A DNA stretch of 64,000 nucleotides from Asanoa ishikariensis (lineage in GTDB: Bacteria; Actinomycetota; Actinomycetes; Mycobacteriales; Micromonosporaceae): NCBI RefSeq assembly GCF_900107455.1, contig NZ_FNQB01000001.1, positions 2,170,001 to 2,234,000 of the forward strand, written 5' to 3'. Position 1 is the first letter of the stretch, and every line of letters starts with the position of its first letter. The translations under genes were made by a program, and so were the position numbers. Positions 1-64,000 of this stretch are shown in pieces. Below the pieces are notes generated by a model, which made no database searches, was not told where the DNA came from, and was given only the letters and a program-made list of their open reading frames with translations.

Positions 1-315
1 GCGAACCCGAGCAAAGCAAGGTTCCTGAATAAGGAGACGCCACATCGGGTGGAGGCGGCCCGATGTGGCGTCAGTTCCGTGTCCGTGGAGTCGGTGCGAC
101 TTACAGCGGCGGCGCGCCGCGCTGGTCAGGAATGCCTGGCCAGCCTGGGCGGCAGGTGCAGGACCAGCCGCCGAAGCGGCGGCGGGTGCGTAGGGCGCCG
201 AGGCGGGGTGGGTTGGACCCGCATCCGCAGCGGCGGCACGCACGACCCGCCGTGGTGGAGCGGCGCCGGCCGAGCCATCGCCCGACCGGCACCGATCCGT
301 ACCCGCGACCCAGAG
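1..315. other. No supported gene
   Basis: Several overlapping Arg/Gly/Pro-rich reading frames cross this stretch on both strands, as expected of random GC-rich DNA. None has a convincing ribosome binding site or recognisable protein pattern. I see no RNA gene or strong hairpin. Confidence 0.5.
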
Positions 316-579
316 TCAGCCGGCGCGGCATGACCTGGTGGCGCGTGCCTCGGGGGTCGGCTTGGAGGCACCTCGCTGTCGCGGGATGTAGGCGCGCGGA
401 AGGTCGATCTGATCGATCTCGTCCCGTCCGCCCATGGTGAGCAGATGGCGGCCCAGGTGGGCGCGGAGGCTCGCCTCCCAGACGCTCTGCTCGATGTGTG
501 GTGGCGACACCCAGCGATGTGAGCTGTCGCTGTAGTGCAGATGCTCGTCACCACGACCAAGAATGCTCAATGAAGACAC
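316..579 (-). CDS. Small hypothetical protein (87 aa)
   Basis: I do not recognise a family. The frame reads as a plausible soluble protein: its residue composition is balanced (His, Trp, Tyr, Ile and acidic residues), unlike the Arg/Pro-rich shadow frames around it. An example is the stretch HRWVSPPHIEQSVWEASL. A purine-rich GGAGAAGG lies just upstream of two possible starts, GTG at 579 and TTG at 570. It is transcribed divergently from dnaG with nearly 380 bp between them. The last ~20 residues are low-complexity, so the true end may differ. It could still be a spurious frame. Confidence 0.4.
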   Translation of the reverse strand: MSSLSILGRGDEHLHYSDSSHRWVSPPHIEQSVWEASLRAHLGRHLLTMGGRDEIDQIDLPRAYIPRQRGASKPTPEARATRSCRAG

Positions 580-837
580 CTTCTCCGCCGTTTCCGGCGC
601 CGGCGGTCCCAGCGCTTGACCAAAAGCTTCGTCGGAACGCTTGGCTGAGATAACGGCCAGCGCACTGAGATGCGGGTGTCACACGGACCCCTGAAATGGC
701 GTACGTATGCAATTGGCCTTCCAGACATGCGCCACCTGGCGGATGTCCGGGTGGCGATTCGGAGGCAGGCTCGTTAGCAACCGAGCGTGAAGTCCTCGCC
801 GACGTACCGCCAAGGGGCTGCGGTGGTGGGAGACACA
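580..837. other. Intergenic region upstream of dnaG
   Basis: Together with the hairpin at 838-872 this ~370-bp gap separates the small minus-strand ORF from dnaG. The frames present are antisense-like or Arg-rich, and I found no convincing gene. It probably contains the dnaG promoter, but no clear -35/-10 pair stands out. Confidence 0.4.
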
Positions 838-872
838 GGGGACGTGACCGACCCCCCGACGGTCACGCCCCC
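838..872. terminator. GC-rich stem-loop upstream of dnaG
   Basis: A 13-nt arm (838-850) pairs with 860-872 with one mismatch around a 9-nt C-rich loop. No U-tract follows, so it may be a factor-independent terminator of the actinobacterial I-shaped type or a 5' leader element of dnaG. The function is inferred from shape only. Confidence 0.4.
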
Positions 873-954
873 TGCTCGGGATACGCGTCACACCCACCCC
901 CACCAAGATCCGCATGGCAGGGCAGGATGGAGGACGACAGGGTGAGGGGAGCGC

Positions 955-2808
955 ATGGCAGGCCGGATCCGCGAGGAAGACATCGCGCTGGTTCGCGAGC
1001 GGACCGCGATCGCCGACGTCATCTCGGAGCACGTGACGCTCAAGAGCGCGGGTGGCGGCAACCTCAAAGGGCTCTGCCCGTTTCATGACGAGAAGACCCC
1101 TTCATTCACCGTCGCGCCTGGTCGGAACGTCTTCTTTTGTCACGGTTGTGGCAAGGGCGGCGACGCGCTCTCGTTCCTGATGGACGTCGACCACCTGACG
1201 TTCGTCGAGTCGGTCGAGCGGCTCGCGTCCCGGGCCGGCATCCAGTTGCGCTACGTCGAGGGCGGTCCCTCGCCCGTCCGGGCCCAGCAGCAGGGGCAGA
1301 AGCAACGCCTGGTCGCCGCGCACGCCGCCGCCGCCGATTTCTACGCCGGGCAGTTGAGCACCCCGGGCGCCCGGCTGGCCCGCGAGTTCCTCGCCCAGCG
1401 CGGCTTCAACCGCGCCGCCGCACAGGACTTCGGCTGCGGTTTCGCGCCCGAGGGCTGGGACCCGCTGACCAAGCACCTGCGCCAACAGGGGTTCACCGGG
1501 CAGGAGCTGGTCGCCGCCGGGCTGGCCCGGGAGGCGCGTTCCGGTTCCCTGATCGACCGCTTCCGGCGCCGGCTGGTCTGGCCCATCCGCGAGCTGTCCG
1601 GCGACATCATCGGGTTCGGCGCGCGCAAGCTGTTCGACGACGATGACGGCCCGAAATACCTGAATACGCCCGAGACGACGCTCTACAAGAAGTCCCACGT
1701 GCTCTACGGCATCGAGCACGCCAAGCGGGAGATCGCGCGGCAGGGGCGGGCGGTCATCGTCGAGGGCTACACCGACGTGATGGCCTGCCACCTGGCCGGC
1801 GTCAAGACCGCGGTCGCGACCTGCGGCACCGCGTTCGGCAGCGACCACATCAGCGCGCTGCGCCGGTTGCTGATGGACACCGACGCGTTCGCCGGGGAGA
1901 TCATCTTCACCTTCGACGGCGATGCGGCGGGGCAGAAGGCGGCGCTGCGCGCGTTCGAAGAAGACCAGCGCTTCGTCGGGCGTACGTTCATCGCGGTCAG
2001 CCCCGACAACATGGACCCGTGCGACCTCCGCCTGGCCAAGGGCGATCTCGCCGTGCGTGACCTGGTCGCGCGCCGCGAGCCGATGGTCGACTTCGCGCTG
2101 CGGCAGATCCTGGGGAAGTTCGACCTCGACACCGTCGACGGCCGGGTCGAGGCGATGCGCCGGGCCGCGCCGCTGGTCGCCAAGCTCAAAGACCGCGAGA
2201 AGCGTCCCGAGTACGTCCGCAAGCTCGCCGGTGACCTCGGCATGGAGATCGAGCCGGTGCAGCGGGCCGTGGCCAACGCGGCGGCTCCTTCTGCCACGGC
2301 GACGGCTGCCGCGAATGCCGCTGCGGTGCGCGCCGACTCGCCCCAGGCCCGGGTCGAGCGCGAGGCGCTCAAGCTGGCGATCCAGGTGCCGGTGCTGGCC
2401 GGGCCGATGTTCGACGCCATCGACGAAGAGGCGTACTCGACCGTCGAGCTGCGTAGCGTGCGCGCCGCGATCGCCGAGGCCGGCGGCGCGGTCAGCGGCA
2501 CCAGCGGGGTGGTCTGGATCGAGCGGGTACGCGACGCCTGCGGCGACCTGACCGGCAAGGCGCTGGTCGGCGAGCTCGCCGTCGAGCCGATGCTCCGCGA
2601 CGGCGACCCCGACCCGCACTACGTCTCGGTGCTGCTGGCCCGCCTGCAGTGGGGCGCCACCGACACCCGGATCCGCGAGCTCAAGTCGAAGGTGCAGCGG
2701 ATCAACCCGGTGACCAGCAAGGATCAATATCTGGCCCTGGCCGGCGAGCTGTTCTCCCTGGAGCAGCACGCCCGGGCCCTGCGCGAGCAGGCGGCCGGCG
2801 GGCTGTGA
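955..2808 (+). CDS. dnaG: DNA primase DnaG
   Basis: DnaG synthesises the short RNA primers for lagging-strand replication with the replicative helicase. The 617-aa protein has the usual bacterial layout. The N-terminal CHC2 zinc finger has C41, H44, C62 and C65 (CPFHDE then CHGCG). A central catalytic core follows, with the TOPRIM motifs VEGYTDV near residue 268 and FDGDAAG near 320. The C-terminal helicase-interacting region is preceded by an Ala-rich linker near residues 440-460. The ATG at 955 follows a GAGGGGAG ribosome site at good spacing and gives the standard N-terminus seen in actinobacterial DnaG. The next gene starts 10 bp downstream and is probably co-transcribed. Confidence 0.97.
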   Translation: MAGRIREEDIALVRERTAIADVISEHVTLKSAGGGNLKGLCPFHDEKTPSFTVAPGRNVFFCHGCGKGGDALSFLMDVDHLTFVESVERLASRAGIQLRYVEGGPSPVRAQQQGQKQRLVAAHAAAADFYAGQLSTPGARLAREFLAQRGFNRAAAQDFGCGFAPEGWDPLTKHLRQQGFTGQELVAAGLAREARSGSLIDRFRRRLVWPIRELSGDIIGFGARKLFDDDDGPKYLNTPETTLYKKSHVLYGIEHAKREIARQGRAVIVEGYTDVMACHLAGVKTAVATCGTAFGSDHISALRRLLMDTDAFAGEIIFTFDGDAAGQKAALRAFEEDQRFVGRTFIAVSPDNMDPCDLRLAKGDLAVRDLVARREPMVDFALRQILGKFDLDTVDGRVEAMRRAAPLVAKLKDREKRPEYVRKLAGDLGMEIEPVQRAVANAAAPSATATAAANAAAVRADSPQARVEREALKLAIQVPVLAGPMFDAIDEEAYSTVELRSVRAAIAEAGGAVSGTSGVVWIERVRDACGDLTGKALVGELAVEPMLRDGDPDPHYVSVLLARLQWGATDTRIRELKSKVQRINPVTSKDQYLALAGELFSLEQHARALREQAAGGL

Positions 2809-2818
2809 GGACGACGCG

Positions 2819-3355
2819 ATGAGCATGTGGGACCTGTTCCGCCGAGCACCGAAGCTGCCGGCCGACTCCGGCGTCACGCTCGACTCCGACGAGCGGGTGA
2901 TCGCCTGGTCGCGCACGGAGGCCGGCGCTTATGTGGTGGCCACCGACCGCGGCCTGCGGCTGCCCGACCGGGACCGGCTCGACTGGCACCAGATCCACAA
3001 GGCGGTCTGGTCCGGGCGCGAGCTGACGGTGACCCCGGCGTCGGTGGTCGAGCAGCGCGAGGGCTACGACGTCATGGCCGACGCGACGCCGGTGTCGGTG
3101 CTGCTGCTCGAGCCGCGCGAGGTGCCGCAGCAGGTGCGGGCCCGGGTGACGGGCTCGGTCTCGTACACCTCGCACCATGTCGTCGACGATGGCGTCGGGG
3201 TGCGGGTCGTCGCCCGGAAGGTCCGCGGCCACGACGGCCTGGCCTGGTCGGTCCGCTATGACCCGGGTGCGGAAACCTCCACACCGGACGTCCTGTCGGC
3301 GACCGGCGCGCTCGTGGCCGAGGCCCGGGTCGCCACCACGCCTCGGGATCTCTGA
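2819..3355 (+). CDS. Conserved hypothetical protein downstream of dnaG (178 aa)
   Basis: This soluble protein has no membrane segment or signal peptide. It is rich in beta-strand-type sequence, with a repeated pattern of short hydrophobic stretches separated by charged turns (for example AYVVATDRGLRLP and VSVLLLEPREVP). It begins 10 bp after the dnaG stop and is probably co-transcribed with it. Similar unnamed proteins sit next to dnaG in other actinobacteria (recalled, not checked). I cannot assign a function. ATG at 2819 is preceded by GAGGACGACG, a weak ribosome site. Confidence 0.8.
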   Translation: MSMWDLFRRAPKLPADSGVTLDSDERVIAWSRTEAGAYVVATDRGLRLPDRDRLDWHQIHKAVWSGRELTVTPASVVEQREGYDVMADATPVSVLLLEPREVPQQVRARVTGSVSYTSHHVVDDGVGVRVVARKVRGHDGLAWSVRYDPGAETSTPDVLSATGALVAEARVATTPRDL

Positions 3356-3409
3356 CCGAAATTCATCAGCGGACGCCGATATCCGCTGTCCCTTGTCGTA
3401 CCCCGTGGT

Positions 3410-3421
3410 TAGGGTCCGCCT
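3410..3421 (+). promoter_or_regulatory. Candidate leaderless promoter of the ABC exporter operon
   Basis: TAGGGT at 3410-3415 fits the actinobacterial -10 pattern TAnnnT and lies exactly 6 nt before the GTG at 3422. The transcript would therefore start at or next to the start codon. No good -35 is visible. Inference from spacing. Confidence 0.4.
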
Positions 3422-4353
<932 letters not shown>

Positions 4354-4354
<1 letters not shown>

Positions 4355-5109
4355 TGACCGCCTTGGCCGTTTTTGAATATCACTTCGTGGGCTACCGGCG
4401 CACCTGGCGGGGCACGGTCTTCGGCACGTTCCTGCTGCCGGTGCTCACCCTGCTCGGCTTCGGTGTTGGCCTTGGCGCCTACATCACCGGCGGGGTCGAC
4501 GGGGTGTCCTACGTGGACTACCTCGTGCCCGGCCTGATGGTCTCCACGGCGTTCCAGGTCGCCGCGGGCGAGAGCAGTTGGCCGGTGCTCGGCAGCTTCG
4601 AGTGGCACAAGATCTACTTCGCCCAGGCCGCCGCTCCGTTGCGGGTCGCCGACATCCTCGGCGGCCACCTGCTCTTCGTGCTGTTCCGGGTGGTCCTCTC
4701 CGCCGGCGCGTTCCTGCTGGTGGCGACGCTGTTCGGCACGGTGCACTCGTTCTGGGCGCTGGCCACGCTGCCGGTCGTCGTGCTGTTCGGCGCCGCGGTG
4801 GCCGCACCGGTCTTCGCCTTCACGGCGAGCATCACCACCGACAGCTACCTCGCGCTGCTGTTCCGCTTCGCCCTGCTGCCGATGTCACTGTTCTCGGGCG
4901 TCTTCTTCCCGGTCGACCAGCTACCGCTCGGGTTGCGCGTGGCGGCCTATGCGACACCGCTGTGGCACGGCGTCGACCTGTGCCGGGCGGCCACGCTCGG
5001 TGTCGCACCGGACTGGTCGGTGCCGGGCCACCTGGCATATCTCGCGCTCTGGGTCGCTGGCGGTTGGTGGCTGGCCCGGGCCCGGTTCCGCAAGCGCCTG
5101 GTGCTCTGA
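4354..5109 (+). CDS. ABC-2 type permease (NodJ-like), first subunit
   Basis: This integral membrane subunit of the exporter has 251 aa and about six hydrophobic segments. It carries the family stretch YVDYLVPGLMVSTAFQ near the first third and a conserved FFPVDQLP before the last helices, as in NodJ/DrrB permeases. It overlaps the ATPase gene by one base. A second, related permease follows after an unusual repeat-filled gap. The two permeases probably form a heterodimer with an ATPase homodimer (inference). Confidence 0.88.
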
Positions 5110-5199
5110 CGAGACGGGGAGGGGTCATGGTCGTGCTGGTGTTCGCTGGCGGCGGGTGGCTTGGCCAGGCTCTGCACCCGTGTGCGCTGAGACAGCGGT

Positions 5200-5403
5200 G
5201 GGTCGCTCGGCGGGACCCAGCTCTGTGGCCGCGTGGTCCGGGGTGGTGGCGGGTCGCTCGGCGGGACCCAGCTCTGTGGCCGCGTGGTCCGGGGTGGTGG
5301 CGGGTCGCTCGGCGGGACCCAGCTCTGTGGCCGCGTGGTCCGGGGTGGTGGCGGGTCGCTCGGCGGGACCCAGCTCTGTGCCCGCGTGGTCCCGGGTGGT
5401 GGT
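5200..5403. repeat. Four tandem 51-bp repeats between two permease genes
   Basis: Copies start at 5200, 5251, 5302 and 5353. The first three are nearly identical and the fourth has a few substitutions. The unit is 51 bp (17 codons), so every frame stays open and repeats. In the frame of the downstream permease it reads as a Gly-rich 17-residue repeat (RGGGGSLGGTQLCGRVV). The flanks resemble each other: the end of the first permease gene and its junction (about 5060-5130) look like the sequence just before the second permease (about 5440-5517). This suggests the gap grew by duplication. No spacers are present, so it is not CRISPR. Confidence 0.9.
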
Positions 5404-5514
5404 GGCGCGGGTGGCTCGTGGAGCACGGCTCCGTCTCTGCGTTGGCGGCGGTTGGTGGTTGGTCCGGGCGGGTCCGTGCCCGGGTGGTGGTCTGACGAGG
5501 CGAGGGAGAGGTTG

Positions 5515-6327
5515 ATGGTTTCGCTGGTTCTGCCTCGGCTGGTCAGCTTCGAGGGTTCCGCCCGGCGGTCCGCGTCGGTCGCGGAGCGCAACGCTGTCGC
5601 GCTGCGGTCCGCCTACTGGCTGGTGATGATCTCGGGTTTCGTCGAACCGCTGGTCTACCTGCTGTCCATCGGGGTCGGTGTCGGTGCGCTGGTCGGCGAC
5701 CTGACGTTGCCGAGCGGCGAGGTGATCGGCTACGCGGCGTTCGTGGCGCCGGCGATGCTCGCGTCGGCGGCGATGTCGGGTGCGCTGTCCGAAACGACGT
5801 TCAACTTCTTCGGCAAGATGAAGTACATGCGCCTCTACGAGGGCATGCTCGCGACCCCCGTGCGGCCGTTCGAGATCGCCCTCGGTGAGCTGGCCTGGGC
5901 GATGGTCCGCGGCTCGGTCTACTCGGCCGCGTTCCTGGGCGTGATGGTGGCGCTCGACCTCACCACCGCCGGCCGCGCGCTGCTCGCGTTCCCGGCCGCC
6001 GTGCTGGTCGGCTTCGCGTTCGGCGCGCTCGGCATGGCGCTGACCACCTGGGTCCGCAGTTGGCAGGACTTCGACCTGATGGGCTCGGTCCAGTTCACGC
6101 TGTTCCTGTTCTCGGGCACGTTCGTGCCGGCGGAGAGCTACCACCCGGTGCTGCGCTGGCTGGTCGAGGTCACCCCGCTCTACCGCGCCGTCGACCTGAT
6201 CCGGGGCATATCGACCGGCACCGACGAAGTCCTAGGCGGATTGATAGACGTCGGTTATCTTCTGCTCGTCACCGTGGCCGGCCTCGCCATCGCCGGTCGG
6301 CGCATGACAACTCTGCTATGTAAGTAG
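5515..6327 (+). CDS. ABC-2 type permease (NodJ-like), second subunit
   Basis: A 270-aa integral membrane protein paralogous to the first permease, with about six hydrophobic segments, the family stretch FVAPAMLASAAMSG and FSGTFVPAESYHP near the C-terminus. I chose ATG at 5515 because a purine-rich GAGGGAGAGG precedes it and the protein then begins at the normal family length. An open frame extends upstream through the 51-bp repeats, which would add a Gly-rich tail of about 94 residues. It is probably co-transcribed with the upstream ATPase and permease despite the 405-bp gap. Confidence 0.88.
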   Translation: MVSLVLPRLVSFEGSARRSASVAERNAVALRSAYWLVMISGFVEPLVYLLSIGVGVGALVGDLTLPSGEVIGYAAFVAPAMLASAAMSGALSETTFNFFGKMKYMRLYEGMLATPVRPFEIALGELAWAMVRGSVYSAAFLGVMVALDLTTAGRALLAFPAAVLVGFAFGALGMALTTWVRSWQDFDLMGSVQFTLFLFSGTFVPAESYHPVLRWLVEVTPLYRAVDLIRGISTGTDEVLGGLIDVGYLLLVTVAGLAIAGRRMTTLLCK

Positions 6328-6487
6328 CGCATCACCGCACGTCAGGGCGTTTTGGCCGGACGAAACCGGCATCTCCGCCGCAGTGCCGCGAAGATTCATT
6401 AGGCAGGGCCACAGCTTTTGTTGCTCCCAGCAAAAGTTATCGCCAAGAGATCCGAAGCTCTTTACACCTACGACGGAAGCTCATACT
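6328..6487 (+). promoter_or_regulatory. Promoter/operator region of the ROK-sugar operon
   Basis: This 160-bp gap is more AT-rich than its surroundings. It contains an inverted repeat, CTTTTG at 6415-6420 and CAAAAG at 6431-6436, about 50 bp before the ROK start. ROK repressors commonly bind AT-rich palindromes at their own promoter, so this is a candidate operator (inference). Confidence 0.4.
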
Positions 6488-7729
6488 GTGTCGTCCACAA
6501 CACCCCGGACGTTGCGCCGGTGTGAACGGGTCGACCAAAGGATGGGTGCCGTGCGGGCTGTTGAGCCTCTGCACCTGCGGCTGCTGCGGCTGCTGCGAGA
6601 CAACGGTGCGGTTTCCCGCGCCGAGCTCGCTGACCGGCTGGAGATGCCTCGACCGCGGCTGCTCGCCGAGCTCGAACGCCTTGTATCGCTGGGCTACGTC
6701 GCCGAGGCCGGGCTGGCCGCCTCCCGCGGCGGTCGTCGTTCCACTTTGGTCGAGCTCAGCCCCAACCTGCGCTTCGCCGCCGTCGACCTGGGCGCCAGCT
6801 CGATCGACGTCGAGATCGTCAACGGCCGGCTGGAGCCGGTCGTGGCGTACGCGGAGCCCGCCGACATCCGCAGCGGCCCCAAGGGCACCCTGTTGCGGGT
6901 CAACGAGCTGTTGCACAAGGCCAAGGTGGACGGTGCCTACGAGCGCCTCGACGCGGTCGGCATTGGCGTCCCGGGCCCGGTCAGCTTCCGCGACGGCGTG
7001 CCGGTGTCACCGCCGATCATGCCCGGCTGGGACCGCTTCCCGGTCCGCGAGCTGCTGACCCGCGAGCACGGCTGCCCCGCGGTCGTCGACAACGACGTCA
7101 ACATCATGGCCATCGGCGAACGCCACGGCGGCGTCGCCCACTCGGTCGACGACTTCCTGTTCGTCAAGATCGGCACGGGCGTCGGCTGCGGCATCTATCT
7201 CGGCGGAGAGGTATACCGCGGCACCGACGGCTGCGCCGGCGACATCGGCCACATCCAGGTCGACTCGCACGGTCCGATGTGCTCCTGCGGCAACGTCGGC
7301 TGCCTCGAAGCGTTGTTCAGCGGCGCCGCGATCGCCAAGGACGCGACCGCCGCCGCCCGCGCCGGTGGCTCGCCCGCGCTGGCCGAACGACTCGCCGCCA
7401 ACGGCTCGGTCACCGCGGTCGACGTCGCCGAGGGCGCCATCGAGGGCGACGTGGTCTGCATCCGCCTGATCCGCGACGGCGGCCGCCGCGTCGGCGGTGT
7501 CCTCGCGGGCCTGGTCAGCTTCGCCAACCCGTCGATGATCGTGATCGGCGGCGGCCTCGCACAACTCGGCCACATCCTGCTGGCCGAGATCCGCAGCGTC
7601 GTCTACCGGCGCTCGCTCCCGCTCGCCACCGGCAACCTACCGGTGGTCCTGTCCGAACTCGGCAGCCGCGCAGGCGTGACCGGCGCGGCGGTGCTGGCCA
7701 GTGACATGGCCTTCATGGAGGCGTCATGA
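6488..7729 (+). CDS. ROK-family transcriptional regulator
   Basis: This DNA-binding repressor probably controls the sugar-import operon that follows. The N-terminal winged helix-turn-helix (LRDNGAVSRAELADRLEM) is followed by a ROK sugar-kinase-like domain. That domain has the DNDVN motif, the glycine-rich GTGVGCGI, and the zinc-binding signature CSCGNVGCLE, typical of NagC/Mlc/XylR-type regulators. The GTG at 6488 has a GGAAG upstream; ATG at 6542 is an alternative. The stop overlaps the ATG of the ABC ATPase by 4 bp, so regulator and transporter are coupled. The inducer is unknown, presumably a sugar related to the importer's substrate. Confidence 0.9.
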   Translation: MSSTTPRTLRRCERVDQRMGAVRAVEPLHLRLLRLLRDNGAVSRAELADRLEMPRPRLLAELERLVSLGYVAEAGLAASRGGRRSTLVELSPNLRFAAVDLGASSIDVEIVNGRLEPVVAYAEPADIRSGPKGTLLRVNELLHKAKVDGAYERLDAVGIGVPGPVSFRDGVPVSPPIMPGWDRFPVRELLTREHGCPAVVDNDVNIMAIGERHGGVAHSVDDFLFVKIGTGVGCGIYLGGEVYRGTDGCAGDIGHIQVDSHGPMCSCGNVGCLEALFSGAAIAKDATAAARAGGSPALAERLAANGSVTAVDVAEGAIEGDVVCIRLIRDGGRRVGGVLAGLVSFANPSMIVIGGGLAQLGHILLAEIRSVVYRRSLPLATGNLPVVLSELGSRAGVTGAAVLASDMAFMEAS

Positions 7730-10311
7730 CCGAGAGCACCGCCCCGGAGACCGGCACGCCATCGGGCGCCGCCGGCGACCAGGAACCGACCCCGAACGGC
7801 GCGACTCCGCAGCCGGCCGACACCACGGCGCACGCGGCGGCGGCCGGCGAAGCCGGGACTGCCGGCGCGGCCACGCCGCCCCGCAAGCGCGCTCCGCGCG
7901 CCCGGGCCGCGGCCAAGCCCGCCGACGGTGCCACCGAGTCGGCGGCGACGTCTGCGGACTCCGGTTCCACGAACGGAACCGCTGGCTCCGACGCCGCACC
8001 GGCGGCCGGCGAAGCCGGGATCGCCGGCGCGACTACTCCGCCGCGCAAACGCGCCCCTCGCACCACCTCCCGCACGCCGGCCGCGGCCAAGCCGGCCAAC
8101 GGAACCGCCGAGTCGAAGGCGGCGGCAGCGTCGTCGCCGGCCGACTCCGACTCCGGTTCCGCGAACGGAACGGCTGGCTCGGACGCCGCACCGGCGGCCG
8201 AGGTCGCGCCGGCGGCAGCGTCGTCGGCGACCGACTCCGCGAACGGAGCGGCTGGCTCGGATGCCGCACCGGTGGCCGAGGTCGCGCCGGCGGCAGCGTC
8301 GTCGGCGACCGACTCCGCGAACGGAGCGGCTGGCTCGGATGCCGCACCGGTGGCCGAGGTCGCGCCGGCGGCAGCGTCGTCGGCGACCGACTCCGCGAAC
8401 GGAGCGGCTGGCTCGGATGCCGCACCGGTGGCCGAGGTCGCGCCGGCAGCAGCGTCGTCGGCGACCGACTCCGCGAACGGAGCGGCTGGCTCGGATGCCG
8501 CACCGGTGGCCGAGGTCGCGCCGGCAGCCGCGACGTCTACGGGCGAGGCGGAAACCGGAATTTCCGCGACCGCCGAGCCCGAACCGGTCGCCGCGGCTGG
8601 GCCGGGCGCGAGCCCAGAACAGCCTGGCAACGCGAGCATCCCGCAGGCCCGCCATGCCGCACCGGACGAAGTAGACAGTGCCGCTTCCACTGATGCGGAA
8701 GACGTCGCGGGTGACGCTGCCGATGATGTGGACAGCTCCGCCGTGACGCCCGACAAGATCGGACCCAGCGGGGAAGCCGACGACGGTGCCGAGCGCCCGG
8801 TCGTCCTGCGCCTCACCGACGTGGTCAAGACGTTCCCCGGCGTGCGGGCCCTCGACGGTGTCCAGCTTGAGGTCCGCGCCGGCGAGGTGCACTGCCTCCT
8901 CGGTCAGAACGGCGCCGGCAAGTCGACCCTGATCAAGGTGCTGTCCGGGGCGCACCAGCCCGACTCCGGTGTCGTCGAGTGGCTGGGCGAGCAGGTCAGG
9001 TTCGCCAACCCGCAGGCCGCCAACAAGGCCGGCATCGCCACCATCTACCAGGAGCTCGACCTCGTCGACGACCTGTCGATCGCCGAGAACGCGTTCCTCG
9101 GGCACGAGCCCAAGATCGCCGGGTTCGTCAAGCGCGGCACGATCAACCGGCGTACCCGGGAGATCCTGTCCCGGCTCGGGCACGGTGAGATCACGCCGAC
9201 CCGGATGGTGCGCACGTTGCCCGCCGCAGGCAAGCAGGTGGTCAGCATGGCCCGTGCGCTGTCGCACGAGGCGAAGCTGATCATCATGGACGAGCCGAGT
9301 GCCGTGCTCGCGCACGACGAGGTCGGCAACCTCTTCCGGATCATCCGGGAGCTGACCGCGCAGGGCATCGCCGTCATCTACATCTCGCACCGGCTCGAGG
9401 AGATCCGCGAGATCGGTGACCGGGTCACGGTTCTGAAGGACGGCCGGACCACCGCGGCGAGCCTGCCGGCCCGCAGCACCCCGACCCGCGACCTGGTCAG
9501 CCGGATGACCGGACGGACCATCGAGTACGTCTTCCCGGAGCGCGTCAACGCGCCCACCGAGCCGGAGGAACTGCTCCGGGTCGAGGGGCTCGCCCGCCAG
9601 GGCGAGTTCGAGGACATCTCGCTGACCGTCGGCAAGGGCGAGATCGTGGGCATCGCCGGGCTCGTCGGCTCCGGACGCTCGGAGTTGCTGGAGACCATCT
9701 TCGGCGCGCGCCAGCCCGAGCAGGGCCGGATCTACGTCAAGGGCAAGGCATTGCGGCCCGGTGCGGTCGGTGCCGCGGTGCGTGCCGGTCTGGGGATGGC
9801 GCCCGAGGAGCGCAAGGCGCAGGCCCTGCTGCTCGGCGAGCCGATCTACCGCAACATGACCCTCTCGACGTTCAGCAAGATCGCGAAGTTCGGCTTCACC
9901 GACACGGGCAAGGAGCGGGAGGAGGCGGCGAAGGTCGCCGACCAGCTCGAGTTGCGCCCGCGCGACGTGCGCCGGCCGGTGCGCACCCTCTCCGGCGGCA
10001 ACCAGCAGAAGGTCGTGGTCGGGCGCTGGCTGCTCGGCGGCACCGAGTTGCTGCTGCTCGACGAACCCACCCGCGGCGTCGACGTCGGCGCCCGGGCCGA
10101 GCTCTACCAGGTAATTCACGCGCTCGCGGCGCAAGGCGTCGGAGTGCTGCTGGTTTCCAGCGAAGTTCCGGAGGTCCTCGGTCTCAGCGACCGGGTGGTG
10201 GTCATGCGCGAAGGCCGGGTCGTCCGCCAGGCGCGTGCCGAGGAGCTCGACGAAGAGACTGTGCTCGACCTCGTCATGGCGGGGTCCTTGATGGAAGGTG
10301 CGCCCGCATGA
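7726..10311 (+). CDS. Sugar ABC importer ATP-binding protein (RbsA-like) with long repetitive N-terminal extension
   Basis: The two-domain ATPase of a ribose/inositol-type importer occupies about residues 362-861. Its first Walker A is GQNGAGKST near 395 and the Walker B is LIIMDEPSAV near 517. The second domain has the degenerate GLVGSGRSE and a proper signature LSGGNQQKV near 755. This duplicated architecture matches RbsA/MglA, normally about 500 aa. The first ~360 residues are an Ala/Pro/Ser-rich extension with two basic TPPRKRAPR patches and 26-residue tandem repeats, not part of the family. ATG at 7726 overlaps the ROK stop. Translation from an internal start near 8800 cannot be excluded. 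The permease follows after 34 bp. Confidence 0.9.
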   Translation: MTESTAPETGTPSGAAGDQEPTPNGATPQPADTTAHAAAAGEAGTAGAATPPRKRAPRARAAAKPADGATESAATSADSGSTNGTAGSDAAPAAGEAGIAGATTPPRKRAPRTTSRTPAAAKPANGTAESKAAAASSPADSDSGSANGTAGSDAAPAAEVAPAAASSATDSANGAAGSDAAPVAEVAPAAASSATDSANGAAGSDAAPVAEVAPAAASSATDSANGAAGSDAAPVAEVAPAAASSATDSANGAAGSDAAPVAEVAPAAATSTGEAETGISATAEPEPVAAAGPGASPEQPGNASIPQARHAAPDEVDSAASTDAEDVAGDAADDVDSSAVTPDKIGPSGEADDGAERPVVLRLTDVVKTFPGVRALDGVQLEVRAGEVHCLLGQNGAGKSTLIKVLSGAHQPDSGVVEWLGEQVRFANPQAANKAGIATIYQELDLVDDLSIAENAFLGHEPKIAGFVKRGTINRRTREILSRLGHGEITPTRMVRTLPAAGKQVVSMARALSHEAKLIIMDEPSAVLAHDEVGNLFRIIRELTAQGIAVIYISHRLEEIREIGDRVTVLKDGRTTAASLPARSTPTRDLVSRMTGRTIEYVFPERVNAPTEPEELLRVEGLARQGEFEDISLTVGKGEIVGIAGLVGSGRSELLETIFGARQPEQGRIYVKGKALRPGAVGAAVRAGLGMAPEERKAQALLLGEPIYRNMTLSTFSKIAKFGFTDTGKEREEAAKVADQLELRPRDVRRPVRTLSGGNQQKVVVGRWLLGGTELLLLDEPTRGVDVGARAELYQVIHALAAQGVGVLLVSSEVPEVLGLSDRVVVMREGRVVRQARAEELDEETVLDLVMAGSLMEGAPA
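8200..8534 (+). repeat. 78-bp in-frame tandem repeats encoding a 26-residue unit
   Basis: The unit boundary GAGGTCGCG recurs at 8200, 8278, 8356, 8434 and 8512, exactly 78 bp apart. This gives four full units, with a partial copy after them and a diverged copy before (about 8122-8199). The units are nearly identical at DNA level and encode an Ala/Ser-rich peptide containing SATDSANGAAGSDAAP. Such identity suggests recent expansion or homogenisation by slippage or recombination. Confidence 0.92.
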
Positions 10312-10345
10312 CCGACATGATCAGCGGAGCGAGCGGAGACCAGCG

Positions 10346-11431
10346 ATGACCGGGCTTCCCGCTCAGACGGCGCCGGCCGTCAAGGAGGCACTGGGCGGCG
10401 GCCCGGAGGAGCAGGGCAAGGGCGGCAACGGCTGGTGGAGCAGTGACGCCGGCGAGTCGACCCGCCGCAACCTCGGCCTGATCGGCGTGCTGGTCGGGCT
10501 CATCGTGATCGGCATCATCACCCGCCCCGACCTCTACGGCCGCGACGGCTGGTGGATCGACAACGTCTGGGCGATCCTCAAGCTGGGTTCGACGGTCGGT
10601 GTGGTCGCGGTCGGCATGACCTTCGTGATCATCGGCGGCGGCATCGACCTCTCGGTCGGCGCGATCATCGCGCTCGCCGGCGTCTGGTGCACGACGGTGG
10701 CGACCCAGGAGTTCGGCGCCGGCGGCATGATCTTCACGGCGCTGCTGGTCGGCCTCGGGGTCGGGTTGGTCAACGGCTTCCTCATCTCGTACGGGAAGCT
10801 GGTCCCGTTCATCGCGACGCTCGCGATGCTCGTGGCCGCCCGCGGCCTGGCCGCGCAGATGTCCAACAAGCAGACCCAGCAGACCAGCAACCAGACGATC
10901 AACAGCATCGCCGCGGACAGCTTCCTCGGCGTGCCGATCCTGGTCTGGATCCTCGGTGTCGTCGTGCTCCTCGGCTGGATCCTGCTCAACCGCACGACGT
11001 TCGGTCGGCGCACGGTCGCGATCGGCGGCAACGTCGAGGCCGCCCGCCTGGCCGGCATCAACGTCCGGCTGCACACCATGATGTTGTACGCGCTGGCCGG
11101 GCTCTGCTGCGGGATCGGCGCCATCATGCTGACCTCGATCGGCACGTCGGCGCAGGCGGCCATGGCCACCAACTACGAGCTCGACGCGATCGCCGCTGTG
11201 ATCATCGGCGGCACGCTGCTCAGCGGCGGCCGGGGCACCATCGTCGGATCGCTGCTCGGCGTCGTCATCTTCTCCACCATCACCAACCTGTTCACCCTCA
11301 ACGCTTTGTCGACCGAGGTTCAGAACATGGTCAAGGGCGGCATCATCGTGGTCGCCGTGCTCATCCAGCAGTTCCGTTTCAACTCCGTGAGCCAGTTCTT
11401 CAAACGGAACCGGATCACTACAGCTAGCTGA
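10346..11431 (+). CDS. Sugar ABC importer permease (RbsC-like)
   Basis: This 361-aa integral membrane permease of the ribose/xylose/inositol transporter family has about ten hydrophobic segments. It carries the conserved GGGIDLSVGAIIALAG after the early helices and the cytoplasmic-loop stretch TTFGRRTVAIGGN with AARLAGI that contacts the ATPase. ATG at 10346 is chosen because of the GGAG upstream and the family length; an upstream in-frame ATG at 10298 overlaps the ATPase gene. The N-terminal ~40 residues are hydrophilic, Gly-rich and variable. It is part of the ROK-regulated operon. Confidence 0.93.
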   Translation: MTGLPAQTAPAVKEALGGGPEEQGKGGNGWWSSDAGESTRRNLGLIGVLVGLIVIGIITRPDLYGRDGWWIDNVWAILKLGSTVGVVAVGMTFVIIGGGIDLSVGAIIALAGVWCTTVATQEFGAGGMIFTALLVGLGVGLVNGFLISYGKLVPFIATLAMLVAARGLAAQMSNKQTQQTSNQTINSIAADSFLGVPILVWILGVVVLLGWILLNRTTFGRRTVAIGGNVEAARLAGINVRLHTMMLYALAGLCCGIGAIMLTSIGTSAQAAMATNYELDAIAAVIIGGTLLSGGRGTIVGSLLGVVIFSTITNLFTLNALSTEVQNMVKGGIIVVAVLIQQFRFNSVSQFFKRNRITTAS

Positions 11432-11441
11432 AACTGACACG

Positions 11442-11472
11442 CACCATCCATGGTGGTCGTCCGATCCGGACG
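11442..11472 (+). promoter_or_regulatory. Two adjacent inverted repeats before the binding-protein gene
   Basis: CACCAT-CC-ATGGTG (11442-11455) and CGTCCG-ATC-CGGACG (11458-11472) are perfect short dyads in the 99-bp gap between permease and binding-protein genes. They could stabilise an mRNA end so the binding protein is made in excess, as in other importer operons, or be an internal operator. Function is inferred. Confidence 0.4.
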
Positions 11473-11530
11473 GTCGCTTGGCAGCACACACCCTGATACC
11501 CCCGCAAGTAGAGATTCCAGGAGGTCGTCA

Positions 11531-12595
11531 ATGACCCAGCACGATCCGGTCCGCCGGCGGTTCCTGCTCGGCGGCGCCGCGCTCGGCGCCGGTGCTCTCC
11601 TCGCCGCCTGCACCAGCAACGACAAGGGTGGCGACAACACCAACGCGCAGACCCAGGGCAACAACAACGCCTCGCCGAACGCCAACTCGGCGCCCGGCAA
11701 GAAGGTCACCATCGGCTTCTCCGCCCCCGCGGCCGACCACGGCTGGATCGCGGCCATCACCAGCAACGCGAAGGCACAGGCGGCCGAGTACTCGGACGTC
11801 ACCTTCACCACGGTCGAGGCCGGCGCGGACGCCGCCGCGCAGCGGTCCGCGCTGTCGACGATGATCTCCCAGAAGCCGGACGTGATCGTCCTGCTGCCGC
11901 ACGACGGCAAGGAGCTCAACGCCTTCGGCCTCGAGGCGATGAAGGCCGGCATCCCGGTCGTCAACCTCGACCGCGCCTTCCCCGACGCGCTCGCCTACCG
12001 CCTGCAGATCAAGGGCGACAACTACGGCATGGGCGTCGCGGCCGGCAACTACATCGCCGCGCAGATGAAGGCCAAGGGCGTCAGCAACCCGATCATCGGC
12101 GAGATCGCCGGTATCGACAACCTGGAGCTGACCCAGGAGCGTTCGGCGGGCTTCAAGGCCGCGCTGGCCGCGGCCGGCCTGACGGTCGCCAACCGGCGGG
12201 CGGCGGGCTTCACGGTCGACACCGGTCAGGCCGAGATGAGCCAGCTCCTCCAGGCGCTGCCGAAGATGGACGCGCTCTGGAACCACGACGACGACCAGGG
12301 CATCGGTGTCCTGGCCGCCGCCACCCAGGCCAACCGCAAAGAGTTCCTGATGGTCGGCGGGGCCGGCTCGAAGGCCGCGATCGAGGCCATCCAGGCCGAC
12401 AACTCGGTCCTGAAGTGCACCGTCACGTACAGCCCCTCGATGGCCTCGTCGGCCATCTCGCTCGCTCGCCTCATCGCGCAGGGCAAGGGCATGTCCGACC
12501 TGGTCGAGCTCCAGGTGCCTAAGGAGATCATCCTGGCCTCGGAGACGATTACCAAGGAGAACGCGAGCACCTACCTCCCGCTCGGGTTCAGCTAA
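11531..12595 (+). CDS. Sugar-binding lipoprotein of ABC importer (RbsB-like, periplasmic-binding-protein fold)
   Basis: This is the extracellular sugar-binding component. The N-terminus has a twin-arginine-type signal (RRRFLLGG) leading to a lipobox LLAAC, so it is exported and anchored by a lipidated cysteine near residue 28. A low-complexity Asn/Gly/Thr linker follows. The mature part shows the ribose-binding family pattern: KVTIGFSAPAADHGWIAAI at its start, then SQKPDVIVLLPHD and a conserved D-rich hinge. ATG at 11531 follows a near-perfect AGGAGG ribosome site. The ligand cannot be read from sequence; ribose, xylose, myo-inositol or similar are all possible. Confidence 0.93.
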   Translation: MTQHDPVRRRFLLGGAALGAGALLAACTSNDKGGDNTNAQTQGNNNASPNANSAPGKKVTIGFSAPAADHGWIAAITSNAKAQAAEYSDVTFTTVEAGADAAAQRSALSTMISQKPDVIVLLPHDGKELNAFGLEAMKAGIPVVNLDRAFPDALAYRLQIKGDNYGMGVAAGNYIAAQMKAKGVSNPIIGEIAGIDNLELTQERSAGFKAALAAAGLTVANRRAAGFTVDTGQAEMSQLLQALPKMDALWNHDDDQGIGVLAAATQANRKEFLMVGGAGSKAAIEAIQADNSVLKCTVTYSPSMASSAISLARLIAQGKGMSDLVELQVPKEIILASETITKENASTYLPLGFS

Positions 12596-12611
12596 AAGGG
12601 GGAGACCCACC

Positions 12612-13829
12612 TTGTCCACTGATTCACGTTCCCGTAAGGACCACGAGCTGCGGGTCGGCATGGTCGGCTACTCGTTCATGGGCGCCGCGCACTCCACCGC
12701 GTGGCGCACCGTGAACTCGGCGTTCGACCTGGCGACACAAGCCCGTATGGCCCTGATCTGCGGCCGTGACGAGTCGAAGGTCGCCGGTGCGGCCGCGAAG
12801 CTCGGCTGGGACGCGTACACGACCGACTGGCGCGAGGTCATCGAACGCGACGACATCGACGTGGTCGACGTGTGCACGCCAGGTGACAGCCACGCCGAGA
12901 TCGCGATCGCGGCGCTGGCGGCAGGCAAGCACGTACTGTGCGAGAAGCCGCTGGCGAACTCGGTCGACGAAGCCCGCGCCATGGTCGCCGCGGCGGCCAA
13001 GGCGCAAGCCAGCGGCATCCGGTCGATGTGCGGGTTCAACTACCGCCGCGTTCCGGCCGTCGCGATGATGCGACAGCTCATCGCGTCCGGCCGGATCGGA
13101 GTGATCCGCCACGTCCGCGCGGTCTATCTGCAGGACTGGATCGTCGACCCGCAGTTCCCGCTGGTCTGGCGACTCCAGAAGGACAAGGCAGGCTCCGGTG
13201 CCCTCGGTGACATCGGGGCGCACATCATCGACCTGACCCAGTACGTCACCGGCCAGAAGATCACCGGGGTCAGCGCGCTGACCGAGACGTTCGTCAAGGA
13301 GCGCCCGTTGCCGAGCGAGTCCAGCGGCCTGGCCGCCTCGTCCGGCGACGCGGAGGCTCCGGCCACTGGCCAGGTCACGGTCGACGACGCCGCGCTGTTC
13401 CTGGCCCGGCTCGACGGCGGCGCCATCGCCACCTACGAGGCGAGCCGCTTCGCGATCGGGCGCAAGAACGGCCTCCGGGTCGAGATCAACGGGTCGCTCG
13501 GCTCGCTGGTCTTCGACCTGGAGCGGCTCAACGAGCTGGAGTTCTACGACTCCGCAGCACCCACCGCGGAACAGGGCTTCAACCGGATCCTGATCACCGA
13601 GGCCGACCACCCGTACATGGCCGCCTGGTGGCCGCCCGGCCACATCATCGGCTACGAGCACTCCTTCACCCACGAGATGCGCGACTTCATCGAGGCCATC
13701 GCCACCGGCGTGGACCCGGCACCCTCGTTCCTCGACGCCCTCCAGGTCCAGCTCGTGCTGGACGCGGTGGCGCGGTCGGCGGACCAGGGCACGGTCTGGA
13801 CCGACGTCGAACCGGCGCTCGCTGAATAG
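12612..13829 (+). CDS. Gfo/Idh/MocA-family sugar/inositol oxidoreductase
   Basis: An NAD(P)-dependent dehydrogenase of 405 aa. An N-terminal Rossmann domain (VGMVGYSFMGAAHS) is followed by the family motif CEKPLANS with the catalytic lysine, and a C-terminal beta-sheet domain with GDIGAHIIDL supplying the substrate-contacting His. Known members oxidise myo-inositol, glucose or glycosides, often at C3. The TTG at 12612 is selected because a strong GGGGGAG lies 7 bp upstream. It follows the binding-protein gene by 16 bp, so it is the last gene of the sugar-uptake operon and probably oxidises the imported sugar. Two stem-loops follow it. Confidence 0.93.
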   Translation: MSTDSRSRKDHELRVGMVGYSFMGAAHSTAWRTVNSAFDLATQARMALICGRDESKVAGAAAKLGWDAYTTDWREVIERDDIDVVDVCTPGDSHAEIAIAALAAGKHVLCEKPLANSVDEARAMVAAAAKAQASGIRSMCGFNYRRVPAVAMMRQLIASGRIGVIRHVRAVYLQDWIVDPQFPLVWRLQKDKAGSGALGDIGAHIIDLTQYVTGQKITGVSALTETFVKERPLPSESSGLAASSGDAEAPATGQVTVDDAALFLARLDGGAIATYEASRFAIGRKNGLRVEINGSLGSLVFDLERLNELEFYDSAAPTAEQGFNRILITEADHPYMAAWWPPGHIIGYEHSFTHEMRDFIEAIATGVDPAPSFLDALQVQLVLDAVARSADQGTVWTDVEPALAE

Positions 13830-13859
13830 TCGCCCGACCCCTCGGGCCGACCCGCGAGG

Positions 13860-13890
13860 GTCCCGCCGCGGTTGCGCCCCGCGGCGGGAC
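13860..13890 (+). terminator. Strong stem-loop terminator after the sugar operon
   Basis: A perfect 12-bp GC stem (13860-13871 with 13879-13890) closes a 7-nt loop 31 bp after the dehydrogenase stop. No T-tract follows, as is common in actinobacteria. Confidence 0.75.
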
Positions 13891-13913
13891 GGGTCGTCCG
13901 GAGGTATCCGGTC

Positions 13914-13954
13914 GTCCGGTGCGACCGGACCGGGATTCCCCGGTCGCACCGGAC
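13914..13954. repeat. 14-bp perfect inverted repeat
   Basis: Arms 13914-13927 and 13941-13954 are exact reverse complements separated by 13 nt. It lies just after the terminator, at the start of the long leader before the Ebo-type operon. It could be a second terminator or an operator. Confidence 0.6.
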
Positions 13955-14435
13955 GCCGACCGGCACCACCAGCAAGGTCCGCACCGCACTCCACGAGACC
14001 GATACCGCAACAACCTTGGCGAAGCAGGCATCTCGCCAGGGGTCAGGCACTCTCCGCGTCACACCCGTTCGCGCCCACGAGCTGGTGCCTTAGGCGCCCG
14101 CCCCATGACCCCGGAGGGCACTATGAGCCGTCCGCCACATCCACCCCTCCTTCCTCCCGGCGCTGCCGCCGGTGTTCCGCGGCCGCCACACCTTTGACCC
14201 CGGCATGACGCGGGGGAGGCAGGGCCGCGACGCCGACCGGCCCTGCCTACCAAGCCCCGTCCGCCCGATCCGGCCCGGGTCCGGGTCCGGCGTCGTTGCC
14301 GCCGACTCCGACGCCGTTTCCGGGGTGCCATCCCGAGGCGGAGCGGGCGGGCGGGGCCCATGCCAGCGACCGGCTTTCCGCCGGTCGCATCTACCACGGG
14401 GGACTACCAAAGCACAGCGAGCAGGAGGGGACACC
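13955..14435 (+). promoter_or_regulatory. Long structured leader before the Ebo-type operon
   Basis: This ~480-bp stretch has no convincing gene. It contains two further perfect hairpins: a 10-bp stem at 14218-14227/14238-14247 and a 9-bp stem at 14366-14374/14380-14388 with a 5-nt loop. The second sits about 50 nt before the first start codon. The promoter is probably here. Attenuation or a structured 5' leader is possible, but I recognise no known riboswitch. Confidence 0.4.
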
Positions 14436-15569
14436 ATGAAAACGGGTGTCTGGTTGGTAGGCGCGCGCGGATCCGTCGCGACCACCAGCATGGTCGGGGC
14501 CTTGGCGCTGCGCGCCGGGCTCGCCGAGCCGACCGGGTGCGTGACTGAGCATCCGGATCTGCGCGGTTCAGCGCTGCCACCGATCGCCGATCTGGTGTTC
14601 GGCGGCCACGATGTCGTCACCACATGCCTGGCCAAGAAGGCGGAGACGCTCGGAGAGGCGGGTGTCGTGCCGCCTCGGCTGGTCGCCGCCGTCGCCGACG
14701 ACCTGGCCGCCGTCGAGGAGAACCTGCGGACCGTACCCGTCGGCGGGACCCAGGCCGAGACGGCGGCCGCGCTGGCCGCCGACATCACCGGGTTCCGCGA
14801 CCGGCTGGGCCTCGATCGGGTCGTGGTCGTCAACGTCTCCACCACCGAGTCATTGCCCGAGCCGCTCCCGGCGCACGGCGACCTCGACCTGCTCCGTGCC
14901 GAGCTGGCCGGCGGCGGTTCGCCGCTGCCGGGCAGCTCGCTGGCCGCCTACGCGGCGTTCACCGCGGGTGCGTCCTACGTGGACTTCACACCGTCGACCG
15001 GTGCCCGGTTGCCGGCGCTGGACGCGCTGGCCCGCGAGACCGGCCTGCCGTACGCGGGCCACGACGGCAAGACCGGCGAGACGCTGGTCAAGTCCGTGCT
15101 CGCGCCGATGTTCGCGCAGCGCAACCTGAACGTGCGTAGCTGGAGCGGGCTCAACCTGCTGGGCGGCGGCGACGGCGCCAACCTGGCCGCGCCCGGGCCC
15201 AACGCCGCGAAGTCCGCCAGCAAGCAGCGGGTGCTCGCGGAGACCCTCGGATACGAGCCCGAAGGCAACACCCGCATCGAGTACGTCGACGACCTGGGCG
15301 ACTTCAAGACCGCGTGGGACCTGGTCAGCTTCGCCGGCTTCCTCGGCGTCCGGATGCGGATGGAGTTCTCCTGGCACGGCTGCGACTCCGCGCTGGCCGC
15401 GCCGCTGATCCTCGACCTGGCCCGGCTGACCAGCGCCGCACACCGGGCCGGCCGGCAAGGACCCCTGACCGAGCTGGCCTTCTTCTTCAAGGACCCGATC
15501 GGCGACGTGCCGCACGGGCTGAGCGAACAGTGGAGCCTGCTGCGCACCTTCGTCGCCGGCCTGAAGTAA
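14436..15569 (+). CDS. Inositol-3-phosphate synthase family protein (Ebo-cluster sugar-phosphate cyclase)
   Basis: Members of this family convert glucose-6-phosphate to a cyclitol phosphate using NAD as an internal redox cofactor. The 377-aa protein has the N-terminal dinucleotide-binding stretch WLVGARGSVATTSMVG. Its core motifs are VVVNVSTTES, GHDGKTGETLVKSVLAP and WSGLNLLGGGDGANLAAP, the counterparts of the NAD- and substrate-binding motifs of myo-inositol-phosphate synthase. It diverges enough that a different cyclitol is possible. ATG at 14436 has GGAGGGG upstream. It is the first gene of an eight-gene operon and overlaps the prenyltransferase gene by one base. Classical ebo clusters carry a dehydroquinate-synthase-like cyclase (EboD) instead, and none is present here. 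Confidence 0.88.
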   Translation: MKTGVWLVGARGSVATTSMVGALALRAGLAEPTGCVTEHPDLRGSALPPIADLVFGGHDVVTTCLAKKAETLGEAGVVPPRLVAAVADDLAAVEENLRTVPVGGTQAETAAALAADITGFRDRLGLDRVVVVNVSTTESLPEPLPAHGDLDLLRAELAGGGSPLPGSSLAAYAAFTAGASYVDFTPSTGARLPALDALARETGLPYAGHDGKTGETLVKSVLAPMFAQRNLNVRSWSGLNLLGGGDGANLAAPGPNAAKSASKQRVLAETLGYEPEGNTRIEYVDDLGDFKTAWDLVSFAGFLGVRMRMEFSWHGCDSALAAPLILDLARLTSAAHRAGRQGPLTELAFFFKDPIGDVPHGLSEQWSLLRTFVAGLK

Positions 15570-16429
15570 TGCCGACGATCCAGGATTACGCGGAGCTGGT
15601 CCGGGCACCGGCCGGGCTCTCGGTGCCCGGCGACGTGGTGGCCGGCGCGGCGGCGGCGGGCGCGCTCAGCGCCCGCACGCCCGCCCTGGCCGGCGCCTCG
15701 GTGCTGCTCTACTGGGCCGGCATGGCCGCCAACGACTGGGCCGACCGCGAGCTCGACGCCACGGAACGCCCGGAGCGACCGATACCCAGCGGCCGGATCG
15801 CTCCCGGCCACGCGCTGGCGGTCGCGGCCGGGCTGACCGCGGCCAGCCTCGCCGTGGCCCGGGCCGCCGGCGGCCGCCGGGCGCTCACGGTCGCGGTGCC
15901 ACTGGCGGCAGCGGTCTGGGCGTACGACGTCAAGGCGAAGAACACCCCGGCCGGCCCGGCGGTGATGGCCGCCTGCCGGGGGTTGGACGTGCTGCTCGGC
16001 GCCACCGGCGGCCGGACGGCCCGCGCGGTGCCGGCGGCGCTGCTGGTCGCCGCGCACACGTACACCGTCACCGCGCTGTCCCGCCGGGAGGTCTCCGGCG
16101 CCGACCCCCTGCTTCCGGTCGTCACCCTGGCCGGCACGGCGCTGGTGGCCGCGGCCGCGGTCCGGCCGGGCCGGCAGCGGGGCTGGCGTGCCCTGGTGCC
16201 GGCGGCGCTGGCCGGCTGGTACGCGGCGCGTTACGGCGCCGCGCAGATCCGGGCGGCGGCCGACCCGTCGGCGCCCGTGGTCCGCGCGGCCGTCGGCGCC
16301 GGCATCACCTCGTTGCCCGCCCTGCAGGGAGCGCTCGCCGCGGGCGCGGGTGCCCCGGCACCGGGCGCCCTGGTCGCCGCCGCCATGCCGCTGGCCCGGC
16401 GGCTGACCCGGAAGGTGGCCGCGACATGA
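15569..16429 (+). CDS. eboC: UbiA-like prenyltransferase, EboC / SCO3242 family
   Basis: This integral membrane prenyltransferase transfers a prenyl chain from a diphosphate to an acceptor. The 286-aa protein has about eight hydrophobic segments. It has the first Asp-rich motif NDWADRELDATERPERPIPSG-like near residues 55-75 and a shorter second motif YDVKAKNTPAGP near 119, both typical of UbiA enzymes. Length and context match the SCO3242/EboC group. It overlaps the cyclase stop (TAATG) and its own stop overlaps the next gene by 4 bp, so expression is tightly coupled. The prenyl donor may come from the polyprenyl synthase at the operon end. The acceptor is unknown; a cyclitol is my inference. 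Confidence 0.9.
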   Translation: MPTIQDYAELVRAPAGLSVPGDVVAGAAAAGALSARTPALAGASVLLYWAGMAANDWADRELDATERPERPIPSGRIAPGHALAVAAGLTAASLAVARAAGGRRALTVAVPLAAAVWAYDVKAKNTPAGPAVMAACRGLDVLLGATGGRTARAVPAALLVAAHTYTVTALSRREVSGADPLLPVVTLAGTALVAAAAVRPGRQRGWRALVPAALAGWYAARYGAAQIRAAADPSAPVVRAAVGAGITSLPALQGALAAGAGAPAPGALVAAAMPLARRLTRKVAAT

Positions 16430-17268
16430 GGTTCGGCTACGGCACCAACGGTTTCGCCAACCACCGGCTGGACGACGCCCTCGCGGTGATCGCCGAGCTC
16501 GGTTACGTGGGCGTCGCCCTCACCCTCGACCACGACCACCTCGACCCGTTCGCGCCGGGACTGGCCGCGCGCACCGGCGCCGTGGCCCGGCGCCTCGCCG
16601 ACCTGGGCCTGGGCGTGGTGATCGAGACCGGCGCCCGCTTCCTGCTCGACCCCTGGCACAAGCACGCGCCGACGCTGCTGCACGACGACCCGGCGCTGCG
16701 GATCGAGTTCCTCCGCCGGGCCGTCGCCGTCGGTGCCGACCTGGGCGCCGAGGCGGTCTCGTTCTGGAGCGGCATCCGCCCGCCCGGAGTCGACGCGGAC
16801 ACGGCCTGGCAACGGCTGGTCGACGGCTGCGCGGCCACCGTCAAGGCGGCCGAGGATCGGGGCGTCACGCTCGGCTTCGAGCCGGAGCCCGGCATGTTCG
16901 TGGAGGACATCGCCGGGTGGCGCCGGCTGCACGCCGCGCTCGGCGCGCCCGCCTCGTTCGGCATCACCCTCGACATCGGACACTGCCGCTGCCTCGAGTC
17001 CGAGCCGGTGTCGGACTGCGTCACCGCGGTCGCCGACCACCTGGTCAACGTCCAGATCGACGACATGCGCCGTGGTACGCACGAACACCTCGAGTTCGGC
17101 ACCGGCGAGATCGACTTCCCGCCGGTGCTGCGTGCCCTGGACGACGCCGGCTACACCGGTCTCGTCGCGGTCGAGCTGCCCCGGCACTCGCACGCGGCAC
17201 CGGACGTCGCCGCGCGCTCCATCGACTTCCTCCGCAAGGCCGCCGAAGCGGGAGAGGAGACGCGATGA
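16426..17268 (+). CDS. Sugar phosphate isomerase/epimerase (xylose-isomerase-like TIM barrel)
   Basis: A 280-aa TIM-barrel enzyme of the AP-endonuclease-2 superfamily. The metal-ligand pattern is present: a Glu in LGFEPEPGMF, Asp-His in TLDIGHCRC, His in THEHLEFG-GEIDF and Glu in VAVELPRHSHA. These enzymes isomerise or epimerise sugars, ketoses or cyclitols such as inosose. It overlaps neighbours by 4 bp on both sides (ATGA), so it is a fixed member of the Ebo-type operon. Together with EboE it makes two TIM-barrel isomerases in one operon, suggesting two rearrangement steps on a sugar-like intermediate. Confidence 0.9.
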   Translation: MRFGYGTNGFANHRLDDALAVIAELGYVGVALTLDHDHLDPFAPGLAARTGAVARRLADLGLGVVIETGARFLLDPWHKHAPTLLHDDPALRIEFLRRAVAVGADLGAEAVSFWSGIRPPGVDADTAWQRLVDGCAATVKAAEDRGVTLGFEPEPGMFVEDIAGWRRLHAALGAPASFGITLDIGHCRCLESEPVSDCVTAVADHLVNVQIDDMRRGTHEHLEFGTGEIDFPPVLRALDDAGYTGLVAVELPRHSHAAPDVAARSIDFLRKAAEAGEETR

Positions 17269-17870
17269 AACCCGACGAGTTGCGCGCCGCACTGGACCGG
17301 GCCGCGGTGGACTGGGTCGACGAGGCCGTCCGCCAGGTGTCGGCCGACCCCGGCGCGATCGCCCGCCTGTTCCCGCGGGCGGCCCGCGCCTGCGGACGAG
17401 CGCCCATCGCCGGGGGGTGGTCCGCCGACGAGGCGGCCCGCGCCCTGCTGCTGGCCGCGCTGCCCGCAGACCGGGTCGCCGCCGAGGCGGACCGGCTCTA
17501 CCGCTACGGCGACGCCAGCGAGAAACGGGCCGTGCTGCGCGCGCTGCCGCTGCTGCCCGTCGGCGAGGCGGGCGTGCCCCTGCTGCACGACGCGATCCGC
17601 ACCAACGACACCCGCCTGGTCGGCGCCGCGCTCGGCACGTACGCCGCGCACCTGGACGCCGCGACCTGGCGTCAGGCGGTGCTCAAGTGCGTCTTCATGG
17701 GTCTCCCGTTGTCCATCGTGGACCGGCTCGACGAGCGGGCCGACGAGGAGCTACGGGTGATGCTCGCCGGGCTGGCGGAGGAACGGGCCGCCGCCGGGCG
17801 GCCGATGGCGGCCGACGCCACCGGGCTGCTCAACCGGTTGGCCGGCACTGCGTTGCGGAAAGAGGCGTGA
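17265..17870 (+). CDS. eboA: EboA domain-containing protein
   Basis: A 201-aa soluble helical protein with the HEAT-like composition of EboA. It includes ASEKRAVLRALPLLPVGEAG, then DAIRTNDTRLVGAALG and a C-terminal LSIVDRLDERADEELRVM. EboA is of unknown biochemical role but is a conserved member of ebo clusters, which in cyanobacteria are needed to move a scytonemin precursor to the periplasm. ATG at 17265 follows GGAGAGGAG and overlaps the upstream stop. Its own stop overlaps eboB by one base. Confidence 0.88.
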   Translation: MKPDELRAALDRAAVDWVDEAVRQVSADPGAIARLFPRAARACGRAPIAGGWSADEAARALLLAALPADRVAAEADRLYRYGDASEKRAVLRALPLLPVGEAGVPLLHDAIRTNDTRLVGAALGTYAAHLDAATWRQAVLKCVFMGLPLSIVDRLDERADEELRVMLAGLAEERAAAGRPMAADATGLLNRLAGTALRKEA

Positions 17871-18718
17871 TGCGAATCTTCGACCCACACATCCACATGA
17901 CCTCGCGTACCACCGACGACTACGAGCGGATGGCCGCCGCCGGCGTGCGTGCGCTGGTCGAGCCGGCGTTCTGGCTCGGTCAGCCGCGCACCTCGGTCGC
18001 CTCGTTCACCGACTACTTCGACTCGCTCGTCGGCTGGGAGCCGTTCCGGGCCGGCCAGTTCGGCATCCGCCACCACGCCACGATCGCGCTGAACCCGAAA
18101 GAGGCCAACGACCCGCGCTGCGCCGGCGTGCTCGACGTGCTGCCGCGCTACCTCGAGAAGGACGGCGTGGTGGCGGTCGGCGAGATCGGCTACGACTCGA
18201 TGACGCCCGAGGAGGACCACGCGTTCGCCGCGCAGCTCGCCCTGGCCATCGAGCACGAGCTGCCGGCGCTGGTGCACACCCCGCACCGGGACAAGGCGCG
18301 CGGCACCGAGCGCACCATCAAGGTGGTCGCCGAGTCCGGCATCGATCCCGGCCGGGTGGTCGTCGACCACCTCAACGAGGTGACGGTGGCCGCCGTCAAG
18401 GACTCGGGGAGCTGGGCGGGCTTCTCCATCTACCCCGACACCAAGATGTCGCCGCCGCGGATGGTGGAGATCCTCAAGCAGTTCGGCACAGAGCGGGTAC
18501 TGGTCAACTCCGCGGCCGACTGGGGCAAGTCGGACCCGTTGCTGACCCGCGAGACCGCCGACCTGATGCTGGCGAGCGGGTTCAGCGAGGACGACGTCGA
18601 CCTGGTGTTCTGGCGCAACCCGGTGGCCTTCTACGGGCAGTCCGGCAAGCTCGACCTCGGCGACAACGAGCCGGGCGCGCTGTTCGAGGGCAACTCGATC
18701 CTGCGCGGGGGCAGCTGA
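17870..18718 (+). CDS. eboB: TatD-family metal-dependent hydrolase EboB
   Basis: A 282-aa amidohydrolase-type TIM barrel. The N-terminal metal site is FDPHIHMTSRTTDDYE (HxH). A Glu in VAVGEIGYDSMTPEEDH, a His in LVHTPHRDK, a His in VVDHLNE and a final Asp in LVNSAADWGKSDP complete the binuclear site. TatD relatives are nucleases or phosphoesterases, but Ebo versions have no proven substrate. One-base overlaps with eboA (TGATG) and eboE show tight coupling. Confidence 0.92.
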   Translation: MRIFDPHIHMTSRTTDDYERMAAAGVRALVEPAFWLGQPRTSVASFTDYFDSLVGWEPFRAGQFGIRHHATIALNPKEANDPRCAGVLDVLPRYLEKDGVVAVGEIGYDSMTPEEDHAFAAQLALAIEHELPALVHTPHRDKARGTERTIKVVAESGIDPGRVVVDHLNEVTVAAVKDSGSWAGFSIYPDTKMSPPRMVEILKQFGTERVLVNSAADWGKSDPLLTRETADLMLASGFSEDDVDLVFWRNPVAFYGQSGKLDLGDNEPGALFEGNSILRGGS

Positions 18719-19911
18719 TGAGGCTGCGCCACCGCGACGGATCGACCGTCCATCTCAGCTACTGCACGAACGTGCACCCGGCGGAGGACTTCGCGGGCAT
18801 CGTCGCGCAGCTCGACACGTACGCGGTCAAGGTGCGTGAGCGCCTCGGCGCCGACCTGCTCGGCCTCGGACTGTGGCTGCCCGCGCCGGTCGCCGCCGAG
18901 TTGGCCGGCTCGGCCCGGCTGCGCCGCCAGCTCCGCGCCGAGCTCGACGCCCGCGGCCTGGAGGTCGTCACGCTCAACGGCTTCCCGTACCAGTCGTTCC
19001 ATGCCCCCGTGGTCAAGCAGGCCGTCTACCACCCGGACTGGACCACGCCGGAGCGCCTCGACTACACGCTGGACCTGGCGCGGGTGCTGCTCGACCTGAT
19101 GCCCGACGACGCCACCCGCGGCTCCATCTCCACGCTGCCGTTCGCCTGGCGCGAGCCCTGGGACCAGGGGCAGTCCGGCGCCGCCGAGCGGGTGCTGGAA
19201 CGGCTGGCCACGGGCCTGACCCGGATGGCCTGGGAGACCGGGCGCGCGGTCCGGGTGGCGTTCGAGCCGGAGCCCGGCTGCGTGGTGGAGTCCACCGAAC
19301 AGGCGGTGCGCCACCTGGCCCCGATCGACACCGACCGGATCGGCGTCTGCCTCGACCTGGCCCATCTGGCCTGTGCCTGGGAGGAGCCGGCCGCGGCGGT
19401 GGGCCGGCTGCGTGATGCCGGAATCCCGGTGGTCAAGGTGCAGGTGTCCGCCGCGTTGGAGGCCGCCGACCCGGTCGCCGCCGCCGACACCTTGCGGGAG
19501 TACGTGGAACCGCGCTTCCTGCACCAGACCCGCTGTGCGACCACGGCCACGGCCGCCGACCCGGCCGACCCGGCGAACGCGGCCGACGACCTCGACGAGG
19601 CCCTCGACCGGGGACTGTCGGGCGGCGCCTGGCGGGTGCACTACCACGTGCCCCTGCACGCCGAACCCGTACCGCCGCTGACCTCGACCGTGCCGGTGCT
19701 GAAAGCGGCGCTGGGCGAGCTCGTCGGCGGCCCCAAGGCGCTCTGCGACCACTTGGACGTCGAGACGTACACGTGGGGCGTGCTGCCGCCCGCCCGTCGG
19801 CCGGAGGGCGACGCGGCGCTGGCCGACGGCATCGCCGCCGAGCTGGCCTTCGCCCGGGACACCCTCGTGGGCCTGGGCCTTTCCGAGCACCGAAGCGAGG
19901 TCGCGGCATGA
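18718..19911 (+). CDS. eboE: EboE, metabolite traffic protein / sugar-isomerase-like TIM barrel
   Basis: A 397-aa protein of the xylose-isomerase-like superfamily, the EboE type. It starts with the family-typical HLSYCTNVHPAEDFAGI and has TLNGFPYQSFHAPVVKQ, then VAFEPEPGC, GVCLDLAHLACAWE and VVKVQVSAAL, which supply the acid and His ligands of the metal site. A C-terminal region with YHVPLHAEPVPPL and CDHLDVETYTWGVLPP is characteristic of EboE. It overlaps eboB by one base and eboF by 4 bp. The 'metabolite traffic' name comes from cyanobacterial export phenotypes; an enzymatic role is more likely from the fold (inference). Confidence 0.92.
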   Translation: MRLRHRDGSTVHLSYCTNVHPAEDFAGIVAQLDTYAVKVRERLGADLLGLGLWLPAPVAAELAGSARLRRQLRAELDARGLEVVTLNGFPYQSFHAPVVKQAVYHPDWTTPERLDYTLDLARVLLDLMPDDATRGSISTLPFAWREPWDQGQSGAAERVLERLATGLTRMAWETGRAVRVAFEPEPGCVVESTEQAVRHLAPIDTDRIGVCLDLAHLACAWEEPAAAVGRLRDAGIPVVKVQVSAALEAADPVAAADTLREYVEPRFLHQTRCATTATAADPADPANAADDLDEALDRGLSGGAWRVHYHVPLHAEPVPPLTSTVPVLKAALGELVGGPKALCDHLDVETYTWGVLPPARRPEGDAALADGIAAELAFARDTLVGLGLSEHRSEVAA

Positions 19912-21332
19912 GCCCCACACCCTTGGTCGTCATCAACGTCGTGGGGCTGACCCCGCGGCTGCTCGCCCGGATGCCCCGCCTGTGCGGGGTCGCCGAGCGC
20001 GGCTTCCAGGCCGAGCTCGGCACCGTGCTGCCCGCCGTCACGTGCTCGGCGCAGGCCACGTTCCTGACCGGCGAACTGCCGTCCGGGCACGGCATCGTCG
20101 GCAACGGCTGGTACTTCCGCGACCTCGGCGAGGTGTTCCTCTGGCGGCAGCACCACGCCCTGATGGGCGGCGAGAAGGTCTGGCAGGCCGCCCGCCGCAC
20201 GCATCCCGGCTACACCGTGGCCAACGTCTGCTGGTGGTACGCGATGGGCGCCGACGTCGACTGGACGGTCACGCCCCGGCCGATCTACTACGCGGACGGG
20301 CGCAAGGAGCCCGACTGCTACACCGACCCGCCGGAGCTGCACGAGGAGCTCACCAGCACGCTCGGCGACTTCCCGCTGTTCACCTACTGGGGCCCGAACG
20401 CGGGCATCGCCTCGTCGCGCTGGATCCGCCGGGCCGCCGAGCAGTTGCTGGCCACCCATCTGCCCGACCTGACACTGGTCTACCTGCCGCACCTGGACTA
20501 CGACCTGCAGCGGTTCGGTCCGGGTGCACCGCAGGCGGCCGCTGCGGCCGCGGCCCTCGACGCCGAGATCGGCCCGCTGCTGGACGCCGCCGACCGGCGC
20601 GGTGCGACCGTGGTGGTCCTCTCGGAGTACGGCATCACCGACGTGTCCCGCCCGGTCGACGTCAACCGGCTGTTGCGGGCCGAGGGCCTGCTGCGGGTCT
20701 ACACCCAGGACGGCATGGAATACCTGGACCCGTGGACCTCGCGGGCGTTCGCGGTCGTCGACCACCAGGTGGCGCACGTGTACGTCAAGGACAAGGCCGA
20801 CCTGGCCGCCGTACGCAAGCTGTGCGAAGGGCTGCCCGGGGTGGCCGAGGTGCTGGACGCGGAAGGAAAGGCGGCCGCGGGACTCGACCACGAGCGGGCC
20901 GGCGAGCTCGTGCTGGTCGCCGAGCCGGACGCCTGGTTCACCTACTACTACTGGCTCGACGACAGCCGCGCGCCCGACTTCGCGCGGCTGGTGGAGATTC
21001 ACCGCAAGCCGGGGTACGACCCGGCGGAGCTGCTCTTCGACCCGGAGAACCCAGGGAAGGCCAAGGGCCGCGCCGCGCTCGCGTTGGCCCGCAAGAAGCT
21101 CGGCATGCGTTACCTGATGAGCGTGGTGGGGCTCGACGCGGGCGCCCGCGCGGTGCGTGGCTCGCACGGCCGGTTGCCGGCGGACGCCGCCGACGCGCCC
21201 GTGCTGCTGTGCACCGATCCGGCCGCGGCGCGTGAGCGGTTCGGTGCGACCGAAGTGAAAGACCTGTTGCTGCGTCTGGCCGGGCTCTTGCCCGCCGACG
21301 CTACGGCCGGCCCGGGGCCGGCGAACGACTGA
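19908..21332 (+). CDS. eboF: Alkaline-phosphatase-superfamily (nucleotide pyrophosphatase-like) protein EboF
   Basis: A 474-aa phosphodiesterase/pyrophosphatase-type enzyme. The nucleophile region is PAVTCSAQATFLTGELPSGH, with a Thr as the probable nucleophile. Metal-binding Asp/His follow in LVYLPHLDYDLQRFGP, VVVLSEYGITDV and VRGSHGRLP. Such enzymes hydrolyse phosphodiester or diphosphate bonds, so a prenyl-phosphate or cyclitol-phosphate intermediate could be dephosphorylated. There is no signal peptide, so it is probably cytoplasmic. It overlaps eboE by 4 bp. The polyprenyl synthase begins 32 bp downstream. Confidence 0.9.
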   Translation: MSPTPLVVINVVGLTPRLLARMPRLCGVAERGFQAELGTVLPAVTCSAQATFLTGELPSGHGIVGNGWYFRDLGEVFLWRQHHALMGGEKVWQAARRTHPGYTVANVCWWYAMGADVDWTVTPRPIYYADGRKEPDCYTDPPELHEELTSTLGDFPLFTYWGPNAGIASSRWIRRAAEQLLATHLPDLTLVYLPHLDYDLQRFGPGAPQAAAAAAALDAEIGPLLDAADRRGATVVVLSEYGITDVSRPVDVNRLLRAEGLLRVYTQDGMEYLDPWTSRAFAVVDHQVAHVYVKDKADLAAVRKLCEGLPGVAEVLDAEGKAAAGLDHERAGELVLVAEPDAWFTYYYWLDDSRAPDFARLVEIHRKPGYDPAELLFDPENPGKAKGRAALALARKKLGMRYLMSVVGLDAGARAVRGSHGRLPADAADAPVLLCTDPAAARERFGATEVKDLLLRLAGLLPADATAGPGPAND

Positions 21333-21364
21333 AGTCGGCCCGTAGGGGCCGCCGAGGAGGAGTG

Positions 21365-22432
21365 ATGACGGTCGACGTCCGCCCCATGGACGCCGCGGAG
21401 CTGCGCGCGCGGTTCGACGCCGAGCTGGCCGCTTTCCTGGAACGCCAGGATCCGGACTGGCCCGACGGCGCGCCGCGTGGCGTCTTCACGACGCTGCACC
21501 GCTTCGTGCTCGCTGGCGGCAAGCGGCTGCGGCCGCTGTTCTGCTACTGGGGTTGGCGTTCGGCCGGGGGCACCGACGGCGCACCGATCATCGCGGCCGC
21601 GGCGGCGCTCGAGCTCTTCCACGCGTTCGCCCTGATCCACGACGACATCATGGACGGCAGCGACCGCCGGCGCGGTGAGCCGTCGGTGCACCGGCTCTTC
21701 GCCGACCTGCACACCCGCTCGTCCTGGCGCGGCGACCCGGCCTCCTACGGGCGCAACACCGCGCTGCTCTGCGGCGACCTGTGCGCGGCCTGGGCCGACC
21801 AGATGTTCCACGAGTGCGGCCTCCTCCCAGAGCAGGTGCACCAGGGCTACGGCGTGTTCGCCATCATGCGTACCGAGGTGATCGCGGGTCAGTACCTGGA
21901 CCTCGTGTCCGGAGTCGGTGACGGCTCGGTGGCCAGCGCCCTGACGGTGATCCGGATGAAGGCCGCCCGCTACACGGTGACCCGGCCGCTGCAGATCGGC
22001 GCCGCGCTGGCCGGTGCCGGCGAGGAGTCGCTGGCCGCCCTGGCGGCGTTCGGCGACCCGCTCGGCGACGCGTTCCAGCTCCGCGACGACGTGCTCGGCG
22101 TGTTCGGCGACCCGGCCGTGACCGGCAAGTCGATCCTCGACGACCTGCGTGAGGGCAAGCCGACCGTGATGATGGCGCTGGCCCGGGGCAGTGCCGACCG
22201 GGACCAGCAGCGCCGGCTCAAGGAGCTGTTCGGCAACCCGGACCTAGATCCAGAGGGTGCCGCAGAGCTGCGGCAGGTCATCATCGACACCGGCGCGCTC
22301 AACCGGATCGAGCAGATGATCAAGGTGCGCACGGATGCGGCGCTGGGTGCCCTCGCGGACGCCCCGGTCTCGGCGGAGGCCCTTCCCGTGCTCACCGCGC
22401 TGGCGGCAGAGGCCGTCGACCGGCAGCTCTAG
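21365..22432 (+). CDS. Polyprenyl diphosphate synthase of the Ebo-type operon
   Basis: A trans-isoprenyl diphosphate synthase of about 355 aa that condenses IPP with an allylic diphosphate. The first Asp-rich motif is LIHDDIMDGSDRRR and the second is LRDDVLGVFGD, with the usual GGKRLRPL near the N-terminus. The residue before the first motif region (AFALIHDD) does not by itself give a reliable chain length. A GAGGAGG precedes ATG at 21365, although a GTG three bases earlier and an ATG at 21386 are possible. Position 32 bp after eboF suggests it supplies the prenyl donor for EboC. A second synthase sits in the hopanoid operon, so the two probably have separate jobs. Confidence 0.92.
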   Translation: MTVDVRPMDAAELRARFDAELAAFLERQDPDWPDGAPRGVFTTLHRFVLAGGKRLRPLFCYWGWRSAGGTDGAPIIAAAAALELFHAFALIHDDIMDGSDRRRGEPSVHRLFADLHTRSSWRGDPASYGRNTALLCGDLCAAWADQMFHECGLLPEQVHQGYGVFAIMRTEVIAGQYLDLVSGVGDGSVASALTVIRMKAARYTVTRPLQIGAALAGAGEESLAALAAFGDPLGDAFQLRDDVLGVFGDPAVTGKSILDDLREGKPTVMMALARGSADRDQQRRLKELFGNPDLDPEGAAELRQVIIDTGALNRIEQMIKVRTDAALGALADAPVSAEALPVLTALAAEAVDRQL

Positions 22433-22609
22433 ACCCACTTTTAGTCGCACGGTCAAAAGTGGAGCCATCTGCGACAGAAGCTATAGACACATGTCCCTGA
22501 ACTAATTTACTGTGTCGACCACCGCGGTTTACAGAATTGGAATCCGCTACGGCACCAGGCGCGACGGCGCGCGCCCTGCCTGGCAAGAAACGTCAGGAAG
22601 GGACTGTCC
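22433..22609 (+). promoter_or_regulatory. Terminator hairpin and promoter region before the secreted dehydrogenase
   Basis: An 8-bp stem, CCACTTTT (22435-22442) with AAAAGTGG (22455-22462), immediately follows the polyprenyl synthase stop and may end the Ebo operon. The rest is AT-rich for this genome and probably carries the promoter of the secreted dehydrogenase gene. I cannot fix a -35/-10 pair. Confidence 0.45.
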
Positions 22610-25447
22610 ATGTCTTCAATGGACAATCGTCGCAGGCTGCGCCGTCGAGCCGCTGGCTCCGCGTTGCTGCTTGTCGCCGCCACACTGCACGCAACCCTGG
22701 CCAGCGCGCCAGCCGCGCAGGCCCACACCATCAACGCCACCGACTTCCAGCAGGTGACCCTGGCCAAGGGCGTCGCCGAGATGGGCGAGCCCATGTCGCT
22801 CGCGGTGCTGCCGGACCGCTCGGTCCTGCACACCGCCCGCGGCGGCCAGCTCCGCCGCACCGACGCCAACGGCACCACCACGGTCATCGGCACGCTCCCC
22901 GTCTACACCCACGACGAGGAGGGCCTGCAGGGCGTCGGTGTCGACCCGGGCTTCGCCAGCAACCGCTTCATCTACCTCTACTTCGCTCCGCCGCTGTCCA
23001 CACCGTCCGGTGACGCGCCCGCGACGGGCACGAGCTGGACTGCCTGGCAGGGCGTCAACCGGCTGGCCCGGTTCACCCTCAACGCCGACTGGACGCTCAA
23101 CACGGGCAGCCAGGTCACCGTCCTCGACGTGCCGGCCGACCGCGGCATCTGCTGCCACGTCGGCGGCGACATCGACTTCGACGCGGCCGGCAACCTCTAC
23201 CTGTCGACCGGTGACGACAGCAACCCGTTCGACTCGGCCGGTTACTCGCCGATCGACGAGCGCACCAACCGCAACCCGGCGTACGACGCGCAGCGCTCCG
23301 CGGGCAACACCAACGACCTGCGCGGCAAGCTGCTGCGGATCAAGGTGAACGCCAACGGCAGCTACTCGGTCCCATCGGGCAACCTGTTCGCGGCGGGCAC
23401 GGCCAACACCCGGCCCGAGATCTACGCGATGGGCTTCCGGAACCCGTTCCGGATCAGCGTCGACAAGGGCACCGGCGTGGTCTACGTCGGCGACTACGGC
23501 CCGGACGCCGGCTCCACGGACGCCAACCGCGGCCCGTCCGGCCAGGTCGAGTTCAACCGGGTCACCTCGGCGGGCAACTACGGCTGGCCGTACTGCACCG
23601 GCACCAACACCAGCACCGAGACCTACAACGAGTGGAACTTCGCGACCGGCACCACCGGCGCCAAGTTCAACTGCAGCGGCGGGGCGACGAACAACTCGTT
23701 CCGCAACACCGGCCAGGGCACGCTGCCCGCCGCCCGGCCCGCCTGGATCAAGTACGCCGGCGACAGCGGCACCCCGACGGAGTTCGGTGGTGGGTCCGAG
23801 TCGCCGATGGGTGGCCCGGTCTACCGCTACAACGCGTCGAACACGTCCACCACGAAGTTCCCGCAGGCGTTCGACGGCCAGTTCTTCGCCACCGAGTTCG
23901 GCCGGGGGTGGATCAAGCCGATCCACGTCAACTCCGACGGCACCCGCGGCACGATCGACACCTTCCCCTGGGTCGGCAAGCAGGTGATGGACTCGGCGTT
24001 CGGGCCGGACGGCGCGTACTACGTGCTCGACTACGGCACCGGCTACTTCAACGGTGACGCCAACTCCGCCCTCTACCGCTTCGACTACGTGGCCGGCGGC
24101 AACCGTGCGCCGACCGCCGTGGCCACCGCCCAGCCCACGTCGGGCCAGGCACCGCTCACCGTCGCGTTCTCGTCTGCCGGCTCCACGGACCCTGACGGCG
24201 GCGCGCTGACCTACTCGTGGGCGTTCGGCGACGGCACCACGTCGACGGCCGCGAACCCGTCGAAGACGTACACCAGCAACGGCACGTACACCGCGACGCT
24301 GACCGTGCGTGACCCGCAGGGCGCGACCGGCACGGCGAGCGTGCAGATCGGCGTCGGCAACACCGCGCCGACCGTCAACATCACCCTTCCGGGCAACGGC
24401 CAGCTCTTCAACTTCGGCGACACGATCCCGTTCACGATCAGCGCGAGCGACCCCGAAGACGGCACGGTCAACTGCGCGCGAGCCAAGATGACCTACGTCC
24501 TCGGGCACGACCAGCACGGGCACCAGATCACGTCCGTCAACGGATGCTCCGGGTCGATCACCGTCCCGACCGACGGGGAGCACGACGCGGCGGCGAACAT
24601 CTTCGCGATCTTCGACGCCGAGTACACCGACAACGGCGGGCTGACCACGCACAAGCAGTTCACCCTCCAGCCCAAGCGTCGCCAGGCGGAGCACTACAAG
24701 ACCGCGTCCGGCGTCTCGCTGATCACCAAGACCGGTGCCGAGGGCGGCCGGACGGTCGGCGACATCAACAACGGCGACTGGATCTCGTTCGACCCGTACA
24801 AGATCAATAACGCCACCTCGGTGACCGCTCGGGTCTCCTCCGGCGGCTCCGGCGGCACCCTCCAGGTGCGGGCGGGCTCGGCGACCGGCACGGTCCTCGG
24901 CTCCGTCGCGGTGGCCAACACGGGCAGTTGGGAGACGTTCACCAACGTCACCGCCAACCTGTCCGGGCTGCCGAGCGGCACCACCACGCTCTACCTGACC
25001 TTCGCCGGCGGCACCGGGGCGCTGTTCGACCTGGATGCCTTCACGTTCAACACCTCCACTGGCGGCACCGGCACCGGGCCGGTCGTCGGCCTGGCCGGCA
25101 AGTGCCTGGACGTCCGCAGCGGCGCGACCGCTGACGGCACCCAGATCCAGCTCTACACCTGCAACGGCACCGCCTCGCAGAGCTGGACCCGCACCGGATC
25201 GACGCTGCGCGCACTGGGCAAGTGCCTGGACGTCAGCGGCGGCGGTTCGGCCGACGGCACGAAGATCCAGCTTTACACCTGCAACGGCACGGCGGCCCAG
25301 AACTGGTCGGCCGGCGCCAACAGCTCGCTGGTCAACGCCGCGTCGAACAAGTGCGCCGACGTGAGTGGCAACAACTCGGCCGACAGCACGGTGGTCCACC
25401 TGTGGACCTGCAACGGAGCCGCGAACCAGCGGTGGACCCTGCCTTAA
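22610..25447 (+). CDS. Secreted PQQ-type sugar dehydrogenase with PKD, CBM6 and ricin-type lectin domains
   Basis: A 945-aa secreted protein. A signal peptide (basic start, hydrophobic core, cleavage after AQA near residue 43) is followed by a GSDH-type beta-propeller, residues ~45-495. Its motifs include GGDIDFDAAGNLYLSTGDDS and EIYAMGFRNPFRISVD, as in PQQ-dependent glucose/sorbosone dehydrogenases. A PKD domain (~500-585, with SWAFGDG), an Ig-like region, a CBM6-type carbohydrate-binding module (~695-815) and a ricin-type beta-trefoil (~823-945, QxW repeats QSW, QNW, QRW) follow. ATG at 22610 has GGAAGGG upstream. It likely oxidises polysaccharide ends or sugars outside the cell. A stem-loop separates it from the next, co-oriented secreted protein. 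Confidence 0.9.
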   Translation: MSSMDNRRRLRRRAAGSALLLVAATLHATLASAPAAQAHTINATDFQQVTLAKGVAEMGEPMSLAVLPDRSVLHTARGGQLRRTDANGTTTVIGTLPVYTHDEEGLQGVGVDPGFASNRFIYLYFAPPLSTPSGDAPATGTSWTAWQGVNRLARFTLNADWTLNTGSQVTVLDVPADRGICCHVGGDIDFDAAGNLYLSTGDDSNPFDSAGYSPIDERTNRNPAYDAQRSAGNTNDLRGKLLRIKVNANGSYSVPSGNLFAAGTANTRPEIYAMGFRNPFRISVDKGTGVVYVGDYGPDAGSTDANRGPSGQVEFNRVTSAGNYGWPYCTGTNTSTETYNEWNFATGTTGAKFNCSGGATNNSFRNTGQGTLPAARPAWIKYAGDSGTPTEFGGGSESPMGGPVYRYNASNTSTTKFPQAFDGQFFATEFGRGWIKPIHVNSDGTRGTIDTFPWVGKQVMDSAFGPDGAYYVLDYGTGYFNGDANSALYRFDYVAGGNRAPTAVATAQPTSGQAPLTVAFSSAGSTDPDGGALTYSWAFGDGTTSTAANPSKTYTSNGTYTATLTVRDPQGATGTASVQIGVGNTAPTVNITLPGNGQLFNFGDTIPFTISASDPEDGTVNCARAKMTYVLGHDQHGHQITSVNGCSGSITVPTDGEHDAAANIFAIFDAEYTDNGGLTTHKQFTLQPKRRQAEHYKTASGVSLITKTGAEGGRTVGDINNGDWISFDPYKINNATSVTARVSSGGSGGTLQVRAGSATGTVLGSVAVANTGSWETFTNVTANLSGLPSGTTTLYLTFAGGTGALFDLDAFTFNTSTGGTGTGPVVGLAGKCLDVRSGATADGTQIQLYTCNGTASQSWTRTGSTLRALGKCLDVSGGGSADGTKIQLYTCNGTAAQNWSAGANSSLVNAASNKCADVSGNNSADSTVVHLWTCNGAANQRWTLP

Positions 25448-25455
25448 CCCTGAAT

Positions 25456-25483
25456 GCGGGGGCGTCCGCCCAGGCGCCCCCGC
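25456..25483 (+). terminator. Intercistronic stem-loop between the two secreted-protein genes
   Basis: A perfect 9-bp GC stem (25456-25464 with 25475-25483) with a 10-nt loop starts 8 bp after the dehydrogenase stop and ends 18 bp before the next start. It may be a terminator or attenuator that lowers expression of the second gene. Confidence 0.6.
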
Positions 25484-25501
25484 TCGTCCCTGGGAGTGCA
25501 G

Positions 25502-27610
25502 ATGCGCAGACTCATCCGGACCGCCATCGGCGCGGTTGCCGCCACGTTGGCCGTGATCGCCTGTACGGCACAGGCGGGCCCCGCGAGCGCCGCCGACGCC
25601 GCGTACGACGTCCTGGTCTTCTCGAAAACCGCCGGGTTCCGGCACGACGCGATCCCGGCCGGCATACAGGCCATCCGTGACCTGGGTGCGGCCAACAACT
25701 TCACCGTCACCGCCACCGAGGACGCGAACACGTTCACCGCCAGCGGCCTCTCGCCGTACGAGGTGGTGGTGTTCCTCTCGACCACCGGTGACGTGCTCAA
25801 CGCGTCGCAGCAGACGGCGTTCGAGAACTACATCCGTTCCGGGCGCGGCTACGTCGGCGTGCACGCGGCGGCCGACACCGAGTACGACTGGGCCTGGTAC
25901 GGCAACCTCGTCGGGGCGTACTTCAACTCGCACCCGGCGATCCAGCAGGCCAACATCAAGGTGGAGAACCGGGGCACGGCGGCGACCGCACACCTGCCGC
26001 AGACCTGGACCCGCACCGACGAGCTGTACAACTACCGCACCAACCCCCGATCCACCGCGCGGGTGCTGGCCACTCTCGACGAGTCGTCGTACACCGGCGG
26101 TGGCATGGGCGCCGATCACCCGATCATCTGGTGCAAGGCGTACGACGGCGGGCGCTCGTTCTACACCGGTCTCGGGCACACCCAGGCCTCGTACGCGGAG
26201 GCGAACTTCCGCTCGATGCTGTTGGGTGGCATCCGCTACGCGGCGGCGCGGACCGATGCCGACTGCCGGCCGGAGACCGGCTACACCACTATCTACAATG
26301 GATCGACGACGGGTTGGTCGCAGGCCGGCCCGGGTTCGTTCACCAACAGCGACGCCACGCTCAAGTCGACCGGCGGCATGGGTCTCTACTGGTACAGCGC
26401 CAAGCAGTACACGTCGTACTCGCTGAAGCTCGACTGGAAGATGGACGGCGACGACAACTCCGGCATCTTCATCGGCTTCCCGCCGTCAACCGACCCGTGG
26501 TCCGCGGTCGACAACGGCTACGAGATCCAGATCGACTCCACGGACGCGGCCGACCGCACGACGGGATCGGTCTACACGTTCAAGTCGGCCGACATCACGG
26601 CGCGCGACGCGGCCCTCAACCCGCCGGGGGAGTGGAACACCTACGAGCTTCTGGTCGAAGGTGAGCGGCTGCAGATCTTCCTGAACGGCGTGAAGATCAA
26701 CGACTTCACCAACACGGTCGCGGCGCGCTCGCTGGCCGGGCACATCGGCCTCCAGAACCACGGCACCGGTGACGACGTGTCGTTCCGGAACGTCCGGATC
26801 AAGGAGCTGGGCAGCCAGCCCCCGACCGGCGACGTGACCGTGCAGGCCGAGTCGTTCTCGTCGGCGTCCGGAGTGCAGGCGTTCACCAAGGCGGGCGCCA
26901 ACAACGGGCAGACGCTGGGCTACATCGAGCCGGGCGACTGGGCCGCGTACAACGGCGTCAACGTCTCCGGCGCGACGTCCTTCCGGGCCCGGGTGGTCTC
27001 CGGCGGTGCGGGCGGCGCGATCCAGGTCCGCAACGGCTCGGCCACCGGGACGGTGCTGGGCACGGTCGCGGTGCCGAACACGGGTTCGTGGGACACGTAC
27101 GCCAACGTCTCGGCGGCTCTCTCCGGTGTGCCGTCCGGCACGGCCAACGTGTACCTGACCTTCACCGGTTCGGGCACCGGACTGTTCGATGTGGACGACT
27201 TCACCTTCGTGAAGAGCTCCACGCCGCCCACCGGCACGGGCCCGATCGTGGGCTTGGCCAACAAGTGTCTCGACGTCCGCAGCGGCGCCACGGCGGACGG
27301 CACGCAGATCCAGCTCTACACCTGCAACGGGTCGACGGCGCAGACCTGGACCCGCAACGGCAACACGCTGCGGGCGCTGGGCAAGTGCCTGGACGTCAGC
27401 GGCAGCGGCACGGCCAACGGCACGAAGATCCAGCTCTGGACCTGCAACGGAAGCGGGGCACAGAACTGGTCGGCCGGCGCCAACTCGTCGCTGGTCAACG
27501 CCACCTCGGCCAAGTGCCTGGACGTGAGCGGCAACAACTCCGCGGACAGCACCATCGTCCACCTGTGGGCCTGCAACGGGGCCGCGAACCAGAGGTGGAC
27601 GCTCCCGTAG
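25502..27610 (+). CDS. Secreted ThuA / DUF1080 protein with CBM6 and ricin-type lectin domains
   Basis: A 702-aa secreted protein. A signal peptide ends near residue 30 (PASA-ADAA). Domain 1 (~34-255) is ThuA-like, with DVLVFSKTAGFRHD and YVGVHAAADTEYDW. Domain 2 (~259-440) is DUF1080, a laminin-G-like fold now linked to 3-keto-disaccharide hydrolysis, with KMDGDDNSGIFIGFP. A CBM6-type module (~442-570) and a ricin-type beta-trefoil (~579-702) end the protein and are very similar to those of the preceding gene. The domains point to extracellular processing of (possibly 3-keto) glycans. ATG at 25502 is chosen for the signal peptide and the GGGAG upstream. Confidence 0.9.
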   Translation: MRRLIRTAIGAVAATLAVIACTAQAGPASAADAAYDVLVFSKTAGFRHDAIPAGIQAIRDLGAANNFTVTATEDANTFTASGLSPYEVVVFLSTTGDVLNASQQTAFENYIRSGRGYVGVHAAADTEYDWAWYGNLVGAYFNSHPAIQQANIKVENRGTAATAHLPQTWTRTDELYNYRTNPRSTARVLATLDESSYTGGGMGADHPIIWCKAYDGGRSFYTGLGHTQASYAEANFRSMLLGGIRYAAARTDADCRPETGYTTIYNGSTTGWSQAGPGSFTNSDATLKSTGGMGLYWYSAKQYTSYSLKLDWKMDGDDNSGIFIGFPPSTDPWSAVDNGYEIQIDSTDAADRTTGSVYTFKSADITARDAALNPPGEWNTYELLVEGERLQIFLNGVKINDFTNTVAARSLAGHIGLQNHGTGDDVSFRNVRIKELGSQPPTGDVTVQAESFSSASGVQAFTKAGANNGQTLGYIEPGDWAAYNGVNVSGATSFRARVVSGGAGGAIQVRNGSATGTVLGTVAVPNTGSWDTYANVSAALSGVPSGTANVYLTFTGSGTGLFDVDDFTFVKSSTPPTGTGPIVGLANKCLDVRSGATADGTQIQLYTCNGSTAQTWTRNGNTLRALGKCLDVSGSGTANGTKIQLWTCNGSGAQNWSAGANSSLVNATSAKCLDVSGNNSADSTIVHLWACNGAANQRWTLP

Positions 27611-27625
27611 TTCCTGGACCGCGGG

Positions 27626-27659
27626 GGCCGGTACGGGACGCCCACAACCCGTGCCGGCC
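27626..27659. terminator. Stem-loop after the ThuA-DUF1080 gene
   Basis: Arms 27626-27637 and 27648-27659 pair over 12 bp with one G-U, around a 10-nt loop. Confidence 0.6.
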
Positions 27660-27672
27660 ACCGCCTCCACCC

Positions 27673-27709
27673 GACGCACCCTCCGCTTCTGCCCTGCGGA
27701 GGGTGCGTC
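27673..27709. terminator. Perfect 14-bp stem-loop between convergent genes
   Basis: Arms 27673-27686 and 27696-27709 are exact complements around a 9-nt loop, placed 8 bp before the MFS gene's stop. It probably serves as a bidirectional terminator. Confidence 0.8.
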
Positions 27710-27717
27710 GCTGTGTG

Positions 27718-28935
27718 TCAGACGGGTACGACCTCGCGCACTGTCACGGGCTTGTTCGCTTGGCGCTCCAGGGCGGCCGACACCACCGCGAGCCCGAGGG
27801 CACTCGCGGCGAGGGCGGCGCCGACCCAGTTGGGCGCCGTGTAGCCGAGGCCGGCGGTGATGACCAGTCCGCCGAGCCAGGCGGCCAGCGCGTTGCCGAG
27901 GTTGAAGGCGCCGATGTTGACGGCCGAGGCCAGCGTAGGTGCGCCGTGTGCCTGGTCGAGGACGCGCTTCTGCAGGGGCGGCACGGTGGCGAAGCCGAGG
28001 GCTCCGATCAGCACGATGGTCACCGCGGCGGCGACCTTGTCGTGCGCGGTGAAGGTGAACAGGCCGAGCACGACGGCGAGGCCGCCCAGCGACACGTAGA
28101 GCATGCGCATCAGCGCGCGGTCGGCGAACCTGCCGCCGATCAGGTTGCCGCCGACCATCCCGAGCCCGAACAGGACCAGCAGCCAGGTGACGGACCCGTC
28201 GGAGTACCCGGCGACCCGCGTCATCATCGGCGCGATGTAGGTGACCGCCGCGAAGACGCCGCCGAAGCCGAGCACGGTCATCGCCATGGCCAGCAGGACC
28301 TGGGGGTTCTTGAGGGCCGACACTTCGTGACGCAGGCGTACGCCCTCGGGCTTGGGCACGTCGGGAACGAGGCGTGCGACACCGGCCAGGCCGACCACAC
28401 CGACCGCGGCGACGATGCCGAAGGTGACGCGCCACCCGGCGGACTGCCCGATCAGGGTGCCGAGCGGCACACCGACGACGTTCGCGACGGTGAGCCCGGT
28501 GAACATCATGGCGATGGCGCCGGCCTTCTTCTGCGGTGCGACCAGCGATGCGGCGACGACCGAGCCGATGCCGAAGAACGCACCGTGCGCGAGGGACGCG
28601 ACCACGCGCCCGATCAACATGACGGCGAAGGACGGTGCGAAGGCCGAGACGAGGTTGCCGGCGATGAACAGTCCCATCAGCACCATGAGCATCCGCTTGC
28701 GGGGGATCTTGGTCCCGAGCACCGTCATGAGCGGCGCGCCGACCACGACACCGAGGGCGTAACCGGTCACGAGCAGCCCGCCGGTGGGGATGTCGACGCC
28801 GAAGTCGTGCGAGATCTCTGGCAGCAACCCCATGATCACGAACTCGGTGGTGCCGATCCCGAATGCCCCTATCGCGAGGGCGAGGAGCGCTAGAGGCATG
28901 GAACGTTGTGGCGCACTTTGCATGCGCACGACCAT
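27718..28935 (-). CDS. MFS transporter (DHA1 / AraJ-like drug or sugar efflux)
   Basis: A 405-aa integral membrane exporter of the major facilitator superfamily with about twelve hydrophobic segments. The first helix IGAFGIGTTEFVIMGLLPEI is typical of the AraJ/PbuE/chloramphenicol-efflux DHA1 subgroup. A loop motif GAPLMTVLGTKIPRKRML matches the MFS A motif. Start sites at 28935, 28923 and 28899 are all possible; none has a good ribosome site. It is divergent from a MarR gene, so the pair looks like a classical regulator-exporter unit responding to a small toxic molecule. Substrate unknown. Confidence 0.92.
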   Translation of the reverse strand: MVVRMQSAPQRSMPLALLALAIGAFGIGTTEFVIMGLLPEISHDFGVDIPTGGLLVTGYALGVVVGAPLMTVLGTKIPRKRMLMVLMGLFIAGNLVSAFAPSFAVMLIGRVVASLAHGAFFGIGSVVAASLVAPQKKAGAIAMMFTGLTVANVVGVPLGTLIGQSAGWRVTFGIVAAVGVVGLAGVARLVPDVPKPEGVRLRHEVSALKNPQVLLAMAMTVLGFGGVFAAVTYIAPMMTRVAGYSDGSVTWLLVLFGLGMVGGNLIGGRFADRALMRMLYVSLGGLAVVLGLFTFTAHDKVAAAVTIVLIGALGFATVPPLQKRVLDQAHGAPTLASAVNIGAFNLGNALAAWLGGLVITAGLGYTAPNWVGAALAASALGLAVVSAALERQANKPVTVREVVPV

Positions 28936-28937
28936 AG

Positions 28938-28987
28938 TTGCAGGCGCGGGCTATCTGCAAACGCGGTATTTCGCGATGTTGTAGTAT
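28938..28987. promoter_or_regulatory. MarR-type operator array and overlapping promoter
   Basis: TTGCAG at 28938-28943 and CTGCAA at 28955-28960 form a perfect inverted repeat. CTGCAA plus TTGTAG at 28979-28984 form a second, one-mismatch repeat centred about two helical turns away. TAGTAT at 28982-28987 is a -10-like hexamer 6 nt before the GTG of the marR gene. The sites overlap both promoters, as expected for autoregulated MarR/exporter pairs. Binding is inferred. Confidence 0.5.
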
Positions 28988-28993
28988 GTCGGG

Positions 28994-29452
28994 GTGACGG
29001 CGAAAGACCCCGCGCTCACGGCCCTGGCCCAAGGCTGGTGCTCGCTCTCCCTGCTGCACGACAAGATCGAGGCGCACATCGAGCGCGCCCTGCAGGAGGG
29101 GCACGACCTGAGCGTCCGCGAGTACTCGCTGCTCGACGTACTCAGCCGACAGCACGACGGTGTCGGCGGTCACCTGCAGATGAAGCAGGTCGCCGACGCG
29201 GTCGTCCTGAGCCAGAGCGCCACCACCCGGCTGGTCACCCGCTTGGAGAACCGCGGCCTCCTGGAGCGCTACCTGTGCCCGACAGACCGGCGCGGCATCT
29301 ACACCAACGTCACTCCGGCCGGCGTTCGGCTGCTGGCCGAGGCGCGCCCCACTAACGACGCGGCCCTGCACGAGGCACTCGGCGAGGCAGCGGCGAACCC
29401 GGAGCTCACACCGCTGGTGGACGCGGTCAAGTCGCTCTACACGTCCGCCTAG
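28994..29452 (+). CDS. MarR-family transcriptional regulator
   Basis: A 152-aa winged-helix regulator. The recognition helix region (MKQVADAVVLSQSATTRLVTRL) is followed by the wing ENRGLLERYLCPTDRRGIYTNVTPAG, a typical MarR DNA-binding core flanked by dimerisation helices. It is divergently transcribed from the MFS exporter and probably represses both until a ligand binds. The GTG start at 28994 lies 6 nt after a TAGTAT -10 element, so the message may be leaderless. The SUKH-like gene follows 1 bp after the stop and may be co-transcribed. Confidence 0.92.
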   Translation: MTAKDPALTALAQGWCSLSLLHDKIEAHIERALQEGHDLSVREYSLLDVLSRQHDGVGGHLQMKQVADAVVLSQSATTRLVTRLENRGLLERYLCPTDRRGIYTNVTPAGVRLLAEARPTNDAALHEALGEAAANPELTPLVDAVKSLYTSA

Positions 29453-29453
29453 C

Positions 29454-30101
29454 GTGGACAGACTCATCGCCGCTGCCAGCCCGCCGCTCAGCGACGCGGA
29501 CCCCACGTTCGACGTGCCCGGCGCCGACGGCTTGTCGGCGTTGCTGGCCCGCAAGAACGGTTTCTACGCCTTCGAGTCGGCGTTGCACGTCTATCCCGCG
29601 GCGCCGGTCGGCGTCCCCGGCCGCAGCCTCGCGGAATGGAACGCGCCCGACCTGTGGAAGGCGGCCTACGGCGAACTGGCCCCGGTCGGCATCTGCTTCG
29701 CCGAGGACATCTTCGGCGGTCAGTTCGTGCTGGCGGTCGACGGGACTGTGGACCGGTTCGACCACGAGACCGGCCGGCAGACGCGAGCCGCCACTTCTGT
29801 CGCGGAGTGGGTCGCGCTCGTGCTCGCCGACTACAACTACCAGACGGGATACTCGGCCGGGCACGAGTGGCAGATCGCTCACGGCGCCTTACGCGTCGGC
29901 CACCGGCTCACGGCCCGCATCCCGTTCGTCGTCGGCGGCGAGTTCGCGGCGGGCAACCTGGTCGAGGTCGACGCCGCCGCGGCGATGAACTACTGGGGTG
30001 GCTTCGCCCGCCGCGTGGCCGGCGTACCGGACGGCGCCGAGCTCAGTTGGGACGTGTCCGTCGTGGACACCTTGACCAGCCCGCGCACTGTTTCGGGATG
30101 A
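29454..30101 (+). CDS. SMI1/KNR4 (SUKH)-like protein
   Basis: A 215-aa soluble protein with the SUKH-type pattern: LLARKNGFYAFESALHVYP, AEWNAPDLWKAAYG and then FAEDIFGGQFVLAVDG, with ATSVAEWVALVL near the middle. SUKH proteins are best known as immunity proteins of polymorphic toxin systems, but many are orphan. It shares the WNAPD stretch and overall layout with the protein at 31159-31845, 1 kb away. No toxin gene is recognisable nearby. The GTG start follows the marR stop with one base between them. Confidence 0.7.
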   Translation: MDRLIAAASPPLSDADPTFDVPGADGLSALLARKNGFYAFESALHVYPAAPVGVPGRSLAEWNAPDLWKAAYGELAPVGICFAEDIFGGQFVLAVDGTVDRFDHETGRQTRAATSVAEWVALVLADYNYQTGYSAGHEWQIAHGALRVGHRLTARIPFVVGGEFAAGNLVEVDAAAAMNYWGGFARRVAGVPDGAELSWDVSVVDTLTSPRTVSG

Positions 30102-30174
30102 CGGATTGAGCATCGTCGAGCCGCCGTTCGCGACCTTCACGTCGACCTCTGGCCTGGCGCTGCGGATGGACCTC

Positions 30175-31089
30175 TCAACTGTCCAGGTTCCGCTGGTACA
30201 CAGCGAGGTTGACGTCGACGGCCGCGAAGAGTGGCGTGGGCACTGCCAGGTCGCGGGCGCGGTTCACCAGGTCGCTGATGATGGCGTCGTTCTCGACCCG
30301 GCGGCCGGCGCGCAGGTCGCGGTAGACCGACGACGTCGTCGACGCCCCAGCTTCCGTAAGGGTGGCGAGCAGGTTCCGGGTTGCTTCGGGGCGTGGTGGG
30401 AAGCCGGCCGCTGCCGCGACCCGGCCGGCCTCGTCGGCGATCGCGGTGGCGAGGTCCCTGCCGCCCGGCACCGCGTTGACGTCGCCGACCGTGCCGCGGG
30501 CGAGGCAGTTCACCGCCGTGACCGAGGCGAGGAAGACCCACTTCTCCCACATCTCCGTCTCGATGGTGTCGGACAGGTCCGAGTCGAAGCCGGCGCCGGT
30601 GAGTGCCTCGTGCACCTCGTCGGCGCCCTGCGTCGGCGCGTCCGACAGTGGGCCGTAGCGCAACTGCCGCGGGCCGCCCAGGCGCACGATCTCGCCGTCG
30701 TCCGTGAGCGTGGTGGCGACGTAACAGACCCCGCCGTACACCTTGATGCCGAACGCGTTGACGAGCCGGTCGATGTGCGCGAGCCCGTTGAGGAACGGCA
30801 CGATCGTGGTCCGTGGGCCGACGGCGGGGGAGAAGTCGCTGATCGCGGCGTCCAGGGCGAAAGCCTTCACCGCCAACAGCACGATGTCGTACGGCTCGGC
30901 GACCCGCTCGACCGTCGCCACGTCGATGCGTTCCGGCTGGCTGTCCGGCTCGCGGATCCGCAGGCCGCGCGCGGCGAGATCCGCCGCGCGTCCTGGCCGG
31001 ACCAGGAAGGTCACGTCCTTGCCGGCCTGCGCCAGCCGGGCGCCGAAGTAGCCGCCGACCGCGCCGGCGCCGATGACCAGAATGCGCAT
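30175..31089 (-). CDS. Ketopantoate reductase-like protein (ApbA/PanE family)
   Basis: A 304-aa NADPH-dependent reductase. It starts with MRILVIGAGAVGGYFGARLA (Rossmann GxGxxG). It has the family stretches IVLLAVKAFALD, VPFLNGLAHIDRL, the catalytic Lys region EMWEKWVFLASVTAVNCL and the C-terminal TTSSVYRDLRAGRRVENDAI, equivalent to the SMxxDxxxGRxTEiD motif of PanE. PanE makes pantoate for coenzyme A, but many actinobacterial paralogues have other 2-oxo-acid substrates, so I leave the symbol blank. ATG at 31089 is preceded by GGGGGCGAT. It is divergent from the second SUKH-like operon. Confidence 0.9.
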   Translation of the reverse strand: MRILVIGAGAVGGYFGARLAQAGKDVTFLVRPGRAADLAARGLRIREPDSQPERIDVATVERVAEPYDIVLLAVKAFALDAAISDFSPAVGPRTTIVPFLNGLAHIDRLVNAFGIKVYGGVCYVATTLTDDGEIVRLGGPRQLRYGPLSDAPTQGADEVHEALTGAGFDSDLSDTIETEMWEKWVFLASVTAVNCLARGTVGDVNAVPGGRDLATAIADEAGRVAAAAGFPPRPEATRNLLATLTEAGASTTSSVYRDLRAGRRVENDAIISDLVNRARDLAVPTPLFAAVDVNLAVYQRNLDS

Positions 31090-31158
31090 ATCGCCCCCAA
31101 ATGCCGCACTCCAGCCTAGCGGGCTGATCCACAGCCGGCGTTGTGGGAGCATGCGCCG

Positions 31159-31845
31159 GTGTTGGACGCGATGATCGATCGGCTGATGGCCGTCGGGGTG
31201 GCGCACGTCGGACCATCGGTCGACGCACCAGACCTCGCCCGCGCCGCTCTGCCGGACGAATATGCCGCACTGCTGACAAGGCTCAACGGCTTCACCGTCA
31301 ACGCGGGTGCCGTCCGACTGTTCGGCCTCCGCCCCGAACGGCATCTCGACCTGCGGGCCTGGAACGCGCCCGACGGGTGGCGCTTCGCCTGGGACGAGCG
31401 GGTCGAGCCGTTCCTCTGCATCGGTCAGACGGCGTTCGGAGAGCAGTACGCCCTTCGCCGCGGACCGGACGGCTACGCGCCCGAGATCTACCTGCTGGAG
31501 CCGAACTTCCTGCGGCCAGAGGTCATCGCGGCCTCGTTCGCCGAGTTCGTGGCGCTCGAGCTCGTCGGCAACGCCGAGGACCCGTACGACCCGGTGCTGG
31601 TCGAGGCGATCGCCCGGCTGGGTCCGATCGATCCGGAGAACAACTGGGTCTACACACCGTCGCTGGCCCTCGGCGGGCCGGAGGACCTGACCAACCTGAT
31701 GCCGATGAGCGCGTACCTGGCGATGGTCATCGGCGGTGACATCGCCCTGGGGGTCGAACCGGCCCCGGACGGAGCGGTCATAACCAAGATCGTGCCCTGG
31801 TTCGACGAGCTCGAACGACCCCGGATCCGGGTGGAGTTCGGGTGA
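31159..31845 (+). CDS. SMI1/KNR4 (SUKH)-like protein, second copy
   Basis: About 228 aa from GTG at 31159, preceded by GGGAG; a TTG six codons upstream is also possible. Features are LPDEYAALLTRLNGF near the N-terminus, then DLRAWNAPDGWRFAWDE, FLCIGQTAFGEQYALRRG and a C-terminal half unlike classical SUKH. It resembles the protein at 29454-30101 in the WNAPD region and the following aromatic-rich stretch. The stop overlaps the next gene by 4 bp, so they are a coupled pair. Immunity or regulatory roles are both possible; no effector partner is recognisable. Confidence 0.7.
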   Translation: MLDAMIDRLMAVGVAHVGPSVDAPDLARAALPDEYAALLTRLNGFTVNAGAVRLFGLRPERHLDLRAWNAPDGWRFAWDERVEPFLCIGQTAFGEQYALRRGPDGYAPEIYLLEPNFLRPEVIAASFAEFVALELVGNAEDPYDPVLVEAIARLGPIDPENNWVYTPSLALGGPEDLTNLMPMSAYLAMVIGGDIALGVEPAPDGAVITKIVPWFDELERPRIRVEFG

Positions 31846-32615
31846 GCTACGACGTGACGGGTGCGCTGGAGCTCAGCGACTTCCAGCCCGACGCCAACAG
31901 CCTCTTCGTGCTGCTCGACGGGCTCACCGACCGGCCGGGCGAGAGCGTGACGATCGAGGACCCGGATGCTCCCGGACGCCTCGTGAGCGTGCGGGCGGTC
32001 GACGCGCGCCGGTTCGACGTGAGATGGCGCGACGGCTCCGCGGACGCGGTGGACCTCCTGCTGGCGCATCAGCTTCTGCTGCGTTTCACCACGAAGCAGG
32101 CGCTCGGCGAGCCTAGGCCGTCCGCGGAGATCGAGGTCGACTACGCGCTGACCGGGCTGTCCATCACCAACGCGATGCTCGACCGGGTGAAGCGCCGTCA
32201 GCCGGCGGGTGCGCCGGGGGTGCGCTGGAACGGCCACAACGTCGTGCAGGGTGACATCTGGAAGCCCGTGTCCGGTCGCCAACTGCTGACGGTCGAGTTC
32301 GAGAGCTGGAACCCGGACCTGCGCCACGGCGTCTGGGTGTCGCTGCCCGAGGCCGTGCTCTGGCCGGAACCCGGTGCCACCACCGTCGCGGCCGAGGCCG
32401 ACGTCGAGAACGCGGCGCTGCGGGTGACCAACGTGTACGAGGTCGGCGGCGCGAGATGGTCGCGGATCGACCGCTGGAGCGAGAACGCCGGCATGCTGGT
32501 GGACGCGATCGCCCCGGAAACCCGGCGCTATCGGTGCAGCCACTACGCCTCGAACCCACCGAACTTCGACGACCTGGTCTTCACCGTCACCCAGGTTGTT
32601 GGCCCTTCCGTGTGA
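31842..32615 (+). CDS. Hypothetical protein coupled to the SUKH-like gene (257 aa)
   Basis: I do not recognise this family. The protein is soluble, without signal peptide or membrane segment, and mostly beta-type. Notable stretches are [20 protein letters not shown] near the start, the Trp/Gly-rich [20 protein letters not shown] in the middle and [17 protein letters not shown]. The GTG start overlaps the SUKH-like stop (GTGA). A small inverted repeat, CCTTCC at 32604 and GGAAGG at 32617, spans its stop and may end the operon. Confidence 0.7.
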
Positions 32616-32797
32616 TGGAAGGTCGATCTAGAGTGAGACCCGCAGCCGCGGATGCGGCCGGCGGCCGGGCGGGAGGCGCAACCCGCTCGGACGTGACCAC
32701 CGGCCTGGCAGATCGTGGCGGCGAAAGCTCGTCGGACGGTCTCCTCGCGCCTGTCCACCATCAGGATCCCGGGTCACTCACAGGGAGAAGAAGGACA

Positions 32798-33805
32798 ATG
32801 GCGCGACCCATCACGCTCTTCACCGGCCAGTGGGCCGATCTGCCGTTCGAAGAGGTGTGTCAGCTCGCTTCCGACTGGGGCTATGACGGCCTCGAGATCG
32901 CCTGCTGGGGCGACCACTTCGACGTCGACAAGGCGCTCAACGAGGACGGCTACGTCGACCGCAAGCGGGAGACCCTGGCCAAGTACAACCTCCAGGTTTT
33001 CGCGATCTCCAACCACCTCGTCGGCCAGGCGGTCTGCGACCACCCGATCGACGAGCGCCACCAGGACATCCTGCCGGCGCGGATCTGGGGTGACGGCGAG
33101 CCCGAGGGGGTACGCCAGCGGGCCGCCGACGAGATCAAGGACACCGCCCGCGCGGCCGCCAAGCTTGGCGTCAAGACCGTCGTCGGGTTCACCGGCTCCT
33201 CGATCTGGCACACCGTGGCCATGTTCCCGCCCGTGCCGGCCAGCATGATCGACAAGGGCTACGAGGACTTCGCCAACCGGTTCAACCCCATCCTCGACGT
33301 GTTCGACGAGGTTGGCGTCCGGTTCGCGCACGAGGTGCACCCCAGCGAGATCGCGTACGACTACTGGACCACCAAGCGCACCCTCGAGGCGATCGGCAAC
33401 CGGCCGGCGTTCGGCCTCAACTGGGACCCGTCGCACTTCGTGTGGCAGGAGCTCGACCCGGTGAACTTCATCTTCGACTTCCAGGACCGGATCTACCACG
33501 TCGACTGCAAGGACGCGAAGGTCCGCACCGGCGACGGCCGCCGTGGCCGGCTCAGCTCGCACCTGCCGTGGGCCGACCTGCGCCGCGGCTGGGACTTCGT
33601 GTCGACCGGGCACGGCGACGTGCCCTGGGAGGACAGCTTCCGGGCCCTGAACGCGATCGGGTACGACGGTCCGATCTCGATCGAGTGGGAGGACGCGGGC
33701 ATGGACCGGCTCATCGGCGCCCCCGAGGCGCTCGAGTTCGTCCGCCGGCTGGCCTTCGACGCACCTAGCGCGGCCTTCGACGCCGCGTTCTCCAGCAAGG
33801 ACTGA
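32798..33805 (+). CDS. Sugar phosphate isomerase/epimerase (xylose-isomerase-like TIM barrel)
   Basis: A 335-aa TIM-barrel enzyme. Its motifs are [20 protein letters not shown], a conserved Glu/His in [26 protein letters not shown] and the metal-binding VDCKDAKV, ending with [15 protein letters not shown]. This pattern matches actinobacterial epimerases often found with Gfo/Idh dehydrogenases that act on inositols or 3-keto-glycosides. ATG at 32798 follows GGGAGAAGAAGG. The 180-bp upstream gap probably carries its own promoter. A strong hairpin follows. A link to the sugar importer 20 kb away is only conjecture. Confidence 0.93.
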
Positions 33806-33818
33806 GAGCTAACGGCGA

Positions 33819-33851
33819 AAGGGCCCTTCGCCGCGATGGCGAGGGGCCCTT
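33819..33851. terminator. 14-bp stem-loop terminator between convergent genes
   Basis: Arms 33819-33832 and 33838-33851 pair with one G-U around a 5-nt loop. It lies between the isomerase stop and the convergent YtxH-like gene, so it probably terminates both. Confidence 0.8.
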
Positions 33852-33867
33852 GCCGCTACCCACGCAC

Positions 33868-34191
33868 TCAGGGCATGGGCTTGGTCGGTGACGCCGATGA
33901 GGACGACGCCGACGACGAGGTGAGGCCGTTCGCACCCGAGTGGCTGTGCCCCTCGTGGCTGCTGCCCGAGCTCATCTTCTCGCCGAGCTTGGACTGGCTC
34001 AGCCGGTCCTTGCCCTCGGACATGAGGCGGTTGGCCTGGGCCTGGGCAGTGCCCTTGGCCTCCTGAACCGTCGGGTGGTCCGCCAGCTTGCGGGCCTGCT
34101 GGACGATCTCCTCGTACTTCTCCCGGCCCGCGCGGGCGCCCAGGACGAAGCCGGCGGCGAGTCCGCCGATGAACCAAAGCTTTCCGCGCAT
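33868..34191 (-). CDS. YtxH-like membrane-anchored small protein (107 aa)
   Basis: A single N-terminal hydrophobic segment (LWFIGGLAAGFVLGARAG, residues ~5-22) is followed by a helical, charged region AGREKYEEIVQQARKLADHP and a Ser/His/Gly-rich tail. This layout fits the YtxH/gas-vesicle-like family, whose function is unknown though some members are stress-related. ATG at 34191 has GGAGCCGC upstream. It is convergent with the isomerase gene and divergent from tRNA-Asn. Confidence 0.8.
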   Translation of the reverse strand: MRGKLWFIGGLAAGFVLGARAGREKYEEIVQQARKLADHPTVQEAKGTAQAQANRLMSEGKDRLSQSKLGEKMSSGSSHEGHSHSGANGLTSSSASSSSASPTKPMP

Positions 34192-34458
34192 TGCGGCTCC
34201 TTCCGTGTGCCGGACGCGTCGATCCGCGTGCACGGCGACGTTGCTGTCCCCGGTTACCTACCCATCGTGCTACCGAGCCATGCGTCGGAAGCACCATCTG
34301 ACTAATTTGCCCTGTTTTCGATGCCGGCGGGGCGGAACGCCCGCGAACCCAACGGCAGAGCGTGTCGTACCCCCACCCGATGCCCCTGAAACAGCACGCA
34401 TCCTGTAGTCTCGTACCGGTCGCGCAGCGCAGGGAAACCTGCGAGGTCAGACCAGCTT

Positions 34459-34534
34459 TCCCCCGTAGCTCAATTGGCAGAGCAGCCGGCTGTTAACCGG
34501 CAGGTTTTTGGTTCGAGTCCAAACGGGGGAGCCA
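34459..34534 (+). tRNA. tRNA-Asn (anticodon GTT)
   Basis: The 7-bp acceptor stem TCCCCCG (34459-34465) pairs with CGGGGGA (34524-34530). The D arm, an anticodon stem with loop CTGTTAA (anticodon GTT) and a T arm with GGTTCGAGTCC are all intact. The discriminator G at 34531 is followed by an encoded CCA. The convergent dxs gene ends 3 bp beyond the CCA. Confidence 0.97.
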
Positions 34535-34536
34535 CC

Positions 34537-36399
34537 TCATTCGATCAGCGGCCGCTCCCGCCGCACCGCGCCCGCGATGCTCTCCGCGTCCAGTCCGCGC
34601 GCCTTCAAGATCGCACCCCGCGAGCCGTGTGCCAGGAAGTGCTGCGGCAGCGCCAGCGAGCGCACCGGCACGTGCACCCCGGCGGACCGCAACGCCCGCG
34701 ACACCGCGTCGCCGTAGCCGCCGTGCGCGCCGCCGTCCTCGACCGTCACCACCAGCCGGTACGCCGCCGCGGCCGCGACCAGCTCCGGGTCCACCGGCAG
34801 CAGCCAGCGGGGGTCGGCCACGGTCACCGGCACGTCCAGCCGGTCGGCCGCCGCCACCGCCGCAGCACCTAGCGGACCGACAGCCAGCAGGAGTACGCCG
34901 TCCGGCGTCGGATCAGGCCGCCCGGCACACCCGGACGCGGGAATCTGTCCGGAGACCCGCCACCCGCTGGCGCCGTCCAGCCCGGAGCCGCTCTGCCACG
35001 TGCCGCCCGGCGCCGAAGCCGAACGCTGGGCACCGGCCAGGCCCCAGCGCAGCACGTCCGCGCTGCCCAGCCGCCCCACGGCGGCCAGTGCCGGCCCGAC
35101 GTCGGCCTTCGGGAAGCGCAGCGCCGCCGGACCGCCCCGGTGCGCCACGGCCTCGCGCAGCAGCAGCCGGAGTTGGTCGCCGTCGCGGGGTGCCGCCACC
35201 CGCATCCCGGGCACCATGCCGAGCACCGACAGGTCCCACATGCCGTGGTGGGACGGGCCGTCGCTGCCCGTGATGCCGGCCCGGTCGAGCACGAAGGTGA
35301 CCGGCAGCCGGTGCAGCGCGACGTCCATCAGCACCTGGTCGAGCGCCCGGTTGAGGAACGTCGAGTAGACGCAGACCACCGGGTGCAGGCCGCCGGTGGC
35401 CAGCCCGGCCGCCGACGTCACGGCGTGCTGCTCGGCGATGCCCACGTCGAACGCCCGGTCCGGGTAGCGGTCGGCGAACGCCTGGAGCCCCGTCGGCCCG
35501 AGCATCGCCGCGCTGATCGCCACCACGTCCGGTCGAGAGGCGCCGAGAGCCACCATCTCGTCGCTGAACACCGAGGTCCAGCTCTGCGACGTCGAGGGCG
35601 GTCCGGCCGGGCCGACCGTGTGCATCCGGTCGGCCTCGTCCTGCTCGGCCGGCGCGTGGCCGAGGCCCTTGCGGGTCAGGCAGTGCACCACTGTCGGCGT
35701 GCCCAGGGTCCGCGCCTTGCGCAGCGCGACCTCGAGCGCCGCCGTGTCGTGTCCGTCGACCGGGCCGAGGTACGCCAACCCGAGTTGCTCGAACACCGAC
35801 GCCGCGGCTCCGTCGCGCAACGAGGCCAGGTGCCGGCCGACGGCTCCGGCGGTCGGTGCGTACGACCGGCCGTTGTCGTTGAGCACGACCACCAGCGGCC
35901 GGTGCGGCGCGGCACCGATGTTGTTGAGCGCCTCCCAGGCCATGCCGCCCGTGAGCGAGCCGTCGCCGACCACCGCGACCACCGCGCGGTCCGGCCGGCC
36001 GCCGATCGCGAACGCCTTGGCCAGCCCGTCCGCGTACGACAGGGCGGTCGAGGCGTGCGAGTTCTCGACGATGTCGTGCGCGCTCTCCGACCGCGACGGG
36101 TAGCCCGACAGCCCGCCCTCCTGGCGCAGGCTGTCGAGCGCGGCCCAGCGGCCGGTGAGCATCTTGTGCACGTACGCCTGGTGCCCGGTGTCCCAGACGA
36201 CCGCGTCGTGCGGCGAGTCGAACACCCGGTGCAGGGCGATGGTCAGCTCGACCACGCCCAGGTTCGGCCCGAGGTGCCCGCCGGTCCGCGAGACCGTCTC
36301 GATCAACAGCGATCGGATCTCGAGAGCCAGGTCGGGCAGCGCCGACTCAGGCAACGCCCGCAGATCCGCCGGGCACTGAATGCGCGAAAGGAGGTCCAT
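34537..36399 (-). CDS. dxs: 1-deoxy-D-xylulose-5-phosphate synthase (hopanoid operon copy)
   Basis: Dxs condenses pyruvate and glyceraldehyde-3-phosphate with thiamine diphosphate, the first step of the MEP isoprenoid pathway. The 620-aa protein shows [18 protein letters not shown], the ThDP motif [16 protein letters not shown], the pyrimidine-domain [16 protein letters not shown] and [13 protein letters not shown] near the C-terminus. An insertion of about 35 residues around [18 protein letters not shown], in the C-terminal third, is not typical and is probably a surface loop. It is the last gene of the hopanoid operon, 4 bp after hpnH. A second housekeeping dxs elsewhere is likely (inference). 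Confidence 0.94.
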
Positions 36400-36403
36400 C
36401 GCG

Positions 36404-37408
36404 TCACCGCCCGACGGCCGCCCGCATGGACTCCTTGAGGGATCCGAGTGTGGCGATCACCGCCGTGGGCTCGTACCCGCAGTGGGCCATGCAGTTGGCG
36501 CAGCGAGGGTCCTTGCCGCGGCCGAACGCGTCCCAGTCGGTCTCTTCGATGAGTTCCTTGTAGGTCGCCGCGTAGCCGTCGTCGAGCAGGTAGCAGGGCC
36601 GCTGCCAGCCGAGCAGCGAGTAGGACGGAATGCCCCACGCGGTGCAGGCCAGGTCCCGCTTGCCCTCCAGGAAGTCCAGGAAGATGGGCGAGTGGTTGAG
36701 CCGCCACTTGCGCCGGCGGCCGTTGGCGAAGGCCTTGGCGAACAGCTCGCGGGTCTCGTTGACGCCGAGCCAGTGCTCCTGGTCGGGTGCCTTCTGATAG
36801 GCGTACGCCGGTGAGATCTGCATGTTGTCGACCTCGACCACGTCGTTGAGGTAGTCGAGGACGCCGATCACGTTCTGCGGCGAGTCGTTGCTGAAGAACG
36901 TCGTGTTGGTCATCACCTTGAAGCCGGCCGCCTTGGCCAGCTTGATGGCGTCGATCGCGCCCTCGAAGCCGCCTTCGTGGCTGACCGACAGGTCGTGCCG
37001 TTCCTTGAGCCCGTCGACGTGCACCATCCACGCGAAGTTGCGGTGCGGCTTGAACTTGTGGATGTGCTTGGGCATCAGCAGCGCGTTGGTGCACAAGAAG
37101 ACGATCTTGTTGCGCGCCAGTAGCTGCCGGACGATCTCGTCGATCTCCTTGTGCATCAGCGGTTCACCGCCCGCGATGGAGACCATCGGCGCGCCGCTCT
37201 CCTCGATCGCGGCGACCGCCTGCTCGACGGGCATGCGCTTCTTGAGCAACGCCGCGGGCTGCTCGATCTTGCCGCAACCCGCGCACTTCAGGTTGCACGC
37301 GAACAGCGGCTCGAGCTCGACGAGCAGCGGGAACTTGTCCCTGCGGAGCAGCTTCTGCTTGAGCAGGTAGCGGCCCAGCCGAACGGACTGCCGAAATGGC
37401 ATGGCCAT
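36404..37408 (-). CDS. hpnH: Adenosyl-hopene transferase HpnH (radical SAM)
   Basis: HpnH uses S-adenosylmethionine and a 4Fe-4S cluster to add an adenosyl radical to hopene, giving adenosylhopane, the first step to extended bacteriohopanepolyols. The 334-aa protein has the radical-SAM CxxxCxxC at C38, C42 and C45 ([11 protein letters not shown]), the GGEPL motif ([14 protein letters not shown]) and the family C-terminal [15 protein letters not shown], a DUF3463-type cysteine-rich end. It begins 3 bp after the ispH fusion gene stop and runs 4 bp into the start of dxs in the same operon. Confidence 0.95.
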
Positions 37409-37411
37409 CGT

Positions 37412-38914
37412 TCAGCTCACCTCCTTGGGCAATGTGAAACGCAGGACTTCCGGATCCGTGGCCGGCTCCGCCACGGTGAGGGGTCCGAGTCCGCCAAGGC
37501 AGTCGACCAGTTCGTCGACCAGGGTGGGCGGCGCGGACGCGCCGGCGGTGACGCCGATGCGGCGTACCCCGGCGAGCAGGCGGAGGTCGACGTCGGCGGC
37601 GGAGTCGACGAGCCGGGCCGGCACGCCTTCCCGCTGTGCGACCTCGACCAGGCGGAGCGAGTTCGACGAGTTGGTCGAGCCGACCACGAGCAACAGGTCG
37701 CAGCCCTCGGCGATCTCGCGCACGGCGCGCTGGCGGTTCGTGGTGGCGTAGCAGATGTCGTCGCTCTTGGGCGCCGCGATCGCGGGGAACCGCTCGCGCA
37801 GCACGTCGGCGATCGCGGTGGCCTCGTCGACGGCGAGCGTGGTCTGCATGGCATAGGCGACGTTGCCCGCGTCCCGCGGCACCACCCGCGCGGCGGCGGC
37901 GACGTCCTCGACGACGACCACGTCGGCCGGCGCCTCGCCCAGGGTGCCCTCGACCTCTTCGTGGTCGGCGTGCCCGATCAGGAAGACGGTCGCCTCCCGG
38001 GAGCTGTGCCGGCGCACCTCGGTGTGCACCTTGGTGACCAGCGGGCAGGTGGCGTCGACGACCCGCAGGCCGCGCGCCTCCGCCTCGGCCCGCACGGCGG
38101 GGGAGACCCCGTGTGCGGCGAACACCAGCACGCTGCCGGGCGGCACCTCGTCGACCTCTTCGACGAAGACCGCACCCCGGTCCTCGAGGTCACGCACGAC
38201 GTGGGTGTTGTGCACGATCTGCCGGCGTACGTAGACCGGTCCGCCGAACTTCGCCAGTGCCCGGTCGACCACGTCGATCGCCCGCTCGACACCGGCGCAG
38301 AACGAGCGTGGGTTGGCCAGTCGCACGTCGCGGGCACCGGTCGCGTCGGCCCAGGCGTCCAGCGCCGGTGCGGCCTGCCGCAGCCGCCGCAGCGCGCGGA
38401 TCCCGCGGCCGGCGGTGCCGGGGCGCAGCAGCGGCTCGTCGGCGGTGTCGACCACGACCCGGACCACGGCGAACGGCGACTCGGTGGGCGCCAGCCAGAT
38501 CGACTCGGTGTCGACGGCCAGCGCGCCGGTGGCGGCCAGCCGCGCGCGGGCCGCCCGGCCGGCGACGCGGTGTTCGGACGCGATCGGGCCGAGGTGCACG
38601 ACCAGGCCGTGGCGGCGCAGATCGGCGGCGAGCAACGGGGCCGAGGGGCACTGCCGGACGCTGCCGTCCGGGCCGCGCACCTCGGTGGCCACCACCACGT
38701 CGCCGGGGCGCACGCCCGGGCCGACCCCACCACCGACGCCGGCCACCAGCACCGGACGCCCGCCGAGACCGCCGGAGGCGCGGAACGCCGCCGCCGCCCG
38801 CTTTGGACCCATGCCGACCCGCAGCACGGCGGTGTGCGCGTCGCGCAGCGCCCGCCGCTCGATGCCGAGGGCGACACAGATGACCGGTGCGTGCCGGCGG
38901 GGTCCGGTGGTCAT
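37412..38914 (-). CDS. Fused HpnG-type phosphorylase and IspH (HMBPP reductase)
   Basis: One 500-aa polypeptide joins two enzymes. Residues ~10-190 are a nucleoside-phosphorylase-like domain (VLVAGVGGGVGPGVRPGDVV, then ALAVDTESIW), the HpnG type that removes adenine from adenosylhopane. Residues ~195-500 are IspH, which reduces HMBPP to IPP and DMAPP. All three cluster cysteines are present: C206 (RSFCAGVE), C290 (DATCPLV) and C388 (DDICYATTNRQ). His residues in HNTHVV, FAAHGV and IGHADHEEVEGT are also present. The frame is continuous with no internal start needed. ATG at 38914 overlaps the shc stop by 4 bp. Placed between shc and hpnH, it serves both precursor supply and side-chain tailoring. 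Confidence 0.92.
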   Translation of the reverse strand: MTTGPRRHAPVICVALGIERRALRDAHTAVLRVGMGPKRAAAAFRASGGLGGRPVLVAGVGGGVGPGVRPGDVVVATEVRGPDGSVRQCPSAPLLAADLRRHGLVVHLGPIASEHRVAGRAARARLAATGALAVDTESIWLAPTESPFAVVRVVVDTADEPLLRPGTAGRGIRALRRLRQAAPALDAWADATGARDVRLANPRSFCAGVERAIDVVDRALAKFGGPVYVRRQIVHNTHVVRDLEDRGAVFVEEVDEVPPGSVLVFAAHGVSPAVRAEAEARGLRVVDATCPLVTKVHTEVRRHSSREATVFLIGHADHEEVEGTLGEAPADVVVVEDVAAAARVVPRDAGNVAYAMQTTLAVDEATAIADVLRERFPAIAAPKSDDICYATTNRQRAVREIAEGCDLLLVVGSTNSSNSLRLVEVAQREGVPARLVDSAADVDLRLLAGVRRIGVTAGASAPPTLVDELVDCLGGLGPLTVAEPATDPEVLRFTLPKEVS

Positions 38915-40842
38915 GGCGTGACGTCCAGGTAGCGGCCGAGCGCCGTGATCGGGAAGACCAGCCGGTAGAGGTGGTAGTTGATGTAGAAGTCGCCGGGGAA
39001 GCCCGTACCCGTGAAGTGGTCCTCGTCCCAGCCACCGTCGGCGCGCTGCGTGCTGATCAGGTGGTCGACGCCGGCCCGGGTCGCCGGGTGGTCGGTCTCG
39101 CCGGCGGCGAGCAGCGCGAGCAGCGCCCACGCGGTCTGCGAAGGCGTCGACGCGCCCTTGCCGGCCCAGTTCTCCGGGTCGCGGTAGGAGCGCAGGTCCT
39201 CGCCCCAGCCGCCGTCCGTGTTCTGGTGGGCGACCAGCCAGTGCACCGCCGCCCGGATGGCCGGTGCGCCCGCGTCGACACCGGCCTCGACCAGTGCCGG
39301 CACGGCGGCGCCGGTGCCGTAGACGTAGTTGGCGCCCCAGCGCCCGAACCACGAGCCGTCCGACTCCTGGTTGCGCAGCAGCCAGGTAACCCCCCGCTGG
39401 GTCACCTGATCGCCGGCGCGTCCCTCGAGCGCGAGCATCTCCACCACGTGGGCGGTGACGTCGGCCGACGGCGGGTCGATGACCTCGCCGAAGTCGCAGA
39501 ACGGCAGCTTGTTGGCCAGCGTGCGGGTGTTGTCGGCGTCGAACGCGCCCCACCCGCCGTCGGCGGACTGCATGCCCACCGTCCAACCGACACCGCGGCT
39601 GACCGCGCCCTCGATGCCGGTGCGCAGCGGGTCGTCGGCCGGCAGGCCGGCGGCGACCCGGCGCAGCGCCAGCACGATCTCTGCGGTGTCGTCGGTGTCC
39701 GGGTAGAGGTCGTTGGCGAACTCGAACGCCCAGCCGCCCGGTGCCAGCCCCGGCCGGCGCACCGCCCAGTCGCCGGGCACCGCGATCTCCTCCTGGAGCA
39801 GCCAGGCCGACGCGCGGCGGACCGCCTCGTCAGCGGCCGGCACCCCGGCGTCGAGCATCGCGACCAGGGCCAGGGCGGTGTCCCAGACGGGTGACTGGCA
39901 CGCCTCCAGCCGGCGCACCCAGCCCGCCTCGGTCTCCTCGCGGATGGTGAAGGCGTCCAGACCGGCGAAGCCGGCCTTGAGGGCGGGATGGTCGAGCTGG
40001 TAGCCGAGCAGGTGCAGGGCGAGCAGCGAGTAGACCCACGGCGGCTGGATGCCGCCCCACGACCCGTCGGACTCCTGCCGGGCCAGGATCCACTCGGCGC
40101 CCCGCCGCTGGGCCAACTCGCGCAACGGCTTGACCGCGTGCCGGCCGTAGAGCTTGAGGATGCGGTCGGTGCGCTGGAAGAAGCCCGTCCACGTCCACAG
40201 TGGTGCGGCCGGGGCGCCCGGCGCGCCGGTGCGCAGCTCGTCGATGTCGATCGGGAGCGGGCGCACAGGCCGCAGGCTGCCGACGATGGTCAACGGCACC
40301 ACGGTCTGCCGGGCCCAGCACGCCCAGTCGTAGACGTTGAGCGGGAACCAGCGCGGCAGGAAGATCATCTCGGGTGGCAGCTCGGGCAGGTCGTCCCACG
40401 ACCAGAGGCCGAACAGCGCCATCCAGATCCGGGTGAACACCCGCGTCCGCTCCAGCCCGCCCATCTCCAGGATGAACGCGCGGGCGCGGGCCAGGTGCGG
40501 CGCGTCCGGGTCGTCGCCGGCCAGCTTGAGCACCACGTACGCCTCGACCGTCGTCGACAGGTCGCCGGGGCCGCCGTGGAAGTTGGCCCAGGTGCCGTCG
40601 TCCCGCTGCTGCGAGCGGATCCACCGGGCGGCCTCGTCGGTCTCCCGCTCGGTGCGGATGCCGAGGAACTGCCGGAGCAGCAGGTCCTCGGCGTCCATCG
40701 TGACGTTGGTCGCCAGCTCGCCCTTCCACCAGCCGGCCGGATCCTGCCGGGCCCGCAGGTGGCCGACGGCAGCCGTCAGCGCCGCCGCGACCGACCGCGG
40801 CGGCTGGTCGAGCGCCCGGGTCCCGGCGACCGTGGTGGTCAT
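38911..40842 (-). CDS. shc: Squalene-hopene cyclase
   Basis: This membrane-associated class II triterpene cyclase turns squalene into hopene/hopanol. The 643-aa length is normal. The catalytic DxDDTA motif is present (D382, D384, D385 in LYPDTDDTAE), as are many QW repeats such as GSWGGIQPPWVYSL, GGWGAFDADNTRT and GSWFGRWGANYVYGTG. C-terminal TGFPGDFYINYHLYR is typical of bacterial SHC. It is 13 bp downstream of the polyprenyl synthase and overlaps the hpnG-ispH gene by 4 bp. Confidence 0.97.
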   Translation of the reverse strand: MTTTVAGTRALDQPPRSVAAALTAAVGHLRARQDPAGWWKGELATNVTMDAEDLLLRQFLGIRTERETDEAARWIRSQQRDDGTWANFHGGPGDLSTTVEAYVVLKLAGDDPDAPHLARARAFILEMGGLERTRVFTRIWMALFGLWSWDDLPELPPEMIFLPRWFPLNVYDWACWARQTVVPLTIVGSLRPVRPLPIDIDELRTGAPGAPAAPLWTWTGFFQRTDRILKLYGRHAVKPLRELAQRRGAEWILARQESDGSWGGIQPPWVYSLLALHLLGYQLDHPALKAGFAGLDAFTIREETEAGWVRRLEACQSPVWDTALALVAMLDAGVPAADEAVRRASAWLLQEEIAVPGDWAVRRPGLAPGGWAFEFANDLYPDTDDTAEIVLALRRVAAGLPADDPLRTGIEGAVSRGVGWTVGMQSADGGWGAFDADNTRTLANKLPFCDFGEVIDPPSADVTAHVVEMLALEGRAGDQVTQRGVTWLLRNQESDGSWFGRWGANYVYGTGAAVPALVEAGVDAGAPAIRAAVHWLVAHQNTDGGWGEDLRSYRDPENWAGKGASTPSQTAWALLALLAAGETDHPATRAGVDHLISTQRADGGWDEDHFTGTGFPGDFYINYHLYRLVFPITALGRYLDVTP

Positions 40843-40855
40843 CCCGTTGCCCCGC

Positions 40856-41866
40856 TCATGAGTCCCGGTCCACGATGAACCTCCCGAGAGCCGTCAGTTC
40901 GGTCCGTGCTTCCTCGTCGATGTCGACGGTGGACAGCGCCTTCTCCGCCAGCGACATCCGTTCCCGTGCCTCGGAGAGCGCCCAGTCCCGCCCTCCGGCG
41001 TTCTCCACCAGGTCGGCGGCCCGGCGCAGCGCGGCGTCGTCGGGCTCGCCCGGCGCGGCCAGCCAGGCGGCCAGCTCCGGGCCGTGCCGAGGGTCGCCGA
41101 GCGTGTAGCTGACCGGCAGCGTCTTCTTGCGCGAGCGCAGGTCGGAGAAGACCGGCTTGCCGGTCACCACCGGGTCGCCCCAGATGCCCAGCACGTCGTC
41201 GACGAGCTGGAAGGCCAGCCCGACCTGCGCACCGAACGTCTTCAGCGCGGTCTCCACCGGCTCGGCCGCGCCGGCCAGCACGGCCCCGATCGCGGCGCTG
41301 GCCGCGAGCAGCGAGCCGGTCTTGCCGCTGGCCATCTCGATGCACTCGTCGAGCGTCACGTCGTCGCGCGTCTCGAACGCCACGTCCTGCACCTGGCCGC
41401 GGGTCAGCTCGCGGGTGGTCGTGGCCAGCAGCAGCCCCGCGCGCGCCGCGGCCGGCGTGCCGGCCTCGAGCACCACCTCCTGCGCGAGCGCGAGCAGCGC
41501 GTCGCCGGTCAGGATCGCCGTGTCACCGCCCCAGATGGCCCAGACCGTCCGCCGGTGCCGGCGTTCGACGTCGCCGTCCATCAGGTCGTCGTGCAGCAGC
41601 GAGAAGTTGTGCACGAGCTCGACGGCGACCGCGCCGGGCAGCCCGACCGCGGCCGGTGCGCCGACCGCCTCGGCGGACAGCAACGCCAGCGCGGGCCGGA
41701 TCGCCTTGCCGCCGTTGCCCTGGCTCGGCGTGCCGTCGGGCGCGCACCAGCCCAGGTGGTACGAGGCGGCCAATCGGCTGGCCGGGTCGAGTCGAGCGAT
41801 CGCGGTCCGCAAAGCCGGGAGCAGATGCTCGCGGCTGCGGTCCAACGCGGGCAGCGTCTGTGTCAT
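40856..41866 (-). CDS. Polyprenyl (probably farnesyl) diphosphate synthase of the hopanoid operon
   Basis: A 336-aa trans-prenyltransferase supplying C15 diphosphate for squalene formation (inferred from context). It has GGKAIRPALALL, a first Asp motif LLHDDLMDGDVERR and a second one LVDDVLGIWGD. ATG at 41866 overlaps the hpnE stop (ATGA) and has a GGGGG upstream; GTG at 41884 is an alternative start. Chain length cannot be read safely from sequence. It is distinct from the synthase in the Ebo-type operon. Confidence 0.93.
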   Translation of the reverse strand: MTQTLPALDRSREHLLPALRTAIARLDPASRLAASYHLGWCAPDGTPSQGNGGKAIRPALALLSAEAVGAPAAVGLPGAVAVELVHNFSLLHDDLMDGDVERRHRRTVWAIWGGDTAILTGDALLALAQEVVLEAGTPAAARAGLLLATTTRELTRGQVQDVAFETRDDVTLDECIEMASGKTGSLLAASAAIGAVLAGAAEPVETALKTFGAQVGLAFQLVDDVLGIWGDPVVTGKPVFSDLRSRKKTLPVSYTLGDPRHGPELAAWLAAPGEPDDAALRRAADLVENAGGRDWALSEARERMSLAEKALSTVDIDEEARTELTALGRFIVDRDS

Positions 41867-43239
41867 GCCGGCACCCCCTGACACCTCTGCGGGCCGGCGC
41901 CGGCGGGGCGCCCGGCCCTCTTGTCTACAGTGGAGGCATTGAGGGCGGCGTCCGCAGCCGTGTCACCGCTCCGCGCGGCACCCTCCATCGTGGCCGGCCA
42001 CCCGGTGTCCGTCCATGCCCCGGCCAGGAAAAGGCCCGGTACGGCGGTCACCGCGGACGGCCGGAACCGCCGCGAGCCGGGTGCGGCGCGGAACGTCGCG
42101 GTCCGCTCCCGGGTCACGAAGAAGTCGACGACCCCCGCCCCGGACAGCGCGGGGAACAGCGCCTCCAGGTCGGGCATCAGCAGCTCGCGCAGCTCGGCGA
42201 CCGGCATGTCGACCAGGTCGTCGGCAGCCGACAGCGAGACCGCCAGATATTGACCCTCGGCCAGGCCGGCGGAGGCCGTCCGGTCGAAGACCCACTGGAT
42301 CGGCGTGCCGACGCCCGCGACGAACGGCTCGGTCGACACCGGGCGGTCGAGCACCAGGTGCACGTTGACGATCGGCGAGGTGCCCAGCCCGTCCGGGTCC
42401 AGGTCGAGGTCCGGCGCCAACCGGTGCGCGACCGGCGGTGGCACCGCCAGCACCACCTGCCCGGCGACGAGCTCCTCGGCATCGCGCAGGCGCAGCGTGA
42501 AGCAGTCCTCGCCCCGCTCGATCGCGTCGACCTTCGTGCTGGTCAGCACCGTCGCGCCGGCCTCGGCCAGCGCCCGCGCCGCCGCGTCGCCGTGCAGCTC
42601 GCGCAGCGGGACGGTGGCCCAGCCGATGTCGGCCGCGTCGTTGTCGGTCAGCAGCCCGACCTGGAACACCATCGCCGCCAGGGCCAGTGACGCATCGTCG
42701 GCCCGCACGTTGAGAGTGGCCAGGCCGACCAGGTCCCACATCGCCCGGATGGTCTGCGCGTCCTGCCCCTGCTCGCGCAGCCAGTCGCCGAACGAACGCG
42801 CGTCCAGCGCCGGGTCGCCGCGGTCCAGCGCCTTCATCGCCAGTGCCGCCTTGGTGAACTTGAGCCGCTGGACCGGGCTGAGCAGCCGGTAGCCGAGCAG
42901 CGCTCCGCCGAGGTGCAGCGGTGCGGGCAGGTTGTTGCGGCGCAGCCGGGCGGTGCCGACGCCGGGCTGGTGCACGGCGAAGTCGAGCCGGTCCTGCAGG
43001 TTGGTCTGCCCGGTCACGCCGAGCCGGTCGAGCAGCGCGCGATAGGCCGTGCAGCAGCGCAGGAACACGTGCTGTCCGTTGTCGACGTCGAGCTCCCCGC
43101 GGCGGAACGAGTGGGTCAGCCCACCCAGCCACGGCTTGGTCTCGATCAGCGTCACCCGCCGGCCCGCGTCGGCCAGCCGCAGCGCGGCGGTGATCCCGGC
43201 GAGCCCGCCTCCGACGACCGCGATGTCGGTGTTGGTCAC
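41863..43239 (-). CDS. hpnE: Hydroxysqualene dehydroxylase HpnE
   Basis: This FAD-dependent amine-oxidase-fold enzyme reduces hydroxysqualene to squalene, the third step of the HpnCDE route. The 458-aa protein begins with the dinucleotide-binding motif IAVVGGGLAGITAALRLADA and ends with the FAD motif FLAGAWTDTGWPATMEGAAR. Internal GLTHSFRRGELDVDNGQHVF is typical of HpnE. It overlaps both hpnD and the synthase gene by 4 bp. Confidence 0.94.
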   Translation of the reverse strand: MTNTDIAVVGGGLAGITAALRLADAGRRVTLIETKPWLGGLTHSFRRGELDVDNGQHVFLRCCTAYRALLDRLGVTGQTNLQDRLDFAVHQPGVGTARLRRNNLPAPLHLGGALLGYRLLSPVQRLKFTKAALAMKALDRGDPALDARSFGDWLREQGQDAQTIRAMWDLVGLATLNVRADDASLALAAMVFQVGLLTDNDAADIGWATVPLRELHGDAAARALAEAGATVLTSTKVDAIERGEDCFTLRLRDAEELVAGQVVLAVPPPVAHRLAPDLDLDPDGLGTSPIVNVHLVLDRPVSTEPFVAGVGTPIQWVFDRTASAGLAEGQYLAVSLSAADDLVDMPVAELRELLMPDLEALFPALSGAGVVDFFVTRERTATFRAAPGSRRFRPSAVTAVPGLFLAGAWTDTGWPATMEGAARSGDTAADAALNASTVDKRAGRPAGAGPQRCQGVPA

Positions 43240-44093
43240 GATGACACACCCGCCAGCGCGCGGACCGCCACGGACGCCTTCTGCCAGCCGGACAGCGACA
43301 GCCGCCGGTCGTACACCAGCCGAGGGTTGGTGGCGATCTGGTCCAGGAGCCGGCGGTAGATGCCGGACATGGCCGCCGCGCTCGCGGCGCTGCGGCGGTC
43401 GAGCAGGGGCAGCAGGCGCAGCCCGCGCTCGTACCAGAGCCGGGCCCGCTCGGCGGCGAACGAGATGAACCGGGCCAGGCCGCCGTCGCGGTCGACCAGG
43501 TTGCCGTTGGCGTCCAGCGCGAGCCGCACCCCGAACCGGTGCAGGTCCTCGCTCGGCAGGTAGATGCGGTTGTTGGTCAGGTCCTCGCGGATGTCGCGCA
43601 GGATGTTGACCTGTTGCAAAGCGATGCCCAGCGCGTCGGCGTACTCGCTGGCCCGCGGGTCCGCCCGGGAGCCGAACACGCCCAGGCAGAGCCGGCCCAC
43701 CGAGCCGGCGACGCAGCGGCAGTAGTCGACGAGCTGTTCGAACGTGTCGTACCGGGTGCCGTTGAGGTCCATCTGCACGCCGTCGACGAGCTCGCTGAAC
43801 GCGCCGACCGGCAACGGGAACCGCCGCGCGGTGTCGGCGACCGCGACCAGCACCGGGTCGGTGCTGCCGTCGATGTCGGACAGTTCGAGCTTGAGCCCGT
43901 TCAGCGCGGTGGTCTTGTCGGGCAGGGCCAGGTCGCCGTCGCCGATGTCGTCGATCCGCCGGGCCAGTGCGTAGACCGCGCAGAGGCTGGTCCGCTTGGC
44001 CGGCGGCAGCAGCCGGATGCCGTAGTAGAAGTTGCGGGCCTCGGTGCGGGTGATGGCCTCGCAGGTCTCGTACGCGGTGGTCAGCGTGGTCAT
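43236..44093 (-). CDS. hpnD: Presqualene diphosphate synthase HpnD
   Basis: HpnD condenses two farnesyl diphosphates to presqualene diphosphate. The 285-aa trans-isoprenyl synthase has the phytoene/squalene synthase motifs YALARRIDDIGDGD, YCRCVAGSVGRLCL and the second Asp motif LRDIREDLTNNRIYLP. ATG at 44093 overlaps the hpnC stop by 4 bp and gives the normal family length. Its orientation and overlaps make it a core member of the minus-strand hopanoid operon. Confidence 0.95.
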   Translation of the reverse strand: MTTLTTAYETCEAITRTEARNFYYGIRLLPPAKRTSLCAVYALARRIDDIGDGDLALPDKTTALNGLKLELSDIDGSTDPVLVAVADTARRFPLPVGAFSELVDGVQMDLNGTRYDTFEQLVDYCRCVAGSVGRLCLGVFGSRADPRASEYADALGIALQQVNILRDIREDLTNNRIYLPSEDLHRFGVRLALDANGNLVDRDGGLARFISFAAERARLWYERGLRLLPLLDRRSAASAAAMSGIYRRLLDQIATNPRLVYDRRLSLSGWQKASVAVRALAGVSS

Positions 44094-44953
44094 CGCGACA
44101 TCACCGCCGAGCCGAACGTCGCCGCGACGGCCTGGGCGAGGATGTCGCGTTTCGCTGGCCGTGGAGGTCTGGCGAGCACGTCCCATTCGGCGCGGCGCAG
44201 CGCGTAGAGCGTCGCCCGGCCGCCGGCGAGGTAGCCGGTGACCGCGAGCCGGCCCCAGCCGCGCAGTTGCCGCAGCAGGGGCAGGCCCTCGTCGAGCAGC
44301 GAGCCGGCCCGCTCGGCGTTGAAAGCCACCAGTTGGCGCACGGCCGGGGTGGCGCGTGGCGCGTCGAGGTCGGTGGGGCGCACGTCGAACCGGTCGAGGT
44401 CCGCCATCGGCAGGTAGATCCGGCCGTTGCGGCGGTCCTCGGCCACGTCCTGGCAGTGCTCGACGATCTGGAGCGCGGTGCACACCTTGTCGGACAGCTC
44501 TTCCCGCCGCGGCCCGGCTGCGCCGAAGACCCGCAGCACGATCCGGCCGACCGGGTCGGCCGACAGCCGGCAGTAGCCGACCAGGTCGTCGAACGTGCCG
44601 TACGCCGTCTGCTCCTGGTCCTGGAGGTTGGCCGCGACCAGATCGTGGAACGGCTTGGCGTCGAGCCCGCAGGTCAGCATCGTCGGGCGCAACCGTTGGA
44701 GCACCGGATGGCGTGGGGTGCCACCGCTGAACAAGGTGTCCAGGTCGGCGTCGAACTCGTGCAGCGCGGGGCGGCGGTCGCCGTGGCCCCGGTCGCCGAG
44801 GTCGTCGATCACCCGGGCCACGTCGTACACGGCGAGCAGGTGCTCCCGGTGACGGCGCGGGAGGATCCGCAGTGCCACCGGGAAGTTCTCGGCTTGCTCC
44901 TTGGCGCGCAGGTACGCGTCGCCGGCGCCGGCCGGGTCAGGGAGGGAGGTCAT
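44090..44953 (-). CDS. hpnC: Hydroxysqualene synthase HpnC
   Basis: HpnC converts presqualene diphosphate to hydroxysqualene. The 287-aa protein has YDVARVIDDLGDRG, YCRLSADPVGRIVL and the weaker second motif CQDVAEDRRNGRIYLP, as expected of HpnC relative to HpnD. It is the first gene of the hopanoid operon. ATG at 44953 has GGGAGG-poor upstream sequence, and an in-frame extension to 45043 exists. The 190-bp gap upstream (44954-45142) probably holds the operon promoter. Confidence 0.94.
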   Translation of the reverse strand: MTSLPDPAGAGDAYLRAKEQAENFPVALRILPRRHREHLLAVYDVARVIDDLGDRGHGDRRPALHEFDADLDTLFSGGTPRHPVLQRLRPTMLTCGLDAKPFHDLVAANLQDQEQTAYGTFDDLVGYCRLSADPVGRIVLRVFGAAGPRREELSDKVCTALQIVEHCQDVAEDRRNGRIYLPMADLDRFDVRPTDLDAPRATPAVRQLVAFNAERAGSLLDEGLPLLRQLRGWGRLAVTGYLAGGRATLYALRRAEWDVLARPPRPAKRDILAQAVAATFGSAVMSR

Positions 44954-45142
44954 GCCCGCAATGCTGCCTGGTCGCGTCACGACCCGGCGGGCGACCATGA
45001 CGGTCGCGACCTCGCTCGATTGCTCGCCCTGTATCGAGCCCATCTTTTGGTGCTGCCCCCTTCGTCCGCGGTGCCCAGGCCACGCGCGGCGACTGCCATC
45101 GATCAGGACTCGTATCGCCGGCTCGTGGGTCTGGTGCGCCGG

Positions 45143-47278
45143 TTAGCTCATATCTTTACGGACAGGTATGCCCTCTTCGCGGAAAACAGGCCAGAACGGT
45201 CCAAATTCCTCGCTTGATCTACTAAGCGCGCGTGCCCCGGGCGGATCCGACCGCTGGGACAGCTCGTCGATGACCACCACCATCGCGGTGGCGAGGCGAT
45301 GCGCGTCCGCACCGAGAGCGGGGTCGACGGTGACCCCGATGTCCAGGCACCGGTCCCAGCCGGTGATGCCGACGGCCAGCGGAGCGCCGGGCGCGAGCGG
45401 CACCACGGGGTGCACCCAGTGGACGGCCCCGCCGGCCAGCCGGTGCTCGCCGGTGGGGCCGACCATCGTGGAGACGATGCCCTCGAAGAACCGCTTCCCG
45501 TAAACCACCCGGGCAAACCACCGCTGCGCTGGTGGCGGCAGGACCCCGGTGGCGGTGCCGATGAGGAAGCTGGCGCCCATCGCGCGGGTGCCGGAGTGCA
45601 GCCGGCCGGTGCGCCGTCCGGTCTCCAGCAGGCGCTCGACCTCGTCGTCCGGGCCGAGCGGCAGGTCCATCAGCACCGCCGAGGTGACGGTGCCGGCCAA
45701 ACGGTCGCCGGGGCAGGGCAGGGTCAGCGGCACGCTCACCCGCACGTCGGTGGTGGCCGCCACGGTCGGCAGCACCCGCCGCAGCGCACCGGCGGTCGCC
45801 GCCAGCAGCACGTCGCCGACCTGCACACCGTGCGCCCTGGCCGTCTCGCGCACCACCGCGGTGGGCACGCGGGACATGCCGTAGTCGCGGTCCCGCGGCG
45901 CGCCCGACGGCAGCCGGCGCTTGGCCCGCCCGTCGCGGACGAGCTCGCCGATCCCGCCGGCCACGGCGCGGACGCGGGCGAACACGCCGAGCGTGGGCAG
46001 GTCTGCGGCCGGTGGTTCGAGCACCGGGTCGAACAGCCGGCTGGCCGAGACGACCGGGGCCGACCCGGCGGAGACCACGCGGTGCACGGTCAGCACCACG
46101 GCCACCTCGCCCGGCGTCACGCCGGTGACCGTCCAGCAGCGCCACAGTGGGCGGTCCCTGGGCAGCGGGGTGCGCTCCAGGCCGGCGACGAACGACGCCA
46201 GTGCGGCCGGCCCGCCCGGGCCGCCGTCCGGCCCGCTCAGGTCCCGGACCGGCAGGTGCCAGTCCCAGTCGAGGTCGCGCACGCGCACCCAGCGCGGCCG
46301 TCGCCAGAACGAGCCCTCGGCCACCTTGTGCCGGTACCGCGGCATGCGGTCGATGACGCCCTGGAACCTGGCCCGCAGGTCCGCCTGCACGGCCGGTCCG
46401 CTGCGGCCGTCGCGCAGCACGACCACGTCGGCGGCGTGCTGGGCGGCACCGCTGGTGGTCTCGGCGTTCAGGAAGAACGCGTCGGTCGGCGCCAGCCGCG
46501 GTCGCTTCTGGTTCGGCCTGTCGCTGACCAGCATCATCAGGCCGACGCACACCAGCGTGACCAGGGCGCCGCCGACGGCGTCCAGCACGTAGTGGTTGGC
46601 GGTGGCCATGATCACGAACGTCGTGAGCGAGACGTACAACAGGCAGAGCGCCTTCACCCACCAGCGGCCGCTGAAGATCGAGCTGACCACGATGGTCACC
46701 CAGACCGCCCACCCGACGTGCAGCGACGGCATGGCGGCCAGGTGGTTGGCGTCCGCGGTGTACGGCGAGCCCCATGAGCCGAACGTGCCGCCGTCGGTGA
46801 CGGTGTCGACGAAGCCCTCGCCGGGCAGCAGGCGGGGAGGCGCGGCCGGGTAGATCGCGAAGATCGAGATGGCGATCAGGTTGACCATGACGAACGTGCT
46901 GCGCGCCCAGCGGTACCAGGGCGACCGGGTCAGGTACAGGATGATCAACAGCCCGAACGAGCTGGCCACGTACCCGAACGCGTACTCGTAGTTGGCCACC
47001 ACCGACAGCGTGTCGTGCGACGTCAGCCATTGGTTGAGCGTGCGCTCGACGTCGATGTGCAGGAAGCGTTCGAGGTCGAGCAGGTCCCGGCCGTGCCCCA
47101 TGGCGATCGACTCGCGGAACATGCCGCCACCGCGCGAGATGCCGACGTAGAGCACCACCACAGCGGCCACGATCGCCAGCTCGCGCACCAACCTCGGCGG
47201 CGGGCGCAGGACGCGCACGTCAGCCACGCCGTCCGGGTCGGTCCACGCGGGCGGCTCAGGCCCCTTCCTCAGGTGCAC
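45143..47278 (-). CDS. PAP2-type phosphatase/transferase fused to a WS/DGAT-like domain
   Basis: A 711-aa two-part membrane protein. Residues ~30-250 hold about six membrane segments and a PAP2/inositolphosphotransferase-like active site: PSLHVGW at 184-190 and NHYVLDAV with H229 and D233. Residues ~262-700 resemble wax ester synthase/diacylglycerol acyltransferases: LAPTDAFFLNAET, LPRDRPLWRCW (377-379 PLW) and STMVGPTGE. The catalytic HHxxxDG is replaced by VHRVVSAG (H399-R400, A404), so classical acyl transfer is doubtful. The GTG at 47278 gives a basic cytoplasmic N-terminus. It lies directly upstream of and co-oriented with the hopanoid operon, so a role in a lipid of that pathway is conceivable. 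Confidence 0.85.
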   Translation of the reverse strand: MHLRKGPEPPAWTDPDGVADVRVLRPPPRLVRELAIVAAVVVLYVGISRGGGMFRESIAMGHGRDLLDLERFLHIDVERTLNQWLTSHDTLSVVANYEYAFGYVASSFGLLIILYLTRSPWYRWARSTFVMVNLIAISIFAIYPAAPPRLLPGEGFVDTVTDGGTFGSWGSPYTADANHLAAMPSLHVGWAVWVTIVVSSIFSGRWWVKALCLLYVSLTTFVIMATANHYVLDAVGGALVTLVCVGLMMLVSDRPNQKRPRLAPTDAFFLNAETTSGAAQHAADVVVLRDGRSGPAVQADLRARFQGVIDRMPRYRHKVAEGSFWRRPRWVRVRDLDWDWHLPVRDLSGPDGGPGGPAALASFVAGLERTPLPRDRPLWRCWTVTGVTPGEVAVVLTVHRVVSAGSAPVVSASRLFDPVLEPPAADLPTLGVFARVRAVAGGIGELVRDGRAKRRLPSGAPRDRDYGMSRVPTAVVRETARAHGVQVGDVLLAATAGALRRVLPTVAATTDVRVSVPLTLPCPGDRLAGTVTSAVLMDLPLGPDDEVERLLETGRRTGRLHSGTRAMGASFLIGTATGVLPPPAQRWFARVVYGKRFFEGIVSTMVGPTGEHRLAGGAVHWVHPVVPLAPGAPLAVGITGWDRCLDIGVTVDPALGADAHRLATAMVVVIDELSQRSDPPGARALSRSSEEFGPFWPVFREEGIPVRKDMS

Positions 47279-47348
47279 GCTTCCAGGTTGCGTCGCCGCC
47301 CCCGTTTCCCGTGCGGAAACGCCAAGCTCGGCTCGTGCTTCCGCTGGA

Positions 47349-48311
47349 TCAGTGGCTCGTCTGGGGCTTCGGGGGGCCGTGGGACCGGCCGGACCGCACC
47401 CCGGACTGTTCGTCCTCGTCGTCCCGCACGCTCGGGGAGTGCGCGAGACCGATCGCTCCCGCCGATATCAACACGGCCGCGATGACGAGCGCTGTGAGCT
47501 GCGTCGCAGTGTCGGGAAGTGTGACGTTGAACGCGAAGATGCCGATCAGGTAGCTCGCCACCGGATTCGTGATGTTCATCGCGGCGACCGCCGGAGGGAG
47601 CGAACCGGCCGCGAACGCACCCTGTTCGAGCAGCAGGCCGGTGATCGTCGAGACGGCCAGCGCGTACCCCGGCCAGTCGGTCGCGGTGGCGGCGATGCCC
47701 CGGCTGACCAGGTCCTCGACGGTCAGGCTGAGCGCCAGCGCGCTGTACGCGAAGCAGAGGCCCGCCGCGATCGCGATCAGGAAGGAGTGCACCGCGGGCC
47801 GGCGGCCGGTGGCGGCGCCGATGATCAGCACCACCGCGACGGCCGTGATGAGGCCGGCCAGGATCGCCCAGCCGCGGTTGGCCTGGTCGGCCCGGGGTGC
47901 GACGCCCCGGACGCTGAGGAACAGCGCCAGCCCGCCGCAGATCAGCGCGGCCGACACCAGGTCGCGCCAGTCCGGCCGGCGGTGCCGCAGCGAAAGGGAC
48001 AGCGGCAGCGCGAACAGCAGTTGGGTGACGAGCAGCGGCTGGACCAGCGCGACCGAGCCGAAGTGCAGCGCGACGGCCTGGGCGCCGAAGCCGAGCAGGT
48101 TGGCGCACCAGCCGATCAACCAGAGCGGTTGGCGGAACAGCTTCCGGATCAGCCGGAGCAGCGAGATCACGACCACGCCGTGCTTGGGGGTGTCGGCCTC
48201 GCCGGGGTGGGCCGGTGCGTAGTCGGACTGGCGTGCCGCGTGTTGTTGGAGAGCGGCCGAGGTGCCGAAGAGGAATGCCCCGAACACCGCGAAAGTTACC
48301 GCCCAGACCAC
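47349..48311 (-). CDS. DMT-superfamily (EamA-like) transporter
   Basis: A 320-aa integral membrane protein with about ten hydrophobic segments. It begins MVWAVTFAVFGAFLFGTSAA and contains a duplicated layout, including ALHFGSVALVQPLLVTQLLF, where one half ends, and AAMNITNPVASYLIGIF in the other half. This matches the DMT family of small-metabolite transporters. A hydrophilic, acidic C-terminal tail of ~30 residues follows. It sits 70 bp upstream of the PAP2-WS/DGAT gene and downstream of an SDR gene, all on the minus strand. Substrate unknown. Confidence 0.88.
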   Translation of the reverse strand: MVWAVTFAVFGAFLFGTSAALQQHAARQSDYAPAHPGEADTPKHGVVVISLLRLIRKLFRQPLWLIGWCANLLGFGAQAVALHFGSVALVQPLLVTQLLFALPLSLSLRHRRPDWRDLVSAALICGGLALFLSVRGVAPRADQANRGWAILAGLITAVAVVLIIGAATGRRPAVHSFLIAIAAGLCFAYSALALSLTVEDLVSRGIAATATDWPGYALAVSTITGLLLEQGAFAAGSLPPAVAAMNITNPVASYLIGIFAFNVTLPDTATQLTALVIAAVLISAGAIGLAHSPSVRDDEDEQSGVRSGRSHGPPKPQTSH

Positions 48312-48394
48312 ACTTGATCCCTACGTCCTCTGCACCGACTTTCTCCGTACCGGTTCCTAGGTCGAGCTTCGCACAGCATCGACCGATGGCCGGC

Positions 48395-49153
48395 CTAACT
48401 GCCGCCGAACCGGCTGGCCAGGGCCCGGTACGCGCCGGGCAGGGTGTTTCGGACAGCCACCGGCAGCCGGAGCCAGGCGGGCCGGTAGAGCTCCGCGCCG
48501 CCGGCCATGATCAGCCCGACGAGGTCCCGGCCGACCGGCCCCGGGTCGAGTGGTGCCGGTCGCTGCCGGCCGTAGGGGCGGCCCCGGCGCTCGAAGAACC
48601 GGGTGTTCACCACACCGGGCACGAGCACACCGACGTCCACGCCGGTGCCCTTCAGCTCCAGCCGCAGGCTCTCGGCGAAGCCGTCCAGGCCGGCCTTGGT
48701 CGCCGCGTAGACCGCCTCGCCGGCGACGCCGGTGCGGCCGGCGATCGACGTGACGTAGGCGAGGTAGCCGGTGCTCCGCTGCCGCATGCCCGGCAGCAGC
48801 GTCCGGGTCAGCGCGATGGGTGCGGCCAGGTTGAGCACGAGCAGCCGGTCGCGGTCGGCGTCGGTCATCTCCTCGAACGGGCCGGCCCAGCCGGAGCCGG
48901 CGCTGGCGACGAGGATGTCGACCCGACCGGTGCGGTCCAGCGCCCCGCGGCCCAGCCGTTCCGCCTCGCCGGGGATGCTCAGGTCGGCGACCAGCGCGTG
49001 CCCGTCGAGCCGGGCGGCCAACGCCTCCACGGCCGGCCGGTCGCGGCCGTGGACGATGACGTTGGCGCCCTCGGCGGCGAGGGCGAGCGCGGTGGCCCGC
49101 CCGATGCCCGAGGACGCGCCGGTGACCAGGGCGACCGCACCTGAAATCCGCAT
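48395..49153 (-). CDS. Short-chain dehydrogenase/reductase
   Basis: An NAD(P)-dependent oxidoreductase of 252 aa with the classical Rossmann motif VTGASSGIGRATALALA (TGxxxGxG), LVASAGSGWAG (NAG-like, with Ala-Ser before the Ala-Gly), the catalytic Ser in YVTSIAG and the YxxxK motif (VYAATKAGLDG). ATG at 49153 has GGGG upstream; a GTG three bases earlier is possible. It is divergent from the FAD oxidoreductase and 83 bp upstream of the DMT gene. Substrate unknown. Confidence 0.93.
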   Translation of the reverse strand: MRISGAVALVTGASSGIGRATALALAAEGANVIVHGRDRPAVEALAARLDGHALVADLSIPGEAERLGRGALDRTGRVDILVASAGSGWAGPFEEMTDADRDRLLVLNLAAPIALTRTLLPGMRQRSTGYLAYVTSIAGRTGVAGEAVYAATKAGLDGFAESLRLELKGTGVDVGVLVPGVVNTRFFERRGRPYGRQRPAPLDPGPVGRDLVGLIMAGGAELYRPAWLRLPVAVRNTLPGAYRALASRFGGS

Positions 49154-49263
49154 CACCCCATCTTCGGGTACGACCGTCCACGACGGACGGAAACGCTGCG
49201 CGGCCAGTCGCGCGCCGGTAAGCTGCCGTTGCGTCGATTGAACGCGTCGATCCAGGGAGGCCG

Positions 49264-50502
49264 ATGCCCGCCAGTCTGCCCGCGTCCGCGGACGTGGTGA
49301 TCGTCGGCGGCGGCCTCGCCGGCCTTGCCGCCGCGCGCCGGCTCGACCGTGCGGGCCTGGACTGGGTGCTGGTGGAGGCGGCCGACCGGCTCGGCGGACG
49401 GGTCGCCACCGACGAGGTCGACGGCTACCGGCTCGACCGCGGCTTCCAGGTGCTCAACACCGCCTATCCGAGGCTGTCCGCGCTCGTCGACCTGGCCGCC
49501 CTCGACCTGTGCCCGTTCACACCCGGCGTGCTGGTCCGGCGCGGTCCGGACCTGGTGCGGCTGGCGGCGTCGCTGCGCCCCGGCGTGCTCGGCGCGTCGC
49601 TGGGCGCGGCCAGCCGGCTCGGCTCCCGCCTCGACCTGGTGCGGTTCGCGGCCCTGGTGGCCCGCTACGCCTCGCTGCCGCCGGCAAGGTTGCTCGACGC
49701 GCCGGAGACCACCGCCGAGGCGGCGCTGCGCCAGGCCGGCCTCTCCCACGCGTTCATCGAGGAGCTGGCCCGGCCGTTCCTGTCCGGAGTGCTCGCGGAT
49801 CGCTCGCTGGAGACCTCCAGCCACGTCCTGGCGATGATCATCCGTTCGTTCGCCCGAGGCCGCATCGCGGTGCCCGCGACCGGGATGGCCGCCCTGCCCG
49901 CCGCCGTGGCCGCGCCGCTCCCTGCCGGACGGCTGCATCACGGCACGCCGGTCGGCGCGGTGGCACCGGGCAGCGTGTCGCTCGTGGACGGTCCGGTCGT
50001 GCGCTGCCGCGCCGTGCTGGTCGCCGCCGCGACCACCCTGCTGCCGGCCGTGCCGATGCCCCGGATGCACGCGCTGACCACCTACTACCACTCCAGCGCC
50101 GACGCACCCCTGTCCGAGCCGACCCTGCTGCTCGACGGCGACCGCCGCGAGATCGTGGCCAACACGGTGGTGGTGTCCGCGGCGGCGCCGGGCTACGCAC
50201 CGCCCGGGCGGGCGCTGGTCGCCACCTCGGTGGTCGGGCCGAGCGCCCCGCCCGAACCGGTGGTCCGCGCCGAGCTGGCCCGTCTCTACGGCGTCGCGGT
50301 CGACGACTGGGAGCACCTGCGGACCGTGTCGATCCCGGCCGCACTGCCGGCCGCGCCACCGCCGCAGGGCCGGCTCCGCGCGCCGGTGGCCCTCGGCGAC
50401 GGCCTGTTCGTGGCCGGCGACCACCGCGACAGCCCGTCCATCCAGGGCGCCCTGGCCAGCGGCTGGCGCGCCGCCGGCGCCATCGTCGCGTCCCTGCGCT
50501 AG
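49264..50502 (+). CDS. FAD-dependent amine-oxidase-like oxidoreductase
   Basis: A 412-aa flavoprotein. The N-terminal VVIVGGGLAGLAAARRLDRA with EAADRLGGRV binds FAD, and GLFVAGDHRDSPSIQGALAS near the C-terminus is the second FAD motif. The fold resembles protoporphyrinogen oxidase, phytoene desaturase and monoamine oxidases. A substrate cannot be inferred. ATG at 49264 has GGGAGG upstream. Its TAG stop overlaps by 4 bp with the stop of the convergent STAND gene (CTAG). Confidence 0.9.
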   Translation: MPASLPASADVVIVGGGLAGLAAARRLDRAGLDWVLVEAADRLGGRVATDEVDGYRLDRGFQVLNTAYPRLSALVDLAALDLCPFTPGVLVRRGPDLVRLAASLRPGVLGASLGAASRLGSRLDLVRFAALVARYASLPPARLLDAPETTAEAALRQAGLSHAFIEELARPFLSGVLADRSLETSSHVLAMIIRSFARGRIAVPATGMAALPAAVAAPLPAGRLHHGTPVGAVAPGSVSLVDGPVVRCRAVLVAAATTLLPAVPMPRMHALTTYYHSSADAPLSEPTLLLDGDRREIVANTVVVSAAAPGYAPPGRALVATSVVGPSAPPEPVVRAELARLYGVAVDDWEHLRTVSIPAALPAAPPPQGRLRAPVALGDGLFVAGDHRDSPSIQGALASGWRAAGAIVASLR

Positions 50503-53045
50503 GTCGCCAGCGCGATCGCCCGATCGACTCCGAGCGCCTCGCCGGCCCGCCAGGCCGCGTCGTAGCGGTCGCCGCCCAGCTCGGCCCGCGCGGCCGCCGG
50601 GTCCAACCCCATCGGCGGCCAGGACGGCGTGAACGCCCGCATCCACATCTCGTTGGAGGGGGTACGCAGGGCCTGCGCGGCGGCAGCCAGCCGGACTGCG
50701 GCGGTCAGGTCGCCGTCGCGGCTGTCGATGTCGCCCAGTGCCCCGAGGAAGGTGCTGAGCGCGGCCTCGTCGCCGGCATCGGCCGCCAGCCCGAGCCCGT
50801 CGACCAGGTGCTGGCGGGCGTCGATGGGATCGCCTGCGGCGTTCGCGCACAGTGCCCACGTGTAGTGGGCGATGAGCGCGGTGAACTGCTGCTGCCCCCG
50901 GCTCGCCAGGTCGAGCGCGACGCGCACGTTGTCCCAGGCCTCCTCCGCCTCGCCGGCTTCGAGCGCGAGCAGCGCGAGCCGGCTGTGTACCAGGCTGTTC
51001 TGCCACCCTTCGCCCGCCGTGATCGACAGCTCGCCGGCCTCGATCAGATAGCGGCGCGCCCGCTCCCGCTCGCCTTGCTGCGCGAGGAACTGGCCGTAGG
51101 TGCCCAGTACGACGGTGAGGGTGGCGTCGTCGCCGCCCGCGCGCACCACCGCCAGGGCGCGGCTCAGCAGCTCCTCGGCCCGCTCGGGCAGACCGGAGAC
51201 GATCGCCGTGCCGCCGACGGCCAGCAACGCCCGGCCGAGGCCCCAATGGCTCAGCAGGTGCTGCCGGTCGAGGATCCGCGTCAGGTGCCGGCCGGCCTCG
51301 TCGACGTGCCCGCGCCGCCACCAGAACGTCCAGGTGTCCCACAGCAGGCGCAGACTGGAGCCCGGGTCGTCCTGGTCGAGGAACCAGTCCACCGCGGCGT
51401 CGAGGTTGTCGTGCTCCCGCTCCAGACGGTGCAGCCAGCCCGTCCCGTCCGCCCGGTTGAGGTGCGCCTGCGCCTCCTGCCCCAGCCGCAGGTAGTGGTC
51501 CGCGTGCACCTGGTGCGCGGCCGTCCAGTCGGCTCCGGCCCGCAGCCGCTCCAGCGCGTACCCCCGGATCGTGTCGAGCATCGAGAACCGCGGCTGACCG
51601 TCGGGGGTGGTGTCCCGCCGGACGAGCGTGGACTCGATCAACGCCTCCAGCAGGTCCAGCACGTCGCCATCCGGGCGGGTGACCGCTTCAGCGGCTTCGA
51701 GGTCCCAGCCGCCGGCGAACACGGCCAACCGGTCGAACATCGCCCGCTCGTCGGCGCGCAGCAGGCGGTAGCTCCAGGTGATGGTGGCGCGCAGCGTGCG
51801 CTGCCGGTCGGGCAGGTCGCGGGGGCCACCGGTGAGCAGGCCGAGCTCGTCGCCGAGATGCTCCACGATGGCGGCCGGCGGCAGCACCCGCACCTTCGCC
51901 GCGGCCAGCACGATGGCCAGTGGCAGCCCGGCCAACCGGCGGCTGATCTCGACCACGGCGTCGAGGTTGTCCGGGGTCAGCGTGAAGCCGGGTGACGAGG
52001 CGCGGGCGGTCTCGACGAAGAGCCGCACGGCCGCCGAGCTCGCGGCGACGGCCGCCGGGTCGGTGGAGTCGATCGGGCCGGACAGCGGCGGCACCGGGTA
52101 CACCTGTTCCTCGCCCAGCCGCAGCGACGACCGGCTGGTGACCAGCGCGGTCACCTGGGGCGCCGTGCGCAGCAGCTCGGCGATCACCGGCGCGGCGTCG
52201 GCGAGCTGTTCGAAGTTGTCGATCACCAGCAGCAGGTGCTTGGTGCGCAGCCAGGACCCGACGTCGGTGGCGGCCGGCGTGGCACCGGACGTGCGCACGC
52301 CGAGCCCGCGCGCGAGCGCCTCACCGACCAGGTCCGGCGACCGGGCCGCGGACAGGTCGACGAAGCGCGCACCGTCCCGGAACCGGTCCGCCGCCCGCCC
52401 GGCCGCTGCCACCGCGAGCCGGGTCTTGCCGATCCCACCGGTGCCGGTGAGGGTGACCAGCGGGACGGTCTCGTCGGTCAGCAACGCCTCGAGCGCGGCC
52501 AGGTCGTCGTCGCGGCCGACGAGCGCGGTCCGGAACGCGGGCAGCCGCCCGGCGGTCGGCTGCGCCGGCGGGCGCGCGGCCCGTTCGAAACGCGCGGAGA
52601 GCAGCCCGGCGAGGTCGTGCTCGACCTTCTCGCGCAGTTCGGCGGCCGTCCGGAAACGGCGGTAGGAGACGGCATCGGACCCGATCGCGTCGAGCATGGC
52701 CGTCAGCCGGGGGTCGCGGTGGTCCGCCGGCTCCCGGACGTAGATCAGCCGGGGGAGCGCCTCGGCCAATCCGAGCTCGTCCTCGAGTCCGGAGATCCGT
52801 TCGCCGGGTGCGATCCAGCCGTAGCTCTCGCCGTACACGCCGACGAAGATCTGGCTCTGCTCCACGTACGCGCGGTACAGGTCGCGGGGCGGGTGGGGTC
52901 GGGCACCCTGCTCGAACATCACCGGGACCAGCCGCATCCGGTCCACCGCGTCCCGGACGGCGACCCGTTCGGCCGCCAGCTCGTCCAGTGTGGAGCTGAT
53001 GAACACCCGGACCCGCTGGTCGGGGGTGAGGATCGTCGGCCGCAC
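50499..53045 (-). CDS. DUF4062-NTPase-TPR (STAND) protein, downstream copy
   Basis: An 848-aa multidomain protein. Residues ~8-160 form a DUF4062 domain (VRVFISSTLDELAAER, FVGVYGESYGWIAP). Residues ~175-450 form a predicted signal-transduction NTPase, with Walker A GTGGIGKT at 201-208 and Walker B LLLVIDNFEQL. Helical TPR-like repeats fill ~480-848 (ALLAVGGTAIVSGLPERAEEL). STAND NTPases act as switches in regulation or defence. The GTG at 53045 begins 4 bp after the upstream paralogue's stop, so they are one operon. Its stop overlaps a convergent gene by 4 bp. Confidence 0.9.
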   Translation of the reverse strand: MRPTILTPDQRVRVFISSTLDELAAERVAVRDAVDRMRLVPVMFEQGARPHPPRDLYRAYVEQSQIFVGVYGESYGWIAPGERISGLEDELGLAEALPRLIYVREPADHRDPRLTAMLDAIGSDAVSYRRFRTAAELREKVEHDLAGLLSARFERAARPPAQPTAGRLPAFRTALVGRDDDLAALEALLTDETVPLVTLTGTGGIGKTRLAVAAAGRAADRFRDGARFVDLSAARSPDLVGEALARGLGVRTSGATPAATDVGSWLRTKHLLLVIDNFEQLADAAPVIAELLRTAPQVTALVTSRSSLRLGEEQVYPVPPLSGPIDSTDPAAVAASSAAVRLFVETARASSPGFTLTPDNLDAVVEISRRLAGLPLAIVLAAAKVRVLPPAAIVEHLGDELGLLTGGPRDLPDRQRTLRATITWSYRLLRADERAMFDRLAVFAGGWDLEAAEAVTRPDGDVLDLLEALIESTLVRRDTTPDGQPRFSMLDTIRGYALERLRAGADWTAAHQVHADHYLRLGQEAQAHLNRADGTGWLHRLEREHDNLDAAVDWFLDQDDPGSSLRLLWDTWTFWWRRGHVDEAGRHLTRILDRQHLLSHWGLGRALLAVGGTAIVSGLPERAEELLSRALAVVRAGGDDATLTVVLGTYGQFLAQQGERERARRYLIEAGELSITAGEGWQNSLVHSRLALLALEAGEAEEAWDNVRVALDLASRGQQQFTALIAHYTWALCANAAGDPIDARQHLVDGLGLAADAGDEAALSTFLGALGDIDSRDGDLTAAVRLAAAAQALRTPSNEMWMRAFTPSWPPMGLDPAAARAELGGDRYDAAWRAGEALGVDRAIALAT

Positions 53046-53049
53046 CGGG

Positions 53050-55578
53050 TCACCTCCGCGCCGTCGCCGCGGCGACGGCCCGCTCGATGCCCAGTTCCTC
53101 GCCGGACTGCCAGGCCCGGTCGTAGGCCTCGGGGCCGAGCCGGGACCGGGTCGCCGCCCGGTCGAGCCCGGTCGCCGGCCAGGGCGCCACGAAGGCGCGC
53201 ATCCACATCTCGTTCGACGGGGTACGCAGCGCCTGCGCCGCCGCGTCCAGCCGCACGGCCAGCTCCGGTTCGCCGTGGCTGTCGAGGTCGGCCAGCGCGA
53301 CCAGGAACTGGGCGACGGCGGCTTCGTCGCCCGCGGCGGCCCCCAACGCCAACCCGTCGACGAGGTGCCGGCGGGCCTCGGCCTGCTCGCCCCGGTCGAC
53401 CGACCAGACCGCCCACGTGTAGTGGGCGATGAGCTCGACGAACTGGTCCGGCACCGCGCGCGCGACCTCCACCGCGTCGCGCAGATGCGTCAGCGCTTCG
53501 TCGTAGTCGCCTTCGGCGATCTTCAGCCGCGCCACCCGGCTGTGGTACAGACCCTCCTGCCAGTTCTCGCCCTTCTCCCTGGCCTCGTCCAGGAAGGCCC
53601 TGGCCTGCTCGAACTCGCCGCGCAGCGCGGCGAACTGGCCGAGCGGACCCAGGGCGAACGACGCACCGGGGCCGTCGCCGGCCGCCCGCAGCAGCGGCAG
53701 CGCCCGCAGGAAGAGGTCCTCGGCCCGGTCGTACTGCCCGGAGACGAACGCCATGATGCCGGCGGCGAGGAGCGCCCGGCCGGTCTGCGCCTCGGTCAGC
53801 CGGTGGTCCTGTCCGAGGATCCGGTCGAGCTGCCGGGTCGCCTCCTCGATGTGCCCGCGGCGCCACCAGAACGCCCAGGTGGACCAGATCATCCGCAGCG
53901 CCCGCGGCGTGTCCTCGCCGTCGAGGAGCCAGTCCAGCGCCGCGATGACGTTCTGCCGGTCCAGCTCCAGCCGGCGCAGCCAGAGCGGCCCGCCGGCGCG
54001 GTTGAGGTGCGGTTCGGCTGCCTGGGCCATGCTCAGGTAGTGCGTCGCGTGCGCCTCGTGCGCCACCTCCCACTGGCCGCCGTCGCGCATCCGCTCGAGG
54101 GCGTACGTCCGGATCGTGTCGAGCATCGAGAAGCGTGGCTCGCCGTCGGGCATGGCGTCATGGCGCACCAGGGTGGACTCGACCAGCGCTTCCAGCAGGG
54201 TCAGCGGGTCGCCGCCGGGCTCGGCGACCGCCGTGAGGGCGTCGAGGTCCCATCCGCTGGCGAAGACGCCGAGCCGGTCGAACAGCGCGCGCTCGGCGGG
54301 CCGCAGCAGGCGGTAGCTCCAGGTGATCGTGTCGCGCAGCGTGCGCTGCCGGTCGGGCAGGTCGCGGGCGCCGCCGGTGAGCAGCCCGAGCTGGTCCCCG
54401 AGGTGGTCCACGATGGCCGCCGGCGACAGCACCCGCACCTTGGCCGCGGCGAGAATGATGGCCAGGGGCAGCCCGTGCAGCCGCCGGGTGAGCTCGACGA
54501 CGGCGGCGGTGTTCTCCGGGGTCAGCGCGAACCTGGGCGAGGCCGCGCGGGCCGTGTCGACGAACAGCCGCACGGTCGCGGAGCCCGCCGGGTCGGTGGC
54601 CTCTTCGGACAGGGGCGGCACGTCGTAGACCCGCTCGCCGGCCAGGCGCAGCGGCGCCCGGCTGGTGACCAGCGCCGCGACGTGGTGCGCGGTCCGCAGC
54701 AGCTCGCCGATCACCGGTGCGGCGTCGGCGAGGTGCTCGAAGTTGTCGACCACGAGCAGCAGGCGCCGGGTGCGCAGCCAGGCCGCGACGTCGGTGGCGG
54801 CCGGCACCGCGCCGGACGTGCGCAACCCGAGACCGCGCGCGACCGCCTCGCCCACCAGACGCGGCGAGGTGACGGGGGAGAGGTCGACGAAGCGGACGCC
54901 GTCCCGGAAGTGGTCCGCGACCCGCTCGGCGGCGGCGACCGCGAGCCGGGTCTTGCCGATGCCGCCCGGGCCGACGACGGTGACCAGCGGGGCGCCCTCG
55001 GTCACCAGCTCCGTCAGGTTCGCGAGCTCGACGTCCCGGCCGATCAGCGGGGTGCGGAAGCTCGGCAGCCGGCCGAACTCGACGGCTGGCGGTTGGGGCG
55101 GTGCGGACCCGGCGAAGCGCTCCGACAGCAGCACGGCCAGGTCGTGCTCGACCTGCCCGCGCAGCTCGCCAGGCGTGCGGAAGGTGTGGTACGAGGCCGC
55201 GTGGATCCCGTCGAGCAGGGCGGCCAGCCGCGGGTCGCGGTCGCGAACCGGCTCCTTCACGTAGATCAGCCGGGGCAGCTCGTCGGCGAGCCGGAGCTCG
55301 TCGGCCAGCCCGGAGACCTGCTCGCCGGGTGCGATCCAGCCGTAGCTCTCGCCGTACACGCCGACGAAGATCTGGCTCTGTCGCAGGTAGGCGCGGTAGA
55401 CGTCGCTCGGCGGGTGCGGCCGGGCGCCCTGGTCGAACATCACCGGCACCAGGCGCAACCGCAGCACGGCGTCGCGGACGGCGCCGCGTTCCGGGGCCAG
55501 TTCGGTCATGGTGGAGCTGACGAAGACCCGGACCCGCTGGTCCGGCGTGAGGATCACCGGCTGATCGTCCGACGGCAC
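53050..55578 (-). CDS. DUF4062-NTPase-TPR (STAND) protein, upstream copy
   Basis: An 842-aa close paralogue of the next gene with the same architecture. It has a DUF4062 (VRVFVSSTMTELAPER, FVGVYGESYGWIAPGE), an NTPase with Walker A GPGGIGKT at 203-210 and Walker B LLLVVDNFEHLADA, and TPR-like repeats to the end. The two copies are most alike in the NTPase core and drift apart in parts of the TPR region. GTG at 55578 starts the operon, preceded by an AT-rich segment at about 55600-55620 that likely contains the promoter. Function unknown: regulation or antiphage defence are both possible. Confidence 0.9.
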   Translation of the reverse strand: MPSDDQPVILTPDQRVRVFVSSTMTELAPERGAVRDAVLRLRLVPVMFDQGARPHPPSDVYRAYLRQSQIFVGVYGESYGWIAPGEQVSGLADELRLADELPRLIYVKEPVRDRDPRLAALLDGIHAASYHTFRTPGELRGQVEHDLAVLLSERFAGSAPPQPPAVEFGRLPSFRTPLIGRDVELANLTELVTEGAPLVTVVGPGGIGKTRLAVAAAERVADHFRDGVRFVDLSPVTSPRLVGEAVARGLGLRTSGAVPAATDVAAWLRTRRLLLVVDNFEHLADAAPVIGELLRTAHHVAALVTSRAPLRLAGERVYDVPPLSEEATDPAGSATVRLFVDTARAASPRFALTPENTAAVVELTRRLHGLPLAIILAAAKVRVLSPAAIVDHLGDQLGLLTGGARDLPDRQRTLRDTITWSYRLLRPAERALFDRLGVFASGWDLDALTAVAEPGGDPLTLLEALVESTLVRHDAMPDGEPRFSMLDTIRTYALERMRDGGQWEVAHEAHATHYLSMAQAAEPHLNRAGGPLWLRRLELDRQNVIAALDWLLDGEDTPRALRMIWSTWAFWWRRGHIEEATRQLDRILGQDHRLTEAQTGRALLAAGIMAFVSGQYDRAEDLFLRALPLLRAAGDGPGASFALGPLGQFAALRGEFEQARAFLDEAREKGENWQEGLYHSRVARLKIAEGDYDEALTHLRDAVEVARAVPDQFVELIAHYTWAVWSVDRGEQAEARRHLVDGLALGAAAGDEAAVAQFLVALADLDSHGEPELAVRLDAAAQALRTPSNEMWMRAFVAPWPATGLDRAATRSRLGPEAYDRAWQSGEELGIERAVAAATARR

Positions 55579-55620
55579 CGAATCACCCCATCCCAGTCCA
55601 TTTTTCAGGATATATGGGGA

Positions 55621-56091
55621 TTACTCGATCATGACCGTCACCGGACCGACGCGCAGCGTCCCGTCGTCGAGCGGGCTGCAGCGGATCCCGCCGTGCCCGC
55701 GCAGGGCCTTGAAGGCGCCCGGCCCGACAGTCACGTCCATCCAGGCGCAGGGGTTCGCCCGGCGGCGGACCGCGAGTCGGACCGGCCCGCTGCCGGAGTC
55801 GAGGTGCAGGACCGAGCCGACCAGGTCGTCCACGGCGATGCCGGCCACCAGGATGTTGCGCCGGACCTGGGTCAGGCCGATGCCGGGCGGCAGGCTCTCG
55901 CTGGCGATCACGGTCACCACGGCGTCCCGGTGCGCGGGCCGGCCGAAATAGCGATCACCGACGATGCCCAGCCCGGCCCGGATCTCGACCTGCCCGACCA
56001 GCTCGCCGGGCGGCGCGGGGGCCGGCCCGTCGGCGGGGCGGCCTTCGAACCGGTGTACGGGCGAGGCCAGCAGTTCGACGATCTCCGGCAT
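55621..56091 (-). CDS. MOSC-domain protein
   Basis: A 156-aa protein resembling the MOSC (molybdenum cofactor sulfurase C-terminal) fold. It has IRAGLGIVGDRYFGRP, TQVRRNILVAGI and the cysteine-bearing ANPCAWMD, then GALRGHGGIRCSPLDDG-like sequence with a second Cys. MOSC proteins carry sulfur or bind molybdenum cofactor, sometimes as detoxifying reductases for N-hydroxylated compounds. It lies between the STAND operon and a divergent ATPase gene. Confidence 0.87.
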   Translation of the reverse strand: MPEIVELLASPVHRFEGRPADGPAPAPPGELVGQVEIRAGLGIVGDRYFGRPAHRDAVVTVIASESLPPGIGLTQVRRNILVAGIAVDDLVGSVLHLDSGSGPVRLAVRRRANPCAWMDVTVGPGAFKALRGHGGIRCSPLDDGTLRVGPVTVMIE

Positions 56092-56127
56092 CCCACCGAG
56101 TTTGGCATGTGTCCATCAGGTGGTGGG

Positions 56128-56139
56128 TATAACACCCTC
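56128..56139 (+). promoter_or_regulatory. Candidate leaderless promoter of the anti-sigma-type ATPase gene
   Basis: TATAAC at 56128-56133 is 6 nt before GTG at 56140. TTGGCA at 56102-56107 could be a distant -35 but the spacer is 20 nt. Inference from spacing. Confidence 0.4.
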
Positions 56140-56511
56140 GTGGACGTCGTGTGGTTGAGGTTCGAGCGGGGCACCGCCGCCGGTATCGCCCGGCGGGCGG
56201 TGCGGGAGGCGCTCGACGGCTGGAAGCTGGCCCATCTGGCCGATGACGCCATGCTGGTGACCACCGAGCTCATGCAGAACGTCGTCCGGCACACCGGCAA
56301 CGGCGGAGAGCTGCTGGTGCGCCGCAGCGGCGACGCGCTGCGCATCGAGGTCGCCGACACCAGCGTCGCCAAGCCCACGGTGCGGGCGCCCGACCCGGCC
56401 CGCACGGGCGGTCGGGGCCTGTCCATCGTCGCCGCGGTCGCCCGCGGCTGGGGCACCCTGGCCCGCAAGGGCCAGACCGGCAAGATCGTCTGGGCCGAGC
56501 TCGCCGCTTAG
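56140..56511 (+). CDS. ATP-binding protein, serine-kinase (RsbW/anti-sigma) type
   Basis: A 123-aa GHKL-fold protein. The N box (ELMQNVVRHTG), G1 box (EVADTS) and G2 box (GGRGLSIVAAVA) are all present, as in RsbW/SpoIIAB-like kinases that bind or phosphorylate anti-sigma antagonists. Stand-alone members are very common in actinobacteria. I chose GTG at 56140 since a -10-like TATAAC lies 6 nt before it; ATG at 56107 would add 11 residues. The TAG stop overlaps the convergent VOC gene stop by 4 bp. Confidence 0.85.
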   Translation: MDVVWLRFERGTAAGIARRAVREALDGWKLAHLADDAMLVTTELMQNVVRHTGNGGELLVRRSGDALRIEVADTSVAKPTVRAPDPARTGGRGLSIVAAVARGWGTLARKGQTGKIVWAELAA

Positions 56512-56891
56512 GGCTCTTCGTCCAGCCAGAGGCAGAAGGGGTGTCCGACCGGGTCGATCATGACTCGGACCTCCTCCTGCGGCTGGAACGCGGCGACCTT
56601 CGCGCCCTGCCGCTGCGCCCACGCCACGCCGGCGGACAGGTCGCGTACCGCGACGTCGAGGTGGACCTGCATCTGCTGGTCGCCGTCGCCGGCCGGCCAG
56701 ACCGGTGGGACGTGGTCGGTCTCGAGCTGGAACGACAACCCGATGCCGCCGCCCGGCGCCCGCAGGGTCGCCCACGTCGGCTCGTCGGAGCCGCGCTCCC
56801 AGCCGAGCAGGCGCTCGTAGAAGTCGCGCAGCGCGCGCGGATCGGGGGCGCCGAGCACCATCCCGTTCGGACGCAGGTTCGGACGGTCCAT
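56508..56891 (-). CDS. VOC-family (glyoxalase-like) protein
   Basis: A 127-aa vicinal-oxygen-chelate protein built of two beta-alpha-beta halves: MVLGAPDPRALRDFYERLLG at the start, then QMQVHLDVAVRDLSAGVAWA and the C-terminal VMIDPVGHPFCLWLDEEP. VOC proteins include glyoxalases, dioxygenases and antibiotic-binding proteins. Metal residues appear as a His in QVHLDV and a Glu near the C-terminus, but no substrate is evident. Convergent 4-bp stop overlap with the ATPase gene. Confidence 0.88.
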   Translation of the reverse strand: MDRPNLRPNGMVLGAPDPRALRDFYERLLGWERGSDEPTWATLRAPGGGIGLSFQLETDHVPPVWPAGDGDQQMQVHLDVAVRDLSAGVAWAQRQGAKVAAFQPQEEVRVMIDPVGHPFCLWLDEEP

Positions 56892-56900
56892 CGAGGGACC

Positions 56901-57473
56901 CTAACCCGGCCCGCGGCGGGCCGCAGCCCAGGCGTCGCGGGTCAGCTCGTACGCCACGTCGCCCTGCTCGGATCCCTCGATGACCTCGGGCCAGACGGTG
57001 TGGAACTGGTTGACGAAGCTCAGCCCGACCTTCTCCAGCACCCGCCGCGACCCGGTGTTGACGGTCATCGTGTCGGCCACGACCAGCCGCACGCCGAGCT
57101 CCCCGAAGCCCTTGTCGACCACCGCCCGGGCTCCTTCGGTGGCGTAGCCGCGACCCCACGCGTCGCGGCGCAGCCGGTAGCCGAGGTCGGCGACGTCCGG
57201 CTGGTCCGGATCGGTCGGCCGCAACGCGAACCAGCCCACGAACCGCCCACCGGCCCGCTCCTCGGCGGCCCACACGGCCCGTCCGCCGCCGAACGCGGGA
57301 ACACCGCGCAGCAGCTCCGGGAGCGTCCGTTCCCGGACGGCCGCGCGGCTGGCGGGCTTGCCGCCGTTGATGTGGCGCATCACCTCGGGGTCGTCGACGA
57401 GCGCGAACACCGCCTCGGCGTCGTCCTCGACGAAGTCGCGCAGCACGAGCCGCTCGGTGGTCAGGAACGCCAT
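56901..57473 (-). CDS. GNAT-family N-acetyltransferase
   Basis: A 190-aa acetyltransferase of the RimJ-like subgroup. It has MAFLTTERLVLRDFVEDDAE at the start, the acetyl-CoA region LRRDAWGRGYATEGARAVVD and the C-terminal NTGSRRVLEKVGLSFVNQFH. It could acetylate a protein N-terminus, an antibiotic or a small amine. ATG at 57473 gives the standard start of the family. It sits 9 bp downstream of the VOC gene in the same direction. Confidence 0.9.
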   Translation of the reverse strand: MAFLTTERLVLRDFVEDDAEAVFALVDDPEVMRHINGGKPASRAAVRERTLPELLRGVPAFGGGRAVWAAEERAGGRFVGWFALRPTDPDQPDVADLGYRLRRDAWGRGYATEGARAVVDKGFGELGVRLVVADTMTVNTGSRRVLEKVGLSFVNQFHTVWPEVIEGSEQGDVAYELTRDAWAAARRGPG

Positions 57474-57591
57474 CCCGCGATGGTGCCCCCACCCGCCGCG
57501 GGCCCGCGACGGGTTTTCGGCGTTGTCGGCTTGGCGTCTGCCGCGCGGCGTCGACGGTGCGAACATCGGGTCGTCGTAGGGGGGAGCTTCG

Positions 57592-58329
57592 ATGTTTCGC
57601 AGAGCCGCCGCCGTCGTCACGGTCGCCACGTTGGGTGTGCTCGCCGGGGCCGGTCCGGCGCGGGCCGACCACGGCACCGCGCACACGATCGCGCGGATGA
57701 CCGCGCACTACCACGATCCCGGACTGGAGCCGCAGAACAAGCCGTTCGCGCTGCTCTATCTGCGCACGACCGAGGGGATGCGGGACGCCAACGCCGAAGG
57801 TGAGTTCTCGGCGCCGGAGTTCTGGGACCGGGAGGTGATCCCGACCTTCGCCGCCTACTACCTCGACGCGTACGCCGCCTGGGACCGGCATCGTCTCCGG
57901 GACGTCGACCCGGCCTGGCGGATCGCCTTCCGCACCTCGCCGGAGCGGATCACCTGCACCCAGATGATCTATCTGGGCATCAGCGCGCACATCAACAACG
58001 ACCTGGCGTTCATGATCGAGGACATGGGACCCCGCTACACGTACGCCGACCACAAGCACGTCGACGACGTGCTGGTGTTCCGGACGCGGCCGGTGGTCTA
58101 CCCGGAGATCCAGCGCGACCTCTGCCCGGGCCTGTTCGGCGAGACGGTGCCGGCCACGGCCGACGTCGACATCTTCGCCTGGCGGGAGCTGGCCTGGCGC
58201 AACGGGCAGGCGCTGCTGACGGCGCCGGACCGGCGTGCGCGGGAGGCGATCGCCCGGCAGATCCGCGACCACGCCCGCGACAAGGCGCGCGAGATCCTGC
58301 GCTGGCCGGTCGGGGGCGTGTCCCGCTAG
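57592..58329 (+). CDS. Secreted DUF5995-like protein
   Basis: A 245-aa protein with a clear signal peptide (basic start, hydrophobic core, cleavage near ARA-DHG around residue 26). The mature part contains PFALLYLRTTEGMRDANAEG and MIYLGISAHINNDLAFMIED, a pattern I associate with DUF5995 proteins of unknown function. The GGGGGAG upstream supports ATG at 57592. The TAG stop overlaps the convergent ABC permease stop by 4 bp (CTAG). Confidence 0.75.
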   Translation: MFRRAAAVVTVATLGVLAGAGPARADHGTAHTIARMTAHYHDPGLEPQNKPFALLYLRTTEGMRDANAEGEFSAPEFWDREVIPTFAAYYLDAYAAWDRHRLRDVDPAWRIAFRTSPERITCTQMIYLGISAHINNDLAFMIEDMGPRYTYADHKHVDDVLVFRTRPVVYPEIQRDLCPGLFGETVPATADVDIFAWRELAWRNGQALLTAPDRRAREAIARQIRDHARDKAREILRWPVGGVSR

Positions 58330-59129
58330 CGGCTCGCCGCGCGGCGGTAGCGGGCGATCGACATCGGCACGAAGATCGCCAGGATCAGCAGGCACCAGGC
58401 GATCGCCAGCCAGATCGGGTGCGCGGCCGGGAAGCCGGTGCCGTTGGCCGCGCCGGCCGGCGCGTTGCCCCACAGCTCCCGCAGGGAGAGCACGACCGAC
58501 GAGATCGGGTTCCACTCGGCGATCGGTCTCAGCGCCGACGGCAGTGACGAGGTCGGCACGAACGCGTTGGACAGGAAGGTCAGCGGGAACATCCAGATGA
58601 AGCCGGCGCTCTGTGCGACCTCGACCGACTTCACCGACAGCCCGATCACGGCCGAGATCCAGCTCATCGCGTACGCGAAGAGGAACAGGATCGCGAACCC
58701 CGCCACGCCCCGCAGGAAGCCCTCGTTGATCCGCCAGCCGACGATCACGCCGGTGATCGACATGACGATCACGGTGAACACGTTGTTGATCAGGTCGGAC
58801 GAGGTGCGCCCGAACAGCACCGCGCCGCGCGACATGGGCAGCGAGCGGAACCGGTCGACGATGCCCTTCTGGAGGTCGTCGGCGAGCCCGATGGCGGTGA
58901 TGCCGGCGCCGAACGCGACCGTCTGCACGAAGATGCCGGGGATCAGGAACTCGCGGTAGTTGATGCCCGGCGTGGCGATCGCGCCGCCGAACACGTACGC
59001 GAACAGCAGCACGAACATGATCGGCTGGATGGTCGAGAAGATCACCAGGTCCGGGACCCGCTTGATCTTGAGCAGGTTGCGCTTGGTGACGACCCAGCCG
59101 TCGCTGGCGGCCTCGAGCACCATGGTCAC
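58326..59129 (-). CDS. ABC-2 permease of a DrrAB-type exporter
   Basis: A 267-aa integral membrane protein with about six hydrophobic segments. It starts near VLEAASDGWVVTKRNLLKIK and has INYREFLIPGIFVQTVAFG and SNAFVPTSSLPSALRPIAEW, typical of daunorubicin-resistance DrrB permeases. A GTG at 59129 overlaps the ATPase stop by 4 bp; ATG at 59123 is an alternative. Likely an exporter of lipids, antibiotics or other hydrophobic molecules. Confidence 0.92.
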   Translation of the reverse strand: MTMVLEAASDGWVVTKRNLLKIKRVPDLVIFSTIQPIMFVLLFAYVFGGAIATPGINYREFLIPGIFVQTVAFGAGITAIGLADDLQKGIVDRFRSLPMSRGAVLFGRTSSDLINNVFTVIVMSITGVIVGWRINEGFLRGVAGFAILFLFAYAMSWISAVIGLSVKSVEVAQSAGFIWMFPLTFLSNAFVPTSSLPSALRPIAEWNPISSVVLSLRELWGNAPAGAANGTGFPAAHPIWLAIAWCLLILAIFVPMSIARYRRAASR

Positions 59130-60094
59130 GGCGTACCCCCGGTCTCGGTCTGCTCCTGCGCGGGTTGGCCGGTGAGCGTGAGGAACACGTCGTCCAGCGT
59201 GGGCTTGCGGATCTCCAGGTTGGTCGGGGTGATGTCGGCGGCGTCCAGCTTGCGGACGGCCTCGACCAGCGCCGCAGTGCCGCGTTCGATGTGCACCGTG
59301 ACCTCGCGGGCCTGGTCGTCGACCTCGGGCTCGTCGACGCCGACCGAGCGCAGCACGTCGGCCGCGGTGACCAGCTCGCCGCGGTCGCCGACGGCGACCG
59401 CCAGCTTCTCGCCGCCCATCTGCGACTTCAGCTCCGTCGCCGTGCCCTGCGCGATGGCCCGGCCGTGGTCGATCACCACGATGTCGTCGCAGAGCCGGTC
59501 GGCCTCCTCGAGGTACTGGGTGGTGAGCAGCAGCGTCGAGCCGGCCTTGACCAGATCGCTGATCACGCCCCACATGCCGAGGCGGCTGCGCGGGTCGAGT
59601 CCCGTCGTCGGCTCGTCCAGGAAGATCACCGGCGGTTGTACGACCAGGGCACCCGCGAGGTCGAGCCGCCGCCGCATGCCGCCGGAGTACGTCTTGGCCG
59701 GCCGGTCCGCGGCGTCGGTGAGCTCGAACTGCTCCAGCAGCTCCTTGGCCCGCTTCCGGGCCCGCTTCTTGCCCAGGTGGTAGAGCCGGCCGACCATCTC
59801 CAGGTTCTCCTGGCCGGTCAGGTAGTCGTCGACCGCCGCGTACTGCCCAGAGACGCCGATGATCCGGCGCACCCGGTCGGGGTGGGCGCACACGTCGATG
59901 CCCCCGACCTCGCACCGCCCCGAGGTCGGGGTGATCAGGGTGGTCAGCATGCGCACGGTCGTGGTCTTGCCCGCGCCGTTCGGCCCGAGCAGACCGAGCA
60001 CGGTGCCCTCGGGCACGACGAGGTCGAGGCCGACGACGGCCGTGACGGAGCCGTAGGTCTTCCCCAACTGTTCGGCGATGATCGCGTTCGCCAT
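59126..60094 (-). CDS. ABC ATP-binding protein of a DrrAB-type exporter
   Basis: A 322-aa ATPase. It has Walker A GPNGAGKTTTVRM, signature YSGGMRRRLDLA, Walker B VIFLDEPTTGLD and the switch His region TTQYLEEADRL. The C-terminal ~90 residues form the DrrA-type extension (HIERGTAALVEAVRKLDA). It begins with MANAIIAEQLGKTYGSV at 60094. TACGGT lies exactly 6 nt before the ATG, so the transcript may be leaderless. It precedes and overlaps the permease gene. Confidence 0.94.
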   Translation of the reverse strand: MANAIIAEQLGKTYGSVTAVVGLDLVVPEGTVLGLLGPNGAGKTTTVRMLTTLITPTSGRCEVGGIDVCAHPDRVRRIIGVSGQYAAVDDYLTGQENLEMVGRLYHLGKKRARKRAKELLEQFELTDAADRPAKTYSGGMRRRLDLAGALVVQPPVIFLDEPTTGLDPRSRLGMWGVISDLVKAGSTLLLTTQYLEEADRLCDDIVVIDHGRAIAQGTATELKSQMGGEKLAVAVGDRGELVTAADVLRSVGVDEPEVDDQAREVTVHIERGTAALVEAVRKLDAADITPTNLEIRKPTLDDVFLTLTGQPAQEQTETGGTP

Positions 60095-60106
60095 TTGACC
60101 ACCGTA
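60095..60106 (-). promoter_or_regulatory. Candidate leaderless promoter of the DrrAB-type exporter
   Basis: On the minus strand, TACGGT (60106-60101) fits the -10 pattern TAnnnT and is 6 nt from the ATG at 60094. No convincing -35 is seen. Confidence 0.4.
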
Positions 60107-60148
60107 GCCGGACGAATGCCGCAAGTCCGGCGGCTCTCTTGCTCTGCA

Positions 60149-60192
60149 CCCACATACGCACCACCCGCGGTTCGCCGTGGTGCGTATTTGGG
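60149..60192. terminator. Large imperfect stem-loop near the DrrAB-type operon start
   Basis: A perfect 11-bp stem, 60154-60164 with 60177-60187, is extended by four outer pairs after a mismatch. The loop is 12 nt. It lies upstream of the exporter operon, so it is either a terminator of something upstream or a regulatory site. Confidence 0.45.
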
Positions 60193-60585
60193 AAGGGAAC
60201 GGTCACGCCCCCGTCCGCGCCGACTGGCGCCGATGCGCCCGGGCCGCGGCAGATCCGGATATGGAGCGTCCGACTCGGGAACCGGCGTTGCTCCACAGCC
60301 GAAACGTTCGCAGGACGGCAAGCCGTCTACCGATGCGACCAGTCAAGCAGCCGCTGGATGGTGTCACGCACCGACCGGTCGTCCTCCACACGGTCCAGAC
60401 GACCTTGGGAGGGCGAGTGCCAGGCGGTAGGCCGCCTGTCCTGCGAAGGGCCGCCCGGCCCGTACGGGCCGGGCGGCCATGTCCGTGTGCCCGCAGGCAG
60501 GTGGCGCAGCGAAGTCAGTACAACGCACTGCGGTCGGCCGGTCGAGCAGCAGCGCGGACAATGACTCGTTCTGGCTGAGTGCTTG
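60193..60585. other. Intergenic region with a 30-nt perfect palindrome
   Basis: No gene is convincing here; frames on both strands are low-complexity or antisense-like. The segment 60449-60478 is a perfect 30-nt GC palindrome, a likely terminator downstream of the flavin-reductase gene, which ends at 60586. Confidence 0.6.
60449..60478. terminator. Perfect 30-nt GC palindrome
   Basis: The two 15-nt halves are exact reverse complements with the centre CGTACG. It lies about 110 bp past the end of the minus-strand flavin reductase gene. Confidence 0.65.
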
Positions 60586-61710
60586 TCAGCGCAAGACGCC
60601 GAGCTGTTCGAAGGTGTGGGGCACGAGCGCGTCGATGTGCCCGGCGAGGATTTTCTGAACCCATTCCGGGTCGGCGAGGAGGGCACGACCGACGGCGACG
60701 AGATCGAATTCGTCGCGTTCGAGGCGGTCCAGCAGCTTCTCGATGCTGGCGACCCGAGCGTCCTTCCCGCCTTGCTGTGTCGCGATGACATCTTCGCTGA
60801 GACCCACGGAACCGACGGTGATGGTCGGCTTGCCGGTGAGTTTCTTCGCCCACCCGGCCATGTTGAGGTCGGAGCCGTCGAACTCCGGGAGCCAGTAACG
60901 CCGGGTGGAGGCGTGGAAGGCGTCCACCCCGGCTTCCACGAGCGGCGTCAGGATGGCTTCGAGTTGCTCAGGGGTCTCGGCGAGCCGGGCGCCATAGTTG
61001 TCGGCCTTCCACTGTGAGAACCGGAACACGATCGGGAAGTCAGGGGCGACGGCCTTGCGGCAGGCGGCCACGACTTCAGCGGCGAAACGGGCTCTGGAGG
61101 CCAGGTCGCCGCCGTACCGGTCGCTGCGGTGGTTGGTGTGTGCCCAGAGGAACTGGTCGATCAGGTAGCCGTGACCGGCGTGTAGTTCGATGCCGTCGAA
61201 GCCGAGGCGTTCGGCAGTGCCGGCAGCGGCGGCGTAGGCACCGACCACCGCGTCCACGTCGTCCTGGGTCATCGCCTTGCCTGACCGGCTGCCGTCCAGG
61301 CCGATCCCGGAGGGGCCCATCGGGACGGCTTCGGGGAACGGCGGAGCGCCGGCGGGACGGACCATGCCGACGTGCCAGAGCTGGGGAAGGATTTTTCCAC
61401 CCGCACGGTGGACTTCCGCCGCCACATGTTCCCAGGCCGCCAGGGCTTTCTCGCCGTGGAATCGCGGTACTCGGTCGCTGTCACCCGCGGAGGGGTGGTC
61501 GATGTAAGTGCCCTCGGTGATGATCAGACCCACTCCGCCGGCCGCCCGGCGTGCGTAGTACTGCGCCACGTCGGTACCTGGGACACCGCCGGGCGAGAAT
61601 TCACGAGTCATCGGCGCCATGACGATGCGGTTCTCCACGGTGAGGCTGCCGACGGTCATGGGGCGCTGGAAGATCTGGCTTGTGCGGAGAGCAGCATTGG
61701 ACGGGATCAC
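60586..61710 (-). CDS. Old-yellow-enzyme family NADH:flavin oxidoreductase
   Basis: A 374-aa TIM-barrel flavoprotein that reduces activated C=C bonds of enones and similar electrophiles. It has VENRIVMAPMTREFSPGGVP at the start, the active-site region ELHAGHGYLIDQFLWAHTNH and RSDRYGGDLASRARFAAEVV, as in NemA/OPR. It ends with LVAVGRALLADPEWVQKI. The start is GTG at 61710, preceded by AAGGAG with an 8-nt spacer. A divergent MerR gene with a MerR-type promoter indicates inducible detoxification. Confidence 0.94.
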   Translation of the reverse strand: MIPSNAALRTSQIFQRPMTVGSLTVENRIVMAPMTREFSPGGVPGTDVAQYYARRAAGGVGLIITEGTYIDHPSAGDSDRVPRFHGEKALAAWEHVAAEVHRAGGKILPQLWHVGMVRPAGAPPFPEAVPMGPSGIGLDGSRSGKAMTQDDVDAVVGAYAAAAGTAERLGFDGIELHAGHGYLIDQFLWAHTNHRSDRYGGDLASRARFAAEVVAACRKAVAPDFPIVFRFSQWKADNYGARLAETPEQLEAILTPLVEAGVDAFHASTRRYWLPEFDGSDLNMAGWAKKLTGKPTITVGSVGLSEDVIATQQGGKDARVASIEKLLDRLERDEFDLVAVGRALLADPEWVQKILAGHIDALVPHTFEQLGVLR

Positions 61711-61816
61711 AGAAAAACTCCTTGTTCGCGCCTTCGCGCGATGCGCGGGCGGTCGTGGGCCGTTGCAACCGCACGTTGTCCGACCTGCGATGACACGAGA
61801 TACGGTTGCGGCGCAA

Positions 61817-61847
61817 AGCTAAAAGCTGACGTTGACGTCAGAGGCAA
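61817..61847 (-). promoter_or_regulatory. MerR-type promoter with 19-bp spacer and embedded operator
   Basis: Read on the minus strand, TTGCCT (61847-61842) and TTAGCT (61822-61817) are spaced by exactly 19 bp. This is the over-long spacer characteristic of MerR-activated promoters. The spacer contains CTGACG-TTGA-CGTCAG, a perfect inverted repeat. It drives the old-yellow-enzyme gene and lies just upstream of merR. Activation is inferred. Confidence 0.65.
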
Positions 61848-61879
61848 GTGACGTGACAGGGGTCACGAAGGAGGCGTTG

Positions 61880-62278
61880 ATGCGGATCGGTGAACTCGCC
61901 GCTCGTACCGGCGTGAGCGTGCGGGCACTGCGCTACTACGAGGAGCAGAACCTGCTCGCTTCCGAACGCAGCTCCAGCGGTCAGCGGCATTATCCGGACA
62001 GCGCGGTCGACCGCGTTCGACTGATTCAGCAGCTGTACGTGGCAGGAATGACGAGCAGGACGATTGTGGGCCTGCTGCCGTCTTTCGAGACGGGCAAGGT
62101 GGTGCCGGCGATGCTCGACCAACTGTCGGCCGAGCACAAACGCATCGACACGGAGATCAGCGGGCTCGTGGGTGCCCGCGACCGACTCGAGGCCATCATT
62201 TCCAGGGCCACCACCGCCGGGAATGCGGGGCGGCCCTGTCACGACGAGGCGGTCGACCTCCCAGCAAGCCTCGGGTAG
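61880..62278 (+). CDS. MerR-family transcriptional regulator
   Basis: A 132-aa regulator. Its N-terminal winged helix (MRIGELAARTGVSVRALRYY, then QRHYPDSAVDRVRLIQQLY) is a standard MerR domain, followed by a dimerisation helix with AMLDQLSAEHKRIDTEI. No cysteines sit in a metal- or redox-sensing pattern apart from one near the C-terminus (RPCHDE), so the inducer is probably an organic compound. ATG at 61880 has GAAGGAGG upstream. Divergent from the flavin reductase it likely controls. Confidence 0.93.
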   Translation: MRIGELAARTGVSVRALRYYEEQNLLASERSSSGQRHYPDSAVDRVRLIQQLYVAGMTSRTIVGLLPSFETGKVVPAMLDQLSAEHKRIDTEISGLVGARDRLEAIISRATTAGNAGRPCHDEAVDLPASLG

Positions 62279-62806
62279 CCACACGGACCACACCGGCATC
62301 GTCAGAGCGGCCATCACCGTGGCCAGCCCATCGTGGCGAGTCCTGACCATCGCCGACCAACTACGCGAGATCGCCTCCGGCTACGACCGCAGCGCCGATC
62401 GAGGCCGAACACGAGACAGCCAGGCAGGCATACAACACCGACGGGATCGCGTAGCCGATCTGTTCCGTGCGGTTGCCCAGGTTGTCGATCGTCCACTTCG
62501 TGCGGTACGCGCTGGACGAGCCGAGGCCGGAGCTGACCATGGAGCGGTTGCCAGTTTGTGAGTCCTACGACGCAGACATCGTTCGCTGTCGCGGCTCTCA
62601 TACTCACCCGATGCTGGAACACGTCGACGATGAGATCGAGTAAACGCTGCGGGCCGTGGACTGGGCCAACCACCGCGCTGATCCTGCCGTGGTTATGGCC
62701 GCGATCCGGCAACTGCGTCAGGTGCGACCAGCGCAGGAGAGCCAGGACACCTGCGACGAAGTCCTCGACGCCATCGGCCACAATCACTCGGGCTGGCTCC
62801 CCATGC
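62279..62806 (+). pseudogene. Decayed region with remnant coding frames
   Basis: Protein-like stretches occur in different frames and are broken by stops: TIADQLREIASGYDRS near 62345-62395 in one frame, VHFVRYALDEPRPELTMERL around 62495-62555 in another, and LRAVDWANHRADPAVVMAAI near 62650-62710. This looks like a gene that has acquired frameshifts and stops. I cannot name the family. Coordinates are approximate. Confidence 0.4.
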
Positions 62807-63244
62807 CAGGTCGAGGCTCGGGTCGGCGGCCCTGCAGGTCTCAGCTGGTTCTACCACGTTGACGACGCGTGGATGGGTTTGCAGGTGTTGACCGAGTACG
62901 GCATCGCGGGCGACGTCCAACGAGCGAAGGCCCTGCATACCCGAGTGGAAGAAATCGCCATTTCGATCGCCAGTCGAGGCTCCTAAGAGTGGGTGTTGAC
63001 CGGTCTGGCCACCGCGGTCGCCGCCACCGGCGACTACGACCGAGCCGAACAGATCGTCCGATCCATTAGCAACCCGAACGTGCAGGCGGAAGCGCTGGCC
63101 GACCTGGCTGCAGTGGTTAATCCCGAGCGGAATCGAACTCTGATCGCTGATGCATTCACGCTCGGGCGGTGGACGATTCCTTTGCAGGCACTGGCTTGGA
63201 TTGACCCAACAACAATCCAGACCTTCGCGGACGAGTTTGAGTAG
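62807..63244 (+). pseudogene. TPR-like protein remnant with in-frame stop
   Basis: The frame reads TEYGIAGDVQRAKALHTRVE up to an in-frame TAA at 62984-62986. It continues as TGLATAVAATGDYDRAEQIV with SISNPNVQAEALADLAAVV, a pattern common in repeat-rich actinobacterial helical proteins. The stop sits in the middle of what would be a single repeat unit, so this is a probable pseudogene rather than two genes. Confidence 0.6.
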
Positions 63245-63261
63245 TCCTTTTCGAACTGTCA

Positions 63262-63410
63262 GCCCCGGCCCTGACCAGGGCCGTGTGGCGAACCATTGCT
63301 CGGGCACCCACTTCTCGTAGCTCTCCACGTCGGTGAACCCGAGCTCCGCGGCCAGGCGCATCGAACGGTCATTGGCGGTCTGGGTGCAGAGCACCACCCT
63401 TCGCTGGGAA
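63262..63410 (-). pseudogene. C-terminal fragment of a GNAT acetyltransferase
   Basis: On the minus strand the frame reads RRVVLCTQTANDRSMRLAAE followed by LGFTDVESYEKW and EQWFATRP. This is the usual C-terminal end of a GNAT enzyme (acetyl-CoA-binding helix plus last strands). The N-terminal two thirds are missing, so it is a truncated pseudogene. Confidence 0.65.
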
Positions 63411-63679
63411 ACGCGCTGGCTACTACTACAGCGACATGGCCCTTTCCTGATGACGTGCGCCGCCCGCCGCAGATCCGTGGCGTGCGGCGCGCTCGTAGCT
63501 GCGGCCCGCCTCGGCGCCAACCGTCGGAGGGGAGGCGAGGCGGCCACGCCTCCACCTCAATGACCTGGGTGGCGGGTAGGCGCAGTCCGGAGCTGCGCGA
63601 ATGCCGTTCCGATCATGCCGCACCAACCGTGGGAACTGTTGCCATCCCGTGTGCAGAGCAAAGCCGCTCCGAGGGCACA
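63411..63679. other. Intergenic remnant region
   Basis: I see no gene here. The frames are Arg/Ala/Pro-rich and inconsistent. It probably includes the promoter of the VOC gene that follows. Confidence 0.4.
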
Positions 63680-64000
63680 ATGACCGGCGTGCCCATCGCC
63701 GCTCTGCGGGACGTCTGTCTCGACGCCACCGACGCGCTGATGCTCGCCCGCTTCTGGTCGGCCGCGCTCGGCGCGAGCTTCCACGACAACGGCGACAAGT
63801 CCGCGCGGATCGAGCAGGTCCGGCCCGGCGACCTGAGCATCTGGGTCGACCCCGTGCCCGAGCCGCGGACCGGCAGGACCCGGGTCCACCTCGACCTGCG
63901 GCTGCCCACCGCCGACCCGGCACCGCTGGTCGCGGCCGGCGCGACCGTGGTGCGCGCGCCCGACGACGAGATCTCCTGGTGGGTGCTGGCCGACCCGGAC
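63680..64000 (+). CDS. VOC-family (glyoxalase-like) protein, cut by the window end
   Basis: The first 107 codons of a VOC protein. LRDVCLDATDALMLARFWSA is the family-typical start of a glyoxalase-like subunit, followed by VHLDLRLPTADPAPLVAAGA in the second half, a typical 'Glyoxalase_6' pattern. ATG at 63680 has GAGGG upstream with short spacing. The reading frame is open to the last base, so the C-terminus is outside the window. Confidence 0.85.
   Translation, partial: MTGVPIAALRDVCLDATDALMLARFWSAALGASFHDNGDKSARIEQVRPGDLSIWVDPVPEPRTGRTRVHLDLRLPTADPAPLVAAGATVVRAPDDEISWWVLADPD

Follow-up and report, generated by a model that had tools for sequence, protein, structure and literature searches.

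A second form of the ebo operon, in Asanoa ishikariensis and other genomes, with an inositol-phosphate-synthase-like cyclase and a partner isomerase in the place of EboD

Introduction

The ebo operon, eboABCDEF, was described in 2016 (PMC5133447). In the ebo papers from 2016 to 2022 its product is unknown, partly because the substrate and the product of EboD are unknown. An operon of Asanoa ishikariensis, which begins with a gene for a myo-inositol-phosphate-synthase (MIPS)-like protein, raises the question of whether EboD can be exchanged for another cyclase, and of what the exchange says about the product. The operon lies in the 64,000-nucleotide stretch analyzed here (the window; positions 2,170,001 to 2,234,000 of NZ_FNQB01000001.1). 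It indicates that this widespread bacterial cluster exists in a second form, with an inositol-phosphate synthase and an isomerase for the ring-making enzyme. No earlier report of the MIPS form was found in the literature searched. The chemistry of MIPS is known, so this form offers a concrete chemical starting point and makes the question of the ebo product directly testable.

Results and Discussion

Gene content of the operon

The operon occupies nt 14436–22432, with gene ends confirmed to the base:

14436..15569, + strand: MIPS-like cyclase (inositol-3-phosphate synthase superfamily; PF07994 155 bits, PF01658 107 bits), in the EboD slot
15569..16429, + strand: UbiA-superfamily prenyltransferase, SCO3242 family, EboC counterpart (NF045897 376 bits); 1-bp overlap with MIPS
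16426..17268, + strand: Iso, xylose-isomerase-like TIM barrel (PF01261 131 bits); 4-bp overlap with UbiA
17265..17870, + strand: EboA-domain protein (NF035938 157 bits, cut-off 50); 4-bp overlap with Iso
17870..18718, + strand: EboB, TatD-like metallohydrolase (PF01026); 1-bp overlap with EboA
18718..19911, + strand: EboE (NF035939 415 bits, cut-off 250); 1-bp overlap with EboB
19908..21332, + strand: EboF, alkaline-phosphatase/NPP superfamily (PF01663 224 bits); 4-bp overlap with EboE
21365..22432, + strand: polyprenyl diphosphate synthase, ATG start (PF00348 163 bits); 32-bp gap after EboF

The initial annotation described eight co-oriented genes with 1–4-bp overlaps and a single 32-bp gap, and the gene ends agree. 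Its assignment of EboA, EboB, EboE, EboF and a TIM-barrel isomerase also stands, but that of EboC does not. The prenyltransferase passes the NCBI cut-off for the SCO3242 family (260 bits) and scores 137 bits on the EboC model NF035940, for which 250 are needed. The clustered relatives of EboA and EboE (NF035938, NF035939) and of EboB and EboF (by HMM, trees and signature residues) identify the locus as an ebo operon. It shares with eboABCDEF the EboA domain, EboB, a UbiA enzyme, relatives of EboE and EboF, the tight clustering and a sugar-phosphate cyclase (PMC5133447). It differs in having MIPS and the TIM-barrel isomerase for EboD, in its SCO3242-family prenyltransferase, and in the polyprenyl synthase added in some lineages.

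The NCBI family to which the window prenyltransferase belongs is named after SCO3242, a transferase of Streptomyces coelicolor; the gene numbered next, SCO3243, encodes a myo-inositol phosphate synthase. In the available text of PMC3610822 the pair is listed under the CDA cluster and is not described as ebo; its likeness to the present operon rests on the NCBI family model.

The MIPS-like cyclase

Both MIPS Pfam domains, PF07994 and PF01658, are over their cut-offs in the window protein. Its closest solved match is the Archaeoglobus mIPS 1u1i (E 9e-70, 239 bits), and it clusters with archaeal-type mIPS, apart from the generic paralogues. All seven Archaeoglobus residues that were checked are kept: D225, N255, D261, K274, K278, K306 and K367, of which N255, K278 and K367 are the positions altered in 3qw2, 3qvw and 3qvx. 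The corresponding catalytic set of the window protein, D210, N240, D246, K259, K263, K291 and K352, aligns and is invariant in 21 cluster MIPS. From these intact residues, the enzyme is predicted to convert glucose 6-phosphate to inositol 1-phosphate. The Archaeoglobus enzyme, to which the cluster MIPS come closer than to any other solved structure and whose catalytic residues they share, provides inositol for an osmolyte and for lipids.

Another member of the superfamily is the five-membered-cyclitol-phosphate synthase 6k96 (Ari2), which works in a secondary pathway. It was rejected as the closest relative of the window MIPS, to which it scores 51 bits against the 239 of 1u1i.

The predicted product is an ordinary one, and the enzyme might merely supply inositol for PI, mycothiol or an osmolyte, linked to the ebo genes by chance or for regulation. 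We consider this very improbable. The window MIPS scores 30 bits on the mycothiol INO1 model TIGR03450, far from its curated cut-off of 638, and a separate INO1 in the same genome (C2:132879) exceeds that cut-off with 659 bits. The genome holds a further MIPS paralogue besides. With an INO1 elsewhere, a housekeeping role for the window enzyme is unlikely. The distribution of MIPS and Iso, described below, also argues against ordinary inositol supply.

Exchange of EboD for MIPS and Iso

No DHQS-type protein is encoded in the operon. An EboD hidden elsewhere in the genome, which would have spoken against the exchange, was looked for and rejected: the sole PF01761 match is AroB, on another contig, which scores 171 bits on NF004852 (cut-off 333) and does not qualify as EboD.

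The initial annotation proposed a survey of whether the two cyclase types exclude each other, and they do. Among 180 loci with an ebo core, 97 have MIPS, 74 have EboD, 9 have neither and none has both. MIPS is thus present in 97 of the 106 core loci lacking EboD, a frequency hard to reconcile with a supplier of ordinary inositol. These 180 are what remains of 209 stretches after removal of 29 in which at most one of UbiA, EboB and EboF lies near EboE. Seventeen of the 29 are actinobacterial lone EboE-like genes with no UbiA, EboB, EboF, EboA, Iso or cyclase; one (L126) combines UbiA and Iso with a polyprenyl synthase and lacks a cyclase; the rest comprise one with MIPS and, outside the Actinobacteria, six with EboD and four with neither. 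The loci named here were the 80 best among 577 confirmed stretches, and the PF07994 check covered 50 of 52 listed records. The EboD model was searched in 80 of 108 listed genomes, 76 of them with MIPS in the fetched ebo stretch; it exceeded its cut-off in one, G438, which has an EboD-type locus. In five genomes whose fetched stretch had no MIPS, a cluster-type MIPS was located elsewhere. Two loci, L158 and L199, and perhaps also L036, have an ebo core with neither cyclase in the locus, and they count against the pathway proposed below.

Among Actinobacteria, genomes from 14 family groups have MIPS next to ebo genes, and the exact co-directional order MIPS-UbiA-Iso-EboA-EboB-EboE-EboF is found in 92 of the 97 MIPS loci. 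Because of this recurrence and fixed order, the linkage is more than chance.

Iso is present in 94 of 97 MIPS-type loci and in 0 of 74 EboD-type loci. Since it goes with MIPS and never with EboD, one gene has been exchanged for two. That MIPS occupies the EboD slot is well supported. The proposal that it functionally replaces EboD holds to the extent that the two exclude each other and that the exchange recurs on different backbones; the replacement, however, is MIPS plus Iso and not MIPS alone. Iso itself weakly resembles IolE, IolI and enzymes of the epimerase type; dehydration of keto-inositols is known for some of these.

Recurrence on other backbones

The exchange is also found outside the Actinobacteria. 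In one genome of Gemmatirosa (Gemmatimonadota), MIPS and Iso accompany an EboB that belongs to the EboD lineage, and a single MIPS clade is decisively rejected in the EboB tree (p-AU 1e-31). The other genes are less clear. For EboE the single clade is marginal (p-AU 0.047), and the well-supported branches alone force one change only. For UbiA, which might have traveled with the cyclase, one quick tree gave one MIPS clade with support 88 and another did not settle the placement; in the careful tree, one clade appears in 34% of 200 bootstrap trees, with p-AU 0.418.

Three haloarchaeal plasmids carry MIPS, Iso, UbiA, EboB and EboF, taking ebo-like clusters into the Archaea in this survey. This too disfavors ordinary inositol supply. 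The haloarchaeal clusters are without EboA and EboE, a point against the pathway proposed below. Together, Gemmatirosa and the haloarchaeal plasmids support a cyclase exchange that recurs beside the actinobacterial one. No cluster-type MIPS was found in 199 genomes of Acidobacteriota (best 304 bits) or 301 of Chloroflexota (best 325 bits), with a profile that scores the cluster MIPS of seven genomes at 503–589 bits. Ten acidobacterial stretches (2.9–4.2 kb, L246–L255) contained no other ebo gene.

The shared enzymes

The N and three D of the NDxxDxxxD motif are present in all 172 aligned relatives of the UbiA prenyltransferase. Up to E 0.01, the solved structures related to it are limited to DGGGP synthase, an O-prenylating enzyme, and chlorophyll synthase; the first of these favors the prenyl-cyclitol proposed below. 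The initial annotation saw in the last gene a dedicated prenyl donor synthase. Such a gene is present here, but it is accessory, occurring in 25 of 97 MIPS loci; its closest model is the farnesyl/geranyl-PP synthase NF042416 (308 bits, under the cut-off of 600).

The checked positions of EboB (HxH, E, H, H, H, D), presumably metal ligands, are conserved in 174 of 174 sequences. EboF differs. At positions that we take to be two-metal ligands, its 190 relatives have D to V (188), H to Q (188) and DHG to EYG (E in 189, Y in 190), and a Thr nucleophile, one Asp and one His are retained. Most canonical ligands of the NPP/alkaline-phosphatase type are therefore missing in both the MIPS and the EboD forms, which makes the phosphatase label doubtful and calls the standing annotation into question. 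Judged by its residues, EboF probably does not work as a standard two-metal phosphatase. If phosphate removal is not its role, the pathway proposed next leaves the inositol phosphate unaccounted for, which weighs against it.

A prenylated cyclitol as the proposed product

Next to the same set of genes, one cyclase has repeatedly been swapped for another, and this, independently of any assay, is evidence that the pathway turns on a cyclitol. We lean towards a second chemical form of the ebo operon, in which MIPS and Iso form a ring module feeding UbiA to give a membrane-anchored prenyl-cyclitol. The cyclization carried out by EboD in the described form would fall to the archaeal-type inositol-1-phosphate synthase, for which the intact catalytic residues predict glucose 6-phosphate as the substrate; its partner would be Iso, which, as co-occurrence shows, is absent from EboD-type loci. 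The cyclitol, as its phosphate or remodeled by Iso, EboE and EboB, would be the most likely acceptor of the UbiA enzyme, and the polyprenyl synthase of the operon would supply the donor, a prenyl diphosphate that is probably short. The shared ebo genes would act downstream on whichever ring the interchangeable module supplies. A prenylated cyclitol is plausible as the product, an idea already published for the EboD form in 2016 (PMC5133447). The product of EboD, thought to be C7, and that of MIPS, C6, would differ, and the final products may differ as well.

A wider proposal is offered more tentatively, as possible. The ebo genes would be a modular, cross-domain lipid pathway with an exchangeable ring module: EboD in most non-actinobacterial loci sampled, archaeal-type MIPS with Iso in Actinobacteria, Gemmatirosa and haloarchaea. 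In that case the product of the MIPS form would be a prenyl-inositol-type membrane lipid serving secreted sugar-oxidizing enzymes or exported metabolites.

The ring might instead be aromatized before prenylation, the cyclase module and the TIM-barrel and TatD enzymes giving a small polyhydroxy-aromatic that UbiA prenylates, as many UbiA enzymes do. In the only in vitro data found on a relative of EboC, Ubi-297 farnesylates the aromatic 8-hydroxyquinoline-2-carboxylic acid (PMC9235831), which runs counter to the prenyl-cyclitol, and the weak resemblance of Iso to IolE, IolI and the epimerase type would fit as well. We nevertheless judge this unlikely, as the available text of PMC9235831 holds no statement that the Ubi-297 product occurs in vivo, and the conserved gene order includes no dedicated oxidase or dehydrogenase; the Gfo enzyme described below is found in just 22 of 98 MIPS-bearing stretches.

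Accessory neighbors and a possible carrier role

Three further genes flank the operon:

12612..13829, + strand: Gfo/Idh/MocA dehydrogenase, upstream accessory gene (NF052479 370 bits, below cut-off)
22610..25447, + strand: PQQ-sugar-dehydrogenase-like (GSDH) protein with a signal-peptide-like start, accessory (PF07995 117 bits)
25454..27610, + strand: accessory neighbor that we take, from its sequence, to be ThuA-like

The 22 Gfo homologues (14 in family f1, the window not counted) compare with 9 in 80 EboD-bearing stretches. A GSDH homologue occurs in 60 of 97 MIPS-type stretches and 7 of 74 EboD-type ones, and a ThuA-like homologue in 43 of 97 and 7 of 74. Antisense shadow ORFs swamped a generic clustering of neighbors, which was not used.

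These neighbors bear on another reading, in which the operon yields no end product but a lipid that carries other molecules or helps to export them, as proposed for the scytonemin monomer in Nostoc, so that the identity of the cyclase would carry little weight. The ebo genes are reported necessary for transfer of that monomer to the periplasm (PMC6282210), and the frequent GSDH and ThuA-like genes near MIPS-type loci agree with it. Yet a prenyl-cyclitol could itself be the carrier, so that the two readings are compatible, and the tight exchange of MIPS and Iso suggests that ring chemistry counts. As a rival to the membrane-anchored prenyl-cyclitol we rate the carrier slightly below the aromatized ring. 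A carrier role would also accommodate the ScyD/ScyE-family gene that precedes MIPS, on its upstream side, in one plasmid locus of Streptomyces.

The operon and its cyclase

The operon was located in a genome of 9.09 Mb that is 99.96% complete (genome G000; the window is contig C2, 2170001–2234000). Judged from its gene families and relatives, the genome probably belongs to the Actinobacteria.

14436–22432, + strand: ebo-type operon of eight genes

Its products are a MIPS-superfamily (inositol-phosphate-synthase-like) cyclase, a UbiA prenyltransferase, a xylose-isomerase-like TIM barrel (Iso), an EboA-domain protein, a TatD-like EboB, EboE, EboF (PF01663) and a polyprenyl diphosphate synthase. 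Re-examination of the gene ends showed the coordinates and overlaps of the initial annotation to be exact: the genes overlap by 1, 4, 4, 1, 1 and 4 bases, with a single gap of 32 bases. The absence of EboD, the DHQS-type cyclase, was likewise borne out, as the only DHQS match (PF01761) in the genome is AroB, located on another contig and over the cut-off of TIGR01357 with 335 bits. The NF004852 model gives 564–585 bits for the three EboD proteins tested versus 171 bits for this AroB, and thus tells EboD from it.

Outside the operon, the genome has a canonical INO1, which scores 659 bits against a cut-off of 638, as well as other members of the MIPS superfamily; therefore the operon MIPS is an extra copy. 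A further divergent member, with 163 bits to TIGR03450, lies at C4:1428234–1429148 (stretch L273).

The operon MIPS matches the Archaeoglobus mIPS (1u1i) with an E value of 9e-70. It keeps N255, K278 and K367, the residues changed in 3qw2, 3qvw and 3qvx, respectively, as well as D225, D261, K274 and K306 (Archaeoglobus numbering, counted from the alignment). All seven residues, which we take to be catalytic in the Archaeoglobus enzyme, are invariant in 21 cluster MIPS. Judged from these residues, the operon cyclase is probably active. In a MIPS tree of 34 rows, the actinobacterial, Gemmatirosa and haloarchaeal proteins (Halomarina included) group with the Archaeoglobus mIPS with 100/100 support, the Archaeoglobus branch being long, and all of these stand apart from generic paralogues and from an Acidobacteria/YcaO-linked type.

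MIPS is also paired with an Iso-type isomerase (333–335 bits) in a different cluster of Methylobacterium bullatum (L260) and Roseomonas haemaphysalidis (L261), the latter with Gfo/Idh/MocA, YcaO, MBL-fold, methyltransferase, GT4 and PIG-L genes as neighbors. MIPS and Iso may together form a module that is reused outside ebo clusters.

Survey of ebo loci

The survey covered 209 stretches around EboE, namely the window, 8 plasmid records, 80 named genomes and 120 actinobacterial stretches. The named genomes are the best 80 of 577, and this set is biased to the EboD side because the query was led by a Deinococcus EboE. Genes were classified by home-made HMMs, and a stretch counted as a core locus when two or more of UbiA, EboB and EboF were present (n = 180). 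With the best 80 of 577 named genomes included, 97 core loci carry MIPS, 74 carry EboD and 9 carry neither. The initial annotation had suggested a survey of whether the two cyclases are mutually exclusive, and they are in this set, with no locus among the 180 carrying both.

Genes accompanying MIPS-type and EboD-type loci, from the survey including the best 80 of 577 named genomes
Gene: MIPS-type; EboD-type
Iso (>150 bits): 94/97; 0/74
GSDH homologue: 60/97; 7/74
Polyprenyl synthase: 25/97; 0/74

The MIPS loci derive from 92 genomes or records. Only L161, L163 and L177 lack Iso, and the order MIPS-UbiA-Iso-EboA-EboB-EboE-EboF on a single strand is found in 92 of the 97. Iso and EboA share one open frame in 9 of the 209 stretches, which fits the isomerase–EboA fusions mentioned for Actinobacteria in PMC5133447.

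Some loci without a cyclase beside the ebo genes belong to genomes with a cluster-type MIPS (503–589 bits) at another site. In G515, G010, G044 and G023, where short contigs carry the ebo stretches, this MIPS is on a different contig, whereas in G024 the two share a contig. In G186 and G715 one ebo copy has MIPS, and L143 and L173 are the second copies. In G336 (L158) a MIPS (337) adjoins Iso (371) elsewhere in the genome; in G476 (L199) only a MIPS of 340–345 bits is present elsewhere.

EboD was also sought in 80 genomes with an EboE match. The fetched stretch carries MIPS in 76 of them, is of the EboD type in G438 and has neither cyclase in G024, G476 and G509. NF004852 scored over its cut-off only in G438, where the cluster MIPS profile found no match. 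In the reverse check, the Gemmatirosa plasmid and 49 named genomes (from the best 80 of 577; 46 with EboD at the ebo locus) were searched with PF07994, which matched in the plasmid and in 11 of the 49. Ten of these 11 proteins score 240–277 bits on the home-made MIPS model, versus at least 450 for most cluster MIPS, and so look like generic paralogues.

Exchange between backbones

On plasmid 2 of Gemmatirosa kalamazoonensis (Gemmatimonadota; L031), MIPS (463) and Iso (370) adjoin UbiA, EboF and EboB, and EboE is divergent. The careful EboE tree (38 rows) places Gemmatirosa with the 18 EboD rows at 100/100 support, and a quick tree of 46 rows agrees. All MIPS rows fall together in 0 of 200 bootstrap trees and a single MIPS clade has a p-AU of 0.047, the well-supported branches alone forcing only one change. 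The Gemmatirosa EboB shares 76% identity with the EboB of a Thermomicrobiales bacterium whose locus is of the EboD type, and the EboB tree (32 rows) rejects a single MIPS clade with a p-AU of 1.3e-31. A quick EboF tree places Gemmatirosa with three EboD rows (support 98), whereas a UbiA tree favors neither side for its UbiA. The EboE, EboB and EboF placements indicate that one two-gene module, MIPS plus Iso, sits on two unlike backbones.

Haloarchaeal clusters were reached by tblastn of plasmids with the Gemmatirosa MIPS. In Halobaculum salinum, Natronococcus sp. CG52 and Halocatena salina, MIPS (452–461) adjoins EboF, EboB, UbiA and two Iso-like genes; the home-made models found no EboA or separate EboE in these three stretches. 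The Halobaculum UbiA scores 178 on the EboC model and 170 on the SCO3242 model, both below cut-off. The stretch from Haladaptatus pallidirubidus lacks MIPS but carries EboF, EboB, UbiA and two Iso genes, and in Halomarina BND7 MIPS lies among glycosyltransferases, not ebo genes.

Conserved residues of EboF, EboB and UbiA

EboF was aligned with a Xanthomonas-type NPP (2gsn) and phosphonoacetate hydrolase, using 190 proteins (survey EboF above 450 bits plus three haloarchaeal). The Thr nucleophile and one Asp are retained in 190/190 and the C-terminal His in 186/190 (4 gaps). Of the presumed metal ligands, the first Asp is replaced by Val and a His by Gln, each in 188/190, and DHG by EYG (E 189/190, Y 190/190). 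These substitutions make it unlikely that EboF is a plain two-metal phosphatase. The haloarchaeal proteins carry the same odd signature, which argues for their true orthology. Unlike EboF, EboB keeps the metal-site residues checked (174/174). The NDxxDxxxD motif of UbiA retains its N and its three D in 172/172.

Proposed pathway and earlier reports

The gene set, cyclase exclusion, Iso co-occurrence, recurrent exchange and intact MIPS site are read from sequence. In the pathway that we consider most likely, MIPS would form inositol 1-phosphate, this compound or one derived from it would be prenylated by UbiA, and Iso, EboE and EboB would remodel the ring or head of a product held in the membrane. 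An isoprenoid-cyclitol was proposed for the EboD form (PMC5133447, 2016). A relative of EboC is reported to have farnesylated an aromatic acid in vitro (PMC9235831, 2022), a result that speaks against a simple cyclitol as acceptor. The ebo genes were also reported to be involved in movement of the scytonemin monomer to the periplasm (PMC6282210, 2018).

Among the 148 taxa sampled in PMC5133447, ebo loci lacking eboD are mentioned for one Leeuwenhoekiella and for two Planctomycetes, and the text names nothing in its place. The word "inositol" does not occur in the main text of these three papers, and a literature search, with most subscription journals outside its reach, yielded no account of an ebo operon of the MIPS type. 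The transferase–MIPS pair has long been visible, since PMC3610822 lists SCO3242 and SCO3243 of S. coelicolor, named as putative transferase and myo-inositol phosphate synthase, in the CDA antibiotic cluster. From the names and NCBI family, the two may instead represent an ebo operon beside that cluster.

Neighboring genes

Two large proteins follow the operon:

22610–27610: GSDH-like (PQQ-sugar-dehydrogenase-like; 22610–25447) with a signal-peptide-like start, and ThuA-like

The association of such genes with MIPS-type ebo is frequent. GSDH homologues occur in seven family groups of MIPS-type stretches (mostly about 20 kb) and in one of three haloarchaeal ebo stretches. For the 57 that were placed, the side differs by family and is either upstream or downstream. 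The 20 PF07995 matches in the window genome give an expectation of about 0.04 per 20 kb, a yardstick only, as it compares two methods and derives from one genome. The polyprenyl synthase gene takes the downstream side in most members of the window's family; in another family it precedes MIPS.

In L024, a Streptomyces plasmid, a ScyD/ScyE-family gene (6207–7406) upstream of MIPS-type ebo genes recalls the scytonemin link in cyanobacteria. In the alphaproteobacterial EboD-type L028, two Gfo/Idh/MocA dehydrogenases lie directly 5′ of eboD (6753–8799). Oxidation of a sugar or cyclitol may therefore be part of what some ebo loci do. A lone EboE gene lies inside a type II polyketide cluster on a plasmid of Streptomyces sp. 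NBC_01244 (L026, 11989–13167), and in 16 other actinobacterial stretches, too, EboE-like genes stand without ebo partners.
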